From positions 1 through 41,429 of IMG/VR virus record IMGVR_UViG_3300036859_000275: a stretch of 41,429 nt of DNA. One strand, written 5' to 3'. The notes under the pieces are model-generated. The model ran no database searches, had not been told where the DNA came from, and saw only the letters and a list, made by a program, of their open reading frames with translations. The translations under genes were made by a program, and so were the position numbers. Within the stretch, counting starts at the first letter, position 1. Every line of letters starts with the position of its first letter. This document shows positions 1 through 41,429 of this stretch, piece after piece. The DNA comes from a virus.

Positions 1-389
1 GTCGCGGGGCCCCCAGCCAGCTCGGTAGTTTCGACCCCCCTTCCCCTTGGTTTGTCAAGGCCTTGTGGCGTGTCACCGAAGAATCCAAGGGCAGCAGGGG
101 TTCTCACTGCGAATCTTTCAGCGATGTCGAGCTTAAGACCGGGGGTCAGGGGCCTGGCCTTGCGGTAGGCGTTGCAGCGTCGGTGACTAGGCGCGACGTT
201 GTCAGGGTGAAGCGAGAGCTCGGGATGATCACGCACGGTGAGGATGTGGTCGAGCTCGTAGGCCAGGGGATGGAAGCGGTGCAGGCCACGGGGTATCCGC
301 TGGTCACAGAGGTGGCAGACCCACGGCAGGTTGTACTGAGCCCATACCACCAGCGCACGCCAGGCCCTGGTTCCCCGGACATCGGGCAC
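1..389 (-). CDS. HNH endonuclease (3' end runs off the window)
   Basis: The GTG start at 389 has a strong Shine-Dalgarno (GGAGG, 9 nt upstream). The frame is open to base 1, giving 129 residues without a stop. Visible motifs are a zinc-binding C25-x2-C28, ELDH with H48, N64, and the closing H69-x2-C72-N73, which together form the beta-beta-alpha-metal HNH fold. In tailed phages such genes commonly sit beside the terminase and help cos cleavage or DNA packaging; that role is inferred here. If the window ends are joined, the frame continues for T-RPLSLPDHRE and stops at 41396-41398, giving a 140-aa protein just upstream of the terminase small subunit. It lies downstream of the replicase, separated by a 22-codon ORF. 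Confidence 0.85.
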   Translation of the reverse strand, partial: MPDVRGTRAWRALVVWAQYNLPWVCHLCDQRIPRGLHRFHPLAYELDHILTVRDHPELSLHPDNVAPSHRRCNAYRKARPLTPGLKLDIAERFAVRTPAALGFFGDTPQGLDKPRGRGVETTELAGGPA

Positions 390-398
390 GGTGCCTCA

Positions 399-467
399 CC
401 TCCCGTGGCGGTGGACTACCCCGGGGATGCGCGCCGGGGGGTAGTCCACCTGGGCTGAGTGTGTCAT
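399..467 (-). CDS. tiny ORF (22 aa) linking replicase and HNH genes
   Basis: The ATG overlaps the replicase stop codon (ATGA). The ORF is 22 codons long, proline- and arginine-containing, and unlike any family I recognise. Its stop lies inside the Shine-Dalgarno of the HNH gene, so it may act mainly to couple translation from the replicase to the HNH. Only the 4-nt overlap habit of this genome supports it; it could be untranslated. Confidence 0.3.
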
Positions 468-3400
468 GCGGCATCCACCCAGAACGGGCTTGGCTCGCTG
501 GGTTCGGCGATGATCCGTACGCCGTATCGCGGGAGTGTGGTCTCCATGCACTGCACCAGCGTGGCAGTGGCGTCCTCGGCCTCGGCGGCTGGCACGTGGG
601 CATCCACCTCATCGTGCACAGGCCACATCACCGAAGCGCCCCAGCGGGTGGTCCGCCACAACATCATGGCGTCGATCAGCAACTCTCTCGCGGTGCCCTG
701 GATCACGTAGTTCGGGGCAGCGTGCGCCTTGTCCTTGGGCAGGTGGATGAGGCGGCCCGAGTGCGTGGTCCAGGTGGGCATCAGTCCGGATTGCACGGCC
801 CGCTTGATCTCCTGGGACCACGCGCTGAGCGTCGGCCACAGCGTGTCGATGGCGTCGATGAGCTGCTGTGCGATGTAGTGCGGGACGCCCATCTGCTGGG
901 CCAGGGTGTTCAGGCCGCCGCCGTAGATCCGGCCGAACACGCCGCGCTTGACCATGTAGCGCTGGGCCTTGGTGAAGTCGGGGCCGAACACGATGTCGGC
1001 GGCCATGGCGTGGGGGTCCAGGCCTTCATCCAGCATCCGCATCAGCACCTGATCGCCGGATACCTCGGCGGCTACCCGGATCTCGACCGAGCTGAAGTCG
1101 GCGCCGATCTGGAGCATGCCCGGGTCGGTGGTGATGATGCTGCGGAAGCCCCCAGACTGGGGCAGCTGCTGGAAGTTGGGCCGCACGCAGGACATACGGC
1201 CGGTGTCGGCGCCGAGCGTGTACACGGTGGGCCGGGCGCGGCCGTCGCCCTTATGCACCAGCTGGCTGTAGGGCTCCAGGAACAGGCCCAGAGCGGTGGC
1301 GTGGTGGCGGTACTGGAGCACGTCGGTGATCAGCGCGTCCGCGATGCCGTCGTATTGGCCCTTGAGCGCTTCCAGGACGCCCTCTGCCACGCTGGGCTGC
1401 CCCTCGGGGTAGGAGACGCTGGGTTTGGTCCTCGGGAGCTGCACACCGGCATCTGTGAGCGTTCTGGCCACCTGCTGGGCACTGCCGGGGTTGTCGATGC
1501 CGTAGCGCTGCTGGATGGTCTCGGTGATCTCCTGGCGGGCCTGGGTGTGCTCGGTGTGCAGCTGGTCCACCTTGGTGCCGTCCAGCGGTACGCCGATCAG
1601 CGCGATGCGGCTGACCATGTGTGCTGCTGTTCGTTCGCGTTCGTAGATGTGCGGTGGGAGTGGGGGCAGGCGTTTGGCCACCAGCGCGGTGTCAAGGACG
1701 TCGCTGCCGGCGTAGCGGGTGAAGGTGTAGCAGTTGGGCTTGACCTGGTGCCAGCCGTTCTTAGCTGGTGGGGTGGTGGGCTTGGGTTTCTCCAGCCAGC
1801 CGGCCGCCTTGAACAGGGTCTTGCGGGCTTCGTCGGCCGGGGTGGAGGCGGACTCCGGCCCCAGCATGTGGTCGGAGATCTCTTTCAGGCCGGCGTCGGC
1901 GCCGGTGCTGGCCGGGTCATGCAGCTTGGCCCGGATCACGGTGTCGTCCATCCGCTGCCAGGCGTCATTGAAGTCCGCCAGGTCGTCGTATGCCAGTGGC
2001 ACCAGGTCCGCGGTGGCTGAGTGGGCGTGCAGCACCGGGGCGGTCTTGAGGTAGTGGGCGATGGTGTCGCGCTGGCTGGCGTCGTTGGGGTCGAGCACCA
2101 CGCCGAACGTGTCGTCACCGAGCTGGACCAGACGCAGTTCGTAGGCCTCGTGGCCGATCGGGTGGCCCGAGGTCTCCACGTCCACGGTGAGCGTCGGCAG
2201 TCCCTCCAGCAGCGTCTGCGCCTCGCCCAGGGTCACCTCGGTCACGGTACCGTCACGCAGCACCACCGCGGGCAGCCGGACATCGGGCCCGGCCGCCGCC
2301 GAGACGCGCAGGCGTTTGGCCTCGGCGTTGGCGAGCTGCACCTTGGTGGGCTTGGCGTGTTCGCCCTTGGGCTTGTCCACAGGCTGTGCGGGAGGCTGTG
2401 GATTGTCACCCTGAGTCACCGAACCCGATACTGGCGAAACCGGAGGCGCGGGTCGAACATGTGTTCGGTCTTGAGTTTCGCGCACGGTGCGCACACTACT
2501 CCGGTCGGTTCCCACGTAGAGATCTGAGCTCATTTTGGCTGGAGTTGTGTGCGCATCGTGCGCGGATTCGGTGTTTCCGCTGGTCACAGGGTTATCCACA
2601 GGTTCGGTGGGGGGCTGTGGATAACTGCCCTGAAAGCGCATTCCAGACCATAGAACCGGGTCTCTGGGGATGGCTCCGGACGTCATTCCGTAACCGGAGG
2701 CAGCCCGCGAAATGAGGGGCTCACCGGCCCAGTGGCTGTACCTGCGGTGGTGTACACCGTGTAACTGCGTAGTCTCATGGTCACCGAACCGGCTCTTGAA
2801 CGTCCGGTCTGACCACGCGTTGTTCTGGGCCTTGGTACGGGCCGCCCATTCGTTGAAATCCCCCAGCAGGTCCGAGGCCAGGACGGCGTATCCATCGGCC
2901 GGCTCAAGGCGTTCGGCCCAGTAGGCGTGCACGGTGTCGGAGTCGTAGCGCCAGGCGTCGGTCTGGGCCTCCACCTCGGTGGTGGGGGCGGGCATCTGTT
3001 TGCCGGAGGCGTACCAGGCCCAGGCCCCGTCCAGCAGCCAGGCCAGGACGGCACTGTGGACGGCCGGGTCGGTCTTGACGCGGTCCCGCAGCCCCAGGTC
3101 GGCCAGGCGGTGCTCGGGCTGCGTACGGGTCTTGTGGGCGGGCAGGAAGGTGTACGGGAAGCGCAGCAGTGCCAAGCGCCGCCAGGTGCCGTAATCGGTC
3201 TCGGCAACGATCGGGCGGTAGTTGGTGGACACGAACAGGGTGTGAGTTGCGGCGTACGTCACTGAGTCCTGGGCGATGTAGCGAGCGGTGATGTGGGAGC
3301 TGCCGACAGTCTTTTTCAGCCGTACGACGTTCAGCTGCCGGGCCTCGGGTGTCTCTTCGATCGTGGCTACCCTGGCGCCGCGCAGGTCCATCAGTTCGGT

Positions 3401-5182
3401 GGGGTGCGCGTCGGGGGATGCGGTGAGCACCCGGTCGGCCAGCTGCACGTGGTAGTCACCGAGCACCGACATGACGGCGTCGAACAGGGTGGACTTGGCG
3501 TTCTTGCCGCCGCCCTGGCAGATCACCAGCAGGTCGTCGGGCGGGGTGTGCCCAGTGATGGCCTGACCGAGCCGGAGCTGGAACCATTCGCGGTCGTCCG
3601 GCGGCAGTGCCTCCAGGGCCTTGATCCAGTCCGGGTGCCGGGCGCCGGGCACGTAGTCCACAGGCGCCAGCTTGGTCACCAGCCGACGGGGATCGGGCGC
3701 CCACAGCTCGCCGGTGGGCAGGTGGATGACGCCCGACCGGCAGTTCAGGATGTCGGGGTCGCGGTCGAACGCGGCGCCATCGGTGCGGATGCCGGGGACA
3801 CCGCGGGCGCCCTGGACTACCGACCGGATCAGGCCGGCGGCCTTGGCCACCGACAGCCACGCCTTGACTTCGGTGTCGTCTACCTGGCCTTCGAGCGATG
3901 TACGGGCCAGGTGCGCGGCGGACTCCAAGTGGCCGAGCGCCCACAGCCGCGCGGCCTCTTCCACGTCGGTGTCCGGGATGCGCTCCCAGCGCACGCCGTC
4001 CCAGCGCAGCCACTTCAGGCCTGGCGCCCACCGGTACCGGCCGTAGAGGGCCTCGGCAGCGAATGTCTCGGCCAGGGCGGCGTAGGTGAACTTGCCGGTG
4101 CCGTTGCGCACCTGCGGGGCCTGCTCCAGCCATGGCCCCATGATCACCACGCCGTCGGCGGTGGCCATTACCGGCGGGGGTGGGGTGAAGCCGTTGGCCT
4201 GCATCCACCGGTCCTGGAGCCAGCTGGGGCAGCAGCCGGCGTTCTGGGGCAGTGTCTGGTTGGCCAGGGCGTTGCGTACGGCCCCGGAGACGGCGTCCAG
4301 GTACTCGGTGCCTCCGGCGTCGGGCTTGGACGTGCAGAACGCGCTATAGGTCTCCTCCAGTGCCCCCGCGGCGCCGTGGTGCCCCTGCTCGCCGAGCCTG
4401 ACCAGCTTCTGCACGACGCCGAGCATGTAGTCGTGGCGGCCGCCGGGATCCATGGCCAGCAGCGTGGACACGGCCTCCTCGGTGGCTCCCTGCACCACCG
4501 GGCACTGTTCAGGCCCGGGCAGGTCGGCCAGGAAGTCGTTCAGCTCAGCCGACCCGGGCGCCGATCCCGCTACCGCGCCGGGAGGTCTCAGCAGCTCGGC
4601 CAGGCCCGCTGGTACCTCGGGCAGCGTCCCCGAGCTCAGCCACTGATACCGGCCGCCGGGCTTGGTATGCACCGAAGGCTGGGCCACGATCACAGCGTTC
4701 AGGCCACGCACCTCACCCCAGCCGTCCAGCCCGGCCTCACGGAACCCCGCCACACTGTTGCCGTAGGCACCGGCCGGGGCAGCGAACAGGTAATGCCCGC
4801 GCCCTTGCTCGGCCACTCGCGTGGATTGGAACTGGGCCGGTGTGACCCCCAGGCCGTCATCGGGCATCAGCCACGCACCGAGGCCCTGGGTCAGTTTGGC
4901 TGGGTCATCCACGTCCAGGCACACAGCACCGGAACGACCGACGTGCAGCGCCAGGGACGCCTCGGGCCAGCGCTGCCACCAGGTCTGGATCACCGAGGGG
5001 TCCCGGGTGCTCTGCAACTGCCAGCCCTTACCCAGTCGGCTGCCGGGGTTCTTGGTTTCGGGATCCACCGGTACGACGAACCAGCCGGCGGCGGCGTATA
5101 GCGCGGCGGCCTCAGGTACCGACACACTCTCAGGTAGTTCGGGGATCCACGGCGCGTTGGGCTGCACAGCCTCGGCGCTCAC
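464..5182 (-). CDS. replicase fusion: prim-pol primase + SF3 helicase + family A DNA polymerase
   Basis: A single frame of about 1572 aa from the GTG at 5182. The N-terminal prim-pol (AEP) domain, about residues 20-200, shows VCLDVDD (metal-binding D90/D92) and a later QPSVH histidine (about 172). A D5/SF3 helicase follows, with Walker A GGGKNAKST (557-565), acidic Walker B IEE (about 609) and a sensor asparagine in STN (about 654). A proline/threonine-rich linker (about 850-950) leads to a 3'-5' exonuclease with DVET (about 1001), then polymerase A motif A GADFSSVEIRV (about 1360), motif B K..GRIYGG and motif C VHDEV (about 1523). This combines priming, unwinding and synthesis in one chain; in most phages these are separate genes. 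The frame is open upstream to 5383, but that part crosses a terminator hairpin and looks non-coding. GTG 5182 overlaps a 16-codon ORF that carries the good ribosome site. Confidence 0.92.
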   Translation of the reverse strand: MSAEAVQPNAPWIPELPESVSVPEAAALYAAAGWFVVPVDPETKNPGSRLGKGWQLQSTRDPSVIQTWWQRWPEASLALHVGRSGAVCLDVDDPAKLTQGLGAWLMPDDGLGVTPAQFQSTRVAEQGRGHYLFAAPAGAYGNSVAGFREAGLDGWGEVRGLNAVIVAQPSVHTKPGGRYQWLSSGTLPEVPAGLAELLRPPGAVAGSAPGSAELNDFLADLPGPEQCPVVQGATEEAVSTLLAMDPGGRHDYMLGVVQKLVRLGEQGHHGAAGALEETYSAFCTSKPDAGGTEYLDAVSGAVRNALANQTLPQNAGCCPSWLQDRWMQANGFTPPPPVMATADGVVIMGPWLEQAPQVRNGTGKFTYAALAETFAAEALYGRYRWAPGLKWLRWDGVRWERIPDTDVEEAARLWALGHLESAAHLARTSLEGQVDDTEVKAWLSVAKAAGLIRSVVQGARGVPGIRTDGAAFDRDPDILNCRSGVIHLPTGELWAPDPRRLVTKLAPVDYVPGARHPDWIKALEALPPDDREWFQLRLGQAITGHTPPDDLLVICQGGGKNAKSTLFDAVMSVLGDYHVQLADRVLTASPDAHPTELMDLRGARVATIEETPEARQLNVVRLKKTVGSSHITARYIAQDSVTYAATHTLFVSTNYRPIVAETDYGTWRRLALLRFPYTFLPAHKTRTQPEHRLADLGLRDRVKTDPAVHSAVLAWLLDGAWAWYASGKQMPAPTTEVEAQTDAWRYDSDTVHAYWAERLEPADGYAVLASDLLGDFNEWAARTKAQNNAWSDRTFKSRFGDHETTQLHGVHHRRYSHWAGEPLISRAASGYGMTSGAIPRDPVLWSGMRFQGSYPQPPTEPVDNPVTSGNTESAHDAHTTPAKMSSDLYVGTDRSSVRTVRETQDRTHVRPAPPVSPVSGSVTQGDNPQPPAQPVDKPKGEHAKPTKVQLANAEAKRLRVSAAAGPDVRLPAVVLRDGTVTEVTLGEAQTLLEGLPTLTVDVETSGHPIGHEAYELRLVQLGDDTFGVVLDPNDASQRDTIAHYLKTAPVLHAHSATADLVPLAYDDLADFNDAWQRMDDTVIRAKLHDPASTGADAGLKEISDHMLGPESASTPADEARKTLFKAAGWLEKPKPTTPPAKNGWHQVKPNCYTFTRYAGSDVLDTALVAKRLPPLPPHIYERERTAAHMVSRIALIGVPLDGTKVDQLHTEHTQARQEITETIQQRYGIDNPGSAQQVARTLTDAGVQLPRTKPSVSYPEGQPSVAEGVLEALKGQYDGIADALITDVLQYRHHATALGLFLEPYSQLVHKGDGRARPTVYTLGADTGRMSCVRPNFQQLPQSGGFRSIITTDPGMLQIGADFSSVEIRVAAEVSGDQVLMRMLDEGLDPHAMAADIVFGPDFTKAQRYMVKRGVFGRIYGGGLNTLAQQMGVPHYIAQQLIDAIDTLWPTLSAWSQEIKRAVQSGLMPTWTTHSGRLIHLPKDKAHAAPNYVIQGTARELLIDAMMLWRTTRWGASVMWPVHDEVDAHVPAAEAEDATATLVQCMETTLPRYGVRIIAEPSEPSPFWVDAA
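2373..2624. other. candidate replication origin: two inverted DnaA-box pairs
   Basis: Within the coding sequence of the replicase linker, TTGTCCACA (2373-2381) faces TGTGGATTG (2397-2405), and TTATCCACA (2592-2600) faces TGTGGATAA (2616-2624). Both pairs are separated by exactly 15 bp. TTATCCACA is the classic DnaA box and TTGTCCACA the form favoured in actinomycetes. Between the pairs lie further dyads (CGAACA/TGTTCG at 2454-2467, GCGCAC/GTGCGC at 2480-2492), a GTGCGC direct repeat (2549-2563) and a locally AT-richer stretch around 2511-2550. The phage lambda origin also lies inside a replication gene. Function is inferred from sequence only. Confidence 0.65.
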
Positions 5183-5229
5183 GACGCGGGAACCAATGGA
5201 ACCGGGGCGGGCACGAATTGCGGTACCAT
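5179..5229 (-). CDS. leader ORF (16 aa) coupled to the replicase
   Basis: The ATG at 5229 sits 7 nt behind GAGAGG, the only good ribosome site in front of the replicase. It encodes 16 hydrophobic, proline-rich residues (MVPQFVPAPVPLVPAS). Its TGA overlaps the replicase GTG start in a GTGA junction, so ribosomes finishing the leader can restart on the replicase. Either this is a real leader peptide controlling replicase output by translational coupling, or a base is missing and the leader is the true N-terminus. The perfect GTGA junction favours coupling. Confidence 0.5.
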   Translation of the reverse strand: MVPQFVPAPVPLVPAS

Positions 5230-5257
5230 ATGGCTGCCTCTCTAGCGATTGGTGCCC

Positions 5258-5288
5258 GGCCCCTCGGTGTCCTGGACACTTGGGGGCC
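5258..5288. promoter_or_regulatory. nested dyad upstream of the replicase
   Basis: An outer GGCCCC/GGGGCC stem encloses an inner GTGTC-CTG-GACAC stem, separated by 3x3 mismatched bases. It lies between the upstream terminator-like hairpin and the leader-ORF ribosome site. It could be an operator in DNA or a hairpin in the 5' leader of the replicase mRNA. No recognisable promoter hexamers were found around it. Confidence 0.35.
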
Positions 5289-5320
5289 GCGGCTGTTGTC
5301 GGGGCTTGCATCGTACTGCG

Positions 5321-5366
5321 CGATGGCCCGTCTCTACGGGAACCAGAGACGGGCCATCGTTTGTTG
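5321..5366 (+). terminator. intrinsic terminator-like hairpin, U-tract on plus strand
   Basis: A perfect 15-bp stem, CGATGGCCCGTCTCT with its complement, and a 9-nt loop. TTTGTTG follows on the plus strand (5360-5366). It lies between two leftward genes (stop at 5391, replicase start at 5182). The U-tract faces the opposite strand from all nearby genes, so it either stops antisense transcripts or works for leftward mRNA without a U-tract, as many actinobacterial terminators do. Confidence 0.65.
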
Positions 5367-5390
5367 CGCCGGGCAATCAGCACCCGGGTG

Positions 5391-5717
5391 TCATTGGCCC
5401 GCGAGGAACGCCTGATAGGTGTCCGAAGTCCACACCAGCCGGAACAGAAAGTACCAGCCGTCGGAGTCCTGGAGCGTGTTCAGGTGCTCATAGGTGAACT
5501 CACATTCAGGCGTGACCACGTGCAGCCGCTTGAGACCGGCCTGCCACTCAGCGTGGGGCCCGCCCAGCGGCGGGACGGCCTTCATGAACTCCACCAAAGC
5601 ATCCATCCCGATGGCGACCACTTCCGGCAGATCCGACCGCAGGTGCACGACACCATCACCGAGTTCGGCGCCGCCCAGGGTGAAGGTGCCGTACCGGGTG
5701 CGCGTCGGCCTAGCCAC
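5391..5717 (-). CDS. hypothetical protein (108 aa)
   Basis: The GTG at 5717 is chosen because GGAAGG lies 6 nt upstream and the gene then overlaps the previous stop by 8 nt; the longer open frame to 5861 has no good site. The protein begins VARPTRTRYGTF and ends in an aromatic-rich FLFRLVWTSDTYQAF segment. No domain recognised. It is the last gene of the leftward cluster before the terminator hairpin that precedes the replicase. Confidence 0.7.
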   Translation of the reverse strand: MARPTRTRYGTFTLGGAELGDGVVHLRSDLPEVVAIGMDALVEFMKAVPPLGGPHAEWQAGLKRLHVVTPECEFTYEHLNTLQDSDGWYFLFRLVWTSDTYQAFLAGQ

Positions 5718-6117
5718 CGTAGTCCTTCCGTCCATCGGTGTAGCCACGTCGGTAGCCGTCATCCCACAGCACGCGCTCGGCCCGCAGGTGGATCCGGCAC
5801 GGCGGATCGGACCGGCCACGGACGAACTGGGTGCTAGGCAGATCAGCGTTAGTGCCGACATCGATGCGTTCGCAGTTGCAGCCCGGCGGGAAATCCTCCG
5901 TGTTCGTCCGGACGTACAGTTCGGCCTTGGCCAGTATGAGACGCGCCAGCTCTACGGCGTGGATGTCAGGTGGCAGCGAAGAGGCTGCTTCGGATCTCAG
6001 CCAGGCCGCAACCTCGGCCGGATCGGTATCCCTGGACAGCAGTAGGCGCCCGTCGGCACCTCCACGTTCGAGCAGGTCAGCAGCAGCCCTCAGTTGACCG
6101 CGTTCTGTCTCAGCCAT
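5710..6117 (-). CDS. hypothetical protein (135 aa) with CxC...C...H cluster
   Basis: The ATG at 6117 overlaps the RuvC-like gene by 8 nt. The N-terminal half is a leucine/alanine-rich helix with ELARLILAKAELYV. The second half holds CNCERID and a later CRIH, possibly a metal site. The C-terminus WDDGYRRGYTDGRKDYGG resembles the short DGYxxGY tails seen on many small phage proteins. Function unknown; it sits in the replication/recombination cluster. Confidence 0.7.
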   Translation of the reverse strand: MAETERGQLRAAADLLERGGADGRLLLSRDTDPAEVAAWLRSEAASSLPPDIHAVELARLILAKAELYVRTNTEDFPPGCNCERIDVGTNADLPSTQFVRGRSDPPCRIHLRAERVLWDDGYRRGYTDGRKDYGG

Positions 6118-6601
6118 GGCGTTTCGCCTTCCTGCTCAGGGGATCGGGGATGTTGCCTTCCTTGCAGGCGGTGTACAGGGCGTGCCGGGCGGCGTCGCGG
6201 GCATGCGTCATGCCCTTGGTTTCGTCCAGCAGGCCGGTCCGTCCCAGCCGGATGTCGGTGGCCCAGGCCTTGGCCACGGCGGCGGTCCGCAGACAGACCT
6301 GCCCGGTCGGTGCACCGTTCGAGAGGTGGGTGTTCGCCAGGGTGGCCGCCGAGCCGACCATGTCGCGGGTGCGGGCGCCCGGCGACCCCGACCGGTAGGA
6401 CTTGGTGCCGATGACGAATTTTTCCGCCTGGAAGTACAGCTCGGCCTTGGCGGGCACTCCCCGCAGCCACAGTTCCAGGATGTCGAAGGCACTGTTGCTG
6501 CTGCATTGCACCACGTGCACGTCCATCAGCTGGTCCAGGGCATAGGTCAGCTTCACCAGGCCAGGTGTGGGGCCGGGGTCCATGCCGATGGCAATGATCA
6601 T
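6110..6601 (-). CDS. RuvC-like Holliday junction resolvase
   Basis: The ATG at 6601 overlaps the upstream stop (ATGA), giving 163 aa. The N-terminus MIIAIGMDPGPTPGLV carries the first catalytic aspartate (D8) of the RNase H-like fold. QAEKFVIG supplies an acidic residue at E60, and HARDAARHA near the C-terminus gives H133 and D136. Actinophages often carry such enzymes, which cut branched DNA left by replication or recombination before packaging. Family assignment rests on this motif order; substrate is inferred. Confidence 0.75.
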   Translation of the reverse strand: MIIAIGMDPGPTPGLVKLTYALDQLMDVHVVQCSSNSAFDILELWLRGVPAKAELYFQAEKFVIGTKSYRSGSPGARTRDMVGSAATLANTHLSNGAPTGQVCLRTAAVAKAWATDIRLGRTGLLDETKGMTHARDAARHALYTACKEGNIPDPLSRKAKRHG

Positions 6602-6885
6602 CGGATCACCGTCACGGGATAATGCAGGTCTGCCAAACCGAGACGCCTGGTTGCCTGCCCGCATTCATCGCAGTACGGCGCCTGGTCATACGCGGTGTCG
6701 CTGGGGTCAAACAGGATCACACGTTCCGACTCGGCGTAGGGACCCGTCAGCGCAACCAGGAAAGGCTGCCCGAGTGCATCGATGCCGGCGGCCTTGTCGT
6801 CGGCCCCGGCGTCGTTCAGCTGGTCTAACAGCCCGCGTAGGGCATCGGCATCGGCGATCTCAAACAGTGCTCGCAGATGCGTCAC
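6598..6885 (-). CDS. hypothetical protein with CxxC motif (95 aa)
   Basis: The GTG at 6885 overlaps the preceding stop (GTGA). Acidic N-terminal helices (FEIADADALRGLLDQL) precede FLVALTGPYAESERVILFDPSD and a C-terminal YCDECGQATRRLGLADLHY, a probable half zinc ribbon. Function unknown. It lies in a run of four overlapping small genes, three with Cys pairs, between the regulated promoter at 7.4 kb and the resolvase. Confidence 0.7.
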   Translation of the reverse strand: MTHLRALFEIADADALRGLLDQLNDAGADDKAAGIDALGQPFLVALTGPYAESERVILFDPSDTAYDQAPYCDECGQATRRLGLADLHYPVTVIR

Positions 6886-7043
6886 GACCTGGTCTCCTCT
6901 TTGTACTCGGGCTGGCCGCTGCCGGGGCATCCCTTGCGATCCCCGAGGGCTTCACCCCGATGGCTGGCCACCAGGCCGTTACGGTTGATGCTGACGTGCA
7001 ACCGGCAAACCGGGCAGAACCCGACACGGCGCTTCACGGTCAT
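6882..7043 (-). CDS. small zinc-finger-like protein (53 aa)
   Basis: The ATG at 7043 overlaps the upstream stop (ATGA), and the gene ends in GTGA with the next one. The protein has CPVC at residues 10-13, an H-R pair near 29 and a CPGSGQ segment (C39), the C-x2-C...H...C-P-G-S-G pattern common in very small actinophage proteins. It probably binds one zinc. Role unknown; nucleic-acid binding is a guess from the family type. Confidence 0.7.
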   Translation of the reverse strand: MTVKRRVGFCPVCRLHVSINRNGLVASHRGEALGDRKGCPGSGQPEYKEETRS

Positions 7044-7258
7044 GCCACCGCCTCAGGGTTCAGTTCCGCGCAGTTCTTGCACAGATGGTGCTTGCCATCC
7101 TTGTGCGCCTTGAACCCCTCACGCTTGGCAGCGTCCAATGCCTTGCCTTGGCTGTCGAGCTCGCCGGTGGTGCCCCAGCAGTTGGCCGCCGGGGTCAGGC
7201 CCAGGCCCTTCAGGTCTGTGTCACAGACGACGGCAACAGCGACCCGTGAGCAGATCAT
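7040..7258 (-). CDS. hypothetical protein (72 aa), CxxC
   Basis: The ATG at 7258 overlaps the previous stop (ATGA) and starts MICSRVAVAVVCDTD. The middle is KALDAAKREGFKAHKDGKHH and the C-terminus has LCKNCAELNPEAVA, a single CxxC close to histidines. It could bind a metal together with C3 and C12. No family recognised. Confidence 0.65.
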   Translation of the reverse strand: MICSRVAVAVVCDTDLKGLGLTPAANCWGTTGELDSQGKALDAAKREGFKAHKDGKHHLCKNCAELNPEAVA

Positions 7259-7380
7259 CCCGCCACCTGCCAGACGTAATGGCCGCGCAGGGCGGCGTCG
7301 AAAGTGGCATACGTGCCCACCAGCGCACTGCCCTGCCACAGCTCATACAGGGCGGTGTGCGGGTTCTGGGTGATCCTCAT
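7255..7380 (-). CDS. hypothetical protein (41 aa), first gene after regulated promoter
   Basis: A 41-codon frame from the ATG at 7380, beginning MRITQNPHTALYELWQGSAL, with a GGGAAAGCAGG region as ribosome site. Its TGA overlaps the next ATG. It is the first gene downstream of the TTGCAC-N17-CATGAT promoter at 7418-7446. No known domain; a compact all-beta or mixed fold would fit its length. Confidence 0.6.
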   Translation of the reverse strand: MRITQNPHTALYELWQGSALVGTYATFDAALRGHYVWQVAG

Positions 7381-7417
7381 GGTGCCTGCTTTCCCGGGGC
7401 TCTAGCGATAGGGCTAC

Positions 7418-7446
7418 ATCATGCAGCAAGATGCAGCAGCGTGCAA
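7418..7446 (-). promoter_or_regulatory. promoter A with direct-repeat operator, leftward
   Basis: Reading leftward: TTGCAC (7446-7441), 17-nt spacer, CATGAT (7423-7418). On the plus strand the spacer region reads TGCAGCA-AGA-TGCAGCA-GCG-TGCAAC, heptads repeating every 10 bp. The same 29-bp arrangement occurs twice at 15.6 kb beside the Xre regulator gene. The promoter begins right at the end of the 119-aa gene and feeds the small-gene/resolvase/replicase series. The leader from here to the ATG at 7380 is about 30 nt. Confidence 0.7.
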
Positions 7447-7806
7447 CTACGCCTCGCCGAACACGTGCTTCCAGTACGCCGTCGGGTGCACCGTCCGCAG
7501 GCACCGACGGGACTCGGTCAGTATCTCAGTTTCGTTCCACGCCCAGTTCCGCAGCTCGGTGTACTCGCACTCCGGCAGGGTGGCCCGTAGTTTCCCGATC
7601 AGGCAGACGCACTCAGTTTCATCCGGTGTGACATAGCAGGCTTCCAGGTGCATCGCGTTGTCACACAGATCCGCGATGGCCTCGGCTAGCTGGTGTTGCT
7701 GTTCCGTGGTGGCGTACAGCGGATGGGCGCTGGCAGCCTTCATCGTTTCCACGCTCTCCAGGGCTGTGCCCTTCCAAAAATCGTCTGGCCCGTCGTTGTT
7801 TGTCAC
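7447..7806 (-). CDS. hypothetical protein (119 aa)
   Basis: The GTG at 7806 overlaps the SNF2 stop (GTGA), and GAGGGGAG lies 8 nt upstream. The protein is acidic and helical (TTEQQHQLAEAIADLCDNAMH) with scattered cysteines (ACYV, CVCLIG, LPECEY). No domain recognised. Its stop codon abuts the -35 of promoter A, so it is the last gene of the upstream transcription unit. Confidence 0.7.
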   Translation of the reverse strand: MTNNDGPDDFWKGTALESVETMKAASAHPLYATTEQQHQLAEAIADLCDNAMHLEACYVTPDETECVCLIGKLRATLPECEYTELRNWAWNETEILTESRRCLRTVHPTAYWKHVFGEA

Positions 7807-9584
7807 GCTGCGGTCTCCCCTCTAGCGACTCGTCTGCCGCCCATCAGCTCGGCCACGATGCGCGGATCGCGCACCAGCTCGGCCAGCTGCCCGGCGTGCC
7901 CGCGCAGGATGTCCCTGATGCGGGTGTCGATGGTGTTCTTGGTGATGATGTCGATGTACTCCACCGAATCAGCGGTCTGCCCGATCCGGTGCGCGCGGTC
8001 CTCGGCCTGCAATGACTCTGGCAACGACAGCGGGCGTTGAAGGAATACCACCGTGGATGCTGCGGTCAGGGTGATGCCGACGCCGCCGGCCCCAGTGGTG
8101 GCCAGCACAGTGTCGAGCTCACCGGCCTGGAAGGCGTCCACGACCGCGGTGCGTTGCGACCGGGATTGGCCACCGACGATATACCCGACCCGGCGCCCGG
8201 TCCGTTCCGCAGACTCCCCGGCCAGCATGATGAGCTGGCGGCTCGGCGCGAACACCAGCACCGATTGGTCAGGTCGTTCCTCCAGCACCTCCAGCAGCGC
8301 ATGCACCTTCCAGCTCGGATGCTTCAGGTCCAGATGCACCGACGTCTTTTTGGCCATCTGGCCGTATGTCGGGCTGTACTCGTTTTCGTCCAGCACCTCC
8401 CGGGTCTCGTAGCGGACATCGGCCGGCGCACACGCCAGGGATTTCAGGTGGGCCAGCACGCTGAACACGTCCATGACAGCGAGCTCGGTGGCATCGGGCA
8501 GCTGGGCCAGCATGTCGGCTTCGAATTGGTCATAGACCTTGCGCCAGATGTTCGGCATCTCGACTGTGCGGGTGCTGTATACCTTCGGTGGCAGGTCCAG
8601 CACGTCGGCCTTGGCCACCCGGCGGAGCTGGCCTTCTAGGCAGGCCCGGAACTCCGGTTCGGTATGCGGCGCCAGCCCGATGACCTTCTGGGTGTAGCCC
8701 GAGTCCACGGTGAGCAGGTAGCGCTGCTTGAACCGGTCCCCGGATGGCCAGGCACCGGCGTCCATGGCCTCCAGCATCGGTGTCAGGTCCCCGGTGTGGT
8801 GGGTGATCGGGGTCCCGGACATGCCGATCACGTACGGCGCGTCCCGGGCTACCCGGACTACCGCCTTGGAGCGTTCGGCGCCGGGGTTTTTGATGTAGTG
8901 GCACTCATCGATCACGACCGCCTTGGGGGCCAGCCGGTTCAGTGGTCCGCGGCGCCCGGTCGGCGCGTCCTGTCTCACGATGTCGTAGCTAGTGACGTAC
9001 ACGTCGAAGGCACCGAGTCTGCTCTGGCGCTTGGGCCCGTGATACCGGGTCACCGTCCAGTGCGGCGTCCAGGTGCGGACTGCTTCCACCCACGGGTCCA
9101 TCACCGAGGCCGGGCACACCACCAGGATCGGCTCGGGGTTGGCGCTGCCGTCCTGGAAGTAGTTCGCCCACAGTTCGGTCAAGCCGAGCAGGGCGGTGAT
9201 GGTCTTGCCGGTGCCAGGCTCATCGGTGAACAGGACCCGGCCGGTGGCCTTGACCAGCTGGGCACCGTCGTACTGATGGGCGTACGGCACCAGCCCATTC
9301 GGCGGCGTATAGACCGTTGCCGGGGGCATCATCCGTTTCAGCCCCTCGGTCTCCACCCAGGCGGTGAGCCCGGGGCTCGGGCGCCACCAGTCACCGAACT
9401 GATAGGCGCACTGCACCACCGCGGGCCACGACAGCGGGCATTCCAGATAGCCCTCCCCGGGACTGAAGTGTGGCGTGAGGCTCTGCACCATGGCCGCCAC
9501 CATGGCCATCTCGTGGGGTGGCCCGGAGGCCGACAGGCGCAAGGCCTGCCGGTCCCCGGACACGTCCCCGTGCACAGGCAGCAC
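7803..9584 (-). CDS. SNF2-family DEAD-like helicase/translocase
   Basis: 593 aa from a GTG 4 nt after the SSB-like gene. Motif I DEPGTGKT (121-128) follows the Q-motif-like PYAHQYDGAQL. Motif II is VIDECHYIKN, motif III GMSGTPI, and motif VI QAEDRAHRIGQ in the C-terminal RecA lobe. This is a superfamily 2 SNF2/Rad54-type double-stranded DNA translocase. Phage copies lie in replication/recombination modules and are thought to remodel protein-DNA complexes or forks; that role is inferred. Length is right for a minimal two-lobe SNF2 protein without accessory domains. Confidence 0.92.
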   Translation of the reverse strand: MLPVHGDVSGDRQALRLSASGPPHEMAMVAAMVQSLTPHFSPGEGYLECPLSWPAVVQCAYQFGDWWRPSPGLTAWVETEGLKRMMPPATVYTPPNGLVPYAHQYDGAQLVKATGRVLFTDEPGTGKTITALLGLTELWANYFQDGSANPEPILVVCPASVMDPWVEAVRTWTPHWTVTRYHGPKRQSRLGAFDVYVTSYDIVRQDAPTGRRGPLNRLAPKAVVIDECHYIKNPGAERSKAVVRVARDAPYVIGMSGTPITHHTGDLTPMLEAMDAGAWPSGDRFKQRYLLTVDSGYTQKVIGLAPHTEPEFRACLEGQLRRVAKADVLDLPPKVYSTRTVEMPNIWRKVYDQFEADMLAQLPDATELAVMDVFSVLAHLKSLACAPADVRYETREVLDENEYSPTYGQMAKKTSVHLDLKHPSWKVHALLEVLEERPDQSVLVFAPSRQLIMLAGESAERTGRRVGYIVGGQSRSQRTAVVDAFQAGELDTVLATTGAGGVGITLTAASTVVFLQRPLSLPESLQAEDRAHRIGQTADSVEYIDIITKNTIDTRIRDILRGHAGQLAELVRDPRIVAELMGGRRVARGETAA

Positions 9585-9587
9585 GGA

Positions 9588-10844
9588 TCAGCCTTGCGGC
9601 TGCTGGGATGCGCCCATCGGCCCAGCCTGGCCCTGACCACCGGACAACCGGTTCATCAGTGCCTGTTTCTCCGGGGACAGCCCTGACGGCTGGACCCCCG
9701 GCTGGGTCGGCGGCTGACCCTGGGGCGGCAGAGCGCCCGCAGGGGCAGTCATGGGCAGTTGGGGCTGGGTGTACTGCGGTTGGGGTGCGTATCCGCCGGG
9801 CGCTTGTCCCTGGCTGGGGTTCACCTGCGCGCCTTGCGGCTGCTGGGTCCCCTGATCCTGGGGGGCCTGCGGATACGCGTTGGGGGCGGCCTGGTACGGC
9901 TGCTGCACCTGGGCCTGATTGGGGTCGTATGCCTGCCCCCCGTACTGGGGCGCGGCCTGCTGTGCGGGAGGCTGACCGGCTTGGGTGGGCATGACCCCAC
10001 CGCCTACCGGGGCCTGTCCATACTGCGGGGCCTGGGCGTACTGCTGGGGGTTGGGGTAGGCCGGAGCAGGTGCCGGAGCGTACGCCGGTGCCTGCTGCTG
10101 GTACGGAGCCTGCTGGGGCGCCGCGGAGGCCTGAGGCGCCGGAGCCGGCTGGGCCAGCTGCTGCGCCACCGCGGCAAAAGCGGGGTCGGTCTCCCACGTG
10201 CCCTGGGGCCGGTAGGTGACCGCGTAGACGTTGGTCGCGATGTTGTTGCCGGGCTTGCGGTGCGTCAGCGTCACGATGACCAGCGCACCCTGCTTCGGTA
10301 CGCCGGATTCGCCCACCTCCTGCATCGCCCGGGTGACCTCATCACGCAAGCCTCCCCGCAGGAACATGCGTGCGTCTTGATCGGGAAAGTTCTGCTGCTG
10401 CAAGGCGTCCTGCCACACCAGCCGGAGCTGCACCGGCAGCACCAGCTTGGGGCGCCCGTCGCTGAACGTCTTCAGCTGCTTGCTTTTCGGATCGGAGTCC
10501 TGAAACACGTCACCGTCCGCAGGGGTGCGGGTGACCACACCGACGTAGGTGTAGCCGTTCGGTGCGTTGTTCCAGGTAAGGCCCTTCCCGGATCCCTGGC
10601 TGGGCTGCTGGTAGAAGTCGTCCAGCGTGCCCTTGGCGCCCTGGGGTACCGGCGGCATCGGCGGCTGGCCGTACGGCGGCGCCTGCTGGCCGTAGCCCGG
10701 AGGGGCGTAGCCGTTCGGCGCCGGCAGATACCCACCACCGTGGGGTGGCGTCGGTACATAGCCCGGCTGGGCGTACGGGTCTGGCTGGTACGGCGGTGCG
10801 GGGTAGCCACCTTGTAGCGGGTAGCCGTATTGGGGTTGAGTCAT
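9588..10844 (-). CDS. single-stranded DNA-binding-like protein with long Q/P/A-rich tail
   Basis: 418 aa from the ATG at 10844 with GAGAGG upstream. Residues 1-70 are a Pro/Gly/Tyr/Gln-rich arm (YPLQGGYPAPPYQPDPY). Residues about 71-215 form a compact beta-rich core (TLDDFY, NAPNGYTYVGVVTR, LVLPVQLRLVW, MFLRGGLRDEVTRAMQEVG, GALVIVTLTHRK) that resembles the OB-fold ssDNA-binding proteins common in actinophages. The rest is a disordered AQPAPAP/YQQQAP tail ending GPMGASQQPQG. It lies between helicase and nuclease genes. SSB identity is by pattern, not proven; unusual is low complexity on both sides of the core. Confidence 0.6.
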   Translation of the reverse strand: MTQPQYGYPLQGGYPAPPYQPDPYAQPGYVPTPPHGGGYLPAPNGYAPPGYGQQAPPYGQPPMPPVPQGAKGTLDDFYQQPSQGSGKGLTWNNAPNGYTYVGVVTRTPADGDVFQDSDPKSKQLKTFSDGRPKLVLPVQLRLVWQDALQQQNFPDQDARMFLRGGLRDEVTRAMQEVGESGVPKQGALVIVTLTHRKPGNNIATNVYAVTYRPQGTWETDPAFAAVAQQLAQPAPAPQASAAPQQAPYQQQAPAYAPAPAPAYPNPQQYAQAPQYGQAPVGGGVMPTQAGQPPAQQAAPQYGGQAYDPNQAQVQQPYQAAPNAYPQAPQDQGTQQPQGAQVNPSQGQAPGGYAPQPQYTQPQLPMTAPAGALPPQGQPPTQPGVQPSGLSPEKQALMNRLSGGQGQAGPMGASQQPQG

Positions 10845-10902
10845 GTGATGGCCTCTCTACTGTGTTCGGGTGCTACGGGTGTACAGCGGTCGGGGATTGG
10901 TA

Positions 10903-11169
10903 TTACTGGAACAGGACGAGCCCGCCGCCGACTAGCATCGCGAACAGGCTGATGACGCCGAAACCGAAGCCGATCAGGGCCAGGATCGTGTAGATCCAGA
11001 TGACGAACCGGACAGCGCCGGGGATCGACTTCCACGCCGTGGGCGCGGAGGGCAGGTACGTGAGTTGGTTAGCGCTCTGTGCCTGGCGCTCCTGCCATGC
11101 GGCCTGTGCGGCGGCGGCCTCGGCCTTGGTCGGCGGGTGACTCGGGCTGGGGAGATCAGTGTTGCTCAT
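10903..11169 (-). CDS. small membrane protein (88 aa)
   Basis: The ATG at 11169 has GAGAGG 8 nt upstream. The N-terminal half is hydrophilic (PTKAEAAAAQAAWQERQAQ). The C-terminal half, from about residue 50, is almost entirely hydrophobic (AVRFVIWIYTILALIGFGF, then FAMLVGGGLVLFQ), giving one or two membrane helices. No family recognised. A membrane protein inside the replication block could tether replication to the membrane; that is speculation. Confidence 0.65.
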   Translation of the reverse strand: MSNTDLPSPSHPPTKAEAAAAQAAWQERQAQSANQLTYLPSAPTAWKSIPGAVRFVIWIYTILALIGFGFGVISLFAMLVGGGLVLFQ

Positions 11170-11235
11170 GGGATGCCTCTCTGTGATGGGGGTATAGCGA
11201 TCGGGTTACAGGGGTTGGGGTCGGGCCCGGAGGCC

Positions 11236-12084
11236 CTACGGGGTGACGGCCACCGTGCTGGTGGCGTCAGGCCCAGGGCAGCCATAGAGGCCGTCCTGGG
11301 CAGCTTGGGGGCGATAGAACGGGCAGAAGTAGCACTCGCTGTCGCGGTCCTCGCCGGTGTCCGCTGGCACGTCGCGCAGGTGGGCCTGGGGGTTGCCGGT
11401 GCCGAGCAGGTAGTCGGCCCAGATCTTGCGCTGCGTAGTCTGCTCAAAGACGTTGGCTAGCAGCTGGCCGTCGGCACCGGGATAGTCGGTGACGTGCTCC
11501 CAGACGTACATGCCGTCCAGGGAGGCGCCGGTGCGGGGATAGGCCGCCAGCACCACCCGGGTCACCGGCAGACCGAGGTTGATATAGCCCAGCCCGTACA
11601 GCAGCAGCTGCACGACGTACTTGCGTGGCGGGTTCTTGCGCACCTTGTTCAGGCTGGAGTCACCGAGGAACTTGTGGTCAACCACGGCGAGCTCAGCGGC
11701 GTCGTACAGATCGGCGGTGCCGGGATGCCCGGGATGCGGGGTGACGCGCTGCTCGGCCAGCCAGCGGGTGTAGCCGTAGCGCAGGTTGTCGGCAGTGAAT
11801 GCGTCGGCGGCCCAGGCGTGGCAGGCGGTGCCCACGATTGACGGCCAGGGATCCACCACGTGGTTGGTGGCGGGCAGCGCGGCCAGCTTGCCGGCCACCT
11901 GCCGGTCACACATCACACCGAGCTCGGACGGCCCCAGGTGCTGCTGCAACGTCCGCGGGGACCGGGCAGCGGCATGCTCGAAGACGCCGCGCAGCGTCTT
12001 GGCGTATCGCTGGGCCCACGGACTGGAGCCGTTCAGCGACGGCGGCGCCGCGGCCATGAACGCTGCTGCTGACTGAGTGGTCAT
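11236..12084 (-). CDS. Cas4/RecB-type PD-(D/E)XK nuclease with Cys cluster
   Basis: 282 aa; the ATG at 12084 overlaps the upstream stop (ATGA). The nuclease core shows H89, GTADLYD (D125) and VVDHK (D136, K138), followed by a YVVQLLLYG helix. C59 near the N-terminus plus C251-x2-C254 and C269 at the C-terminus match the four-cysteine iron-sulphur arrangement of Cas4/AddB-type exonucleases, although the last spacing is long. In phages such enzymes process DNA ends for recombination. No cas1/cas2 or repeats are nearby, so a CRISPR role is not suggested. Confidence 0.85.
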   Translation of the reverse strand: MTTQSAAAFMAAAPPSLNGSSPWAQRYAKTLRGVFEHAAARSPRTLQQHLGPSELGVMCDRQVAGKLAALPATNHVVDPWPSIVGTACHAWAADAFTADNLRYGYTRWLAEQRVTPHPGHPGTADLYDAAELAVVDHKFLGDSSLNKVRKNPPRKYVVQLLLYGLGYINLGLPVTRVVLAAYPRTGASLDGMYVWEHVTDYPGADGQLLANVFEQTTQRKIWADYLLGTGNPQAHLRDVPADTGEDRDSECYFCPFYRPQAAQDGLYGCPGPDATSTVAVTP

Positions 12085-12323
12085 GCCTCAGGCCTATCAG
12101 TCGGCTCCGACAGTTTCCGCATGCCGGCACGCTTGCGCCACAGCACCCGCTTCACCAGGGCCTGTGTAACCAGCCGCTCCCAGAACAGCACCGCGGGCAC
12201 GGCGTCCACCTCACCGGCGCCGGGACCGGCCTTTTCAGCCTTGTGCCATTGCTCCCGGTACGCAGCCAGCCGTCGGCCCCAGACCGCGACGCGCCAGCGC
12301 GCGAACCGCTTCGGGTACCTCAT
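12081..12323 (-). CDS. basic hypothetical protein (80 aa)
   Basis: The ATG at 12323 overlaps the HNH stop (ATGA), and its own stop overlaps the nuclease start. Strongly basic and tryptophan-rich (RYPKRFARWRVAVWGRRLAA, WKRAGMRKL-type segments) with a central acidic patch. No domain recognised; the charge suggests nucleic-acid contact. Sandwiched between two nuclease genes with 4-nt overlaps on both sides. Confidence 0.65.
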   Translation of the reverse strand: MRYPKRFARWRVAVWGRRLAAYREQWHKAEKAGPGAGEVDAVPAVLFWERLVTQALVKRVLWRKRAGMRKLSEPTDRPEA

Positions 12324-12700
12324 CGCTTTCCCCTCTTGGCCAGCTTGCCGCCGGTCGAACTGTTGTCGTGCGCGCATGCCGGCCGGATGTTGTCGCGGCG
12401 GTACGTCCCGCCCTGGCAGCCGGGGATGATCCGGTCCACGGTGACGGTGTCGACTGTGAGCAGGGTGCCGCACCGATAGCACCGGCAGGCCGGTTCCCCT
12501 TCGCCCAGCGGAACGATACGGACCCGGTGACGTTTGATCGGCAGCAGCGCCACCACCACATCTACGTTCGCGCGGTAGGTCATCACCAGCCATTCACGGC
12601 GGCGGCGCCGGTCCTCGGCGCTACCCCGACGGTTGCCGTTGGTGGTCCCCCGTGCAACGGGCTTGGGCTCCAGCCGCTCAAGCTGATCCAGTATGCTCAC
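12320..12700 (-). CDS. HNH endonuclease (126 aa)
   Basis: The GTG at 12700 overlaps the preceding stop (GTGA). A basic helix (AEDRRRRREWLVMTYR) precedes C74-x2-C77, TVDRIIPG (D89), GGTYRRDNIRPAC (N104, C109) and HDNSSTGGKLAKRGKR. This is the G-G-x-Y...N-I-x-P-A-C variety of HNH in which the usual DH is DR. It may be a free-standing homing-type nuclease or part of recombination; there is no intron visible next to it. Confidence 0.8.
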   Translation of the reverse strand: MSILDQLERLEPKPVARGTTNGNRRGSAEDRRRRREWLVMTYRANVDVVVALLPIKRHRVRIVPLGEGEPACRCYRCGTLLTVDTVTVDRIIPGCQGGTYRRDNIRPACAHDNSSTGGKLAKRGKR

Positions 12701-12993
12701 GAGATCACCGGGCAGTTGCCGTTGTGGCCGCCGACGATTCCGCAGTATTTGCAAGGAGTGCCCGGAGTGCCCTTGCCCCCAGCAAGGGGCTTACCTGTCA
12801 CCAGTCCCAATAGCCGTCGTACATCCGGATCACCTCCTCTCCTGCGTGCCGCTCGGCGGAGCTCGGCCGAGCGGAGCTTGTTGGCCTCCCAGAAGACCCG
12901 CGGATCGGCATCCGCCACGGCACCGAGCTCCTGGAGCACGACAGCGCGCTCATGCCGGAGCGTTTCACGGGTGCGGCGGCGGAAGGTGATCAC
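12697..12993 (-). CDS. hypothetical protein with C-terminal zinc-knuckle-like motif (98 aa)
   Basis: The GTG at 12993 overlaps the upstream stop (GTGA); another GTG two codons earlier is possible. An Arg/Glu-rich helical body (RRTRETLRHERAVVLQELG) leads to a C-terminal CKYCGIVGGHNGNC, a C-x2-C-x5-H-x3-C arrangement close to retroviral zinc knuckles. This suggests single-stranded nucleic-acid binding, but no family assignment is possible. Confidence 0.65.
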   Translation of the reverse strand: MITFRRRTRETLRHERAVVLQELGAVADADPRVFWEANKLRSAELRRAARRRGGDPDVRRLLGLVTGKPLAGGKGTPGTPCKYCGIVGGHNGNCPVIS

Positions 12994-13856
12994 AGCCACC
13001 ACCCGGCGCCGTCCAGGTGAGCGCCTTCGGTATGAGGCGGCCGGAAACAAGTCCGTCCAATAGTGTCTCCGTGACCGGGCTTCTTGGCTAGGCATTCCGC
13101 TGGAGTCACGCCGGCCTGGAGTGAATCGCTCCAGGCCACCACGGTGCGATACTGGTCCGCGCCCTGGTGTTCGTGGCGCATATCCGGGTGGGGCTTCAGG
13201 CTGCACCACACGCTGTCCATCCACGGGTGTGGCCGACCGCACGGCTTCTGATATGCCGGATAGGGCGGAGACGGGGCGGCGGTAGGCGTCGCACTCTCGG
13301 CAGTTTGCTCCCCATCATCCGTTCCGGCGGGCGTGGACGGGGGAGCGGCTGTGGGCGCCGCGGCCCCGTCTCCGGTCTGGGTGAGGGCCTCACGCAACAT
13401 GCCAGCTGAGGCTCCGACAGCAGCCATCAGCAAACGTGTGTCAGGCGCCCGGGCATCTCGCCACTGCTCATCGGCCTTGGCCTCAACAGTGTTCAGCGCG
13501 TGCACCAGATCCGACCGGGTCACGCTGGCTGGGGCGTCCACCGGCTCCAGCTTGCTGTTGAGGATGCTGAACTCGGAGTCGGGAAACGCCACCCGCAGCT
13601 GGTCCTTGATCCTGCTAGCGTCCTCCGCCGTGATCGGTTCGGTTGCCCTAAGCAAATAGTGCTCGCCTGGCTCGATGATGCCGATATTCTGCATCGGGGT
13701 AGTGTCCGTGGGGATGTCTGCAAACCGCTCCAACGCCTGTTCGATGCGCTTGGCCACATCCAGCAGGGCCCGGCCCTCGGCCTCACCCACGCCCGAATGC
13801 GCCTGCTCTTTCAGGTTGAACGCCAGGGCATCGAACTCGTCCCATAATCTGCTCAT
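12990..13856 (-). CDS. hypothetical protein (288 aa), helical N-terminus and Cys/His C-terminus
   Basis: The ATG at 13856 overlaps the preceding stop (ATGA). The N-terminal part is helical and acidic (MSRLWDEFDALAFNLKEQ, LLDVAKRIEQALERF). A Pro/Ala/Thr-rich linker (TAAPPSTPAGTDD) follows. The C-terminal 90 residues hold two Cys/His patches, CGRPHPWMDSVWCSLKPH then RHEH, and TCFRPPHTEGAHLDG, the sort of paired small metal sites common in actinophage proteins. No function assigned. Confidence 0.65.
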   Translation of the reverse strand: MSRLWDEFDALAFNLKEQAHSGVGEAEGRALLDVAKRIEQALERFADIPTDTTPMQNIGIIEPGEHYLLRATEPITAEDASRIKDQLRVAFPDSEFSILNSKLEPVDAPASVTRSDLVHALNTVEAKADEQWRDARAPDTRLLMAAVGASAGMLREALTQTGDGAAAPTAAPPSTPAGTDDGEQTAESATPTAAPSPPYPAYQKPCGRPHPWMDSVWCSLKPHPDMRHEHQGADQYRTVVAWSDSLQAGVTPAECLAKKPGHGDTIGRTCFRPPHTEGAHLDGAGWWL

Positions 13857-14632
13857 GACTTCGCCCTGCTCTCCGCGAGAGTCCAGCGCTGCCCCCGCTT
13901 GGCGAACTCCACATACACCGCAGGCTGCTCGGCCTTCAGCCGCTTGCTGTCCACGGTCCACGGCTCGGTGTAGGTCAGTGTCATCGGCTTGAATCCGTCC
14001 ACGTACAACGCCGACCGCAGCGCGCCGTCGCTGGCCTCCGACAGCGCTGTCTGAAGCTTGGTCTTGACCGCGTCGAACTCCTCGGTGGCGGCGTCGCGGA
14101 CACGTTTCAGTTCGTCGTACCGGGCCCGCAGATCCGCCAGCTCGGTGGCCGGCTGGGCGCGCAGCACAGAAACCGGGTTGCAGGTCTCGCAGGACAGCCA
14201 ATCGCCTTCATGGGTTGCTGTGTCCGGACCGGTGCCGGTGGCGGGATCGAACGGAGCGTGGTGGTACAGCTTGCCGTTGTCCAGCACGAATTCCCCGCGG
14301 TCGTTGAACTTCTGCACAAAGACCGGTTCAGCTGGTGGACTGAACTGCTGTGTGCCGACAACGTCCGCGCCCAGCACAGAAATCACCAGGGCCATGTCCA
14401 CAGCGCTTTCGTTGGTGAGACCACTGGAGTTAGCGTCGGCCTCGGCCCGGGTCACGACCTGGCGATCTGCCGCCAGCCGCCAAGCCTCCCGCTCGGGACT
14501 GGACCAGCCGCCCTGAATCACAATGGCATGCCAGGTGGCTACATGGGCTTCAGCGTCCAGCACGCTCGGTGCCATGGTGCTGGGACCGCCGTATGCATGT
14601 GCCTTGGCGAGCAGTTCTCCGAGATCGAGCAT
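13853..14632 (-). CDS. hypothetical protein with coiled coil (259 aa)
   Basis: The ATG at 14632 shares one base with the upstream stop (TGATG). A globular N-terminal region with a CETC pair around residue 150 is followed by a long coiled coil (ELADLRARYDELKRVRDAA, EEFDAVKTKLQTALSEA). The C-terminal segment PMTLTYTEPWTVDSKRLKAE ends in KRGQRWTLAESRAKS. The layout of coiled coil plus short beta tail resembles phage Gp157-like or nuclease-inhibitor proteins, but the match is too weak to name it. Confidence 0.6.
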   Translation of the reverse strand: MLDLGELLAKAHAYGGPSTMAPSVLDAEAHVATWHAIVIQGGWSSPEREAWRLAADRQVVTRAEADANSSGLTNESAVDMALVISVLGADVVGTQQFSPPAEPVFVQKFNDRGEFVLDNGKLYHHAPFDPATGTGPDTATHEGDWLSCETCNPVSVLRAQPATELADLRARYDELKRVRDAATEEFDAVKTKLQTALSEASDGALRSALYVDGFKPMTLTYTEPWTVDSKRLKAEQPAVYVEFAKRGQRWTLAESRAKS

Positions 14633-14853
14633 CAGTTGAGCCTTCCGGTGGCGAGTCGTTGACGGGCGGCGCGGATGGCGCGCACGCGGGAGTGCCGTTG
14701 ATCGGTGGCGGCCCGGATCAGCGCACGGTCCAAGCGCTTGGTGCGGCGGCGCCAATTGTGGAGCATGTCGCAGGGCATGACCAGTTCAACCGGGACGTCG
14801 TACAGCCTGGAACCGCGCAACGCATAGTCCATGCGCTGCTGGGTATCGGTCAC
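14632..14853 (-). CDS. small basic protein (73 aa)
   Basis: The GTG at 14853 overlaps the previous stop (GTGA). Highly basic and helical (NWRRRTKRLDRALIRAATDQ, RAIRAARQRLATGRLN) after a MDYALRGSRLYDVPVELV N-terminus. No domain recognised; the charge suggests DNA or RNA binding. Confidence 0.6.
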   Translation of the reverse strand: MTDTQQRMDYALRGSRLYDVPVELVMPCDMLHNWRRRTKRLDRALIRAATDQRHSRVRAIRAARQRLATGRLN

Positions 14854-15239
14854 CACGGCGATTCACCGACTGCGAGCTTCAGCTGCCCGGTGTAATCCTG
14901 GCGCCAGTGGTACGGCTTCCCAGCGAACCGGACCGTACGGCGGTTGGCGTGCGCGGGCGGGCAGTGCAGCAGCGTGTCGGCCCAGTGCTCAGCATTCACC
15001 GGCAGCGACTCACCACACGCCGCGCAATACGGTCCGTTTGCACCGTCCTGGATCTGCCAGGCTTCATGCTGATGTATCGCCGGTACGGCGGGCGCCATTG
15101 CCAGGGGACGTGTCGGCGGCCTGAACCAGGTCCGGGCTGCCCGCATCTCGCCGATGGTGTGTGAAAGCGTGATGCGCTCCAACAGCGTCGGTCGGCGCCG
15201 ATAGAGTGCGGCGGTCCGCCGGGTACGCCGGTTCGCCAT
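14850..15239 (-). CDS. hypothetical protein (129 aa), CxxC and CPPAH
   Basis: The ATG at 15239 is preceded by GAGAAGAG. A basic N-terminus (MANRRTRRTAALYRRR) is followed by YCAACGESLPVNAEHWADTL and CPPAHANRR, probably one zinc site of two Cys plus Cys/His, and by an aromatic C-terminus (PYHWRQDYTGQLKLAVGESPW). Function unknown. It is the first gene of the leftward early series after the hairpin region downstream of the regulator. Confidence 0.65.
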   Translation of the reverse strand: MANRRTRRTAALYRRRPTLLERITLSHTIGEMRAARTWFRPPTRPLAMAPAVPAIHQHEAWQIQDGANGPYCAACGESLPVNAEHWADTLLHCPPAHANRRTVRFAGKPYHWRQDYTGQLKLAVGESPW

Positions 15240-15261
15240 GTCATACTCTTCTCTGTCGGGA

Positions 15262-15307
15262 CCCCTCGGCGTTCGGCCACTAACGTGGGAGCGCCGGGGG
15301 GTTTCTT
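15262..15307 (+). terminator. terminator-like hairpin with plus-strand U-tract
   Basis: CCCCTCGGCGTT (15262-15273) pairs with AGCGCCGGGGGG (15290-15301) over 12 bp including G-U pairs, followed by TTTCTT. The U-tract is on the plus strand, where no gene lies to the left. It resembles the plus-facing hairpin at 5.3 kb. The 118-nt gap 15240-15357 contains this hairpin and the next one, and no gene that I can see. Confidence 0.6.
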
Positions 15308-15313
15308 GGTGCC

Positions 15314-15352
15314 GGGCCGCCCCACGGCCTGGGGGTCCTCGTGGGGCAGCCC
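15314..15352 (-). terminator. hairpin just downstream of the Xre regulator
   Basis: CGTGGGGCAGCCC pairs with GGGCCGCCCCACG, 13 positions with one G-U (minus strand) mismatch, starting 5 nt after the regulator stop codon. No U-tract follows on the minus strand. Its position suggests it ends or attenuates the regulator mRNA, separating it from the leftward early operon. Confidence 0.5.
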
Positions 15353-15357
15353 GGTGT

Positions 15358-15567
15358 TCAGGGCAGATCGGTGGGCGCGATGCCCAGGGCTTCGGCGAGG
15401 GCGCGCCTCAGCTTGGGGCTAGGCGACACCTCCCCACGTTCGATCCTGGACAGGTTGCCGTCGGACACCGGCGTGCCGGCGGCCGTGACGACAGCTGCGA
15501 GCTGGCGCTGAGACCAGCCCTTGGCAATCCGGGCCGTCTTCATTGGCGAGTCGGTGTCGGTGTTCAT
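15358..15567 (-). CDS. Xre/Cro-C1-type helix-turn-helix regulator (69 aa)
   Basis: Starts at ATG 15567 (MNTDTDSPMKTARIAKG). The HTH is classic: TARIAKGWSQRQLAAVV for helices 1-2, then a recognition segment SDGNLSRIERGEVSPS, followed by LRRALAEALGIAP. At 69 aa it is a single DNA-binding domain without a separate dimerisation or cleavage domain. It is divergent from the plus-strand Mom operon; the 97 bp between them hold two matching promoter/operator units. A predicted -10 ends 6 nt before the ATG, so the mRNA is probably leaderless. It is likely the controlling repressor or Cro-like switch of the phage. Confidence 0.88.
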   Translation of the reverse strand: MNTDTDSPMKTARIAKGWSQRQLAAVVTAAGTPVSDGNLSRIERGEVSPSPKLRRALAEALGIAPTDLP

Positions 15568-15573
15568 GCCACG

Positions 15574-15602
15574 AACGTACAGCGAGATGCAGCAAGATGC
15601 AA
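15574..15602 (-). promoter_or_regulatory. promoter B with operator, regulator gene (leftward)
   Basis: Reading leftward: TTGCAT (15602-15597), 17-nt spacer, TACGTT (15579-15574), then 6 nt to the ATG at 15567. On the plus strand the spacer reads as TGCAGCA-AGA-TGCAACA heptads (about 15587-15603). Its position over the -35 and spacer predicts autorepression by the Xre protein. Confidence 0.7.
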
Positions 15603-15628
15603 CAAGCAAAATTAGTGTGAATCAGGAC

Positions 15629-15657
15629 TTGCATTCTGCTGCATCTTGCTGCATGTT
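15629..15657 (+). promoter_or_regulatory. promoter C with operator, cargo operon (rightward)
   Basis: TTGCAT (15629-15634), 17-nt spacer, CATGTT (15652-15657), then 7 nt to the ATG at 15665, again fitting a leaderless mRNA. The spacer contains TGCTGCA-TCT-TGCTGCA, the complement of the heptads in promoters A and B. It aligns without gaps to promoter B over 29 nt and shares a long identical core with promoter A. Confidence 0.72.
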
Positions 15658-15664
15658 GGTGGGT

Positions 15665-15871
15665 ATGGAGACCACAGAGAGCCAGCGCTTCGAAGCTCAG
15701 ACCGACGGCAACCGCGGATACGTCGTCTATGACCACGATCGGCAGCAGGTGGCGATCTCGACGGCCCAGACGCTGGCAGCCGCCGAGCGCATCGCGGACC
15801 GGATGAATCAGCGTGCGGCCAAGGCCGACGCGCCTATGTACGCCGGTTGGGATCGCTGGGATGCGCTCTGA
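15665..15871 (+). CDS. hypothetical protein (68 aa), first gene of cargo operon
   Basis: The ATG at 15665 lies 7 nt after the predicted -10. The sequence METTESQRFEAQTDGNRGYV then VVYDHDRQQVAIS and a helical AAAERIADRMNQRAA suggests a small alpha/beta protein, with no match that I recognise. It overlaps the Mom-like gene by 11 nt. It lacks the zinc finger of Mu Com, so it is not an obvious Com counterpart. Confidence 0.65.
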   Translation: METTESQRFEAQTDGNRGYVVYDHDRQQVAISTAQTLAAAERIADRMNQRAAKADAPMYAGWDRWDAL

Positions 15872-16538
15872 TCTTCGGTCAGCACGAACAGCGCTGACTA
15901 TTGCCCCGATCGCATCACAGACGGCGGCGCAACTGGTGGTCGAACACCATTATTTGCACCGCCGCCCACCTATCTCTTTCGCCTTCGGATTGCACCGTGG
16001 GCCGGAGCTGGTTGGTGCTGTGACCTTCGGGGTGCCCGCGTCCCGGCATATGCAGATGAGTGTGTGCCCTTCGGATCCGGGCTTGTGCCTGGAGCTGAAC
16101 CGGCTGTGGGTGGCGGACAGCGAACCCGCCAATACCGAATCGTGGTTCGTGTCGCGTAGCTTGCGGGCCTTGCCGCCGCGGCTGATCGCATCATATGCCG
16201 ATCCCCTGCACGGTCACGTGGGCTACATCTATCGGGCGCTGAACTTCTACTACGCCGGGTGGACTGATATGGAACGCAAGACGCCACGATTCGACTATGT
16301 ACCGGCCGATCCGGCAACACACACGCGAGACGCTTTCCGCAACGGGTTTGTAGAGCGGCGCCGACGGGTGGCCAAAGTCAAGTACTGGACAGCGACCGGC
16401 GACCGCAGGGACCGCAAACGCCTGGAAGGACTATGCGGCTGGCCCAAGATGAACTGGGCTGATGACCCACCGCCCACACCGCCAGGGTTCACAGCCAAAA
16501 TCATCACTACTGAGGGGGAGCAATGCACACAATCCTGA
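15861..16538 (+). CDS. Mom-like DNA adenine hypermodification protein (GNAT fold)
   Basis: 225 aa from the ATG at 15861. The Mom/GNAT pattern is visible: HHYLHRRPPISFAFGLH, then LVGAVTFGVPAS, CLELNRLWVADSEPANTES, SWFVSRSLRAL, and SYADPLHGHVGYIYRALNFY-Y-AGWT. In phage Mu, Mom converts adenine in DNA to a carbamoylmethyl derivative and blocks many host restriction enzymes; here that activity is inferred from the family. A basic C-terminal extension (RRRRVAKVKYW, RRDRKRLEGL) could contact DNA. It is the second gene behind the regulated rightward promoter, so modification would follow release of the Xre regulator. Confidence 0.8.
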   Translation: MRSDLRSARTALTIAPIASQTAAQLVVEHHYLHRRPPISFAFGLHRGPELVGAVTFGVPASRHMQMSVCPSDPGLCLELNRLWVADSEPANTESWFVSRSLRALPPRLIASYADPLHGHVGYIYRALNFYYAGWTDMERKTPRFDYVPADPATHTRDAFRNGFVERRRRVAKVKYWTATGDRRDRKRLEGLCGWPKMNWADDPPPTPPGFTAKIITTEGEQCTQS

Positions 16539-16621
16539 TCGCCGTGTCGATGCTGGCCGTGCTGGCGGCGGCGGCGTACTACGCCGGTGGGCGTGAGTTG
16601 CTGGAGGTGCTGGGATCGTGA
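16523..16621 (+). CDS. tiny membrane protein (32 aa)
   Basis: A strong Shine-Dalgarno (GAGGGGGAG) precedes the ATG at 16523. The start lies inside the end of the Mom-like gene and the stop overlaps the next GTG (GTGA). One hydrophobic helix (ILIAVSMLAVLAAAAYYAGG) with a short RELLEVLGS tail. Too short for family assignment. Confidence 0.6.
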   Translation: MHTILIAVSMLAVLAAAAYYAGGRELLEVLGS

Positions 16622-17064
16622 GCAAGCCCAAACACGAACCCTGGTACAAACCCCGCACTGATGAGGATGCCGACGAAGAGCTGGTCAACTGGCTTGGTCA
16701 GCGGCAACCACCTGCCCATGGCAACGGCGATGGTGGTAAGCGCGGGGGTGGCTGTGGCCTGTGGATCCTGACCGGACTAGTGGCGGTCGCATTGCTGGCC
16801 CTGGTGGGCTGTGAGAACCAGGCGGATCCGGCCAGCCTCCCGGACGGCGTGACGAACATCAGCAAGAACATGCGTGGGGTCTGGAACGCGCCCGGCGGTC
16901 CCGGCTGCAAGTGGTCGGTCCGGGTGAAATCCGGTGGCCGGTGGGTCACCGTCAACTCGGGCGCCGGCAACCACTCCCAGACCGCGATCATCGGAACGGC
17001 GCACGTCGGTGGCCAATTCCGCTCCGACAAATGCGCCAACAAAGCTGGGGGGTGGAAGCGGTGA
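16618..17064 (+). CDS. membrane-anchored protein (148 aa)
   Basis: The GTG at 16618 overlaps the preceding stop. A charged N-terminal 45 residues is followed by a Gly-rich turn and a single membrane helix (CGLWILTGLVAVALLALVGC) and an outside domain of about 80 residues with CKWSVRVKSGGRWVTVNSG and a second Cys (SDKC). The LVGC looks like a lipobox but is too far from the N-terminus for a standard lipoprotein. The outer domain resembles small secreted beta-rich modules of actinomycetes. Possible surface or superinfection role, inferred only from location. Confidence 0.65.
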   Translation: MSKPKHEPWYKPRTDEDADEELVNWLGQRQPPAHGNGDGGKRGGGCGLWILTGLVAVALLALVGCENQADPASLPDGVTNISKNMRGVWNAPGGPGCKWSVRVKSGGRWVTVNSGAGNHSQTAIIGTAHVGGQFRSDKCANKAGGWKR

Positions 17065-17237
17065 GGCACCGAACCTTGGTGTACTGCGACGACACACCCG
17101 GCAAGCCACGCTGGGGCTGGTGGTGCCGTGACTGTTCCGCCATCGTGCCGCCGTGGACCACGCGGCGCCGGACCATCGATGACGACGCCAAGCAGCACAC
17201 AGAAGAAAGCGAGGCCCGGTTGTGTACCGTCTCCTGA
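17061..17237 (+). CDS. small Cys/Trp-rich protein (58 aa)
   Basis: The GTG at 17061 overlaps the preceding stop (GTGA). VYCDDTPGKPRWGWWCRDCS places three cysteines around tryptophans, a likely zinc site. The tail is hydrophilic (RRRTIDDDAKQHTEESEARL). It overlaps the metalloprotease start by 16 nt. Function unknown. Confidence 0.6.
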   Translation: MRHRTLVYCDDTPGKPRWGWWCRDCSAIVPPWTTRRRTIDDDAKQHTEESEARLCTVS

Positions 17238-17854
17238 CCGCCCTGCTCGTTGCCCTGGGCATCACCTACGGCCTGAGCACCGCCCCGGTCCAGGCCCCAG
17301 CACCCGCCCAGGTGCAGACCATCGAACAGCCCTCTCCGCAGTACGCTGCCGCGGGGGCCCAGGCTACGCCGACCGGGTGGGGTAAATGGCTGATGCCGAC
17401 AGGCCAGATCTGTGTCCAGACCGGTGGCAGTACGTACTGGCCGATCGCACAAGCTGTTGCCGCGATCAACAAAACGGACGCCAACATTGTGGCCAAGGCT
17501 TCCTGCACTGGCTACAAGCGATCCATGACCATCATCATTCGCGGCTACACCAGCAGCACCGACGGGGCTTGTGCCAACGCCTACTCCGCCGGGGGCAGCT
17601 TCACCTGGACCTATGTCCGCGGGGTGTGGACGTGGGTGCCCAATGCTCCAGTGGTCAATGTGAACTTCTGGTACCGGATGAAGGCCGCCTGCCAGAACAC
17701 CTACCGCAAACGCCTGTACCTGATGAGCCACGAGATTCTGCACATCCTGGGGCTAGCCCATGCCACCGGCGTTACGGTGATGCTGTCCCGGGTGAACGAG
17801 ACATACGTAGTCCCGCAGTGGATCGACATCTATCGAATCAACCGGAGATACTGA
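17222..17854 (+). CDS. secreted metzincin-type zinc metalloprotease
   Basis: 210 aa from the GTG at 17222. Residues 1-25 form a signal peptide (RLLTALLVALGITYGLSTAPVQA), followed by a Pro/Gln-rich stretch. HEILHILGLAH at 170-180 is a complete HExxHxxGxxH metzincin zinc site (H170, E171, H174, G177, H180), and a methionine at 187 (VTVMLSR) may be the Met-turn. C64, C95, C117 and C157 allow two disulphides in the exported domain. The domain after the signal is short, as in matrixin- or snapalysin-like enzymes. Substrate unknown; it might act on host surface or secreted proteins. Confidence 0.8.
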   Translation: MYRLLTALLVALGITYGLSTAPVQAPAPAQVQTIEQPSPQYAAAGAQATPTGWGKWLMPTGQICVQTGGSTYWPIAQAVAAINKTDANIVAKASCTGYKRSMTIIIRGYTSSTDGACANAYSAGGSFTWTYVRGVWTWVPNAPVVNVNFWYRMKAACQNTYRKRLYLMSHEILHILGLAHATGVTVMLSRVNETYVVPQWIDIYRINRRY

Positions 17855-18114
17855 TGCGCAAGACGACCCCGCCGGGCCCGTACCGGCCCGAATCCACCCC
17901 GCACATCTGGCGCACCGCACTGATTGTCGGCGGCTGCTTCCTGGCCATCCTGCTGGTGCTGGCCTGGATGATTGGCACCGACATGCGCCGGACCGTAATC
18001 CCGCAGGAAGAACTGCTCAGGCCGTACCAGGGCGTCACCAATGGCTACGACCCCGGCCTGTACACGCCCTTCACCCACGCACCCAAGCTGGTGTATGTCG
18101 GCGGCGCACCATGA
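17854..18114 (+). CDS. single-pass membrane protein (86 aa)
   Basis: The ATG shares a base with the protease stop (TGATG). A short basic N-terminus (MRKTTPPGPYRPE), one membrane helix (TALIVGGCFLAILLVLAWMI), then an outside segment with RRTVIPQEELLRPYQGVTNGY. No family recognised. Directly coupled to the secreted protease, so an accessory or immunity role is possible but unproven. Confidence 0.6.
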   Translation: MRKTTPPGPYRPESTPHIWRTALIVGGCFLAILLVLAWMIGTDMRRTVIPQEELLRPYQGVTNGYDPGLYTPFTHAPKLVYVGGAP

Positions 18115-18239
18115 CCGGGTTCTGGATCGGGACTGCGGTCGTATTCGTCCTGCTGCTGGCGATGATCCTCGTGGTATTCGGGGTGATGAAGGCGATCCTT
18201 GACCCCGATGCCCCACCGATCTGGCGGAGGCAGCGATGA
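18111..18239 (+). CDS. tiny membrane protein (42 aa)
   Basis: The ATG at 18111 overlaps the preceding stop (ATGA). One helix (FWIGTAVVFVLLLAMILVVF) and a basic tail (APPIWRRQR). After it, a 7-codon ORF (18236-18259, MTVWMWQ) with GGAGG upstream bridges to the next GTG through 4-nt overlaps on both sides. Confidence 0.55.
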   Translation: MTGFWIGTAVVFVLLLAMILVVFGVMKAILDPDAPPIWRRQR

Positions 18240-18255
18240 CTGTTTGGATGTGGCA

Positions 18256-18372
18256 GTGACTACCGAATACGAGAAGCGAATGAAGCTATTGCGCTTATAC
18301 GCGTATGGGAGTGCAACCCTCTTCGTTGCCGGGTTATCCGCGTTGGTCACACTGTTATGGGGGTGCCGGTGA
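18256..18372 (+). CDS. tiny membrane protein (38 aa), lower GC
   Basis: The GTG at 18256 overlaps the stop of a 7-codon mini-ORF, itself behind GGAGG. VTTEYEKRMKLLRLYAYGSA leads into one helix (TLFVAGLSALVTLLW) and a terminal GCR. Codons such as CTA, TTA and TAT are more frequent than in neighbours, hinting at separate origin. Function unknown. Confidence 0.5.
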   Translation: MTTEYEKRMKLLRLYAYGSATLFVAGLSALVTLLWGCR

Positions 18373-18575
18373 CCGCGGCGGATGATCCCTGGGCTGAGTG
18401 GAAAACTGGTTACCGGACCGGGCTGGAAGCCGGCATAGCGGTGGCTGAGGTGTGCGCCGCCGAGCCGGATGCGACCGCCGCCGATGTGCTGGTCCTGCTG
18501 CGGACGCTGTCGGAGTCGTCGGTGATCCAGCCCAACCCCGGCGGGTTCACCCACCACGTGGAAACGCCCCAGTGA
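18369..18575 (+). CDS. hypothetical protein (68 aa)
   Basis: The GTG at 18369 is preferred because it overlaps the previous stop (GTGA) and has GGGGG just upstream; an ATG 12 nt earlier is possible. VTAADDPWAEWKTGYRTGLE then AGIAVAEVCAAEPDATAADV is a short helical protein of a kind common in actinophages. No function assigned. Confidence 0.55.
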   Translation: MTAADDPWAEWKTGYRTGLEAGIAVAEVCAAEPDATAADVLVLLRTLSESSVIQPNPGGFTHHVETPQ

Positions 18576-18715
18576 CCGTGCTGTAGATCATCGGTGGCGC
18601 CCTGGGGGTGTGCGTCATCATCGTGCTGGGGGCGCTGCCGGAGCTGCTCGCGGGGGTGCTCACGGCGGCCTGCATCCTGACCCCGTTCTACACACTGAAA
18701 CCGGAGGCACCAACC
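18572..18715 (+). pseudogene. small membrane ORF interrupted by an amber codon
   Basis: A GTG at 18572 overlaps the preceding stop and reads VTVL, then TAG at 18584-18586, then continues in the same frame with a hydrophobic stretch (IIGGALGVCVIIVLGALPEL, then LAGVLTAACILTPFY) straight into the next gene. A single TGG-to-TAG change would explain it. It is either a recently broken membrane protein or N-terminal extension, or an amber-readthrough product. GTG 18608 could restart it. Confidence 0.4.
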
Positions 18716-19009
18716 ATGACCGAAACCCTAGTAATGGAAGAACGCGACGGCGCACTATATGTCGTGAACGCGCCGCTGCCCGAACGGATCCTGATCAGCC
18801 GTGAACTGTGGGACATGATCCAGCCCGCCGACGTACCTGGCCCCGACTGGGCATACGCCGAAGAGATCCAGCACGCCGACCCCAACAGGGCCAACGATGG
18901 CTACGTACTGCACATCGACGCTGAGAACGTCACCTGTTCCTACCGCATCGCCGCGGTGCCGGAGGCCGGGGACCTGACCGGCGTTCTGGCCGCCTGGAGC
19001 GAGCAGTAG
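18716..19009 (+). CDS. hypothetical acidic protein (97 aa)
   Basis: The ATG at 18716 has GGAGG 8 nt upstream. Soluble and acidic: MTETLVMEERDGALYVVNA, LISRELWDMIQPADV, HIDAENVTCSYRIAAV. Open in the same frame upstream to the amber codon at 18584. It is the last gene of the plus-strand block, ending 6 nt before the terminator. No family recognised. Confidence 0.65.
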   Translation: MTETLVMEERDGALYVVNAPLPERILISRELWDMIQPADVPGPDWAYAEEIQHADPNRANDGYVLHIDAENVTCSYRIAAVPEAGDLTGVLAAWSEQ

Positions 19010-19015
19010 GCAGCG

Positions 19016-19058
19016 AACACCCCCGAACCCCAGGGTCGAGCCCGGGTCCGGGGGTGTT
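19016..19058. terminator. shared hairpin terminator between converging operons
   Basis: AACACCCCCG-A-ACCC pairs with GGGT-C-CGGGGGTGTT: a 10-bp stem, one A-C mismatch and 4 more pairs. It lies between the last plus-strand gene and the end of the minus-strand structural block and can fold on either strand, so it probably stops both. Confidence 0.7.
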
Positions 19059-19069
19059 CTGTGTCGACC

Positions 19070-19213
19070 CTACGACTGCTTCCGGGTCTTCGCCACCGCG
19101 GGCTCCTCGGCCGTCGGCTCACCCTCGGGTTCGGTGCCGGCGGGCGGGTAGGCGGCCAGGTTCTCCTCGGTCTTGTCGCGGTAGTTGCCGTCGTTGTCCA
19201 GGTAGATGTTCAC
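19070..19213 (-). CDS. small acidic protein (47 aa)
   Basis: The GTG at 19213 has GAGAGGG upstream. VNIYLDNDGNYRDKTEENLA then a Pro/Glu-rich tail (EPEGEPTAEEPAVAKTRKQS). Last gene of the structural/tail-fibre block. No domain recognised. Confidence 0.55.
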   Translation of the reverse strand: MNIYLDNDGNYRDKTEENLAAYPPAGTEPEGEPTAEEPAVAKTRKQS

Positions 19214-19226
19214 GGTGCGTGCCCTC

Positions 19227-19544
19227 TCAGGTTGCGTCGGTGTTGATTTGCAGCGTAGCGCCGGGGAAGGACTGCTCCAGGCCACCCGGCCAGATCGCGA
19301 TCGGTACGCCGTGCAGAATGCCGGGAGTGTCGGTCTGGCCGACTAGCCAGTTGTGTTTGACCGCGACCACGTTGGGGGTAGCGCCTGCGGTGAAGGCGGC
19401 GCCAGTCTCGGTGAAGGCGGCCACTTTGCCATCGGCGGTCTCGCGGTAGGCATGGAACTTCCAGGACGTCACCAGGGTGAAATCGGTACCGGCCGCGGCG
19501 GTGATGTCCACGATCCAGTCAGGCTCAAGATCTCCGGTGTTCAT
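19227..19544 (-). CDS. hypothetical virion-associated protein (105 aa)
   Basis: The ATG at 19544 overlaps the repeat-fibre stop (ATGA). Beta-rich sequence (DWIVDITAAAGTDFTLVTSW, KHNWLVGQTDTPGILHGVP, SFPGATLQINTDAT), all short strands and turns, as in small tail-fibre tips or chaperones. Position after the fibre-like gene supports that, but there is no family match. Confidence 0.55.
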   Translation of the reverse strand: MNTGDLEPDWIVDITAAAGTDFTLVTSWKFHAYRETADGKVAAFTETGAAFTAGATPNVVAVKHNWLVGQTDTPGILHGVPIAIWPGGLEQSFPGATLQINTDAT

Positions 19545-20947
19545 ACAGACTCCCTGGTGATGGCGGTGTACGGCGTACGACGGGTGAGAGCACTGTAGGC
19601 CTGATCGCGCGCGGCTACGTCCGGATCCGGCGGGCTGCTGATGGTCCATTCGGTGGGCGCCACAAAGGCCCCACCCAGGGTCATCTGCTGGGCCTGCCCT
19701 GTGCCAGTCGCGGCGGCCAGCACGAGTAGCTTGCTACTCGCCAGCTGCTGCGCGGCGCCAGATCCTGCCGCCGTACCCAGTGCCAAGGCCTTCCCGAGCG
19801 CCAGGGCCTGGGGCGCGCCCACACCGACGGCGGTTCCGAGCGCCAGGGCCTTGGCGGAGGCCAGCGGCTGCGGGGTGCCGGTGCCGGTCGCGGTGCCGAG
19901 TGCCAGATCCTTGCTGAACGTCATGGCCTGGGGTGTGCCGGTGCCGGTGGCAGTACCGAGGTCCAGGGAACCGGCAGCCCCGAAGCTCATGGCCTGGGCC
20001 GCGCCGCTCCCTGTGGCCTCCTGAAGGCCCAGAGCCTTGCCGGGAGTCAGTGCCTGGGCCTCGCCGGTTCCGGCCGCCGTACCCAGCGCTAGGGCTTTGT
20101 CCGCCCCGATTGCGGCCGGTGCTCCGGTGCCGGTTGCAGCGACCAACTCCAGGAATTTACTGAATGTCATCGCTTGGGGACTGCCGGTACCGGTGGCTGG
20201 ATCCAGCGTGACGGCTTTCGCTGCACTCAGTGCCTGCGCAGCGCCGGATCCGGTGGCGGCGCCGAGATCGATGATCTTGCTAGTGCTGAGGGCCTGCGCG
20301 GCACCGGTGCCGACGGCGTTGCCCAGGTTCATCGCGGTGCCGGTGCCAGCCGCGGCGAGGACACCGAGGAACGCCTTCATGAAGTCGGTGATGGTGGATG
20401 TCGCCGAGATGGAGCCGGTGGAGCCGACGGCCACGGCGTCGCGGGTGTCGAGCGTGAGGACGTTGGAGTCCTGGCGTTCGGTGTAGTTGGCCGGTGGGGT
20501 CCAGGTGGCGCCGCCATTGAAGTTCGTCCACATGCCGACGGCGTCCCCGTCCGCGGCGGCCGGGATGGCTTCCACATTCAGGACGGTGACACCGGTGGTG
20601 GACTGGGCGGTGCCGAATCCGTCGAACGGGTCACCGGTTGTCACTCGGCCGGACCAGAGTCCGCAGACGGCGCCGCGCCATGTGGATCCGGTCCAGCTCC
20701 AGGTGTAGCTGCCGCTGTCGGCGGCGATGAGCCGTTTCCAGTACACCCACAGCGATCCGCGCGCGGTGGGTGAGGTGTCGAGCTGGGCCTTCAGGTTGAA
20801 TCCGGACGGCACCGTGGTGATGCTCGCGGCGTTCTCTTTGTAGATGCCAGCCACCGCGATGTCATCGACGGCGGCCCCCGTGGGCACGGTGATGATGGCG
20901 TTGGCGCCGTTCCCGTCGTCCAGCAGAGACGAGGATCGATGCGCCAC
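19541..20947 (-). CDS. tail-fibre-like protein with about eleven 20-residue repeats (468 aa)
   Basis: The N-terminal 200 residues form a beta-rich domain (IITVPTGAAVDDIAVAGIYK, GSLWVYWKRLIAADSGSYTW) of the type attached to phage tail or adhesion proteins. From about residue 205 to 425 there are about eleven units of 20 residues with consensus GTGxxQALxxxKALxLGTAT, 60 bp in the DNA. A short C-terminal cap (EWTISSPPDPDVAARDQAYS) follows. Such regular Gly/Thr/Ala repeats usually fold as solenoids or extended fibres, so repeat number may set fibre length. Host-contact role is inferred. Confidence 0.65.
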   Translation of the reverse strand: MAHRSSSLLDDGNGANAIITVPTGAAVDDIAVAGIYKENAASITTVPSGFNLKAQLDTSPTARGSLWVYWKRLIAADSGSYTWSWTGSTWRGAVCGLWSGRVTTGDPFDGFGTAQSTTGVTVLNVEAIPAAADGDAVGMWTNFNGGATWTPPANYTERQDSNVLTLDTRDAVAVGSTGSISATSTITDFMKAFLGVLAAAGTGTAMNLGNAVGTGAAQALSTSKIIDLGAATGSGAAQALSAAKAVTLDPATGTGSPQAMTFSKFLELVAATGTGAPAAIGADKALALGTAAGTGEAQALTPGKALGLQEATGSGAAQAMSFGAAGSLDLGTATGTGTPQAMTFSKDLALGTATGTGTPQPLASAKALALGTAVGVGAPQALALGKALALGTAAGSGAAQQLASSKLLVLAAATGTGQAQQMTLGGAFVAPTEWTISSPPDPDVAARDQAYSALTRRTPYTAITRESV

Positions 20948-20951
20948 GCTG

Positions 20952-21422
20952 TCAGCTCGCTACGTAGAGCCCGGCAGCAGCGAACGACGGGGTCACCGGC
21001 ACGCCGACGTCGAAGGTGACAGTTCCGGCGAGGAGATTGTAGAGCGGGATCAGATCTGCGTCGGTGCCGACGCCGGTGTCGGGGTCGTAGCACACGATTG
21101 CGGCACCGCAGCCCTGGGCTGAGCCGCCGGAGTTGGTCCAGCTTGCCGGGTCGGTGGCGTCGGTGTTCTGGTTGTCGGCGGTGTCGTTGACTGCGACGGT
21201 GACGCCGGCCAGCGTACGGCGGGCGTAGCCGGTGAAGGTGCACTCGTCATTGGTGCCAGCCAGGATCGCGGACAGGGTGTCGTAGTCCTTGAGCGTGGCA
21301 TCGGACTCCAGGCCGGTGGTCTGGATCAGCACCAGGATCAGGGCGTCCGCGGCAGCGCCGAGCTTGGCCAGCTCGTTGGAGCGTCCCTTGGCGATGTTGA
21401 ATTCGAACGCAGCGGTGGCCAT
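20952..21422 (-). CDS. probable minor tail/virion protein (156 aa)
   Basis: The ATG at 21422 shares a base with the upstream stop (TGATG). MATAAFEFNIAKGRSNELAK starts a protein with AADALILVLIQTTGLESDAT, LKDYDTLSAILAGTNDE and GYARRTLAGVTVAVNDTADN, a layout common in small actinophage tail-region proteins. It lies between the lysis genes and the repeat fibre. Assignment by context and general appearance. Confidence 0.55.
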   Translation of the reverse strand: MATAAFEFNIAKGRSNELAKLGAAADALILVLIQTTGLESDATLKDYDTLSAILAGTNDECTFTGYARRTLAGVTVAVNDTADNQNTDATDPASWTNSGGSAQGCGAAIVCYDPDTGVGTDADLIPLYNLLAGTVTFDVGVPVTPSFAAAGLYVAS

Positions 21423-21592
21423 CAGATCTCCTCATCCCACAGCACCAAATCGGACTCGCCGGATGCCACCGGTAGCAACTCCGGCGGGGTGTCGTAGGAC
21501 TCGCTGCGATAGGTGCAGGTACGGCAGTAGTCGTACGCCGTATTCGGGTCAGCCTCGGTCACCACCACCAGATCGTGCACGTGATCCGTCAC
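21422..21592 (-). CDS. small hypothetical protein with CxxC (56 aa)
   Basis: The GTG at 21592 overlaps the holin stop (GTGA), and its own stop overlaps the next ATG (TGATG). VTDHVHDLVVVTEADPNTAY, DYCRTCTYRSESY and an acidic tail ending LWDEEI. One CRTC pair. No family recognised; the reading frame is supported by the overlaps at both ends. Confidence 0.6.
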   Translation of the reverse strand: MTDHVHDLVVVTEADPNTAYDYCRTCTYRSESYDTPPELLPVASGESDLVLWDEEI

Positions 21593-21990
21593 AGCAGGTC
21601 CCCTTCATCCAGCGGATCGCCTGGCTGTGGATGATCCAGGCCTGCCCCGATAGTGGCAGAGCCGGGCGCCGTCTGGCCACCGACACCCGTGACAGCGACT
21701 GAGGTGCCGTTCGGGATGCTCTCCGCGGCCGGGCCGGCCACCAGCCTGCCGCCGGGCGTGGCCTTCACGGCGACATCCGCCCACGGGGTTACGGACTGCT
21801 CGGTGTAGACCGCGACACCGGCGGTGATCACCAGGCCGAGCAATCCGGCGGCAGGTCCGATCCAGTCGAACCGGTCGGGCGTCAGCAGCGAGAGGCCACC
21901 GGCGACTGCGGTCGAACTGGCGGCGACAGCCAGCAGCAGCCGGACCGGCTTGGACTTGCTCTCCATCGATCGCGGCAGCGGGATGCTCAC
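21589..21990 (-). CDS. holin candidate (133 aa)
   Basis: The GTG at 21990 overlaps the endolysin stop (GTGA). A basic N-terminus (SIPLPRSMESKSKPVR) is followed by two membrane helices (LLLAVAASSTAVAGGLSLL and IGPAAGLLGLVITAGVAVYT) and a hydrophilic tail rich in Gly/Pro. Position directly after the amidase and the two-helix topology fit a class II-type holin that opens the membrane for the endolysin. The C-terminal tail is long for a holin. Confidence 0.65.
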   Translation of the reverse strand: MSIPLPRSMESKSKPVRLLLAVAASSTAVAGGLSLLTPDRFDWIGPAAGLLGLVITAGVAVYTEQSVTPWADVAVKATPGGRLVAGPAAESIPNGTSVAVTGVGGQTAPGSATIGAGLDHPQPGDPLDEGDLL

Positions 21991-23018
21991 GGCTGATCCG
22001 CCGGATCCATGGTGCCGTCGGCGTTCAGGAATCCCCGGAGCTCGGCGGCGGCCGGGCGGGCGGCGAGATCGGACACGCTGTTCTCCAGCGCGGTCACCAG
22101 CTCGCGGGAGGCAACCGTCATACCCTCGGCGTCCAGCTCCGCAGGTACCAGGGCGTTGCTGTCCAGCTGGGCCACGGCATTTTCGATCCGGTCGAGCTGG
22201 AGCTTGGCCGCCTGCTGAAGGTTGCGCAGCGCGGTGCCGGTGCCAGACGGGTCGATCCAGAACCGGATCGCGTACTCTTCGTTCTCTGCCTGCATCATGG
22301 CGCGCAGTTGCGCCTCGGTCCATGTGCCCATGTCTGCTCCAGCGGTGGGTTGGGGTGCGGTCGGTGTCACAAATTTGCCGGTGGCAACGTACTGCTTACA
22401 GGCGGCCGGTCCGGCGTCCAGCACAGTTTCCACGTCGCGCCGGAACTGCATCATCGTGACACCGAAAGGGTCGCGCTTGCGGCCGGTGTGCTCGCGGTGA
22501 GCGATGGCAGACAGCGCGGACCAGCCATGCGCATCGATCCGGGCAGCGGCGGCCAATACGGCGCCGCGGTACTGGGCGGCGGTCGGCGGCCGGGTCCCCG
22601 AGTAGATCCACTCATTGCCGTAGTACAGCGGGTTGCCGTTGATCGCATCCGGGCCGGGCTTCAGCTCGCTGGTGTAGCCGGGGTAGCGCTCGGAGCGGAC
22701 CTTATCCCGGGTAGCGGCCGAGCCCATCCCGGCGTGGTTGGCGCGGCCGACGGCGCCGATGTGCACGGTGCCGCCCATGTCGGTGGCCTCGTTGCAAAGT
22801 GGACCGGGTATGCCATCAGCGGGGCGGCCGGTGACGAACAGGAAGTACAGGTAGGACGCGGACGCCGAGCCCCCACCAGTGTGGTGCTCAACGATGCCGA
22901 TGGCGTCGGTGATTCCGCCCGGACGGCCGCGCGTGGCGGCTCCTGCGTAGACCCGGTGCGGTACGTGCCACTTGGTGTATGCAGCAACGATCTGTGCGAA
23001 CGTGAGCGGTGTGGCCAT
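21987..23018 (-). CDS. endolysin, N-acetylmuramoyl-L-alanine amidase
   Basis: 343 aa. The catalytic domain (about 1-215) is the amidase_2/PGRP type: GIVEHHTGGG supplies the first zinc histidine(s) at H45/H46, RANHAGMG a second His region, and IAHREHTGRKRDPFG the closing His and the K/D catalytic area. The C-terminal part (about 235-343) is helical (TWTEAQLRAMMQAENEEYAI, LQLDRIENAVAQLD) without a recognised wall-binding domain. It cuts the peptide stem from N-acetylmuramic acid at lysis. The holin candidate follows with a 4-nt overlap. Confidence 0.9.
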   Translation of the reverse strand: MATPLTFAQIVAAYTKWHVPHRVYAGAATRGRPGGITDAIGIVEHHTGGGSASASYLYFLFVTGRPADGIPGPLCNEATDMGGTVHIGAVGRANHAGMGSAATRDKVRSERYPGYTSELKPGPDAINGNPLYYGNEWIYSGTRPPTAAQYRGAVLAAAARIDAHGWSALSAIAHREHTGRKRDPFGVTMMQFRRDVETVLDAGPAACKQYVATGKFVTPTAPQPTAGADMGTWTEAQLRAMMQAENEEYAIRFWIDPSGTGTALRNLQQAAKLQLDRIENAVAQLDSNALVPAELDAEGMTVASRELVTALENSVSDLAARPAAAELRGFLNADGTMDPADQP

Positions 23019-23054
23019 TGGCGCGCATCCCTTCCCTAGCCTGACTCATCGTAA

Positions 23055-23759
23055 CTACGGAATCTTCACCCGGCAGGGACCCGGTGACGTCTCCTGCGTG
23101 CCGTCACTGTAGGTGATCACCCAGTGGCTGCCATTGGGGGTGTCGTCGTTGGCGCATTGTGAGCTGCTGGTCCCAACACCCTTGGATCCCTGGGGCCCCA
23201 TTTGGCCCTGTGTTCCCTGAGCGCCTTGCTCACCCTGGAGTCCTCGTTCACCCTGGGGCCCGGTGTCGCCCTGCGGTCCACGATCTCCCTGCGGGCCCTG
23301 GGGCCCGGTCGCGCCCGGGGCACCGACACACCCGGTGCTGAGCAATGCACATCCCGGTGGCGGTCCTGCCTTGCCCATCACGCCCTGCGGACCGGGTGGC
23401 CCGGCGGGACCCTGGGGTCCTTGCGGGCCAACGGCACCGACCGCGCCGGGGAGGCCACGCTTGCCTTCCTTCACGATCACCGAAGGTTCGGCTGCCGCGG
23501 GCTGTACGCAGCCGACAGTTCCGGTGGGCTTGCCCTTGCAGGCGGTGAACTGGTCCCGCTGCTGGGTGAGGGCGTTGCTCAGCACGGCGATGGTGCTGGT
23601 CTGGGTACCAATCACCACCAGCAGGGCAACGATGACCACCGCCAACAACGCGTTGGTGAGGCCGGAACCGATCAGCAGCCGGCCGGTGCGCTTATCCCGC
23701 TCGGCGCGGTCAGCCGTCAGTGCCGGCGGCGGCGTCTGCTCGATCATCTTCGGTGTCAT
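23055..23759 (-). CDS. membrane-anchored collagen-like protein (234 aa)
   Basis: The ATG at 23759 follows GAGAGGCG. A charged N-terminal 30 residues, one membrane helix ([20 protein letters not shown], about 34-53), a short stalk, then Gly-X-Y repeats ([19 protein letters not shown]; later [19 protein letters not shown]) broken once by a Cys-containing [14 protein letters not shown] segment. The C-terminal cap has [15 protein letters not shown] and a terminal Cys pair. Collagen repeats are common in phage fibres, but there they normally lack a membrane helix. It overlaps the upstream gene by 50 nt and precedes the endolysin, so it may be an envelope or lysis component. Confidence 0.75.
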
Positions 23760-24111
23760 CGCCTCTCATCAGCTCGGGCGGTCTGGCGGGCAGTGGTCTC
23801 ATCATCGGCTCTGGCTCCCAGGGTGGGATTTTGTCGCGGCCCAGCTCGACCCGAATGATGTACTCCAGGTCACCGATCCGGTTCCGCAGATAGGGGTTCT
23901 GCTCGTCACGGTAGTACTCCAGCCGGTGCGTCGCGACGTGCTGACGCCATTCAGCCCGGGCCACCGAGCGTTGCAGGTAGCCGATGCCCTGGGCCTCGGT
24001 CTTGGCGGTGCGCCCACGGGTGATGTCGACACCCCGCAGGATCGACAGCACCGAGATGCCGAACCCTGCACCCAGCAGCGCCAGTACGGCGCCGCCGATC
24101 CAGTCAGGCAT
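23710..24111 (-). CDS. single-pass membrane protein with cytoplasmic coil (133 aa)
   Basis: The ATG at 24111 overlaps the previous gene by 8 nt. An N-terminal helix ([21 protein letters not shown]) is followed by a charged helical body ([39 protein letters not shown]) and an acidic tail. Topology resembles small spanin-like or holin-accessory proteins near lysis genes, but there is no specific match. Confidence 0.6.
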
Positions 24112-24535
24112 GCTGTCCCCCGTCTTGTTTGGCTCGGCGCAGCGCTGTCGAAAACCGCCACAGCCCACCCCACCGGCGCATCGCCTGGACGACTATGTAG
24201 GACAGCCAGCAGGCGAAGGCCAGCCGTGCGGTGTTGCCGCCGCCGGCCACTAGCACGAACACCATGCCGCCGAACCCGACTATCACCAGTGGCAACGCCA
24301 CAAACTCCAGCAGCCAGCGGTCGGTAATTGCCCCCAGCATCGACACCAGCCCACCGAAGGCGATGAACCCAGTCCACACCCAGCGGATCAGGAACGGTAC
24401 GTCCTGCTCCATCTGCCGGAAGGGGTCCACCCAGATGATCAGTCCGCCCGCGGCGAGCAGGAAGTACGCGAACGCCCGCCAGGGCCGGATCTTGCGGTGT
24501 TTGGCCAGCATCGCCCGTACCTCCCCAGCAGTCAC
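24104..24535 (-). CDS. four-helix membrane protein (143 aa)
   Basis: GTG start at 24535. Four hydrophobic segments ([70 protein letters not shown]) with basic ends, including a [17 protein letters not shown] tail. It is a plausible second holin or a membrane accessory of the lysis region; identity not established. Confidence 0.6.
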
Positions 24536-24571
24536 GGTGTGTGTCCTTTGCCTTGGGCATCAGTATGCAGG

Positions 24572-25366
24572 TCAGTCGTGCCAGCGGTTTTCGATGGCGA
24601 TGCTGTTGCTTGGGGTCCAGTTGCCCTGGGAGTCCAGGCCGTTGCTGTAGAACTGGTTGATCACCTGGTGGTAGCCGACCCCGAGCGCGTTCGGCGGCTG
24701 CCAGGCAGCGTAGGCCTTGGCAGCGATCCGGACCGCCTTGTCGTACTCAGCCTTGCGGGACTGCGTGACCGGGAACGGCACCGGATTCTCTGCGAGGAAT
24801 GCCGGTGCGTTCCACCACAGCCGCGAACCGAAGAACCGGGAGCCGGTCAGCAGCGCGGCGTACGCCGGATCCTGCTGGAGTTCGCGCAATGCCTGTCCAC
24901 AGGCACCGTGATCGGGGTGCGCACCAGGGATCACCAGCTCGGTCGGGCTCATGGTGTGGAAAAACGTGGTGCCGTTACCGTAGGTGTCCACCAGGCCCTG
25001 AATGACAGTCTTGGCGTCCGCAGTGCTGAAGCCCGTGGTTAGCCCGCCGTCGATGTGCTGAATGGTTCCGGTCCCAACCACGGCCGCGGCCAGGGAGCCC
25101 AGCGCGGCCCTGCTCTCGGCCAGCCGGAGAGCGTGGAAGTCGGCCTCTGCCGGTGCGGTGTAGCCCTCCAGCGCCGGATTGTGGCGGTAGCCGTGGGAGC
25201 TGCACACCACATCCCCGGCCAGGTCATCCAGTACACCGCCGGATCCGCCGGTGCTCATGGTCACCAGGATCAGGTTGTAGTTGGCGCCGCGGAAGTGCGC
25301 GGCGGCCTGGCCCTTGGAGATCAGTAAGTCATCGGCGTGTGGCTCGATTAGTACGACAGTGGTCAT
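24572..25366 (-). CDS. PIG-L/LmbE-type deacetylase
   Basis: 264 aa. MTTVVLIEPHADDLLISKG carries the PHADD zinc motif (H10, D13 region) and PGAHPDHGACGQAL the second HPDH motif near residue 150. LILVTMSTGGSGGV and AESRAALG are typical framework segments. Family members remove acetyl groups from N-acetylglucosamine-containing substrates with zinc. Its place among tail-tip genes suggests it trims host surface sugars or modifies virion glycans; that role is inferred. Confidence 0.8.
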   Translation of the reverse strand: MTTVVLIEPHADDLLISKGQAAAHFRGANYNLILVTMSTGGSGGVLDDLAGDVVCSSHGYRHNPALEGYTAPAEADFHALRLAESRAALGSLAAAVVGTGTIQHIDGGLTTGFSTADAKTVIQGLVDTYGNGTTFFHTMSPTELVIPGAHPDHGACGQALRELQQDPAYAALLTGSRFFGSRLWWNAPAFLAENPVPFPVTQSRKAEYDKAVRIAAKAYAAWQPPNALGVGYHQVINQFYSNGLDSQGNWTPSNSIAIENRWHD

Positions 25367-25378
25367 AGGGATCCCGTC

Positions 25379-26074
25379 TCAGAAGTACGACGTAACGATC
25401 ACGACACCGGCCGCGCCAGCACCGCCCGCCCGGTCCACCGGAGAAGCTTGCCCAGCGCCAAAAGCCCCGCCGCCCCCACCGCCATAGGTCTGTCCAGCGT
25501 TACCTGTTCCAGCGGCAGTCAAGGATCGACCGCCGCCGCCCATGCCGCCACCGGCAGATCCGCCCACCGCCGCCAGCACTGAGACACCCGACAGCGTACG
25601 GCCCTTACCGCCAGGCTGCCCGGCCACGTTGATATCCCCACCAGTACCCACACCGCCAGAACCGCCATTGGCCAGACCGGTGCCGGTAGTCACACCAGCT
25701 CCAGCGCCACCGGTCCCACCTGATGCACTGACCGGGGAGGTAGCCGCGAAGGTGCTGGTACCGCCAGTACCGCCCGCGTTCTGGCCCGCAATGCCTCCAG
25801 CACCGGCAGCGCCCACTGTCACCGCGATGCTGGAGCCGACATCAGCGAACTGAAACAGTTTCCGGGCGTATCCCCCACCACCGCCGTAGCCGGCCTCACC
25901 CTGTGATGGGGTGGTCGTGGTCTCATCCACACCGCCACCACCACCGCCACCGCCGACACATTCGACCATGTAAGAACGGGTGCCCGCGGGTTTGTTCCAG
26001 GTGCCGTTGGCGGTGAACACCTGGACATTGGGGGGACCCGGGGCAAGGATCCGGTCTCCTGCGTTCTGGCCCAT
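25379..26074 (-). CDS. glycine-rich tail/adhesin protein (231 aa)
   Basis: After a short N-terminal strand region (VQVFTANGTWNKPAGTRSYM), the protein is over one third glycine with runs such as GGGGGGGGV, GYGGGGGYARK and GGSAGGGMGGGGRS. This pattern occurs in phage receptor-binding tips whose core is a polyglycine sandwich, and in the glycine-rich domain family. It lies directly after the large minor tail protein. Receptor binding is likely, not proven. Confidence 0.7.
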   Translation of the reverse strand: MGQNAGDRILAPGPPNVQVFTANGTWNKPAGTRSYMVECVGGGGGGGGVDETTTTPSQGEAGYGGGGGYARKLFQFADVGSSIAVTVGAAGAGGIAGQNAGGTGGTSTFAATSPVSASGGTGGAGAGVTTGTGLANGGSGGVGTGGDINVAGQPGGKGRTLSGVSVLAAVGGSAGGGMGGGGRSLTAAGTGNAGQTYGGGGGGAFGAGQASPVDRAGGAGAAGVVIVTSYF

Positions 26075-26086
26075 GTCAAGCCCTCC

Positions 26087-29008
26087 CTAGAGCGAGTAGT
26101 AAGCGGGGTCGGCCAGCCGGACGTCGGCGCCGACGGCGTGCGCCTTGACCACGCCGTTCACCGACCGGGTGACCGGCAGCGTCTGCGGGCTGGTGCCGCC
26201 AGGTGCGGACGTCACGGTCATGCGTTCACCACCGACCATGATGTCCAGCGGGTAAGCGGCGGCGTCGGTGGTCCATAGGGTGCCGCCAGCATTGGGCGTG
26301 GGGATCACCGAGAGGCTGGGACTGAGTGTGCCGATGGCGGTGTCGATCTGGCTGCCGCCGGTGTCGTACCGGGCGATACCTGAACTGGTGGACGTGGCGT
26401 ACACCGACCCCTCATATCCGAGGTACGGCGCGCAGTTCCATGTGATCAGATGCCGGTAGGCGCCGTCGCTGATGGTTTCGTGTCCACCGAGTACCAGCAG
26501 GCGTACGTCGTCGAACACCCCCAGTTCGGACAGTTCTTCAATGACCAGCAGATCTCCGACCTTGATGGCCCGGGCCGCGGCGTCCAGCCCGACACCAGCG
26601 AGGATGCCGAGATCGACTGTGACGGACGGGTAGCGGGCCTGATCGACGGTGCCCTTGTTGACCAGCCAGGCGGCGATGCCAGATAGCAGCGCGTCAGTGA
26701 CGACGTTGAATTCCGCCTGATCGTGGTAGCGCCCGACGCCGGCCGGGGGATCGAGCACCGAGAGGCGCCCGGTCAACAGCTGCGCGCGGTAGCTGTCGCC
26801 CTCGCGGCGGGTGGCGGTCATGTCGTTCTTGGTGAGCAGGTCATCATCGGTTGGTTCGAACGGGCGGACTAGATGGCCATCGGCGTAGCTCAGGGTAAGC
26901 GCCGGGGTCTGGTTGATCAGCGACACCCGGGTGCGGTACACCAGGCCGAACCGGTCGCGTGGTTCGGTGAGGAACCCCATGTCGGCCTGTTCGGCGTCGC
27001 GCAATTGCGAGAGTTTGGATTCGCTGTACTGCGGGCCCATCGGCATGGTATCGGCGTTGCTTCCGGCAATAGTCAGCGGGATGCCGCCGAGTCCGGCAAT
27101 GCGCACCATCCGGTCGGCGGCGAGCTCACCAGCGTAGCCCATGGCGGCGTCGTGGAAGTCACCAACGGCGGGCGCGTTTGGCCAGGTGGGCTGGGACCAC
27201 AATGTCAGGTGGCCCAGGTTCACCACGGTCTGCCCGGTGTATCGGCTGTAGAACAACTGATACAGCCAGACACCGTTGATATCGCGCCCGGTGGCCTGGA
27301 CGCCGGTGTCCACCTGGACGCCGTCGATGTACACCACGTAGGTCTGGGTGGTCCCGCCGCCGGTACTGTGGGCTTCGAATCGGCAGGTGTGAATTTCGTT
27401 GTCGAGCAGGGCGGGGATGGCAGCGGTGACGGGGAAGGCGGTGCTGCCGCCGGTGCCGTCGTACCAGGTGACCTGAAGCGTGCCGCCGTTGGCCGGGTCC
27501 TGAAGCCGGAGTTTCCAGCGGTCATAGTCGTAGGACCAGACCACGATATCCAGGACGCCGATGTTGGTGTTGTCGTTCGTTCCGGGCACTGTGTTGAACG
27601 GTGACCAGAACACGAAGTCGAAGGCGAAGTTGTCATCGCTGGTCACCACGTCGCCGCGCATGTCGGCAGTATCACCAGTGGCGTTGAGCTCCATGGCGTT
27701 ACCGAGGTATGGCGTACCGAAGTCCTTGCCGTAGGTGTATACCGGCTTGATCGTGCCCTGTGCTTCTGGATAGAACTTCAGGCTGTTGGTGCCGATGTCT
27801 CCGAGGTTGAGTGAATATTGGGTGCCCTCGGCACCGGACAGTGGGAAGTATGACGTCGGAACGGGGCTCCGCGACATGATCCAGTCCCGCAGGCCGGTGC
27901 TGGCGGGCTCTTGCCCGTAGCCCAGGCGGCGTAGCAGTCCGGCCGCGCCGATCGGGACCCAGGCGTCGTTGCCAGAGGTATCCCAGCGGTTCGGGAACGA
28001 GCTGCATTCCTGCCAGGCCCGGATGTCCACGTCGCCGTACCAGACGCGGGCGGCATCGGCGCTGCCGTTATACGTCCAGTTGTTGCCTTGGGCATCGCTG
28101 AAGTTGCTGGCGGCAAACGGGACAGGGTCCAGGGGCTGGGTGGTGAAGTTGGGGGAGGCGATTACGGTGCCGCCGATGCTACTGCGTAGCTGGGCTTCGT
28201 AGATCGTGCAGTGCGGGGCGTATCCCCAGGACCATGAACTGGTGATGCCGGTGGCGCCGATCCGGGTGGGCGCGCCGCCGTTGAACACCGAGGATGCGCC
28301 GGCCACGTTCACCGGTGAGCCAAGCACAGTCCAGGATCCGTTGACCCCGGTGGTGCTGGTGTAGAAGGTCACAACAGACTGCCCGGCGCCGTTGTCAACG
28401 TCCAGGGTGGCGCGCAGGGTGAGGCGCCCGGTGGTGCCCGGCAGCGCGACGGCGCCGGTGGCGGTCTTGACCGAGGCGGCGGTGCCAGCGGTGAACCAGT
28501 TCAGCCGGGGTTTGCCGCCGACCACGATCAGGGAGTACGACCGGTCGGCGTCGTTGTCAGCGAACTTGGAGCAGACGTCGAAGTCCCCGGTGCTCCACAG
28601 CCGGGTGGATCCGGGAAGGATCTCCATGTCCACGCGTAGATCCAGGTCCCCGGTGGGGGAGAGCTGGGCCGAGTCCACAGATTCCGCGCGCCCGTTGGAT
28701 TCGGTGGCGTCGGGGAGGCCGAGCACCATGCCATAGGCGCCCTCGCCGATGGACACACGGATGGGGGTGTTGCGCCCGATCTTGTCCCATAGCACAGAGT
28801 TGGGGTTACGAGGCGAGAAGAGACCGTTCAGATTGTTGATCTCGAAGCCGCACTCTGACGGGCTGGTCTGGGAGTACTCGCCGGGCATGCCCCAGGTGAT
28901 GTCCACCTGCTGGCGGTTGCTGAACACATACGGCGTGATGTTGGCCCAGTCGGTGGCGCCCACCTGGAGTTCGAACAGCAGCGTGCGGGGCTCGGCGGGG
29001 AAGGTCAT
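26087..29008 (-). CDS. large minor tail protein (973 aa)
   Basis: The ATG at 29008 overlaps the tape measure stop (ATGA). The N-terminus (LLFELQVGATDWANITPYVF, then QVDITWGMPGEY) is typical of distal tail/tail-tip proteins of actinophages. The middle has two jelly-roll/LamG-like stretches (FNTVPGTNDNTNIGVLDIVV, HTCRFEAHSTGGGTTQTYVV). The C-terminal part has LTLSYADGHLVRPFEPTDDD and a tail-hub-like end. It probably combines hub and carbohydrate-binding functions at the tail tip. Confidence 0.8.
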   Translation of the reverse strand: MTFPAEPRTLLFELQVGATDWANITPYVFSNRQQVDITWGMPGEYSQTSPSECGFEINNLNGLFSPRNPNSVLWDKIGRNTPIRVSIGEGAYGMVLGLPDATESNGRAESVDSAQLSPTGDLDLRVDMEILPGSTRLWSTGDFDVCSKFADNDADRSYSLIVVGGKPRLNWFTAGTAASVKTATGAVALPGTTGRLTLRATLDVDNGAGQSVVTFYTSTTGVNGSWTVLGSPVNVAGASSVFNGGAPTRIGATGITSSWSWGYAPHCTIYEAQLRSSIGGTVIASPNFTTQPLDPVPFAASNFSDAQGNNWTYNGSADAARVWYGDVDIRAWQECSSFPNRWDTSGNDAWVPIGAAGLLRRLGYGQEPASTGLRDWIMSRSPVPTSYFPLSGAEGTQYSLNLGDIGTNSLKFYPEAQGTIKPVYTYGKDFGTPYLGNAMELNATGDTADMRGDVVTSDDNFAFDFVFWSPFNTVPGTNDNTNIGVLDIVVWSYDYDRWKLRLQDPANGGTLQVTWYDGTGGSTAFPVTAAIPALLDNEIHTCRFEAHSTGGGTTQTYVVYIDGVQVDTGVQATGRDINGVWLYQLFYSRYTGQTVVNLGHLTLWSQPTWPNAPAVGDFHDAAMGYAGELAADRMVRIAGLGGIPLTIAGSNADTMPMGPQYSESKLSQLRDAEQADMGFLTEPRDRFGLVYRTRVSLINQTPALTLSYADGHLVRPFEPTDDDLLTKNDMTATRREGDSYRAQLLTGRLSVLDPPAGVGRYHDQAEFNVVTDALLSGIAAWLVNKGTVDQARYPSVTVDLGILAGVGLDAAARAIKVGDLLVIEELSELGVFDDVRLLVLGGHETISDGAYRHLITWNCAPYLGYEGSVYATSTSSGIARYDTGGSQIDTAIGTLSPSLSVIPTPNAGGTLWTTDAAAYPLDIMVGGERMTVTSAPGGTSPQTLPVTRSVNGVVKAHAVGADVRLADPAYYSL

Positions 29009-31266
29009 GCCGTCCGTCCACCGATCAGCAGCTGGACGTTGCCAGCGACTCCGCCATCGTTCAGGCCCTTGCGCAGCATGCGCACCAGGAACCGGCTGGT
29101 TTCGGTGTCGTTGAAACTGAGCGTGAACGCCGCACCGCCACTGCCGCCGCGGTAGCCCATGCCGAGGCGCGCCGAATTGGGAGGCACCTCGGGCACGATC
29201 ATGCCGTCCTCTTCGGGCACGAACAGCTCAGGGCGTTTCTCACCGACAATATATGGCTGCCCCTTGGAGACAGGACCACCGCGCGCGCGGCCGGGCGCCC
29301 GGACGCCCACATCGTTGCGGATAACGGTCTCGATCATCGTTTTATAGGTGTTGAGCCGGATGTTCACGGTCTTGCCGGTGAGGCTGTTAATAGCCGCCTG
29401 AGCGTTGGCCTTCTGGCGCAGCAGCTGGGCGATGTTGGCTTCGAGCTTGGCCCTTTTCGTGGCGGTGAGTTTGGGGTCAGCGAGTTGTTTCCTGGCCGCG
29501 GCCAGCTTGGCGTCGAGATCCGTCTTGTTGGCGGTGAGCTGGGCAACCCGGGTCTTGATCAGGCCTGGATCGTTCAGCTTGCGCAGGGCGATGTCCTTCT
29601 GCCGGGTGAGCTGGGCGATGTTGGCCTGGAGCTCGGCGCGCCGGGTCTTGGTGAGGCCGGGGTCGCGTAGTTCGCGCTGGGCCTTGGCCAGCTTCTGTTC
29701 CAGGTCTTCGATGTCGGCCTGGAGCTTGACCGTGGTCTCGGCCTTGTCCAGGGTGGTGGACCAGTTGGACAGTTCCTCGCGGGCATCCTTGATACCGGTG
29801 CGGGCTTCATCTGCCCAGCTGCCGATGGCGTCGGCCTGCTGGAGCATCTGGGCGGCCAGCCCGGGGCTGAACGCCGCAACGCTGGCGGCGGCCACAACGA
29901 GCGCCACCTTGCCGTACTTGGCCATCCCGCCGAGCATGGAGTCCAGGGCACCGAGAGTCTTGTCAGCAAATCCGATGATGGCCTGAGCGCCCTGGATAGC
30001 CCAGCCCACCATGACCATCTTGCCGGGGCCGTTGAACCAGTCCGCGAACTGCTCCAGTTTGGGCAGCGCATATTTGCCGATGGCATCGATAATGCTGGTC
30101 TGGATACCGCGCTTCAGGGTGGCCAGCTTGTTGCTGGCGGTGTCGTTGATGACGTCACCGGCCCGCTGGGCGGCGCCAGCTACCTTGCCGAAATCGCCGG
30201 CCGCGGTGTCCAGGTCCATGGCGAACAGCGCGGCACCGAGATCCTCAGCCTGGGTGCCGAACAGGCCGACGGCCAGCGCGGCTTGCTTGGTCGGGTCCTT
30301 GACCGCGCGCAGCTTGTCCAGGGTGAGACCGAGGGCGGCAGCGGCCTTGGGGCCGCCCTGGGCGATGGTGTCGGACATCTTCTTGGCGTCTAGCCCGATG
30401 CCCTTGAACGATGCCTTGGTCAGCTCACTGCCGTCCACGGCCCGGATGCTGAATTCCTTGATCGCATCAGCGGCGATGTCGGAGTCGCGGGCACCAGCCT
30501 GAATCGCCTGTGAAATAAGGCCGAACGCCTGGGCACCAGTCAGGCCTACCTTGCGGAATTGCGTGCCATATTCATTGACCGTGTCGAGCAGATCCTCAGA
30601 CTTATCCAGGCCCTTCTGCGTGCCACGCACCAGCAGGTCGAACGCCTCGGTCGCGTTCTTGGCGAGTCCAGTCTTGAGCATCTGGGACACGGCGCGCGTG
30701 ACCGGTAGCGCTTCCTCGCCGGAGATCTTGGCGTAGTTCATTACCTGTTCGGTAACGCCCTTGATCGCATCCTCGGAGTCGCGCACGGTGGCCAGACCGC
30801 TTTGGAACACGGTCTTCATGACCTGGTTGACTTCAGATACCGACTCACCGAAGGCGTTCTTATACATGTCCCCGGCGATGCGTCCGAGCTTCTCAGCTTC
30901 GACATCGGAGGCGCCGAGTTGCGCGGTCAGCAAGGCGTTGGCGTCCTGCTTTTCCATCGCGCCAGCGAAGCCCTCGACAACCGCCGCACCGAGGCCGGCG
31001 CCCAGCCCGAGGAACACCAGCGGCCCAGCCTTCAGGCCCTCGCCCAGGGAGGCCAGGCCTTCCTTGCCCTTGGCCCCTATCTTGCCGAGGGCGTCACCAG
31101 CCTTATCGGCGCCCTTGACCAGTTCCTTGAGAGCAGACTTGCCCTTGTCCGCGGCCTTGGCCAGACCAGTACCGAGCTCTTTGGAGGCGCGCGCGATTTT
31201 GTCGAACTTGCCGGAGGCTTTGTCATTGGCCAGGACGTCGAATTCGAGCTTGTCCTTACCCGCCAT
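29005..31266 (-). CDS. tail tape measure protein (753 aa)
   Basis: The start lies inside the frameshifted chaperone extension (ATG 31266). The basic helical N-terminus (DKIARASKELGTGLAKAADK) is followed by a TP901-type domain with EEALPVTRAVSQMLKTGLAK, hydrophobic segments around residues 410-465, then three related units of about 32 residues near 530-625 (RELRDPGLTKTRRAELQANI; RKLNDPGLIKTRVAQLTANK; KQLADPKLTATKRAKLEANI). The C-terminal RGGPVSKGQPYIVGEKRPEL is the signature end of tape measures. It sets tail length; 753 residues fit a tail of roughly 110 nm using the usual 0.15 nm per residue. Confidence 0.93.
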   Translation of the reverse strand: MAGKDKLEFDVLANDKASGKFDKIARASKELGTGLAKAADKGKSALKELVKGADKAGDALGKIGAKGKEGLASLGEGLKAGPLVFLGLGAGLGAAVVEGFAGAMEKQDANALLTAQLGASDVEAEKLGRIAGDMYKNAFGESVSEVNQVMKTVFQSGLATVRDSEDAIKGVTEQVMNYAKISGEEALPVTRAVSQMLKTGLAKNATEAFDLLVRGTQKGLDKSEDLLDTVNEYGTQFRKVGLTGAQAFGLISQAIQAGARDSDIAADAIKEFSIRAVDGSELTKASFKGIGLDAKKMSDTIAQGGPKAAAALGLTLDKLRAVKDPTKQAALAVGLFGTQAEDLGAALFAMDLDTAAGDFGKVAGAAQRAGDVINDTASNKLATLKRGIQTSIIDAIGKYALPKLEQFADWFNGPGKMVMVGWAIQGAQAIIGFADKTLGALDSMLGGMAKYGKVALVVAAASVAAFSPGLAAQMLQQADAIGSWADEARTGIKDAREELSNWSTTLDKAETTVKLQADIEDLEQKLAKAQRELRDPGLTKTRRAELQANIAQLTRQKDIALRKLNDPGLIKTRVAQLTANKTDLDAKLAAARKQLADPKLTATKRAKLEANIAQLLRQKANAQAAINSLTGKTVNIRLNTYKTMIETVIRNDVGVRAPGRARGGPVSKGQPYIVGEKRPELFVPEEDGMIVPEVPPNSARLGMGYRGGSGGAAFTLSFNDTETSRFLVRMLRKGLNDGGVAGNVQLLIGGRTA

Positions 31267-31800
31267 TTCGCGCCTCCCTCAGGTATTCCACCGCCTGGAT
31301 AAATTCGTCTACCGTCAGTGCTGTGATCTGGTCTGGTGTCCAGCTGAACAGGTGCGCTAGCTGGGGCCAGCGCTGTTCATAGACGCTGGTCCAGGATTCT
31401 CCGGTGGTGGTGTTTGGTCGTCGGGCTCGGTCAAGCTCTCGTCTTTTGGGCCCTCTTCGATTACCTCAGGCTCAAGGTCCGCCGGTGCCACGTAGCCGTA
31501 CTCGGGCATGTCGTCGGGGTCCAGCAGCTCGATGTTACCGGCGTCCAGCTCCACCTCGTGCAGCTTCAGTTTGGGGTTGCTGCGCTTACGCAGGATCCAG
31601 ATCACTCCGCGGAGCGCCGATGCGCGCCAGGCGCCGACACCGGCGATGACCTGGGGCCAGGTGAGGTTCACCTCTTCCTCCACCAGGATGGTTTCGCTGA
31701 GCAGGAATTTGCCCGGTGTGAACGGATAGTCGTCGTACTTGCCGGGGTCGGCGTCCTTGTCCTCATAGACCCGGATCACCCACAGTGGGGGGTTAGACAT
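31256..31800 (-). CDS. tail assembly chaperone, -1 frameshift product (181 aa)
   Basis: The upstream chaperone frame contains C-CCA-AAA (31450-31444), a consensus X-XXY-YYZ slippery heptamer. After a -1 slip the frame runs without stop through RRELDRARRPNTTTGESWTS, YEQRWPQLAHLFSWTPDQI and EFIQAVEYLREARNGG to TAA at 31256-31258, inside the start of the tape measure gene. The G/GT arrangement upstream of the tape measure is near universal in long-tailed phages. Length is 119 + 62 residues. Confidence 0.82.
31357..31800 (-). CDS. tail assembly chaperone, unshifted product (147 aa)
   Basis: Starts MSNPPLWVIRVYEDKDADPG, with LTWPQVIAGVGAWRASALRG and an acidic C-terminus (EEGPKDESLTEPDDQTPPPE). 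The TerL-to-tape-measure gene order and the slippery site in the C-terminal part identify it as the G-type chaperone that coats the tape measure during tail assembly. Unshifted translation ends at TAG 31357-31359. Confidence 0.85.
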   Translation of the reverse strand: MSNPPLWVIRVYEDKDADPGKYDDYPFTPGKFLLSETILVEEEVNLTWPQVIAGVGAWRASALRGVIWILRKRSNPKLKLHEVELDAGNIELLDPDDMPEYGYVAPADLEPEVIEEGPKDESLTEPDDQTPPPENPGPASMNSAGPS

Positions 31801-31815
31801 GGCGCATCACGTCTT

Positions 31816-32283
31816 TCAGTTGAGTTTGCGGATGGTGTTCTGGATGGCCCGCCGGATTTCGGTGGCGGGGATTTCCCGATTCATCGCCAGTGGCTGGGTC
31901 CAGAACCCGGGCCGTACCTTCTGGTCTACCCAGGCTTCAGGGTTGCCGTACACCGGGTGCCTCAGGGTGCCGTCGTTGATCACCCGAATGTGACGCTTTT
32001 TCTTGGCGCCCTTGGCGGTGCCCACCAGCTTGAGGCCGGCAGCCGCGCCCTTAGTGGATCGGGACACCCGGACGGTGAGGGTGGTGCGGAGAACCCCGGC
32101 GTACTGGTCCGGCAGGTAGTCAGCCAGGTGGCGTTCAACCACGTCGATCATCGGCTTGGCTGCATTGCGCATCTGCGCGTTCAGTTCGTTCCACAGTCCG
32201 CGGCCGGCCTTGCCTTGCGCATTGAGGCGCTTGGCCAGGGCAACGAACTGCTGTGTGCCGGTGATCTCCAGATCCTCCGCCAC
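31816..32283 (-). CDS. HK97 gp10-like tail-completion protein (155 aa)
   Basis: MAEDLEITGTQQFVALAKRL begins a helical N-terminus. The conserved-looking part is DYLPDQYAGVLRTTLTVRVS, then RVINDGTLRHPVYGNPEAWV and VRPGFWTQPL, the RHPVxGN...W...V.PGF pattern of gp10-like actinophage proteins. These act at the head-tail or tail-completion step. Unusually it lies after the tube proteins rather than before them. Confidence 0.65.
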   Translation of the reverse strand: MAEDLEITGTQQFVALAKRLNAQGKAGRGLWNELNAQMRNAAKPMIDVVERHLADYLPDQYAGVLRTTLTVRVSRSTKGAAAGLKLVGTAKGAKKKRHIRVINDGTLRHPVYGNPEAWVDQKVRPGFWTQPLAMNREIPATEIRRAIQNTIRKLN

Positions 32284-32286
32284 GGG

Positions 32287-32691
32287 CTACGCCGTGGCTC
32301 GCGTGACCACGCCCGAGGTGGGGAAGGTCAGGGACTTGCGGGCCACTTCGTTGAGCGAACCGCCGACGTTGTGCTGGGCGATGCCCACCAGCCCGGTGTA
32401 CTTGGGGTTGGTGGTGCTGACGGCGCCGGCATCTAGGCGGACTTCGAATGCGGTGTTGGTGCCGAACAGCGGCCACAGCAGGGCGTCCACCTGGGACAGC
32501 GCGGTGTCGTCGTTGAATTCCACCTGGAGCGAGCCGGACTTGAGACCGTAGACGTTCTTGGTCCAGCCGTCGCCCATGGCGGTGCTGTCCAGCGCGCTGG
32601 CTTCCAGCGCCAGGGTGGCCTGCCGGACGTGGTCCGACATCGCCACAGCGTTGAGCGCCAGGTACTCGTTGATCAGTGCGAACACAGCCAT
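32287..32691 (-). CDS. tail-tube-like protein, short paralog (134 aa)
   Basis: MAVFALINEYLALNAVAMSD, then ATLALEASALDSTAMGDGW-TKNVYGLKSGSLQVEF, then a C-terminal SLTFPTSGVVTRATA. The stretch from LALEASALDST to YGLKS matches the next gene upstream (LDLTAAALDKT to YGLKT), so the two are related. Likely a tail tube or accessory tube protein; which of the pair is the major tube is unclear. Confidence 0.6.
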   Translation of the reverse strand: MAVFALINEYLALNAVAMSDHVRQATLALEASALDSTAMGDGWTKNVYGLKSGSLQVEFNDDTALSQVDALLWPLFGTNTAFEVRLDAGAVSTTNPKYTGLVGIAQHNVGGSLNEVARKSLTFPTSGVVTRATA

Positions 32692-32701
32692 GCCGGGTCT
32701 C

Positions 32702-33427
32702 CTATCTTCCTATGCCGATTGCCCCGGCGGCGACGAATGCCCCGGTCACTGCGCTGATGTTGAAGCGGTAGAACGTGTCGGCGATCGGTCCAGCCACGCG
32801 CGCCATGAACGTGCCGCCGCGGGCGGTCAGTGGGCCGATCGTGCCACGCACCGTGGGAGTGGCCATACCGGCGCCGTCGTCGCTCTGCACCTGGATCGTG
32901 ATCGTCGTAGCGGCGGTGAACACGTGGAAGGTGGCGTACAGGAACTGATCCGCTGCGACGGCGCCAAGCTCAACCACCGAGCCGGTGGGGCCGACGGCGT
33001 TGGCGGCGCCCTTGGCCTTGGCCAGCTGGCCGCGGACGGCGCCGAACTTGTCGGTGGCGGTGGACACCAGGGAGAACGGGGCCAGGGGCCCGACTTCCCC
33101 GCCAAAGTTGTAGGCGGACTTGGCGGCGTTGAACAGGTACGCCGGTTCGGTCTCTACCTCTTTCAGTGTCCAGGTGTGCGCGCGTTCGATGGCCAGGTCA
33201 CCGAAGGCTTCAGTGTCCACGGCGTCATCCGTCGCGGACTGCCAGAAACCGGAGTAGTTGAACGCCAAGGTCTTGAGGCCGTAGGCGTTTTCCATCCAGC
33301 CGGCTGAGCCGAACGTGGTCTTGTCCAGGGCCGCGGCCGTCAGGTCGAGCTGTCCCTGATTGGTGTCCGTGGTGAAGTCGTGCCCGGCCACGTACAAACC
33401 GGCATCCAGTAGCGCCTCTACTGCCAC
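32702..33427 (-). CDS. major tail (tube) protein candidate (241 aa)
   Basis: The GTG at 33427 follows GGAGG. LYVAGHDFTTDTNQGQLDLT, AALDKTTFGSAGWMENAYGL and FNYSGFWQSATDDAVDTEAF are typical of actinophage major tail proteins. The C-terminal half is beta-rich (ATFHVFTAATTITIQVQSDD). It sits between the tail terminator and the chaperones, the usual tube position. Confidence 0.72.
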   Translation of the reverse strand: MAVEALLDAGLYVAGHDFTTDTNQGQLDLTAAALDKTTFGSAGWMENAYGLKTLAFNYSGFWQSATDDAVDTEAFGDLAIERAHTWTLKEVETEPAYLFNAAKSAYNFGGEVGPLAPFSLVSTATDKFGAVRGQLAKAKGAANAVGPTGSVVELGAVAADQFLYATFHVFTAATTITIQVQSDDGAGMATPTVRGTIGPLTARGGTFMARVAGPIADTFYRFNISAVTGAFVAAGAIGIGR

Positions 33428-33455
33428 AGCCCGTCACCTCCTGCGCTTAGCGTAA

Positions 33456-33920
33456 TCATGTCGGCTTGCCTGGGCTGTGTACCACGCAGTTCAGCACGGC
33501 GGCGATGTGCGGGACGCCGGCCACGTCGAAGGTGACGCCGTATGCGGTAAGAGCGTCGATGTGGTAATCGGCGTCCACCTTGTTGTTGCTGTCCAGCACT
33601 CCGAAGCCGCCCGCTGCCGCGCGGCCCTGGTCCCAGACCAGCTGGGGGATGGACCGGCTGCCGTAGGGGTTGACCAATTCGTCCAGGATCTCGGTGGCGC
33701 GGGCATAGTTGGTGGTCGGGGCAAGGACGTAGATGGGGATGTTCCAGTCCACATTCCCCCGGCCCATGGCCACCGGGTAGTTCGCGGTGGGGCCACCCAC
33801 CACGGCGCTGCCGCCGTCGCCCAGGTTCTGGATCTCGGCCAGGTTGGCGTCTACCACCAGCTTGGGGATGGTGGCCAGGCCGAGACCGAGCTGGCGCCGG
33901 AGGATGGTGAGGGTGGCCAT
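33456..33920 (-). CDS. tail terminator-like protein (154 aa)
   Basis: MATLTILRRQLGLGLATIPK, then VMGRGNVDWNIPIYVLAPTT-type strands, ATEILDELVNPYGSRSIPQL and HIDALTAYGVTFDVAGVPHI. The alpha/beta pattern and its place between connector and tube match tail terminators (gpU-like). Assignment is mainly from order and fold pattern. Confidence 0.6.
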   Translation of the reverse strand: MATLTILRRQLGLGLATIPKLVVDANLAEIQNLGDGGSAVVGGPTANYPVAMGRGNVDWNIPIYVLAPTTNYARATEILDELVNPYGSRSIPQLVWDQGRAAAGGFGVLDSNNKVDADYHIDALTAYGVTFDVAGVPHIAAVLNCVVHSPGKPT

Positions 33921-33921
33921 G

Positions 33922-34554
33922 TCAGGCCACCATCGCGACGTCGCGGACGTACGGCCACAGCAGCTCGATGACGTCCTTATCCGCCCGGGTGATCTGCACC
34001 GCGGCGATGTCGCCGAACTGCGCGACGCCGTACGGGGAATCCTTGCGCTTGAACAACTGGGCGGCCTTCAGGACCGTGGCCTGTTCGATCTCCGTCGGCT
34101 TGAAGGACCAGCCGAACCGGGCAGTGATCTGGATCGGCAGGATACCGGTGGTGCCCCTCACGTCGAAGCGCAGGCCGCGGGCACTCTCAAGTTTCCACCA
34201 GCCGCCGTAGAGGGACCCAGAAGTGTTGGCGCCGTAGGGCCAGAGCCGGTAGTCGGCGGCGTTCCAGATGGTGGTGTAGGCCGTGCCGTCCGACGTGGCG
34301 ATCACCAGGCCGGCGCTGTACGCAATGTCCTCGGGCAGCCACAGTTCGGTGTCCCCACAAGTCCGGACTGGGAACAGCTTGGTGACGGGCGCGGCATCGG
34401 CCCAGAACCGGCGGTCGGTGTAGTTGTCCACCGCCCGGCTGGCGGCGTTGATCGCGCGCACCAGCTGGTTCTGTGACAGGTTCTGGCTGGCCAGATCCCC
34501 GAGCTGCTCGCGTAGATCATCCACCGTGCAGTAGCCGTGTACGACTTCAGCCAC
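33922..34554 (-). CDS. head-tail connector (adaptor) protein (210 aa)
   Basis: The GTG at 34554. A helical N-terminus (YCTVDDLREQLGDLASQNLS, VRAINAASRAVDNYTDRRFW) is the HK97 gp6/SPP1 gp15-like adaptor signature, followed by beta-rich ELWLPEDIAYSAGLVIATSD and a C-terminal helix (EQATVLKAAQLFKRKDSPYG). It binds below the portal and joins head to tail. Confidence 0.75.
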   Translation of the reverse strand: MAEVVHGYCTVDDLREQLGDLASQNLSQNQLVRAINAASRAVDNYTDRRFWADAAPVTKLFPVRTCGDTELWLPEDIAYSAGLVIATSDGTAYTTIWNAADYRLWPYGANTSGSLYGGWWKLESARGLRFDVRGTTGILPIQITARFGWSFKPTEIEQATVLKAAQLFKRKDSPYGVAQFGDIAAVQITRADKDVIELLWPYVRDVAMVA

Positions 34555-34635
34555 AGCGCACCTCCAGGCGCGCGCCAGCGCCGCCCGGAACAGCGGACCG
34601 GGCGGTGCTAGCGCTGACCATGGGAGGCATCACGG

Positions 34636-35049
34636 TCAGTTCTTGTCCGCGTCCTTGTGCAACGCGTCCACCACGGCATCCGCGGCGGCCCGGGCGGCCG
34701 CGGCTACCTTCTCGTGCTCAGCCTGGGCGGCGGCGATGGCGGGATCCTGCGGGGCCTCGGAGGCCGGGCGCTCCTCGCCTTCGTTGCCGACAGCCATCAT
34801 CGGGACGGACTGGGCCCGGATGTGGTCCGCGGCGGCCACTGCCTGCTGGGTGAACTGCTCGCGGGCCGCGGCCTTGGCTGCTTCGGGGTCGCCGATGAGT
34901 TCCGGGTTGGTCTGGTCCGGGGTGCCGTCGGCTTTGAGGCTGAGCATGGCCACGCGGTCGTGCTGACCCTGGTGCGGGACGGCGGTGTTGCCCTTGGCAT
35001 CCGTCGCCTTGGTGGTGTCCTGCTTACCGCTGTCGGCGGTGGCGTTCAC
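34636..35049 (-). CDS. hypothetical head-region protein (137 aa)
   Basis: The GTG at 35049 follows GAGGGAG. Hydrophilic, helical and Ala/Glu-rich (EAAKAAAREQFTQQAVAAAD, AQAEHEKVAAAARAAADAVV). This slot between capsid and connector often holds small head proteins of unknown role in actinophages. No domain recognised. Confidence 0.65.
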   Translation of the reverse strand: MNATADSGKQDTTKATDAKGNTAVPHQGQHDRVAMLSLKADGTPDQTNPELIGDPEAAKAAAREQFTQQAVAAADHIRAQSVPMMAVGNEGEERPASEAPQDPAIAAAQAEHEKVAAAARAAADAVVDALHKDADKN

Positions 35050-35098
35050 GTGTTCTCCCTCGGTCGGGGTGTTCGGTGATGCTCGGTGTGCGCCGATG

Positions 35099-35131
35099 CG
35101 GCCCAGGCTGACCTTCGCGCAGCCCGGGCCG
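35099..35131 (-). terminator. hairpin downstream of the capsid gene
   Basis: CGGCCCAGGCTG pairs with CAGCCCGGGCCG over 12 bp with one G-U-type pair and a 9-nt loop, 9 nt after the capsid stop. No U-tract. It may end part of the transcripts or protect the abundant capsid mRNA 3' end. Confidence 0.5.
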
Positions 35132-35139
35132 CTCGGAGC

Positions 35140-36372
35140 TTACGCAGCCGCGTGCTGGAAGGTCTTGGCCGCGGAGCCGTTCTGGAGCGTGCCGTCGGAC
35201 CGCTGGAAGGCGAAGAACCCCACCTGAAGGAAATCCGCGTAGCGCTCAGTCAGCCGCATGACCGCGAGATCCGAAACGTCCCGGATCACGTAGGCCTCGC
35301 GGATGTCGCCGAACAGGACAGACTTGGCGTTGGCCGCCGGGCTGGCCATGTAGTTGTTGAGCGACAGCGGATAGCCCAGCAGTACGTCCGGCACGCCCAC
35401 CTGAACAGACGGCTCCCAGAGCGGCCGGTTCTGAGTGTCCTTCAGTTTGCGCAGGCCCTTCCGGGTGGTCTGGTTCATCATGAACCGGCTATTGGCGTTC
35501 TGGTACGACGGATCGATGGAGTCGATGAGGTCTACCAGGTCGTCGTAGATCACGGTCGTCAGCTGGGCGGCGGCGCCGGTCTTGCCGACGGTGGCCGACG
35601 TGATGATGCCGTCGGGCTGGCTGGTGCCGGTGCCAACGGTGAAGTGCCGGTTCTGGATCCGCCCGATGCGCTGGCCCAGGGCCCGCGGGAGCCAGCTGTT
35701 GAGGTTGAACGCGTTGTCGTTCATCAGCTGGAGCGACACGCGCACCAGCAGGCTGGTGTACATGTAGCTGTCGAGCGAAGCCTGACCGAACACCACGTCC
35801 AGCTCGGTGATCGCGGTGTTCTCACCAAGGATGGCGCCTTCGTTGCCGGTGTCGTTCACCGTCGGCCAGGGCAGGTTGGCCCCGGTCTCGGTGGTGATGA
35901 CCTCGGCAAACTGCCGCATCGCAGCCACGAACGTCATCTGCTCGATCAGCGTCTGCCGGAACTCCGGCGGCACCAGGTACCCACCGGCGGTGTTGGTGCC
36001 AACGCCCTGAGCGCCCTGCGGTGCGTCCACCCGGCTGCCGGCCAGCAACGACTGCTGGGCGCCGGTCAGTGGCCGGTTGCGGATGTAGGCGTCGAACGCC
36101 TCGGCGTACGCCGCGTCCTGCGGGCTGCGTTCGACGCCAGCCGGGGCACCCACGGCGCCGGTGCGGTCCACCGTGTTCAGGGCGGCCTCACGCGCAGCGA
36201 AGGCGTTCTGCCGGTCCACGTTGGCAGTGAGCGCTTCCAGTTCGGCGTCCATCCGATCGTACGTCGCGCCGTCCTCGGCGCTGAGTACGCCGTCGGTGGC
36301 TCGGCTCATCACTTCCTGCATCTGTGACCAGAGGTTGGCCCGCCGGTCCAGCAGATCCTGTGCTGCCGTCAT
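35140..36372 (-). CDS. major capsid protein, HK97 fold (410 aa)
   Basis: The N-terminal 100 residues form a helical scaffold (delta) domain (LLDRRANLWSQMQEVMSRAT, DRMDAELEALTANVDRQNAF). The mature part begins near GGYLVPPEFRQTLIEQM and shows hallmark segments: AILGENTAITELDVVFGQAS, YTSLLVRVSLQLMND, RALGQRIGRIQNRHFTVGTG and SVLFGDIREAYVIRDVSD. The prohead protease next door would remove the delta domain. AGGAAAGGA precedes the ATG, fitting high expression. Confidence 0.95.
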   Translation of the reverse strand: MTAAQDLLDRRANLWSQMQEVMSRATDGVLSAEDGATYDRMDAELEALTANVDRQNAFAAREAALNTVDRTGAVGAPAGVERSPQDAAYAEAFDAYIRNRPLTGAQQSLLAGSRVDAPQGAQGVGTNTAGGYLVPPEFRQTLIEQMTFVAAMRQFAEVITTETGANLPWPTVNDTGNEGAILGENTAITELDVVFGQASLDSYMYTSLLVRVSLQLMNDNAFNLNSWLPRALGQRIGRIQNRHFTVGTGTSQPDGIITSATVGKTGAAAQLTTVIYDDLVDLIDSIDPSYQNANSRFMMNQTTRKGLRKLKDTQNRPLWEPSVQVGVPDVLLGYPLSLNNYMASPAANAKSVLFGDIREAYVIRDVSDLAVMRLTERYADFLQVGFFAFQRSDGTLQNGSAAKTFQHAAA

Positions 36373-36400
36373 CTTGGTTCCTTTCCTGTCGGACTGCGGG

Positions 36401-36418
36401 CCACGCCCGCGGGCGTGG
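36401..36418. terminator. perfect palindrome between protease and capsid genes
   Basis: CCACGCCCGCGGGCGTGG, 18 bp fully self-complementary, begins immediately after the protease stop. As RNA it folds into a 7-bp stem with a 4-nt loop. It could attenuate readthrough, define a processed 5' end for capsid mRNA, or be a DNA-binding site. Confidence 0.45.
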
Positions 36419-36419
36419 A

Positions 36420-37277
36420 TCAGGCGTTCAGCTCAACCTTGAGAGCATTGTGCCTGTGCCGGCGGGCGTAGTCGCGCGCCGTGCCGGTCGTTGTGGTGGC
36501 CGCGGGTGCGGCCGGGGTGGGCGGTGTGGCGGTGATGGCCGTCGGCAACGGTGCCGGGGCGGGCGCCGCGCTGCGTCCGGCGTAGGTGAACAGCGTCTCG
36601 GTGTCGAACGCCATCCGGGCGGCGGGGGCAGCCTCTTCGTCGGCCGGTTCGTCGTTGCCGGTGTTCACTGAGTCGGCCAGGCCGAGCTCTACCGATTCCT
36701 CGGCGGTGAACCAGCTCTCGGCCAGCATGTATTCGCGCCAGTGGTCCACGCCGCCGCCGGCCTTGGCGTCGTACACCGCGGCGCTGTCGTTGCTGACCCG
36801 GTCGAGCAGGTCCGCGTAGCTGCGCATGTCGGCGGCGTTGCCGATGGCCAGGCCCCAGGCGTCGTGGATCATCAGTTCGGTGTTGCCGCCCATGATCAGT
36901 TCATCGGCCGAGACAGCGAGGAACGACGCAGCGGAGGCAGCCAGGCCGTCCACCCGGGCGATGATTCGGGCCTGGTGGTCGCGCAGCAGGTTCATGATCG
37001 TGACCGCTTCGAACACCTCACCGCCGGGAGAATTGATCCGCAGGGTGATCTCGGTGGTGCCGGCTGGCAGGGTGGCCAGCGCGGATGCGACCTCGGCGGC
37101 GGAGATGCCCCAGAACCCGCCCCAGGAGTCGATCGGGCCGTAGAGGTAGAGCGTGGCCGCGGTGTCGTCATCGGTGGTGGTCGGCTGCTCAGCGCGGATC
37201 AGGGCGTGGCGGCCGGCCTCGGGACCGGGCGGGGTGCGTCCCCAGAACCGGTATTGCGGGCGGTTTTGGTTACGCAT
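36420..37277 (-). CDS. ClpP-like prohead maturation protease (285 aa)
   Basis: The ATG at 37277 overlaps the portal stop by 8 nt. TLYLYGPIDSWGGFWGISAA, EITLRINSPGGEVFEAVTI and DGLAASAASFLAVSADE carry the S14 fold with the likely catalytic serine at 115; ELMIHDAWGLAIGN places His138. The C-terminal part is low-complexity (PAPAPLPTAITATPPTPAAP) and could be a scaffold-like tail. The protease digests the capsid delta domain during head maturation. Confidence 0.9.
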   Translation of the reverse strand: MRNQNRPQYRFWGRTPPGPEAGRHALIRAEQPTTTDDDTAATLYLYGPIDSWGGFWGISAAEVASALATLPAGTTEITLRINSPGGEVFEAVTIMNLLRDHQARIIARVDGLAASAASFLAVSADELIMGGNTELMIHDAWGLAIGNAADMRSYADLLDRVSNDSAAVYDAKAGGGVDHWREYMLAESWFTAEESVELGLADSVNTGNDEPADEEAAPAARMAFDTETLFTYAGRSAAPAPAPLPTAITATPPTPAAPAATTTTGTARDYARRHRHNALKVELNA

Positions 37278-38748
37278 CGGCGGTCTCCAAAGTCTGATCG
37301 GTACCGGTTTGCTCCGATTCCTCGGCGGTTTCGTCCGGTGCCGGAGGCAACTGTGCGGGTTCCGGATCGGGGAACGGGCTGGCCGGGTCGAGCTCGGCAC
37401 CGGCAGCGTTGAGCAGGATGCGACTCTCCTCGGTGGTGAGGATCTTGTTGCCGTCCACGGCGAGATACACCTTCTGTGCGATCTCAGCGATCGCCTTGGC
37501 TTGTGTCGCTTCCGGCGTCGGGGTGGGCTGGTTACCGCCCTTGGCGGGGTCGGCCTGACCGAGGATGCCCATGTTGAGTGGCCGGTACCGGACGTCGCCG
37601 TTCTCCACCGGGGCCAGCTCCTCAAACCGGCGGATGTCGTTGGTACTGAGCACGCCTAGGTTCCACATCTTGGTGTAGAAGTCGGCCCGGGTCTTGGGGT
37701 CACCGCGAAGCAGACCCTGGAGGGAGTACTTGGCGTAGACGTTCTGGGGCCGGAGGATCTGGGTGATGCGCTGTTCGGTCCGGATCAGCCAGTTCTGCAT
37801 GGAGTAGATGACGAAAGCAAGCGTCTGTTCGGAGATCCCAGTGCCCCAGCTGGTGGAGCCATCCACGTCCATGAGCATGTGGGGCGGGACACCGAACATC
37901 CGGGCAATCTCCACCACCTGGAATTTCCGGCTTTCCAGGAACTGGGCGTCTTCCGGGGGGATGGTCAGCTGGTGCCAGGTCACGCCAGCGTCCAGCACGA
38001 CAGCTTCGTGAGCATGCTGGATGCCGGTGGCCTTGGCCTTCCAGCGAGCCTGGAGGGCGTCGGCCTGCTCCGGCTTCAGTCGCTGATCGGTCTGAAGGAT
38101 GCCCGCGGCAAGCGATCCAGAACCGAACAGCCGGGCGCCATACTCCTCAGCGGACAGCGCCAGGCCGATGCCCTGGCGGGCCATCCGGATCGGGCTGACA
38201 CCGGTGATGCCGTCGTACCCGAAGCCGGGCAGGTGCATGATCTCGGTGTCATGCCAGGTGAATCCACCGGCGTCGTCGCCGCCGTCCACGGCGTACACCT
38301 TCAGGCCCTGTTCCGATTCGCGCCCGGCCTTCACCCGGCTGGGGTGGATTGGCCACAGTTCTTTGATCCGGCCGAGCGGATCGCGGAGCTTGAGCACGTA
38401 GGCGTTACCCCAGAGCAGTCGCTGGCCGTACACCAGCTCCCAGAAGTCGTAGGGCACCAGGTCCGGGTGGGGGTTGTCGAGCAGTTCGAAAGCCTGGCCA
38501 GCGACTAGCGGCTGGAGCGTCTCGTCACCGCGCTTGTAGGCCTTGAGTGGTAGCGCGGCCGGGGTGCCGGCCAGCAGGTTGACTGCGCGCCAGACCGCCG
38601 GCATGGCAAGGGAGGTCTTCTCGTCCACCATGATGCCGGATGCGGTCGGCCGGACACCGAGGAATTCCAGGATCGAGCTGGACGAGATGGGAATGGTGGG
38701 GTCTTCGATCGATGCCCTGGGGGTGAATAGGGCACCGAGGATGCTCAC
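37270..38748 (-). CDS. portal protein, HK97 type (492 aa)
   Basis: MSILGALFTPRASIEDPTIP; TSLAMPAVWRAVNLLAGTPA; YDFWELVYGQRLLWGNAYVL; MHLPGFGYDGITGVSPIRMA; QFLESRKFQVVEIARMFGVP-PHML are all standard segments of HK97 portals. The C-terminal 90 residues are acidic and Pro-rich. It forms the dodecameric DNA channel at one capsid vertex and docks the terminase. It overlaps the membrane protein upstream by 4 nt. Confidence 0.94.
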   Translation of the reverse strand: MSILGALFTPRASIEDPTIPISSSSILEFLGVRPTASGIMVDEKTSLAMPAVWRAVNLLAGTPAALPLKAYKRGDETLQPLVAGQAFELLDNPHPDLVPYDFWELVYGQRLLWGNAYVLKLRDPLGRIKELWPIHPSRVKAGRESEQGLKVYAVDGGDDAGGFTWHDTEIMHLPGFGYDGITGVSPIRMARQGIGLALSAEEYGARLFGSGSLAAGILQTDQRLKPEQADALQARWKAKATGIQHAHEAVVLDAGVTWHQLTIPPEDAQFLESRKFQVVEIARMFGVPPHMLMDVDGSTSWGTGISEQTLAFVIYSMQNWLIRTEQRITQILRPQNVYAKYSLQGLLRGDPKTRADFYTKMWNLGVLSTNDIRRFEELAPVENGDVRYRPLNMGILGQADPAKGGNQPTPTPEATQAKAIAEIAQKVYLAVDGNKILTTEESRILLNAAGAELDPASPFPDPEPAQLPPAPDETAEESEQTGTDQTLETADA

Positions 38749-38972
38749 GCCGCGGCCCGCAGGTTGCCGCCGACGGCGTGCTGGCCGGTGGCCTTGGCCG
38801 CGGCCTCACGGGCGGCCGCCAGGTACAGCAGGCTGATGCCGGTCAGCAGCAGCAGCCCGCCGAGGGTGAAGACGCCTGCGATCACAGCGGCCATGAAGGC
38901 ACCGGCCACGATCAGCCCGAACGCCGCGGCCAGGGCCACCAGGCCCGCCAGCTCCATCGGCTTGACGCCCAT
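38745..38972 (-). CDS. two-helix membrane protein between terminase and portal (75 aa)
   Basis: The ATG at 38972 is preferred for its GGAGCGGGG site; the frame is open to a TTG at 39005. MELAGLVALAAAFGLIVAGA with FMAAVIAGVFTLGGLLLLTGISLLYLA form two hydrophobic helices, followed by a basic Ala-rich tail. Small membrane proteins in this slot occur in some actinophages; function unknown. Confidence 0.6.
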   Translation of the reverse strand: MGVKPMELAGLVALAAAFGLIVAGAFMAAVIAGVFTLGGLLLLTGISLLYLAAAREAAAKATGQHAVGGNLRAAA

Positions 38973-38998
38973 GTCCCCGCTCCGTTCTGTGACGCCGG

Positions 38999-40627
38999 TT
39001 ACCAAATGTTCGGCCCACCCTGCTCACCTTCCGTGAACAGCCGGTGCAGGGCCAGCGTAGCGGCCCACAGGGCGGAAATGTTGGCAAGGTCCTCGCGAGC
39101 CCATATCAGCGCGTCGCCGTACTTGCGCAGCGTAGCCGATCCTTGGGCCTTCTGTAACGCCGGTTGGTCCAGGTGCCAGAAAGTTGCGTCACGCACCGAG
39201 TCCCGCCAGTGGCCCACAGCCTGCGCACACTCCTGCGAGGTAAGTGCCTTCACCTGCCACGCCGGCCAGGCCTCGCGGCCCCGGGCATCCAGGGGCTTGA
39301 TCAGCGATCCGGCCGGGCCACCCGCCTGGATGGCCAGCTCGATCAGATCCGCCTTGCTCAGCAGGCCCCCGGCCTCGGAGTCATCGGCCCGCCCAGCCAG
39401 GTAGTCGATCACGGTGTCCGTGCCGGGCAGCGTGTGCACCATGGCGGCGGGCTTGGTCTCCTGCGTGACCGGGTCGGTGGCGATCCAGGCCACCCCGATG
39501 TTCACCTCGCTGCGATCCGGCGGCATGTCCACCACGACGGCCATCTGGTCATAGGTGGACGGTGCCAGCAGCCGGGTGTTGGCGAGCTTGGCGAACTGCT
39601 GGAGGTCCACCCCGGTCACGGTGGTCAGATCTGGTGGCTCCTCATCCAGGCCGAGCCGTTCGCGCCCGAACTCCCGCGGCAGCGCGGCCATTGCGTGGCG
39701 TTCATCCTGGACGTACTGCACCGAGATCCGGCGGCCCAGGGTGTGGTTAGCCATCCGGCGATAGTCGAGCTGGTCCAGCATGCAGTTGGGCGCGGTCAGG
39801 GTGTGCGGGCAGTCCAGGCCGAGCTCACACAGTGGGTACTGGCAGCCACGGCGGCCGTCGTGCGGGCAGTCATCACCGAGCTCGCACGGGTTGGTACCCC
39901 AGCCGCCGGGTGCGCACCACTCCAGCCAGATGAACCGGTCCCCCGGTACGGCATACCGGCCCCGCTTGGTCAGGGCCCGCAGGTGGCTGGAGTCGTCGGT
40001 CGCGAATGCCGCCGAACTGGCGTAGTTGACATGCGCCCAGGGCCGGGCGGCCAGTGTCGGGATCAGGCCGCCGATCAGTCCGCCCTTCAGAATCAGCGCT
40101 TCGTCCAGGATGTTGCGCTTACCACCGAGTCCCCGGCCGCTGCCGGCGTTCTCCCGGGCCAGAAACTCCAGCGAGCCCCCGTTCTTGAGATAGACACCCT
40201 CCTCGCCGTGCGACCGGTTGATCCGCCGGATCCGCTTCAGATACTCCGGGGCGCGTTCGATGATGCCCGGCGCCTCATCAGAACCGAACAGGTCCTCAAA
40301 CACGCCGCGCGCGGTCTTGAACCGGTGCGCGGTCCAGCAGATCCGGTCCGGCGGCAGTTCGAATAGATCGAACAGCGTGACCGGCAGGACCACGCCGCCG
40401 GTCTTGCCGTTCTGCCGGGCCTCCTTCACCCCGGATTCCAGCGCCACCCAGCCGTTGCGGTCGTACGACGACAGATCCGCCACCGCGTCTATCTGCTCGG
40501 TGTCCAGCTCACGCCCGAACAGCCCCATCAGGTCCACGATCTCCGGCCCGAAGTCCCCGATCTTGGTGTCTGGGACGTACCGGTATCGGGGAGCGACGTA
40601 CGGCGGCGCCTCCAGCAGTGCGGTCAC
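38999..40627 (-). CDS. terminase large subunit (542 aa) with Cys-rich insert
   Basis: The ATPase domain shows Walker A EARQNGKT (69-76) and Walker B NILDEA (172-177) with the RICWTAHRFKTARGVFEDLF region between. The nuclease domain begins near MAVVVDMPPDRSEVNIGVAW with a metal-binding Asp. Between them, residues 248-282 hold C248-x5-C254-x-H256-x5-C262 and C267-x5-C273-x-H275-x6-C282, two copies of a CELGxDCPH unit that look like tandem zinc fingers. It packages DNA through the portal with the small subunit upstream (4-nt overlap). Confidence 0.94.
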   Translation of the reverse strand: MTALLEAPPYVAPRYRYVPDTKIGDFGPEIVDLMGLFGRELDTEQIDAVADLSSYDRNGWVALESGVKEARQNGKTGGVVLPVTLFDLFELPPDRICWTAHRFKTARGVFEDLFGSDEAPGIIERAPEYLKRIRRINRSHGEEGVYLKNGGSLEFLARENAGSGRGLGGKRNILDEALILKGGLIGGLIPTLAARPWAHVNYASSAAFATDDSSHLRALTKRGRYAVPGDRFIWLEWCAPGGWGTNPCELGDDCPHDGRRGCQYPLCELGLDCPHTLTAPNCMLDQLDYRRMANHTLGRRISVQYVQDERHAMAALPREFGRERLGLDEEPPDLTTVTGVDLQQFAKLANTRLLAPSTYDQMAVVVDMPPDRSEVNIGVAWIATDPVTQETKPAAMVHTLPGTDTVIDYLAGRADDSEAGGLLSKADLIELAIQAGGPAGSLIKPLDARGREAWPAWQVKALTSQECAQAVGHWRDSVRDATFWHLDQPALQKAQGSATLRKYGDALIWAREDLANISALWAATLALHRLFTEGEQGGPNIW

Positions 40628-41322
40628 CCCGTGGCCTCCACGTGCTCAGCCAGCGCGCGCAGTTTGGCGATGGTCCGCTCCCGGATTGACACCGAAGGGT
40701 CCCGGCCAATCTGGGCCTCCGGGGTGTTCTGCTCGGCGGCGGCCATCAGCCGCTCCAGTTCCTTGCTGACGTTGGTGGCGGCCGATGCGCTGGTGGCGCT
40801 GGAGACCAGCTTCTCGGCCATCGCGATGATGTGCAGGCCCTGCCGGGTCTCGGCAATCCCCATCCGCTCCAGATCCGCGGTGTACTGGGCGACCATCGGA
40901 TGGACCCTGATGACCACCGGGACCGTGGCGTCCTCGGTGACCGCGATGTGCAACTGGGTGACGGTGCCGCCCCCGTCGGCTGGAGCAGATCCGACGACCA
41001 AGCCGTCTGCTCCAGCCTCAGCGCCGTCAGCCTCGGGGGATACCGGCGGCGTTTCCGCGGGGGGCTTCGACCGTACCGCACGCTTGCGGGGTGTGCGGGC
41101 AGCCGGCGGGGATTTCTTGGCTGGCTTCGGTGGCGGCGGCACCCAGCGGTCCGCAGGTAGTAACGGGGGGTAGGGCTCGCTGGGCGCCTTGCCGCCATTG
41201 CGCCGGAAGGCCCGCTGCCGACAGGTGGCCGAGCAGTACAGCTTGGGACGGCCGGTCAGCTTCTGTTCCACCAGGGTGGAGCACTCCGGCGACCAACACA
41301 TCAGCTCGGTCACGCTGCGCAT
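40624..41322 (-). CDS. terminase small subunit candidate (232 aa)
   Basis: Begins MRSVTELMCWSPECSTLVEQ with a four-Cys finger closing in YCSATCRQRAFRRNGG, then a Pro/Lys-rich linker (PPPPKPAKKSPPAARTPRKR). The helical C-terminal domain (MVAQYTADLERMGIAETRQG, NVSKELERLMAAAEQNTPEA, SIRERTIAKLRALAEHVEAT) resembles actinophage terminase small subunits. The assignment rests mostly on position directly before the large subunit. The N-terminal finger probably binds the packaging site. Confidence 0.7.
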   Translation of the reverse strand: MRSVTELMCWSPECSTLVEQKLTGRPKLYCSATCRQRAFRRNGGKAPSEPYPPLLPADRWVPPPPKPAKKSPPAARTPRKRAVRSKPPAETPPVSPEADGAEAGADGLVVGSAPADGGGTVTQLHIAVTEDATVPVVIRVHPMVAQYTADLERMGIAETRQGLHIIAMAEKLVSSATSASAATNVSKELERLMAAAEQNTPEAQIGRDPSVSIRERTIAKLRALAEHVEATG

Positions 41323-41429
41323 TACGTAACCCCTTCACTCGGTGTAACGACTGTAACGGAAGTCTGGGCGGCATCCGCTGACACAGTCGTGTCAGTCACT
41401 CTCTGTGATCGGGGAGAGACAACGGACGG
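41323..41429. other. right end: direct repeats, small dyad and tail of the HNH frame
   Basis: Upstream of the terminase are GAAGGGG (ribosome site) and a direct repeat of TGTAACG at 9-bp spacing, near 41343 and 41352. A perfect dyad CTGACAC-AGTC-GTGTCAG lies at 41378-41395, just before the stop (41396-41398) of the HNH frame coming from the left end of the window. Bases 41396-41429 code for the last HNH residues if the ends are joined. This region is the natural place for a cos or pac site, but the cut cannot be identified from sequence alone. Confidence 0.5.

Follow-up and report, generated by a model that had tools for sequence, protein, structure and literature searches.

Judged by its layout, the closest functional precedent for the locus described here is found in mycobacteriophage BPs, in which the operator OR sits between the -35 and -10 elements of PR, and in which the repressor binds five loci of the genome, with sites that recur at other promoters (PMC4557955). 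The BPs half site is a 12-bp palindrome (CGACATATGTCG), and two half sites at a distance of 5-8 bp form a full site (PMC4557955). BPs provides a measured precedent for an operator between promoter elements. A further mode is represented by the cluster A phages (L5/L1/TipsytheTRex), whose repressor recognizes asymmetric sites in monomeric form, possesses a second DNA-binding domain, and has many sites (PMC9283540, PMC1934351). Repeated short words are also recognized by omega (ParB) of pSM19035, a ribbon-helix-helix (RHH) protein that binds WATCACW heptads; these are non-palindromic, are contiguous in sets of 7-10 at each site, and also function as centromere (PMC9499535).

With these systems we compare here a locus of an uncultured phage that is represented by a single IMG/VR virus contig (record IMGVR_UViG_3300036859_000275, 41,429 bp). 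The whole contig was analyzed and is referred to as the window, and its relatives at the protein level are actinophages.

Three 29-bp units and their neighboring genes

Most of the coding sequence of the window runs leftward, with the packaging and structural genes (terminase, portal, protease, capsid, tail) clustered on the right and an early cluster at 464-15567, in which small genes accompany those of a Prim-Pol/D5/PolA fusion, of an SNF2-type helicase (7803-9584) and of an exonuclease-family protein (11236-12084). Between the two clusters, a Mom-like protein is encoded in a short rightward operon. Neither tRNA genes nor a tyrosine or serine recombinase (PF00589, PF00239) were found in the genome. 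Two further features may be mentioned in their own right. The ORF at 464-5383 (-) of up to 1639 aa carries the Prim-Pol, D5 helicase and family A DNA polymerase domains together, and the phage relatives listed have them as separate genes. The ORF 19541-20947 (-), which adjoins tail and lysis genes, contains a series of imperfect 60-nt repeats, at least eight in number, at 19751-20326.

Three units with one common 29-bp architecture are present in this genome, and their sequences, when read back, agree exactly with the initial description: TTGCAC-GCTGCTGCATCTTGCTG-CATGAT at 7446-7418 (-) (unit 1), TTGCAT-CTTGCTGCATCTCGCTG-TACGTT at 15602-15574 (-) (unit 2), and TTGCAT-TCTGCTGCATCTTGCTG-CATGTT at 15629-15657 (+) (unit 3). 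In the alignment of the full 29-mers (TTGCACGCTGCTGCATCTTGCTGCATGAT, TTGCATCTTGCTGCATCTCGCTGTACGTT, TTGCATTCTGCTGCATCTTGCTGCATGTT), the pairwise identities are 22/29, 24/29 and 26/29, the last value being that of units 1 and 3, and 22 of the 29 columns are invariant (1-5, 9-18, 20-23, 25, 27, 29). The units are real and exceed what chance would produce: with a weight matrix run over both strands of the 41.4-kb genome they obtain 44-48 bits, as compared to 10 bits for the next independent site and at most 22 bits for overlapping out-of-register copies of the units. When 60 genomes were simulated, chance matches to unit 3 had no more than 20/29 identical positions, whereas the real matches have 24 and 26, and when the window itself served as null, just three of 1500 random 29-mers had another match of 24 or more. 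A 10-bp self-periodicity equal to that of the units is seen in only 0.02-0.1% of the window 29-mers. On an approximate gene map, all three units are intergenic, while 5.4% of window 29-mers are wholly non-coding; behind units 2 and 3, a start codon on the same strand follows after 6-7 nt, and on the same approximate map the chance of a random 29-mer ending 5-9 nt ahead of a same-strand gene start is 0.003. Conservation drops sharply at the unit edges. Within the units, 14 of the 17 spacer columns are invariant or nearly so, which is about the level of the TTGCA box and above that of the -10-like hexamer. As the 17-bp spacer of ordinary promoters is not conserved, it is likely that something besides RNA polymerase reads the spacer, i.e. 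that it is a binding site.

The spacers are filled with TGCTGCA-type heptads at 10-bp steps, as had been noted initially, with the one exception of heptad 3 of unit 2, which is degenerate (CGCTGTA). A search of the whole genome for TGCWGCA-N3-TGCWGCA returned the exact double heptad at units 1 and 3 only. The initial annotation had set these direct repeats against the palindromic operators of Cro/CI-type proteins, and this contrast turned out to be false here: TGC-W-GCA is its own reverse complement except for the middle base, so that a head-to-tail array with a 10-bp period can equally be read as a series of pseudo-palindromes. In units 1 and 3, TGCTGCA-TCT-TGCTGCA forms a 17-bp pseudo-palindrome with six of eight symmetric pairs. 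Operators of the lambda type are likewise 17 bp long and are bound by a dimer of a phage HTH protein, and the word centers at 10-bp distance would be compatible with such a dimer. Alternatively, the units can be parsed as TGCA-N6-TGCA, a 14-bp element that occurs twice per unit with the middle word common to both. The best 17-mer of unit 2 (16/17) is at 15604-15588 and is shifted upstream by one turn relative to the register of units 1 and 3, in which unit 2 reaches 15/17. At the regulator's own promoter, unit 2, the best site thus covers the -35 element, while that of units 1 and 3 lies over the spacer and extends to the -10 element.

Units 2 and 3 are indeed placed divergently between the gene of a 69-aa Xre regulator (15358..15567, (-) strand) and the Mom-like operon, and the gap between them is AT-richer than the surroundings. 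From the end of the -10-like hexamer it is 6 nt to the ATG of the regulator in unit 2, and 7 nt to the ATG at 15665 in unit 3; this spacing is consistent with the proposal that two of the three mRNAs would be leaderless. The rightward operon begins with the gene of a 68-aa protein (15665..15871, +), for which no family match above cut-off was obtained, and the start of the Mom-like DNA modification gene (15861..16538, +; phrog_1384, 1e-38; PF25680, 3e-32) overlaps with its stop. On the other side, two tandem strong RNA hairpins (15240..15357, (-) strand; -62.9 kcal/mol, z -5.1) separate the regulator gene from the next leftward gene. They could possibly be a terminator, an attenuator or an antiterminator target, and may keep the regulator transcript apart from the rest.

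Unit 1 abuts the TAG stop of its upstream gene, and the next ATG follows at 7380 after a gap of 37 nt, so that the predicted transcript would have a leader of about 30 nt. The first gene behind it encodes a 41-aa protein (7255..7380, -), the stop of which overlaps with the start of the gene for a 72-aa protein (7040..7258, -), and the Prim-Pol/D5/DNA polymerase A fusion (464..5383, -) is at the far end of the series. Unit 1 therefore lies inside the leftward early cluster and not ahead of it as a whole, as the helicase, the exonuclease and others are encoded upstream. Of the earlier statement that this unit precedes a leftward resolvase/replicase series, the distal part is thus retained (the 41-aa and 72-aa proteins, several small genes, and the primase-polymerase), and the proximal genes are not. 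The term “resolvase” could not be confirmed, because the serine-resolvase profile PF00239 has no match in the genome and Pfam gave no match for the small protein encoded at 6110-6664.

The hexamers of the units are weak, and none of the three passes a sigma-70 consensus scan at a threshold of 9/12; the promoter reading is therefore based on position and family comparison rather than on a consensus score. On the level of sequence, the view that these are three promoter-embedded operators is supported by the rarity of the units, by their intergenic and start-proximal position, and by the layout in the relatives of the regulator.

The 69-aa regulator and its relatives

The 69-aa protein clearly belongs to the HTH_3 family (PF01381; 42.1 bits at a cut-off of 23, E 9e-11), with SDGNLSRIERGE as its helix, and it was the single match (40.6 bits) in a genome-wide search with this profile. 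A structure model from the single sequence shows four helices at moderate confidence (mean pLDDT 75.7), and the search of solved structures returned weak HTH matches only, namely 3kxa and, beyond the default cut-off, ClgR (3f51/3f52). In IMG/VR, relatives were found at 8 loci with the protein as query and at 26 viral loci with an alignment. The relatives at these 26 loci are Cro/CI proteins with the recognition-helix core G-N-L/I-S-R-I/L/V-E, most often GNLSRIERG, and CI/Cro proteins of this GNLSRIERG type are widespread. The 69-aa protein has the same helix core at 27-38% identity to 19 aligned relatives, and G37, N38, S40, R41 and E43 are invariant in the resulting alignment of 20 proteins.

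The regulators of the relatives adjoin divergent promoters, and TGCG-N5-CGCA is 12-fold enriched upstream of them, with 46 of 87 sites falling into 6.6 of 148.5 kb. Wherever two full sites are seen, the distance between them is 48 bp. At most of these loci, a half-site TTGCG[ACT] constitutes the -35 element and is followed by a 17-bp spacer and a fair -10 element. The named members SfII, Fels-1, ENT47670 and BZS1 have a Cro-annotated gene and, divergent from it, a CI-like repressor. Of six member genomes, five have an extra pair of sites, 15 bp apart, outside the switch region; together with the switch pair, this resembles OL plus OR. Fels-1, whose core differs in one residue (GNLSRMERG), has TGTR-type words instead of TGCG sites, and the idea that an identical recognition helix strictly predicts the operator word was therefore dropped. 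Given that the operators of the relatives overlap the -35 elements of divergent promoters with a 17-bp spacing, the small Xre protein is likely the factor that binds the units, in line with the role as regulator that had been predicted for it.

An orthologue of the 69-aa regulator with the same operator was not found in the IMG/VR, GTDB, genome and related-locus searches. The scan of GTDB genomes for the regulator gave no match, 34 loci that are related by their replication genes have neither the regulator nor the operator, and the relatives identified by the capsid, of which those at 69-75% come from the metagenome sites 3300037193 and 3300037510, are mostly fragments that end short of the regulator region. 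The operator patterns TTGCANNNTGCTGCANNNYGCTGYA and TTGCANNNTGCTGCANNNTGCTG occur in 5 and 8 stretches of IMG/VR, none of which proved related to the window phage in the tests that were run. Operator matches in the genome collection were few, near the approximately two that we estimate to be expected by chance, and were not counted as evidence; one is promoter-like in Anaerofilum, two are within a nitroreductase gene of Paenibacillus, and one MAG has an TTGCACTCT array. A lake-sediment MAG carries at 4679 (-) a five-fold 10-bp TTGCACTCTx array near the gene of a 139-aa protein. When the 111-bp intergenic region was compared with phages and plasmids by BLASTN, chance-level matches only were obtained, including one to a Streptomyces plasmid that was inspected and discarded. 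A separate observation concerns the 57-kb phage IMGVR_UViG_3300048838_000199, which has five promoters of one family (e.g. 373-345 (-) and 6446-6418 (-)); TTTTGGTATTGCATCRTGCWGCAY is common to four of the five, and an ATG mostly follows within about 10 nt. No HTH_3 protein or relative of the regulator was detected in this phage, and the tests that were run indicated no kinship with the window phage.

A possible autoregulatory circuit and its alternatives

We consider it reasonably probable that the units are promoters whose -35/-10 spacer serves as operator for the 69-aa Cro-like Xre protein that the phage itself encodes, and that this protein limits its own synthesis and shuts the Mom operon as well as an internal promoter of the distal replication genes. 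Early after infection, the host polymerase would fire from unit 2 to produce the regulator, from unit 3 to produce the 68-aa protein and Mom, and from unit 1, which would act as internal promoter for the 41-aa gene, the 72-aa gene and, farthest downstream, the primase-polymerase. The recognition helices of the 69-aa protein would dock on the TGC/GCA words, whose 10-bp recurrence would present them on one face of the helix, and two neighboring words would make up one pseudo-palindromic dimer site. We infer that binding would be cooperative along this face. Occupancy would cover the -35 element in unit 2, or the spacer and the -10 element in units 1 and 3, and would thereby exclude the host RNA polymerase. 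As the protein accumulates, it would occupy the TGC words and close all three promoters, as Cro proteins do early. A more far-reaching model, which we offer as tentative and rather unlikely, is that this HTH-only regulator coats the spacer by means of at least three palindromic words at one-turn phase, with each internal word being able to act as a half-site of two overlapping dimers, and that the one-turn shift between unit 2 and units 1 and 3 selects coverage of the -35 or the -10 element, resulting in a graded control of the regulator itself, of Mom modification and of replication.

The Xre circuit is favored by the back-to-back position of units 2 and 3 between the regulator and the facing genes, by the far-above-chance occurrence, start-proximal location and conserved spacers of the units, and by the fact that the one HTH_3 protein of the genome is a clear member of its family. 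Against it count the lack of an orthologue with the same operator in our searches, an operator geometry that differs from that of the relatives, the mismatch of the words in Fels-1, and the weak hexamers.

Which other readings could account for the units? The promoters could be used by the host RNA polymerase while the phased words are bound not by the Xre protein but by another factor, such as a host regulator, a ribbon-helix-helix protein or an activator. We regard this as unlikely, given that unit 2 is directly at the start of the Xre gene and that regulators of this family are generally found beside TGC-word operators that overlap -35 boxes. Yet the idea is kept alive by IMGVR_UViG_3300048838_000199, in which five look-alike promoters (TTGCATCRTGCWGCAY..TGTGGTATAAY) exist without a detected HTH_3 protein. 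It also gains from omega, an RHH protein whose 7-bp heptads overlap promoters (PMC9499535), although those heptads are contiguous, non-palindromic and 7-10 per site, whereas the words of the units are palindromic, number two to three, and are separated by 3-bp gaps.

It is more doubtful still that the units simply go back to the duplication of a single constitutive early promoter, with an incidental internal repeat that has no reader. The close similarity of units 1 and 3 is what one would expect of recent copies, but such copies would account neither for the sharp edges of conservation, nor for the rare internal 10-bp repeat, nor for a spacer that is as conserved as the -35 element and more than the -10 element. 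Iterons typically are short direct repeats near replication genes, and such a location together with the AT-richer gap between units 2 and 3 could suggest replication iterons, a partition centromere or recombination sites in place of transcription control. This appears very improbable to us: a ParA or RepA-like neighbor was not identified, the genome search returned no tyrosine or serine recombinase, a single copy of the unit lies 8 kb away, and the orientation and distance of the units track gene starts.

If the Xre circuit is true, one tiny Cro-like protein would tie a DNA-modification gene, Mom, to replication genes, and the palindromic words at one-turn distance would be a compact model for an HTH-only protein that reads a promoter spacer. 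The circuit would provide a testable regulatory wiring for an actinophage for which no isolated close relative was found. The comparison of the Xre family moreover hints at a design rule, in which the operator half-site is the -35 element and the spacer is fixed at 17 bp, and in which word and phasing diverge.

Comparison with known systems

How does this locus relate to the systems described above? Omega shares with the window the repeated 7-bp words that overlap several promoters, and in omega these are read by one small protein; in the window, however, the neighboring regulator is an HTH_3 protein, and the words are TGCWGCA with 3-bp gaps. The cluster A repressor likewise belongs to actinophages and has sites both at promoters and scattered over the genome, but there are many sites per genome, whereas the window has three sites and a single HTH domain; the cluster A mode, monomeric and with a second domain, does not fit a 69-aa single-domain protein.

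SfII, Fels-1, Cronobacter ENT47670 and Serratia BZS1 resemble the window in having HTH_3 regulators with a GNLSRIERG-type helix at divergent promoters, and in the SfII/ENT47670 group a half-site (TTGCGN) usually doubles as the -35 element in front of a 17-bp spacer, a layout (TTGCxN) that is also seen in the window. The operators themselves differ, being the 13-bp TGCG-N5-CGCA in the SfII/ENT47670 group and TGCA-N6-TGCA or TGCTGCA-N3-TGCTGCA in the window, and a TGC-N7-GCA pair is absent from all three units. Sites away from the switch are present in both, as a second operator pair in the group and as one remote site in the window. The group has two regulators, CI and Cro, whereas the window has one regulator and a divergent gene for the 68-aa protein without family. 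The hosts of the group are proteobacteria, and its -10 boxes are stronger than those of the window.

BPs comes closest. Its gp33, like the window protein, is a small HTH repressor at divergent promoters (Prep and PR in BPs) with further dispersed sites, and units 1 and 3 resemble the BPs arrangement in having paired short palindromes inside the -35/-10 spacer. The half sites are 12 bp with 5-8 bp gaps in BPs and 7 bp (TGCWGCA) with 3-bp gaps in the window, and BPs has integration-dependent immunity with an integrase and attP in the repressor gene, whereas an integrase (PF00589, PF00239) was not found in the window. Taken together, sequence and analogy point to an operator-in-spacer, Cro-type autoregulatory circuit in an uncultured actinophage, the design of which would be a variation on a known theme.
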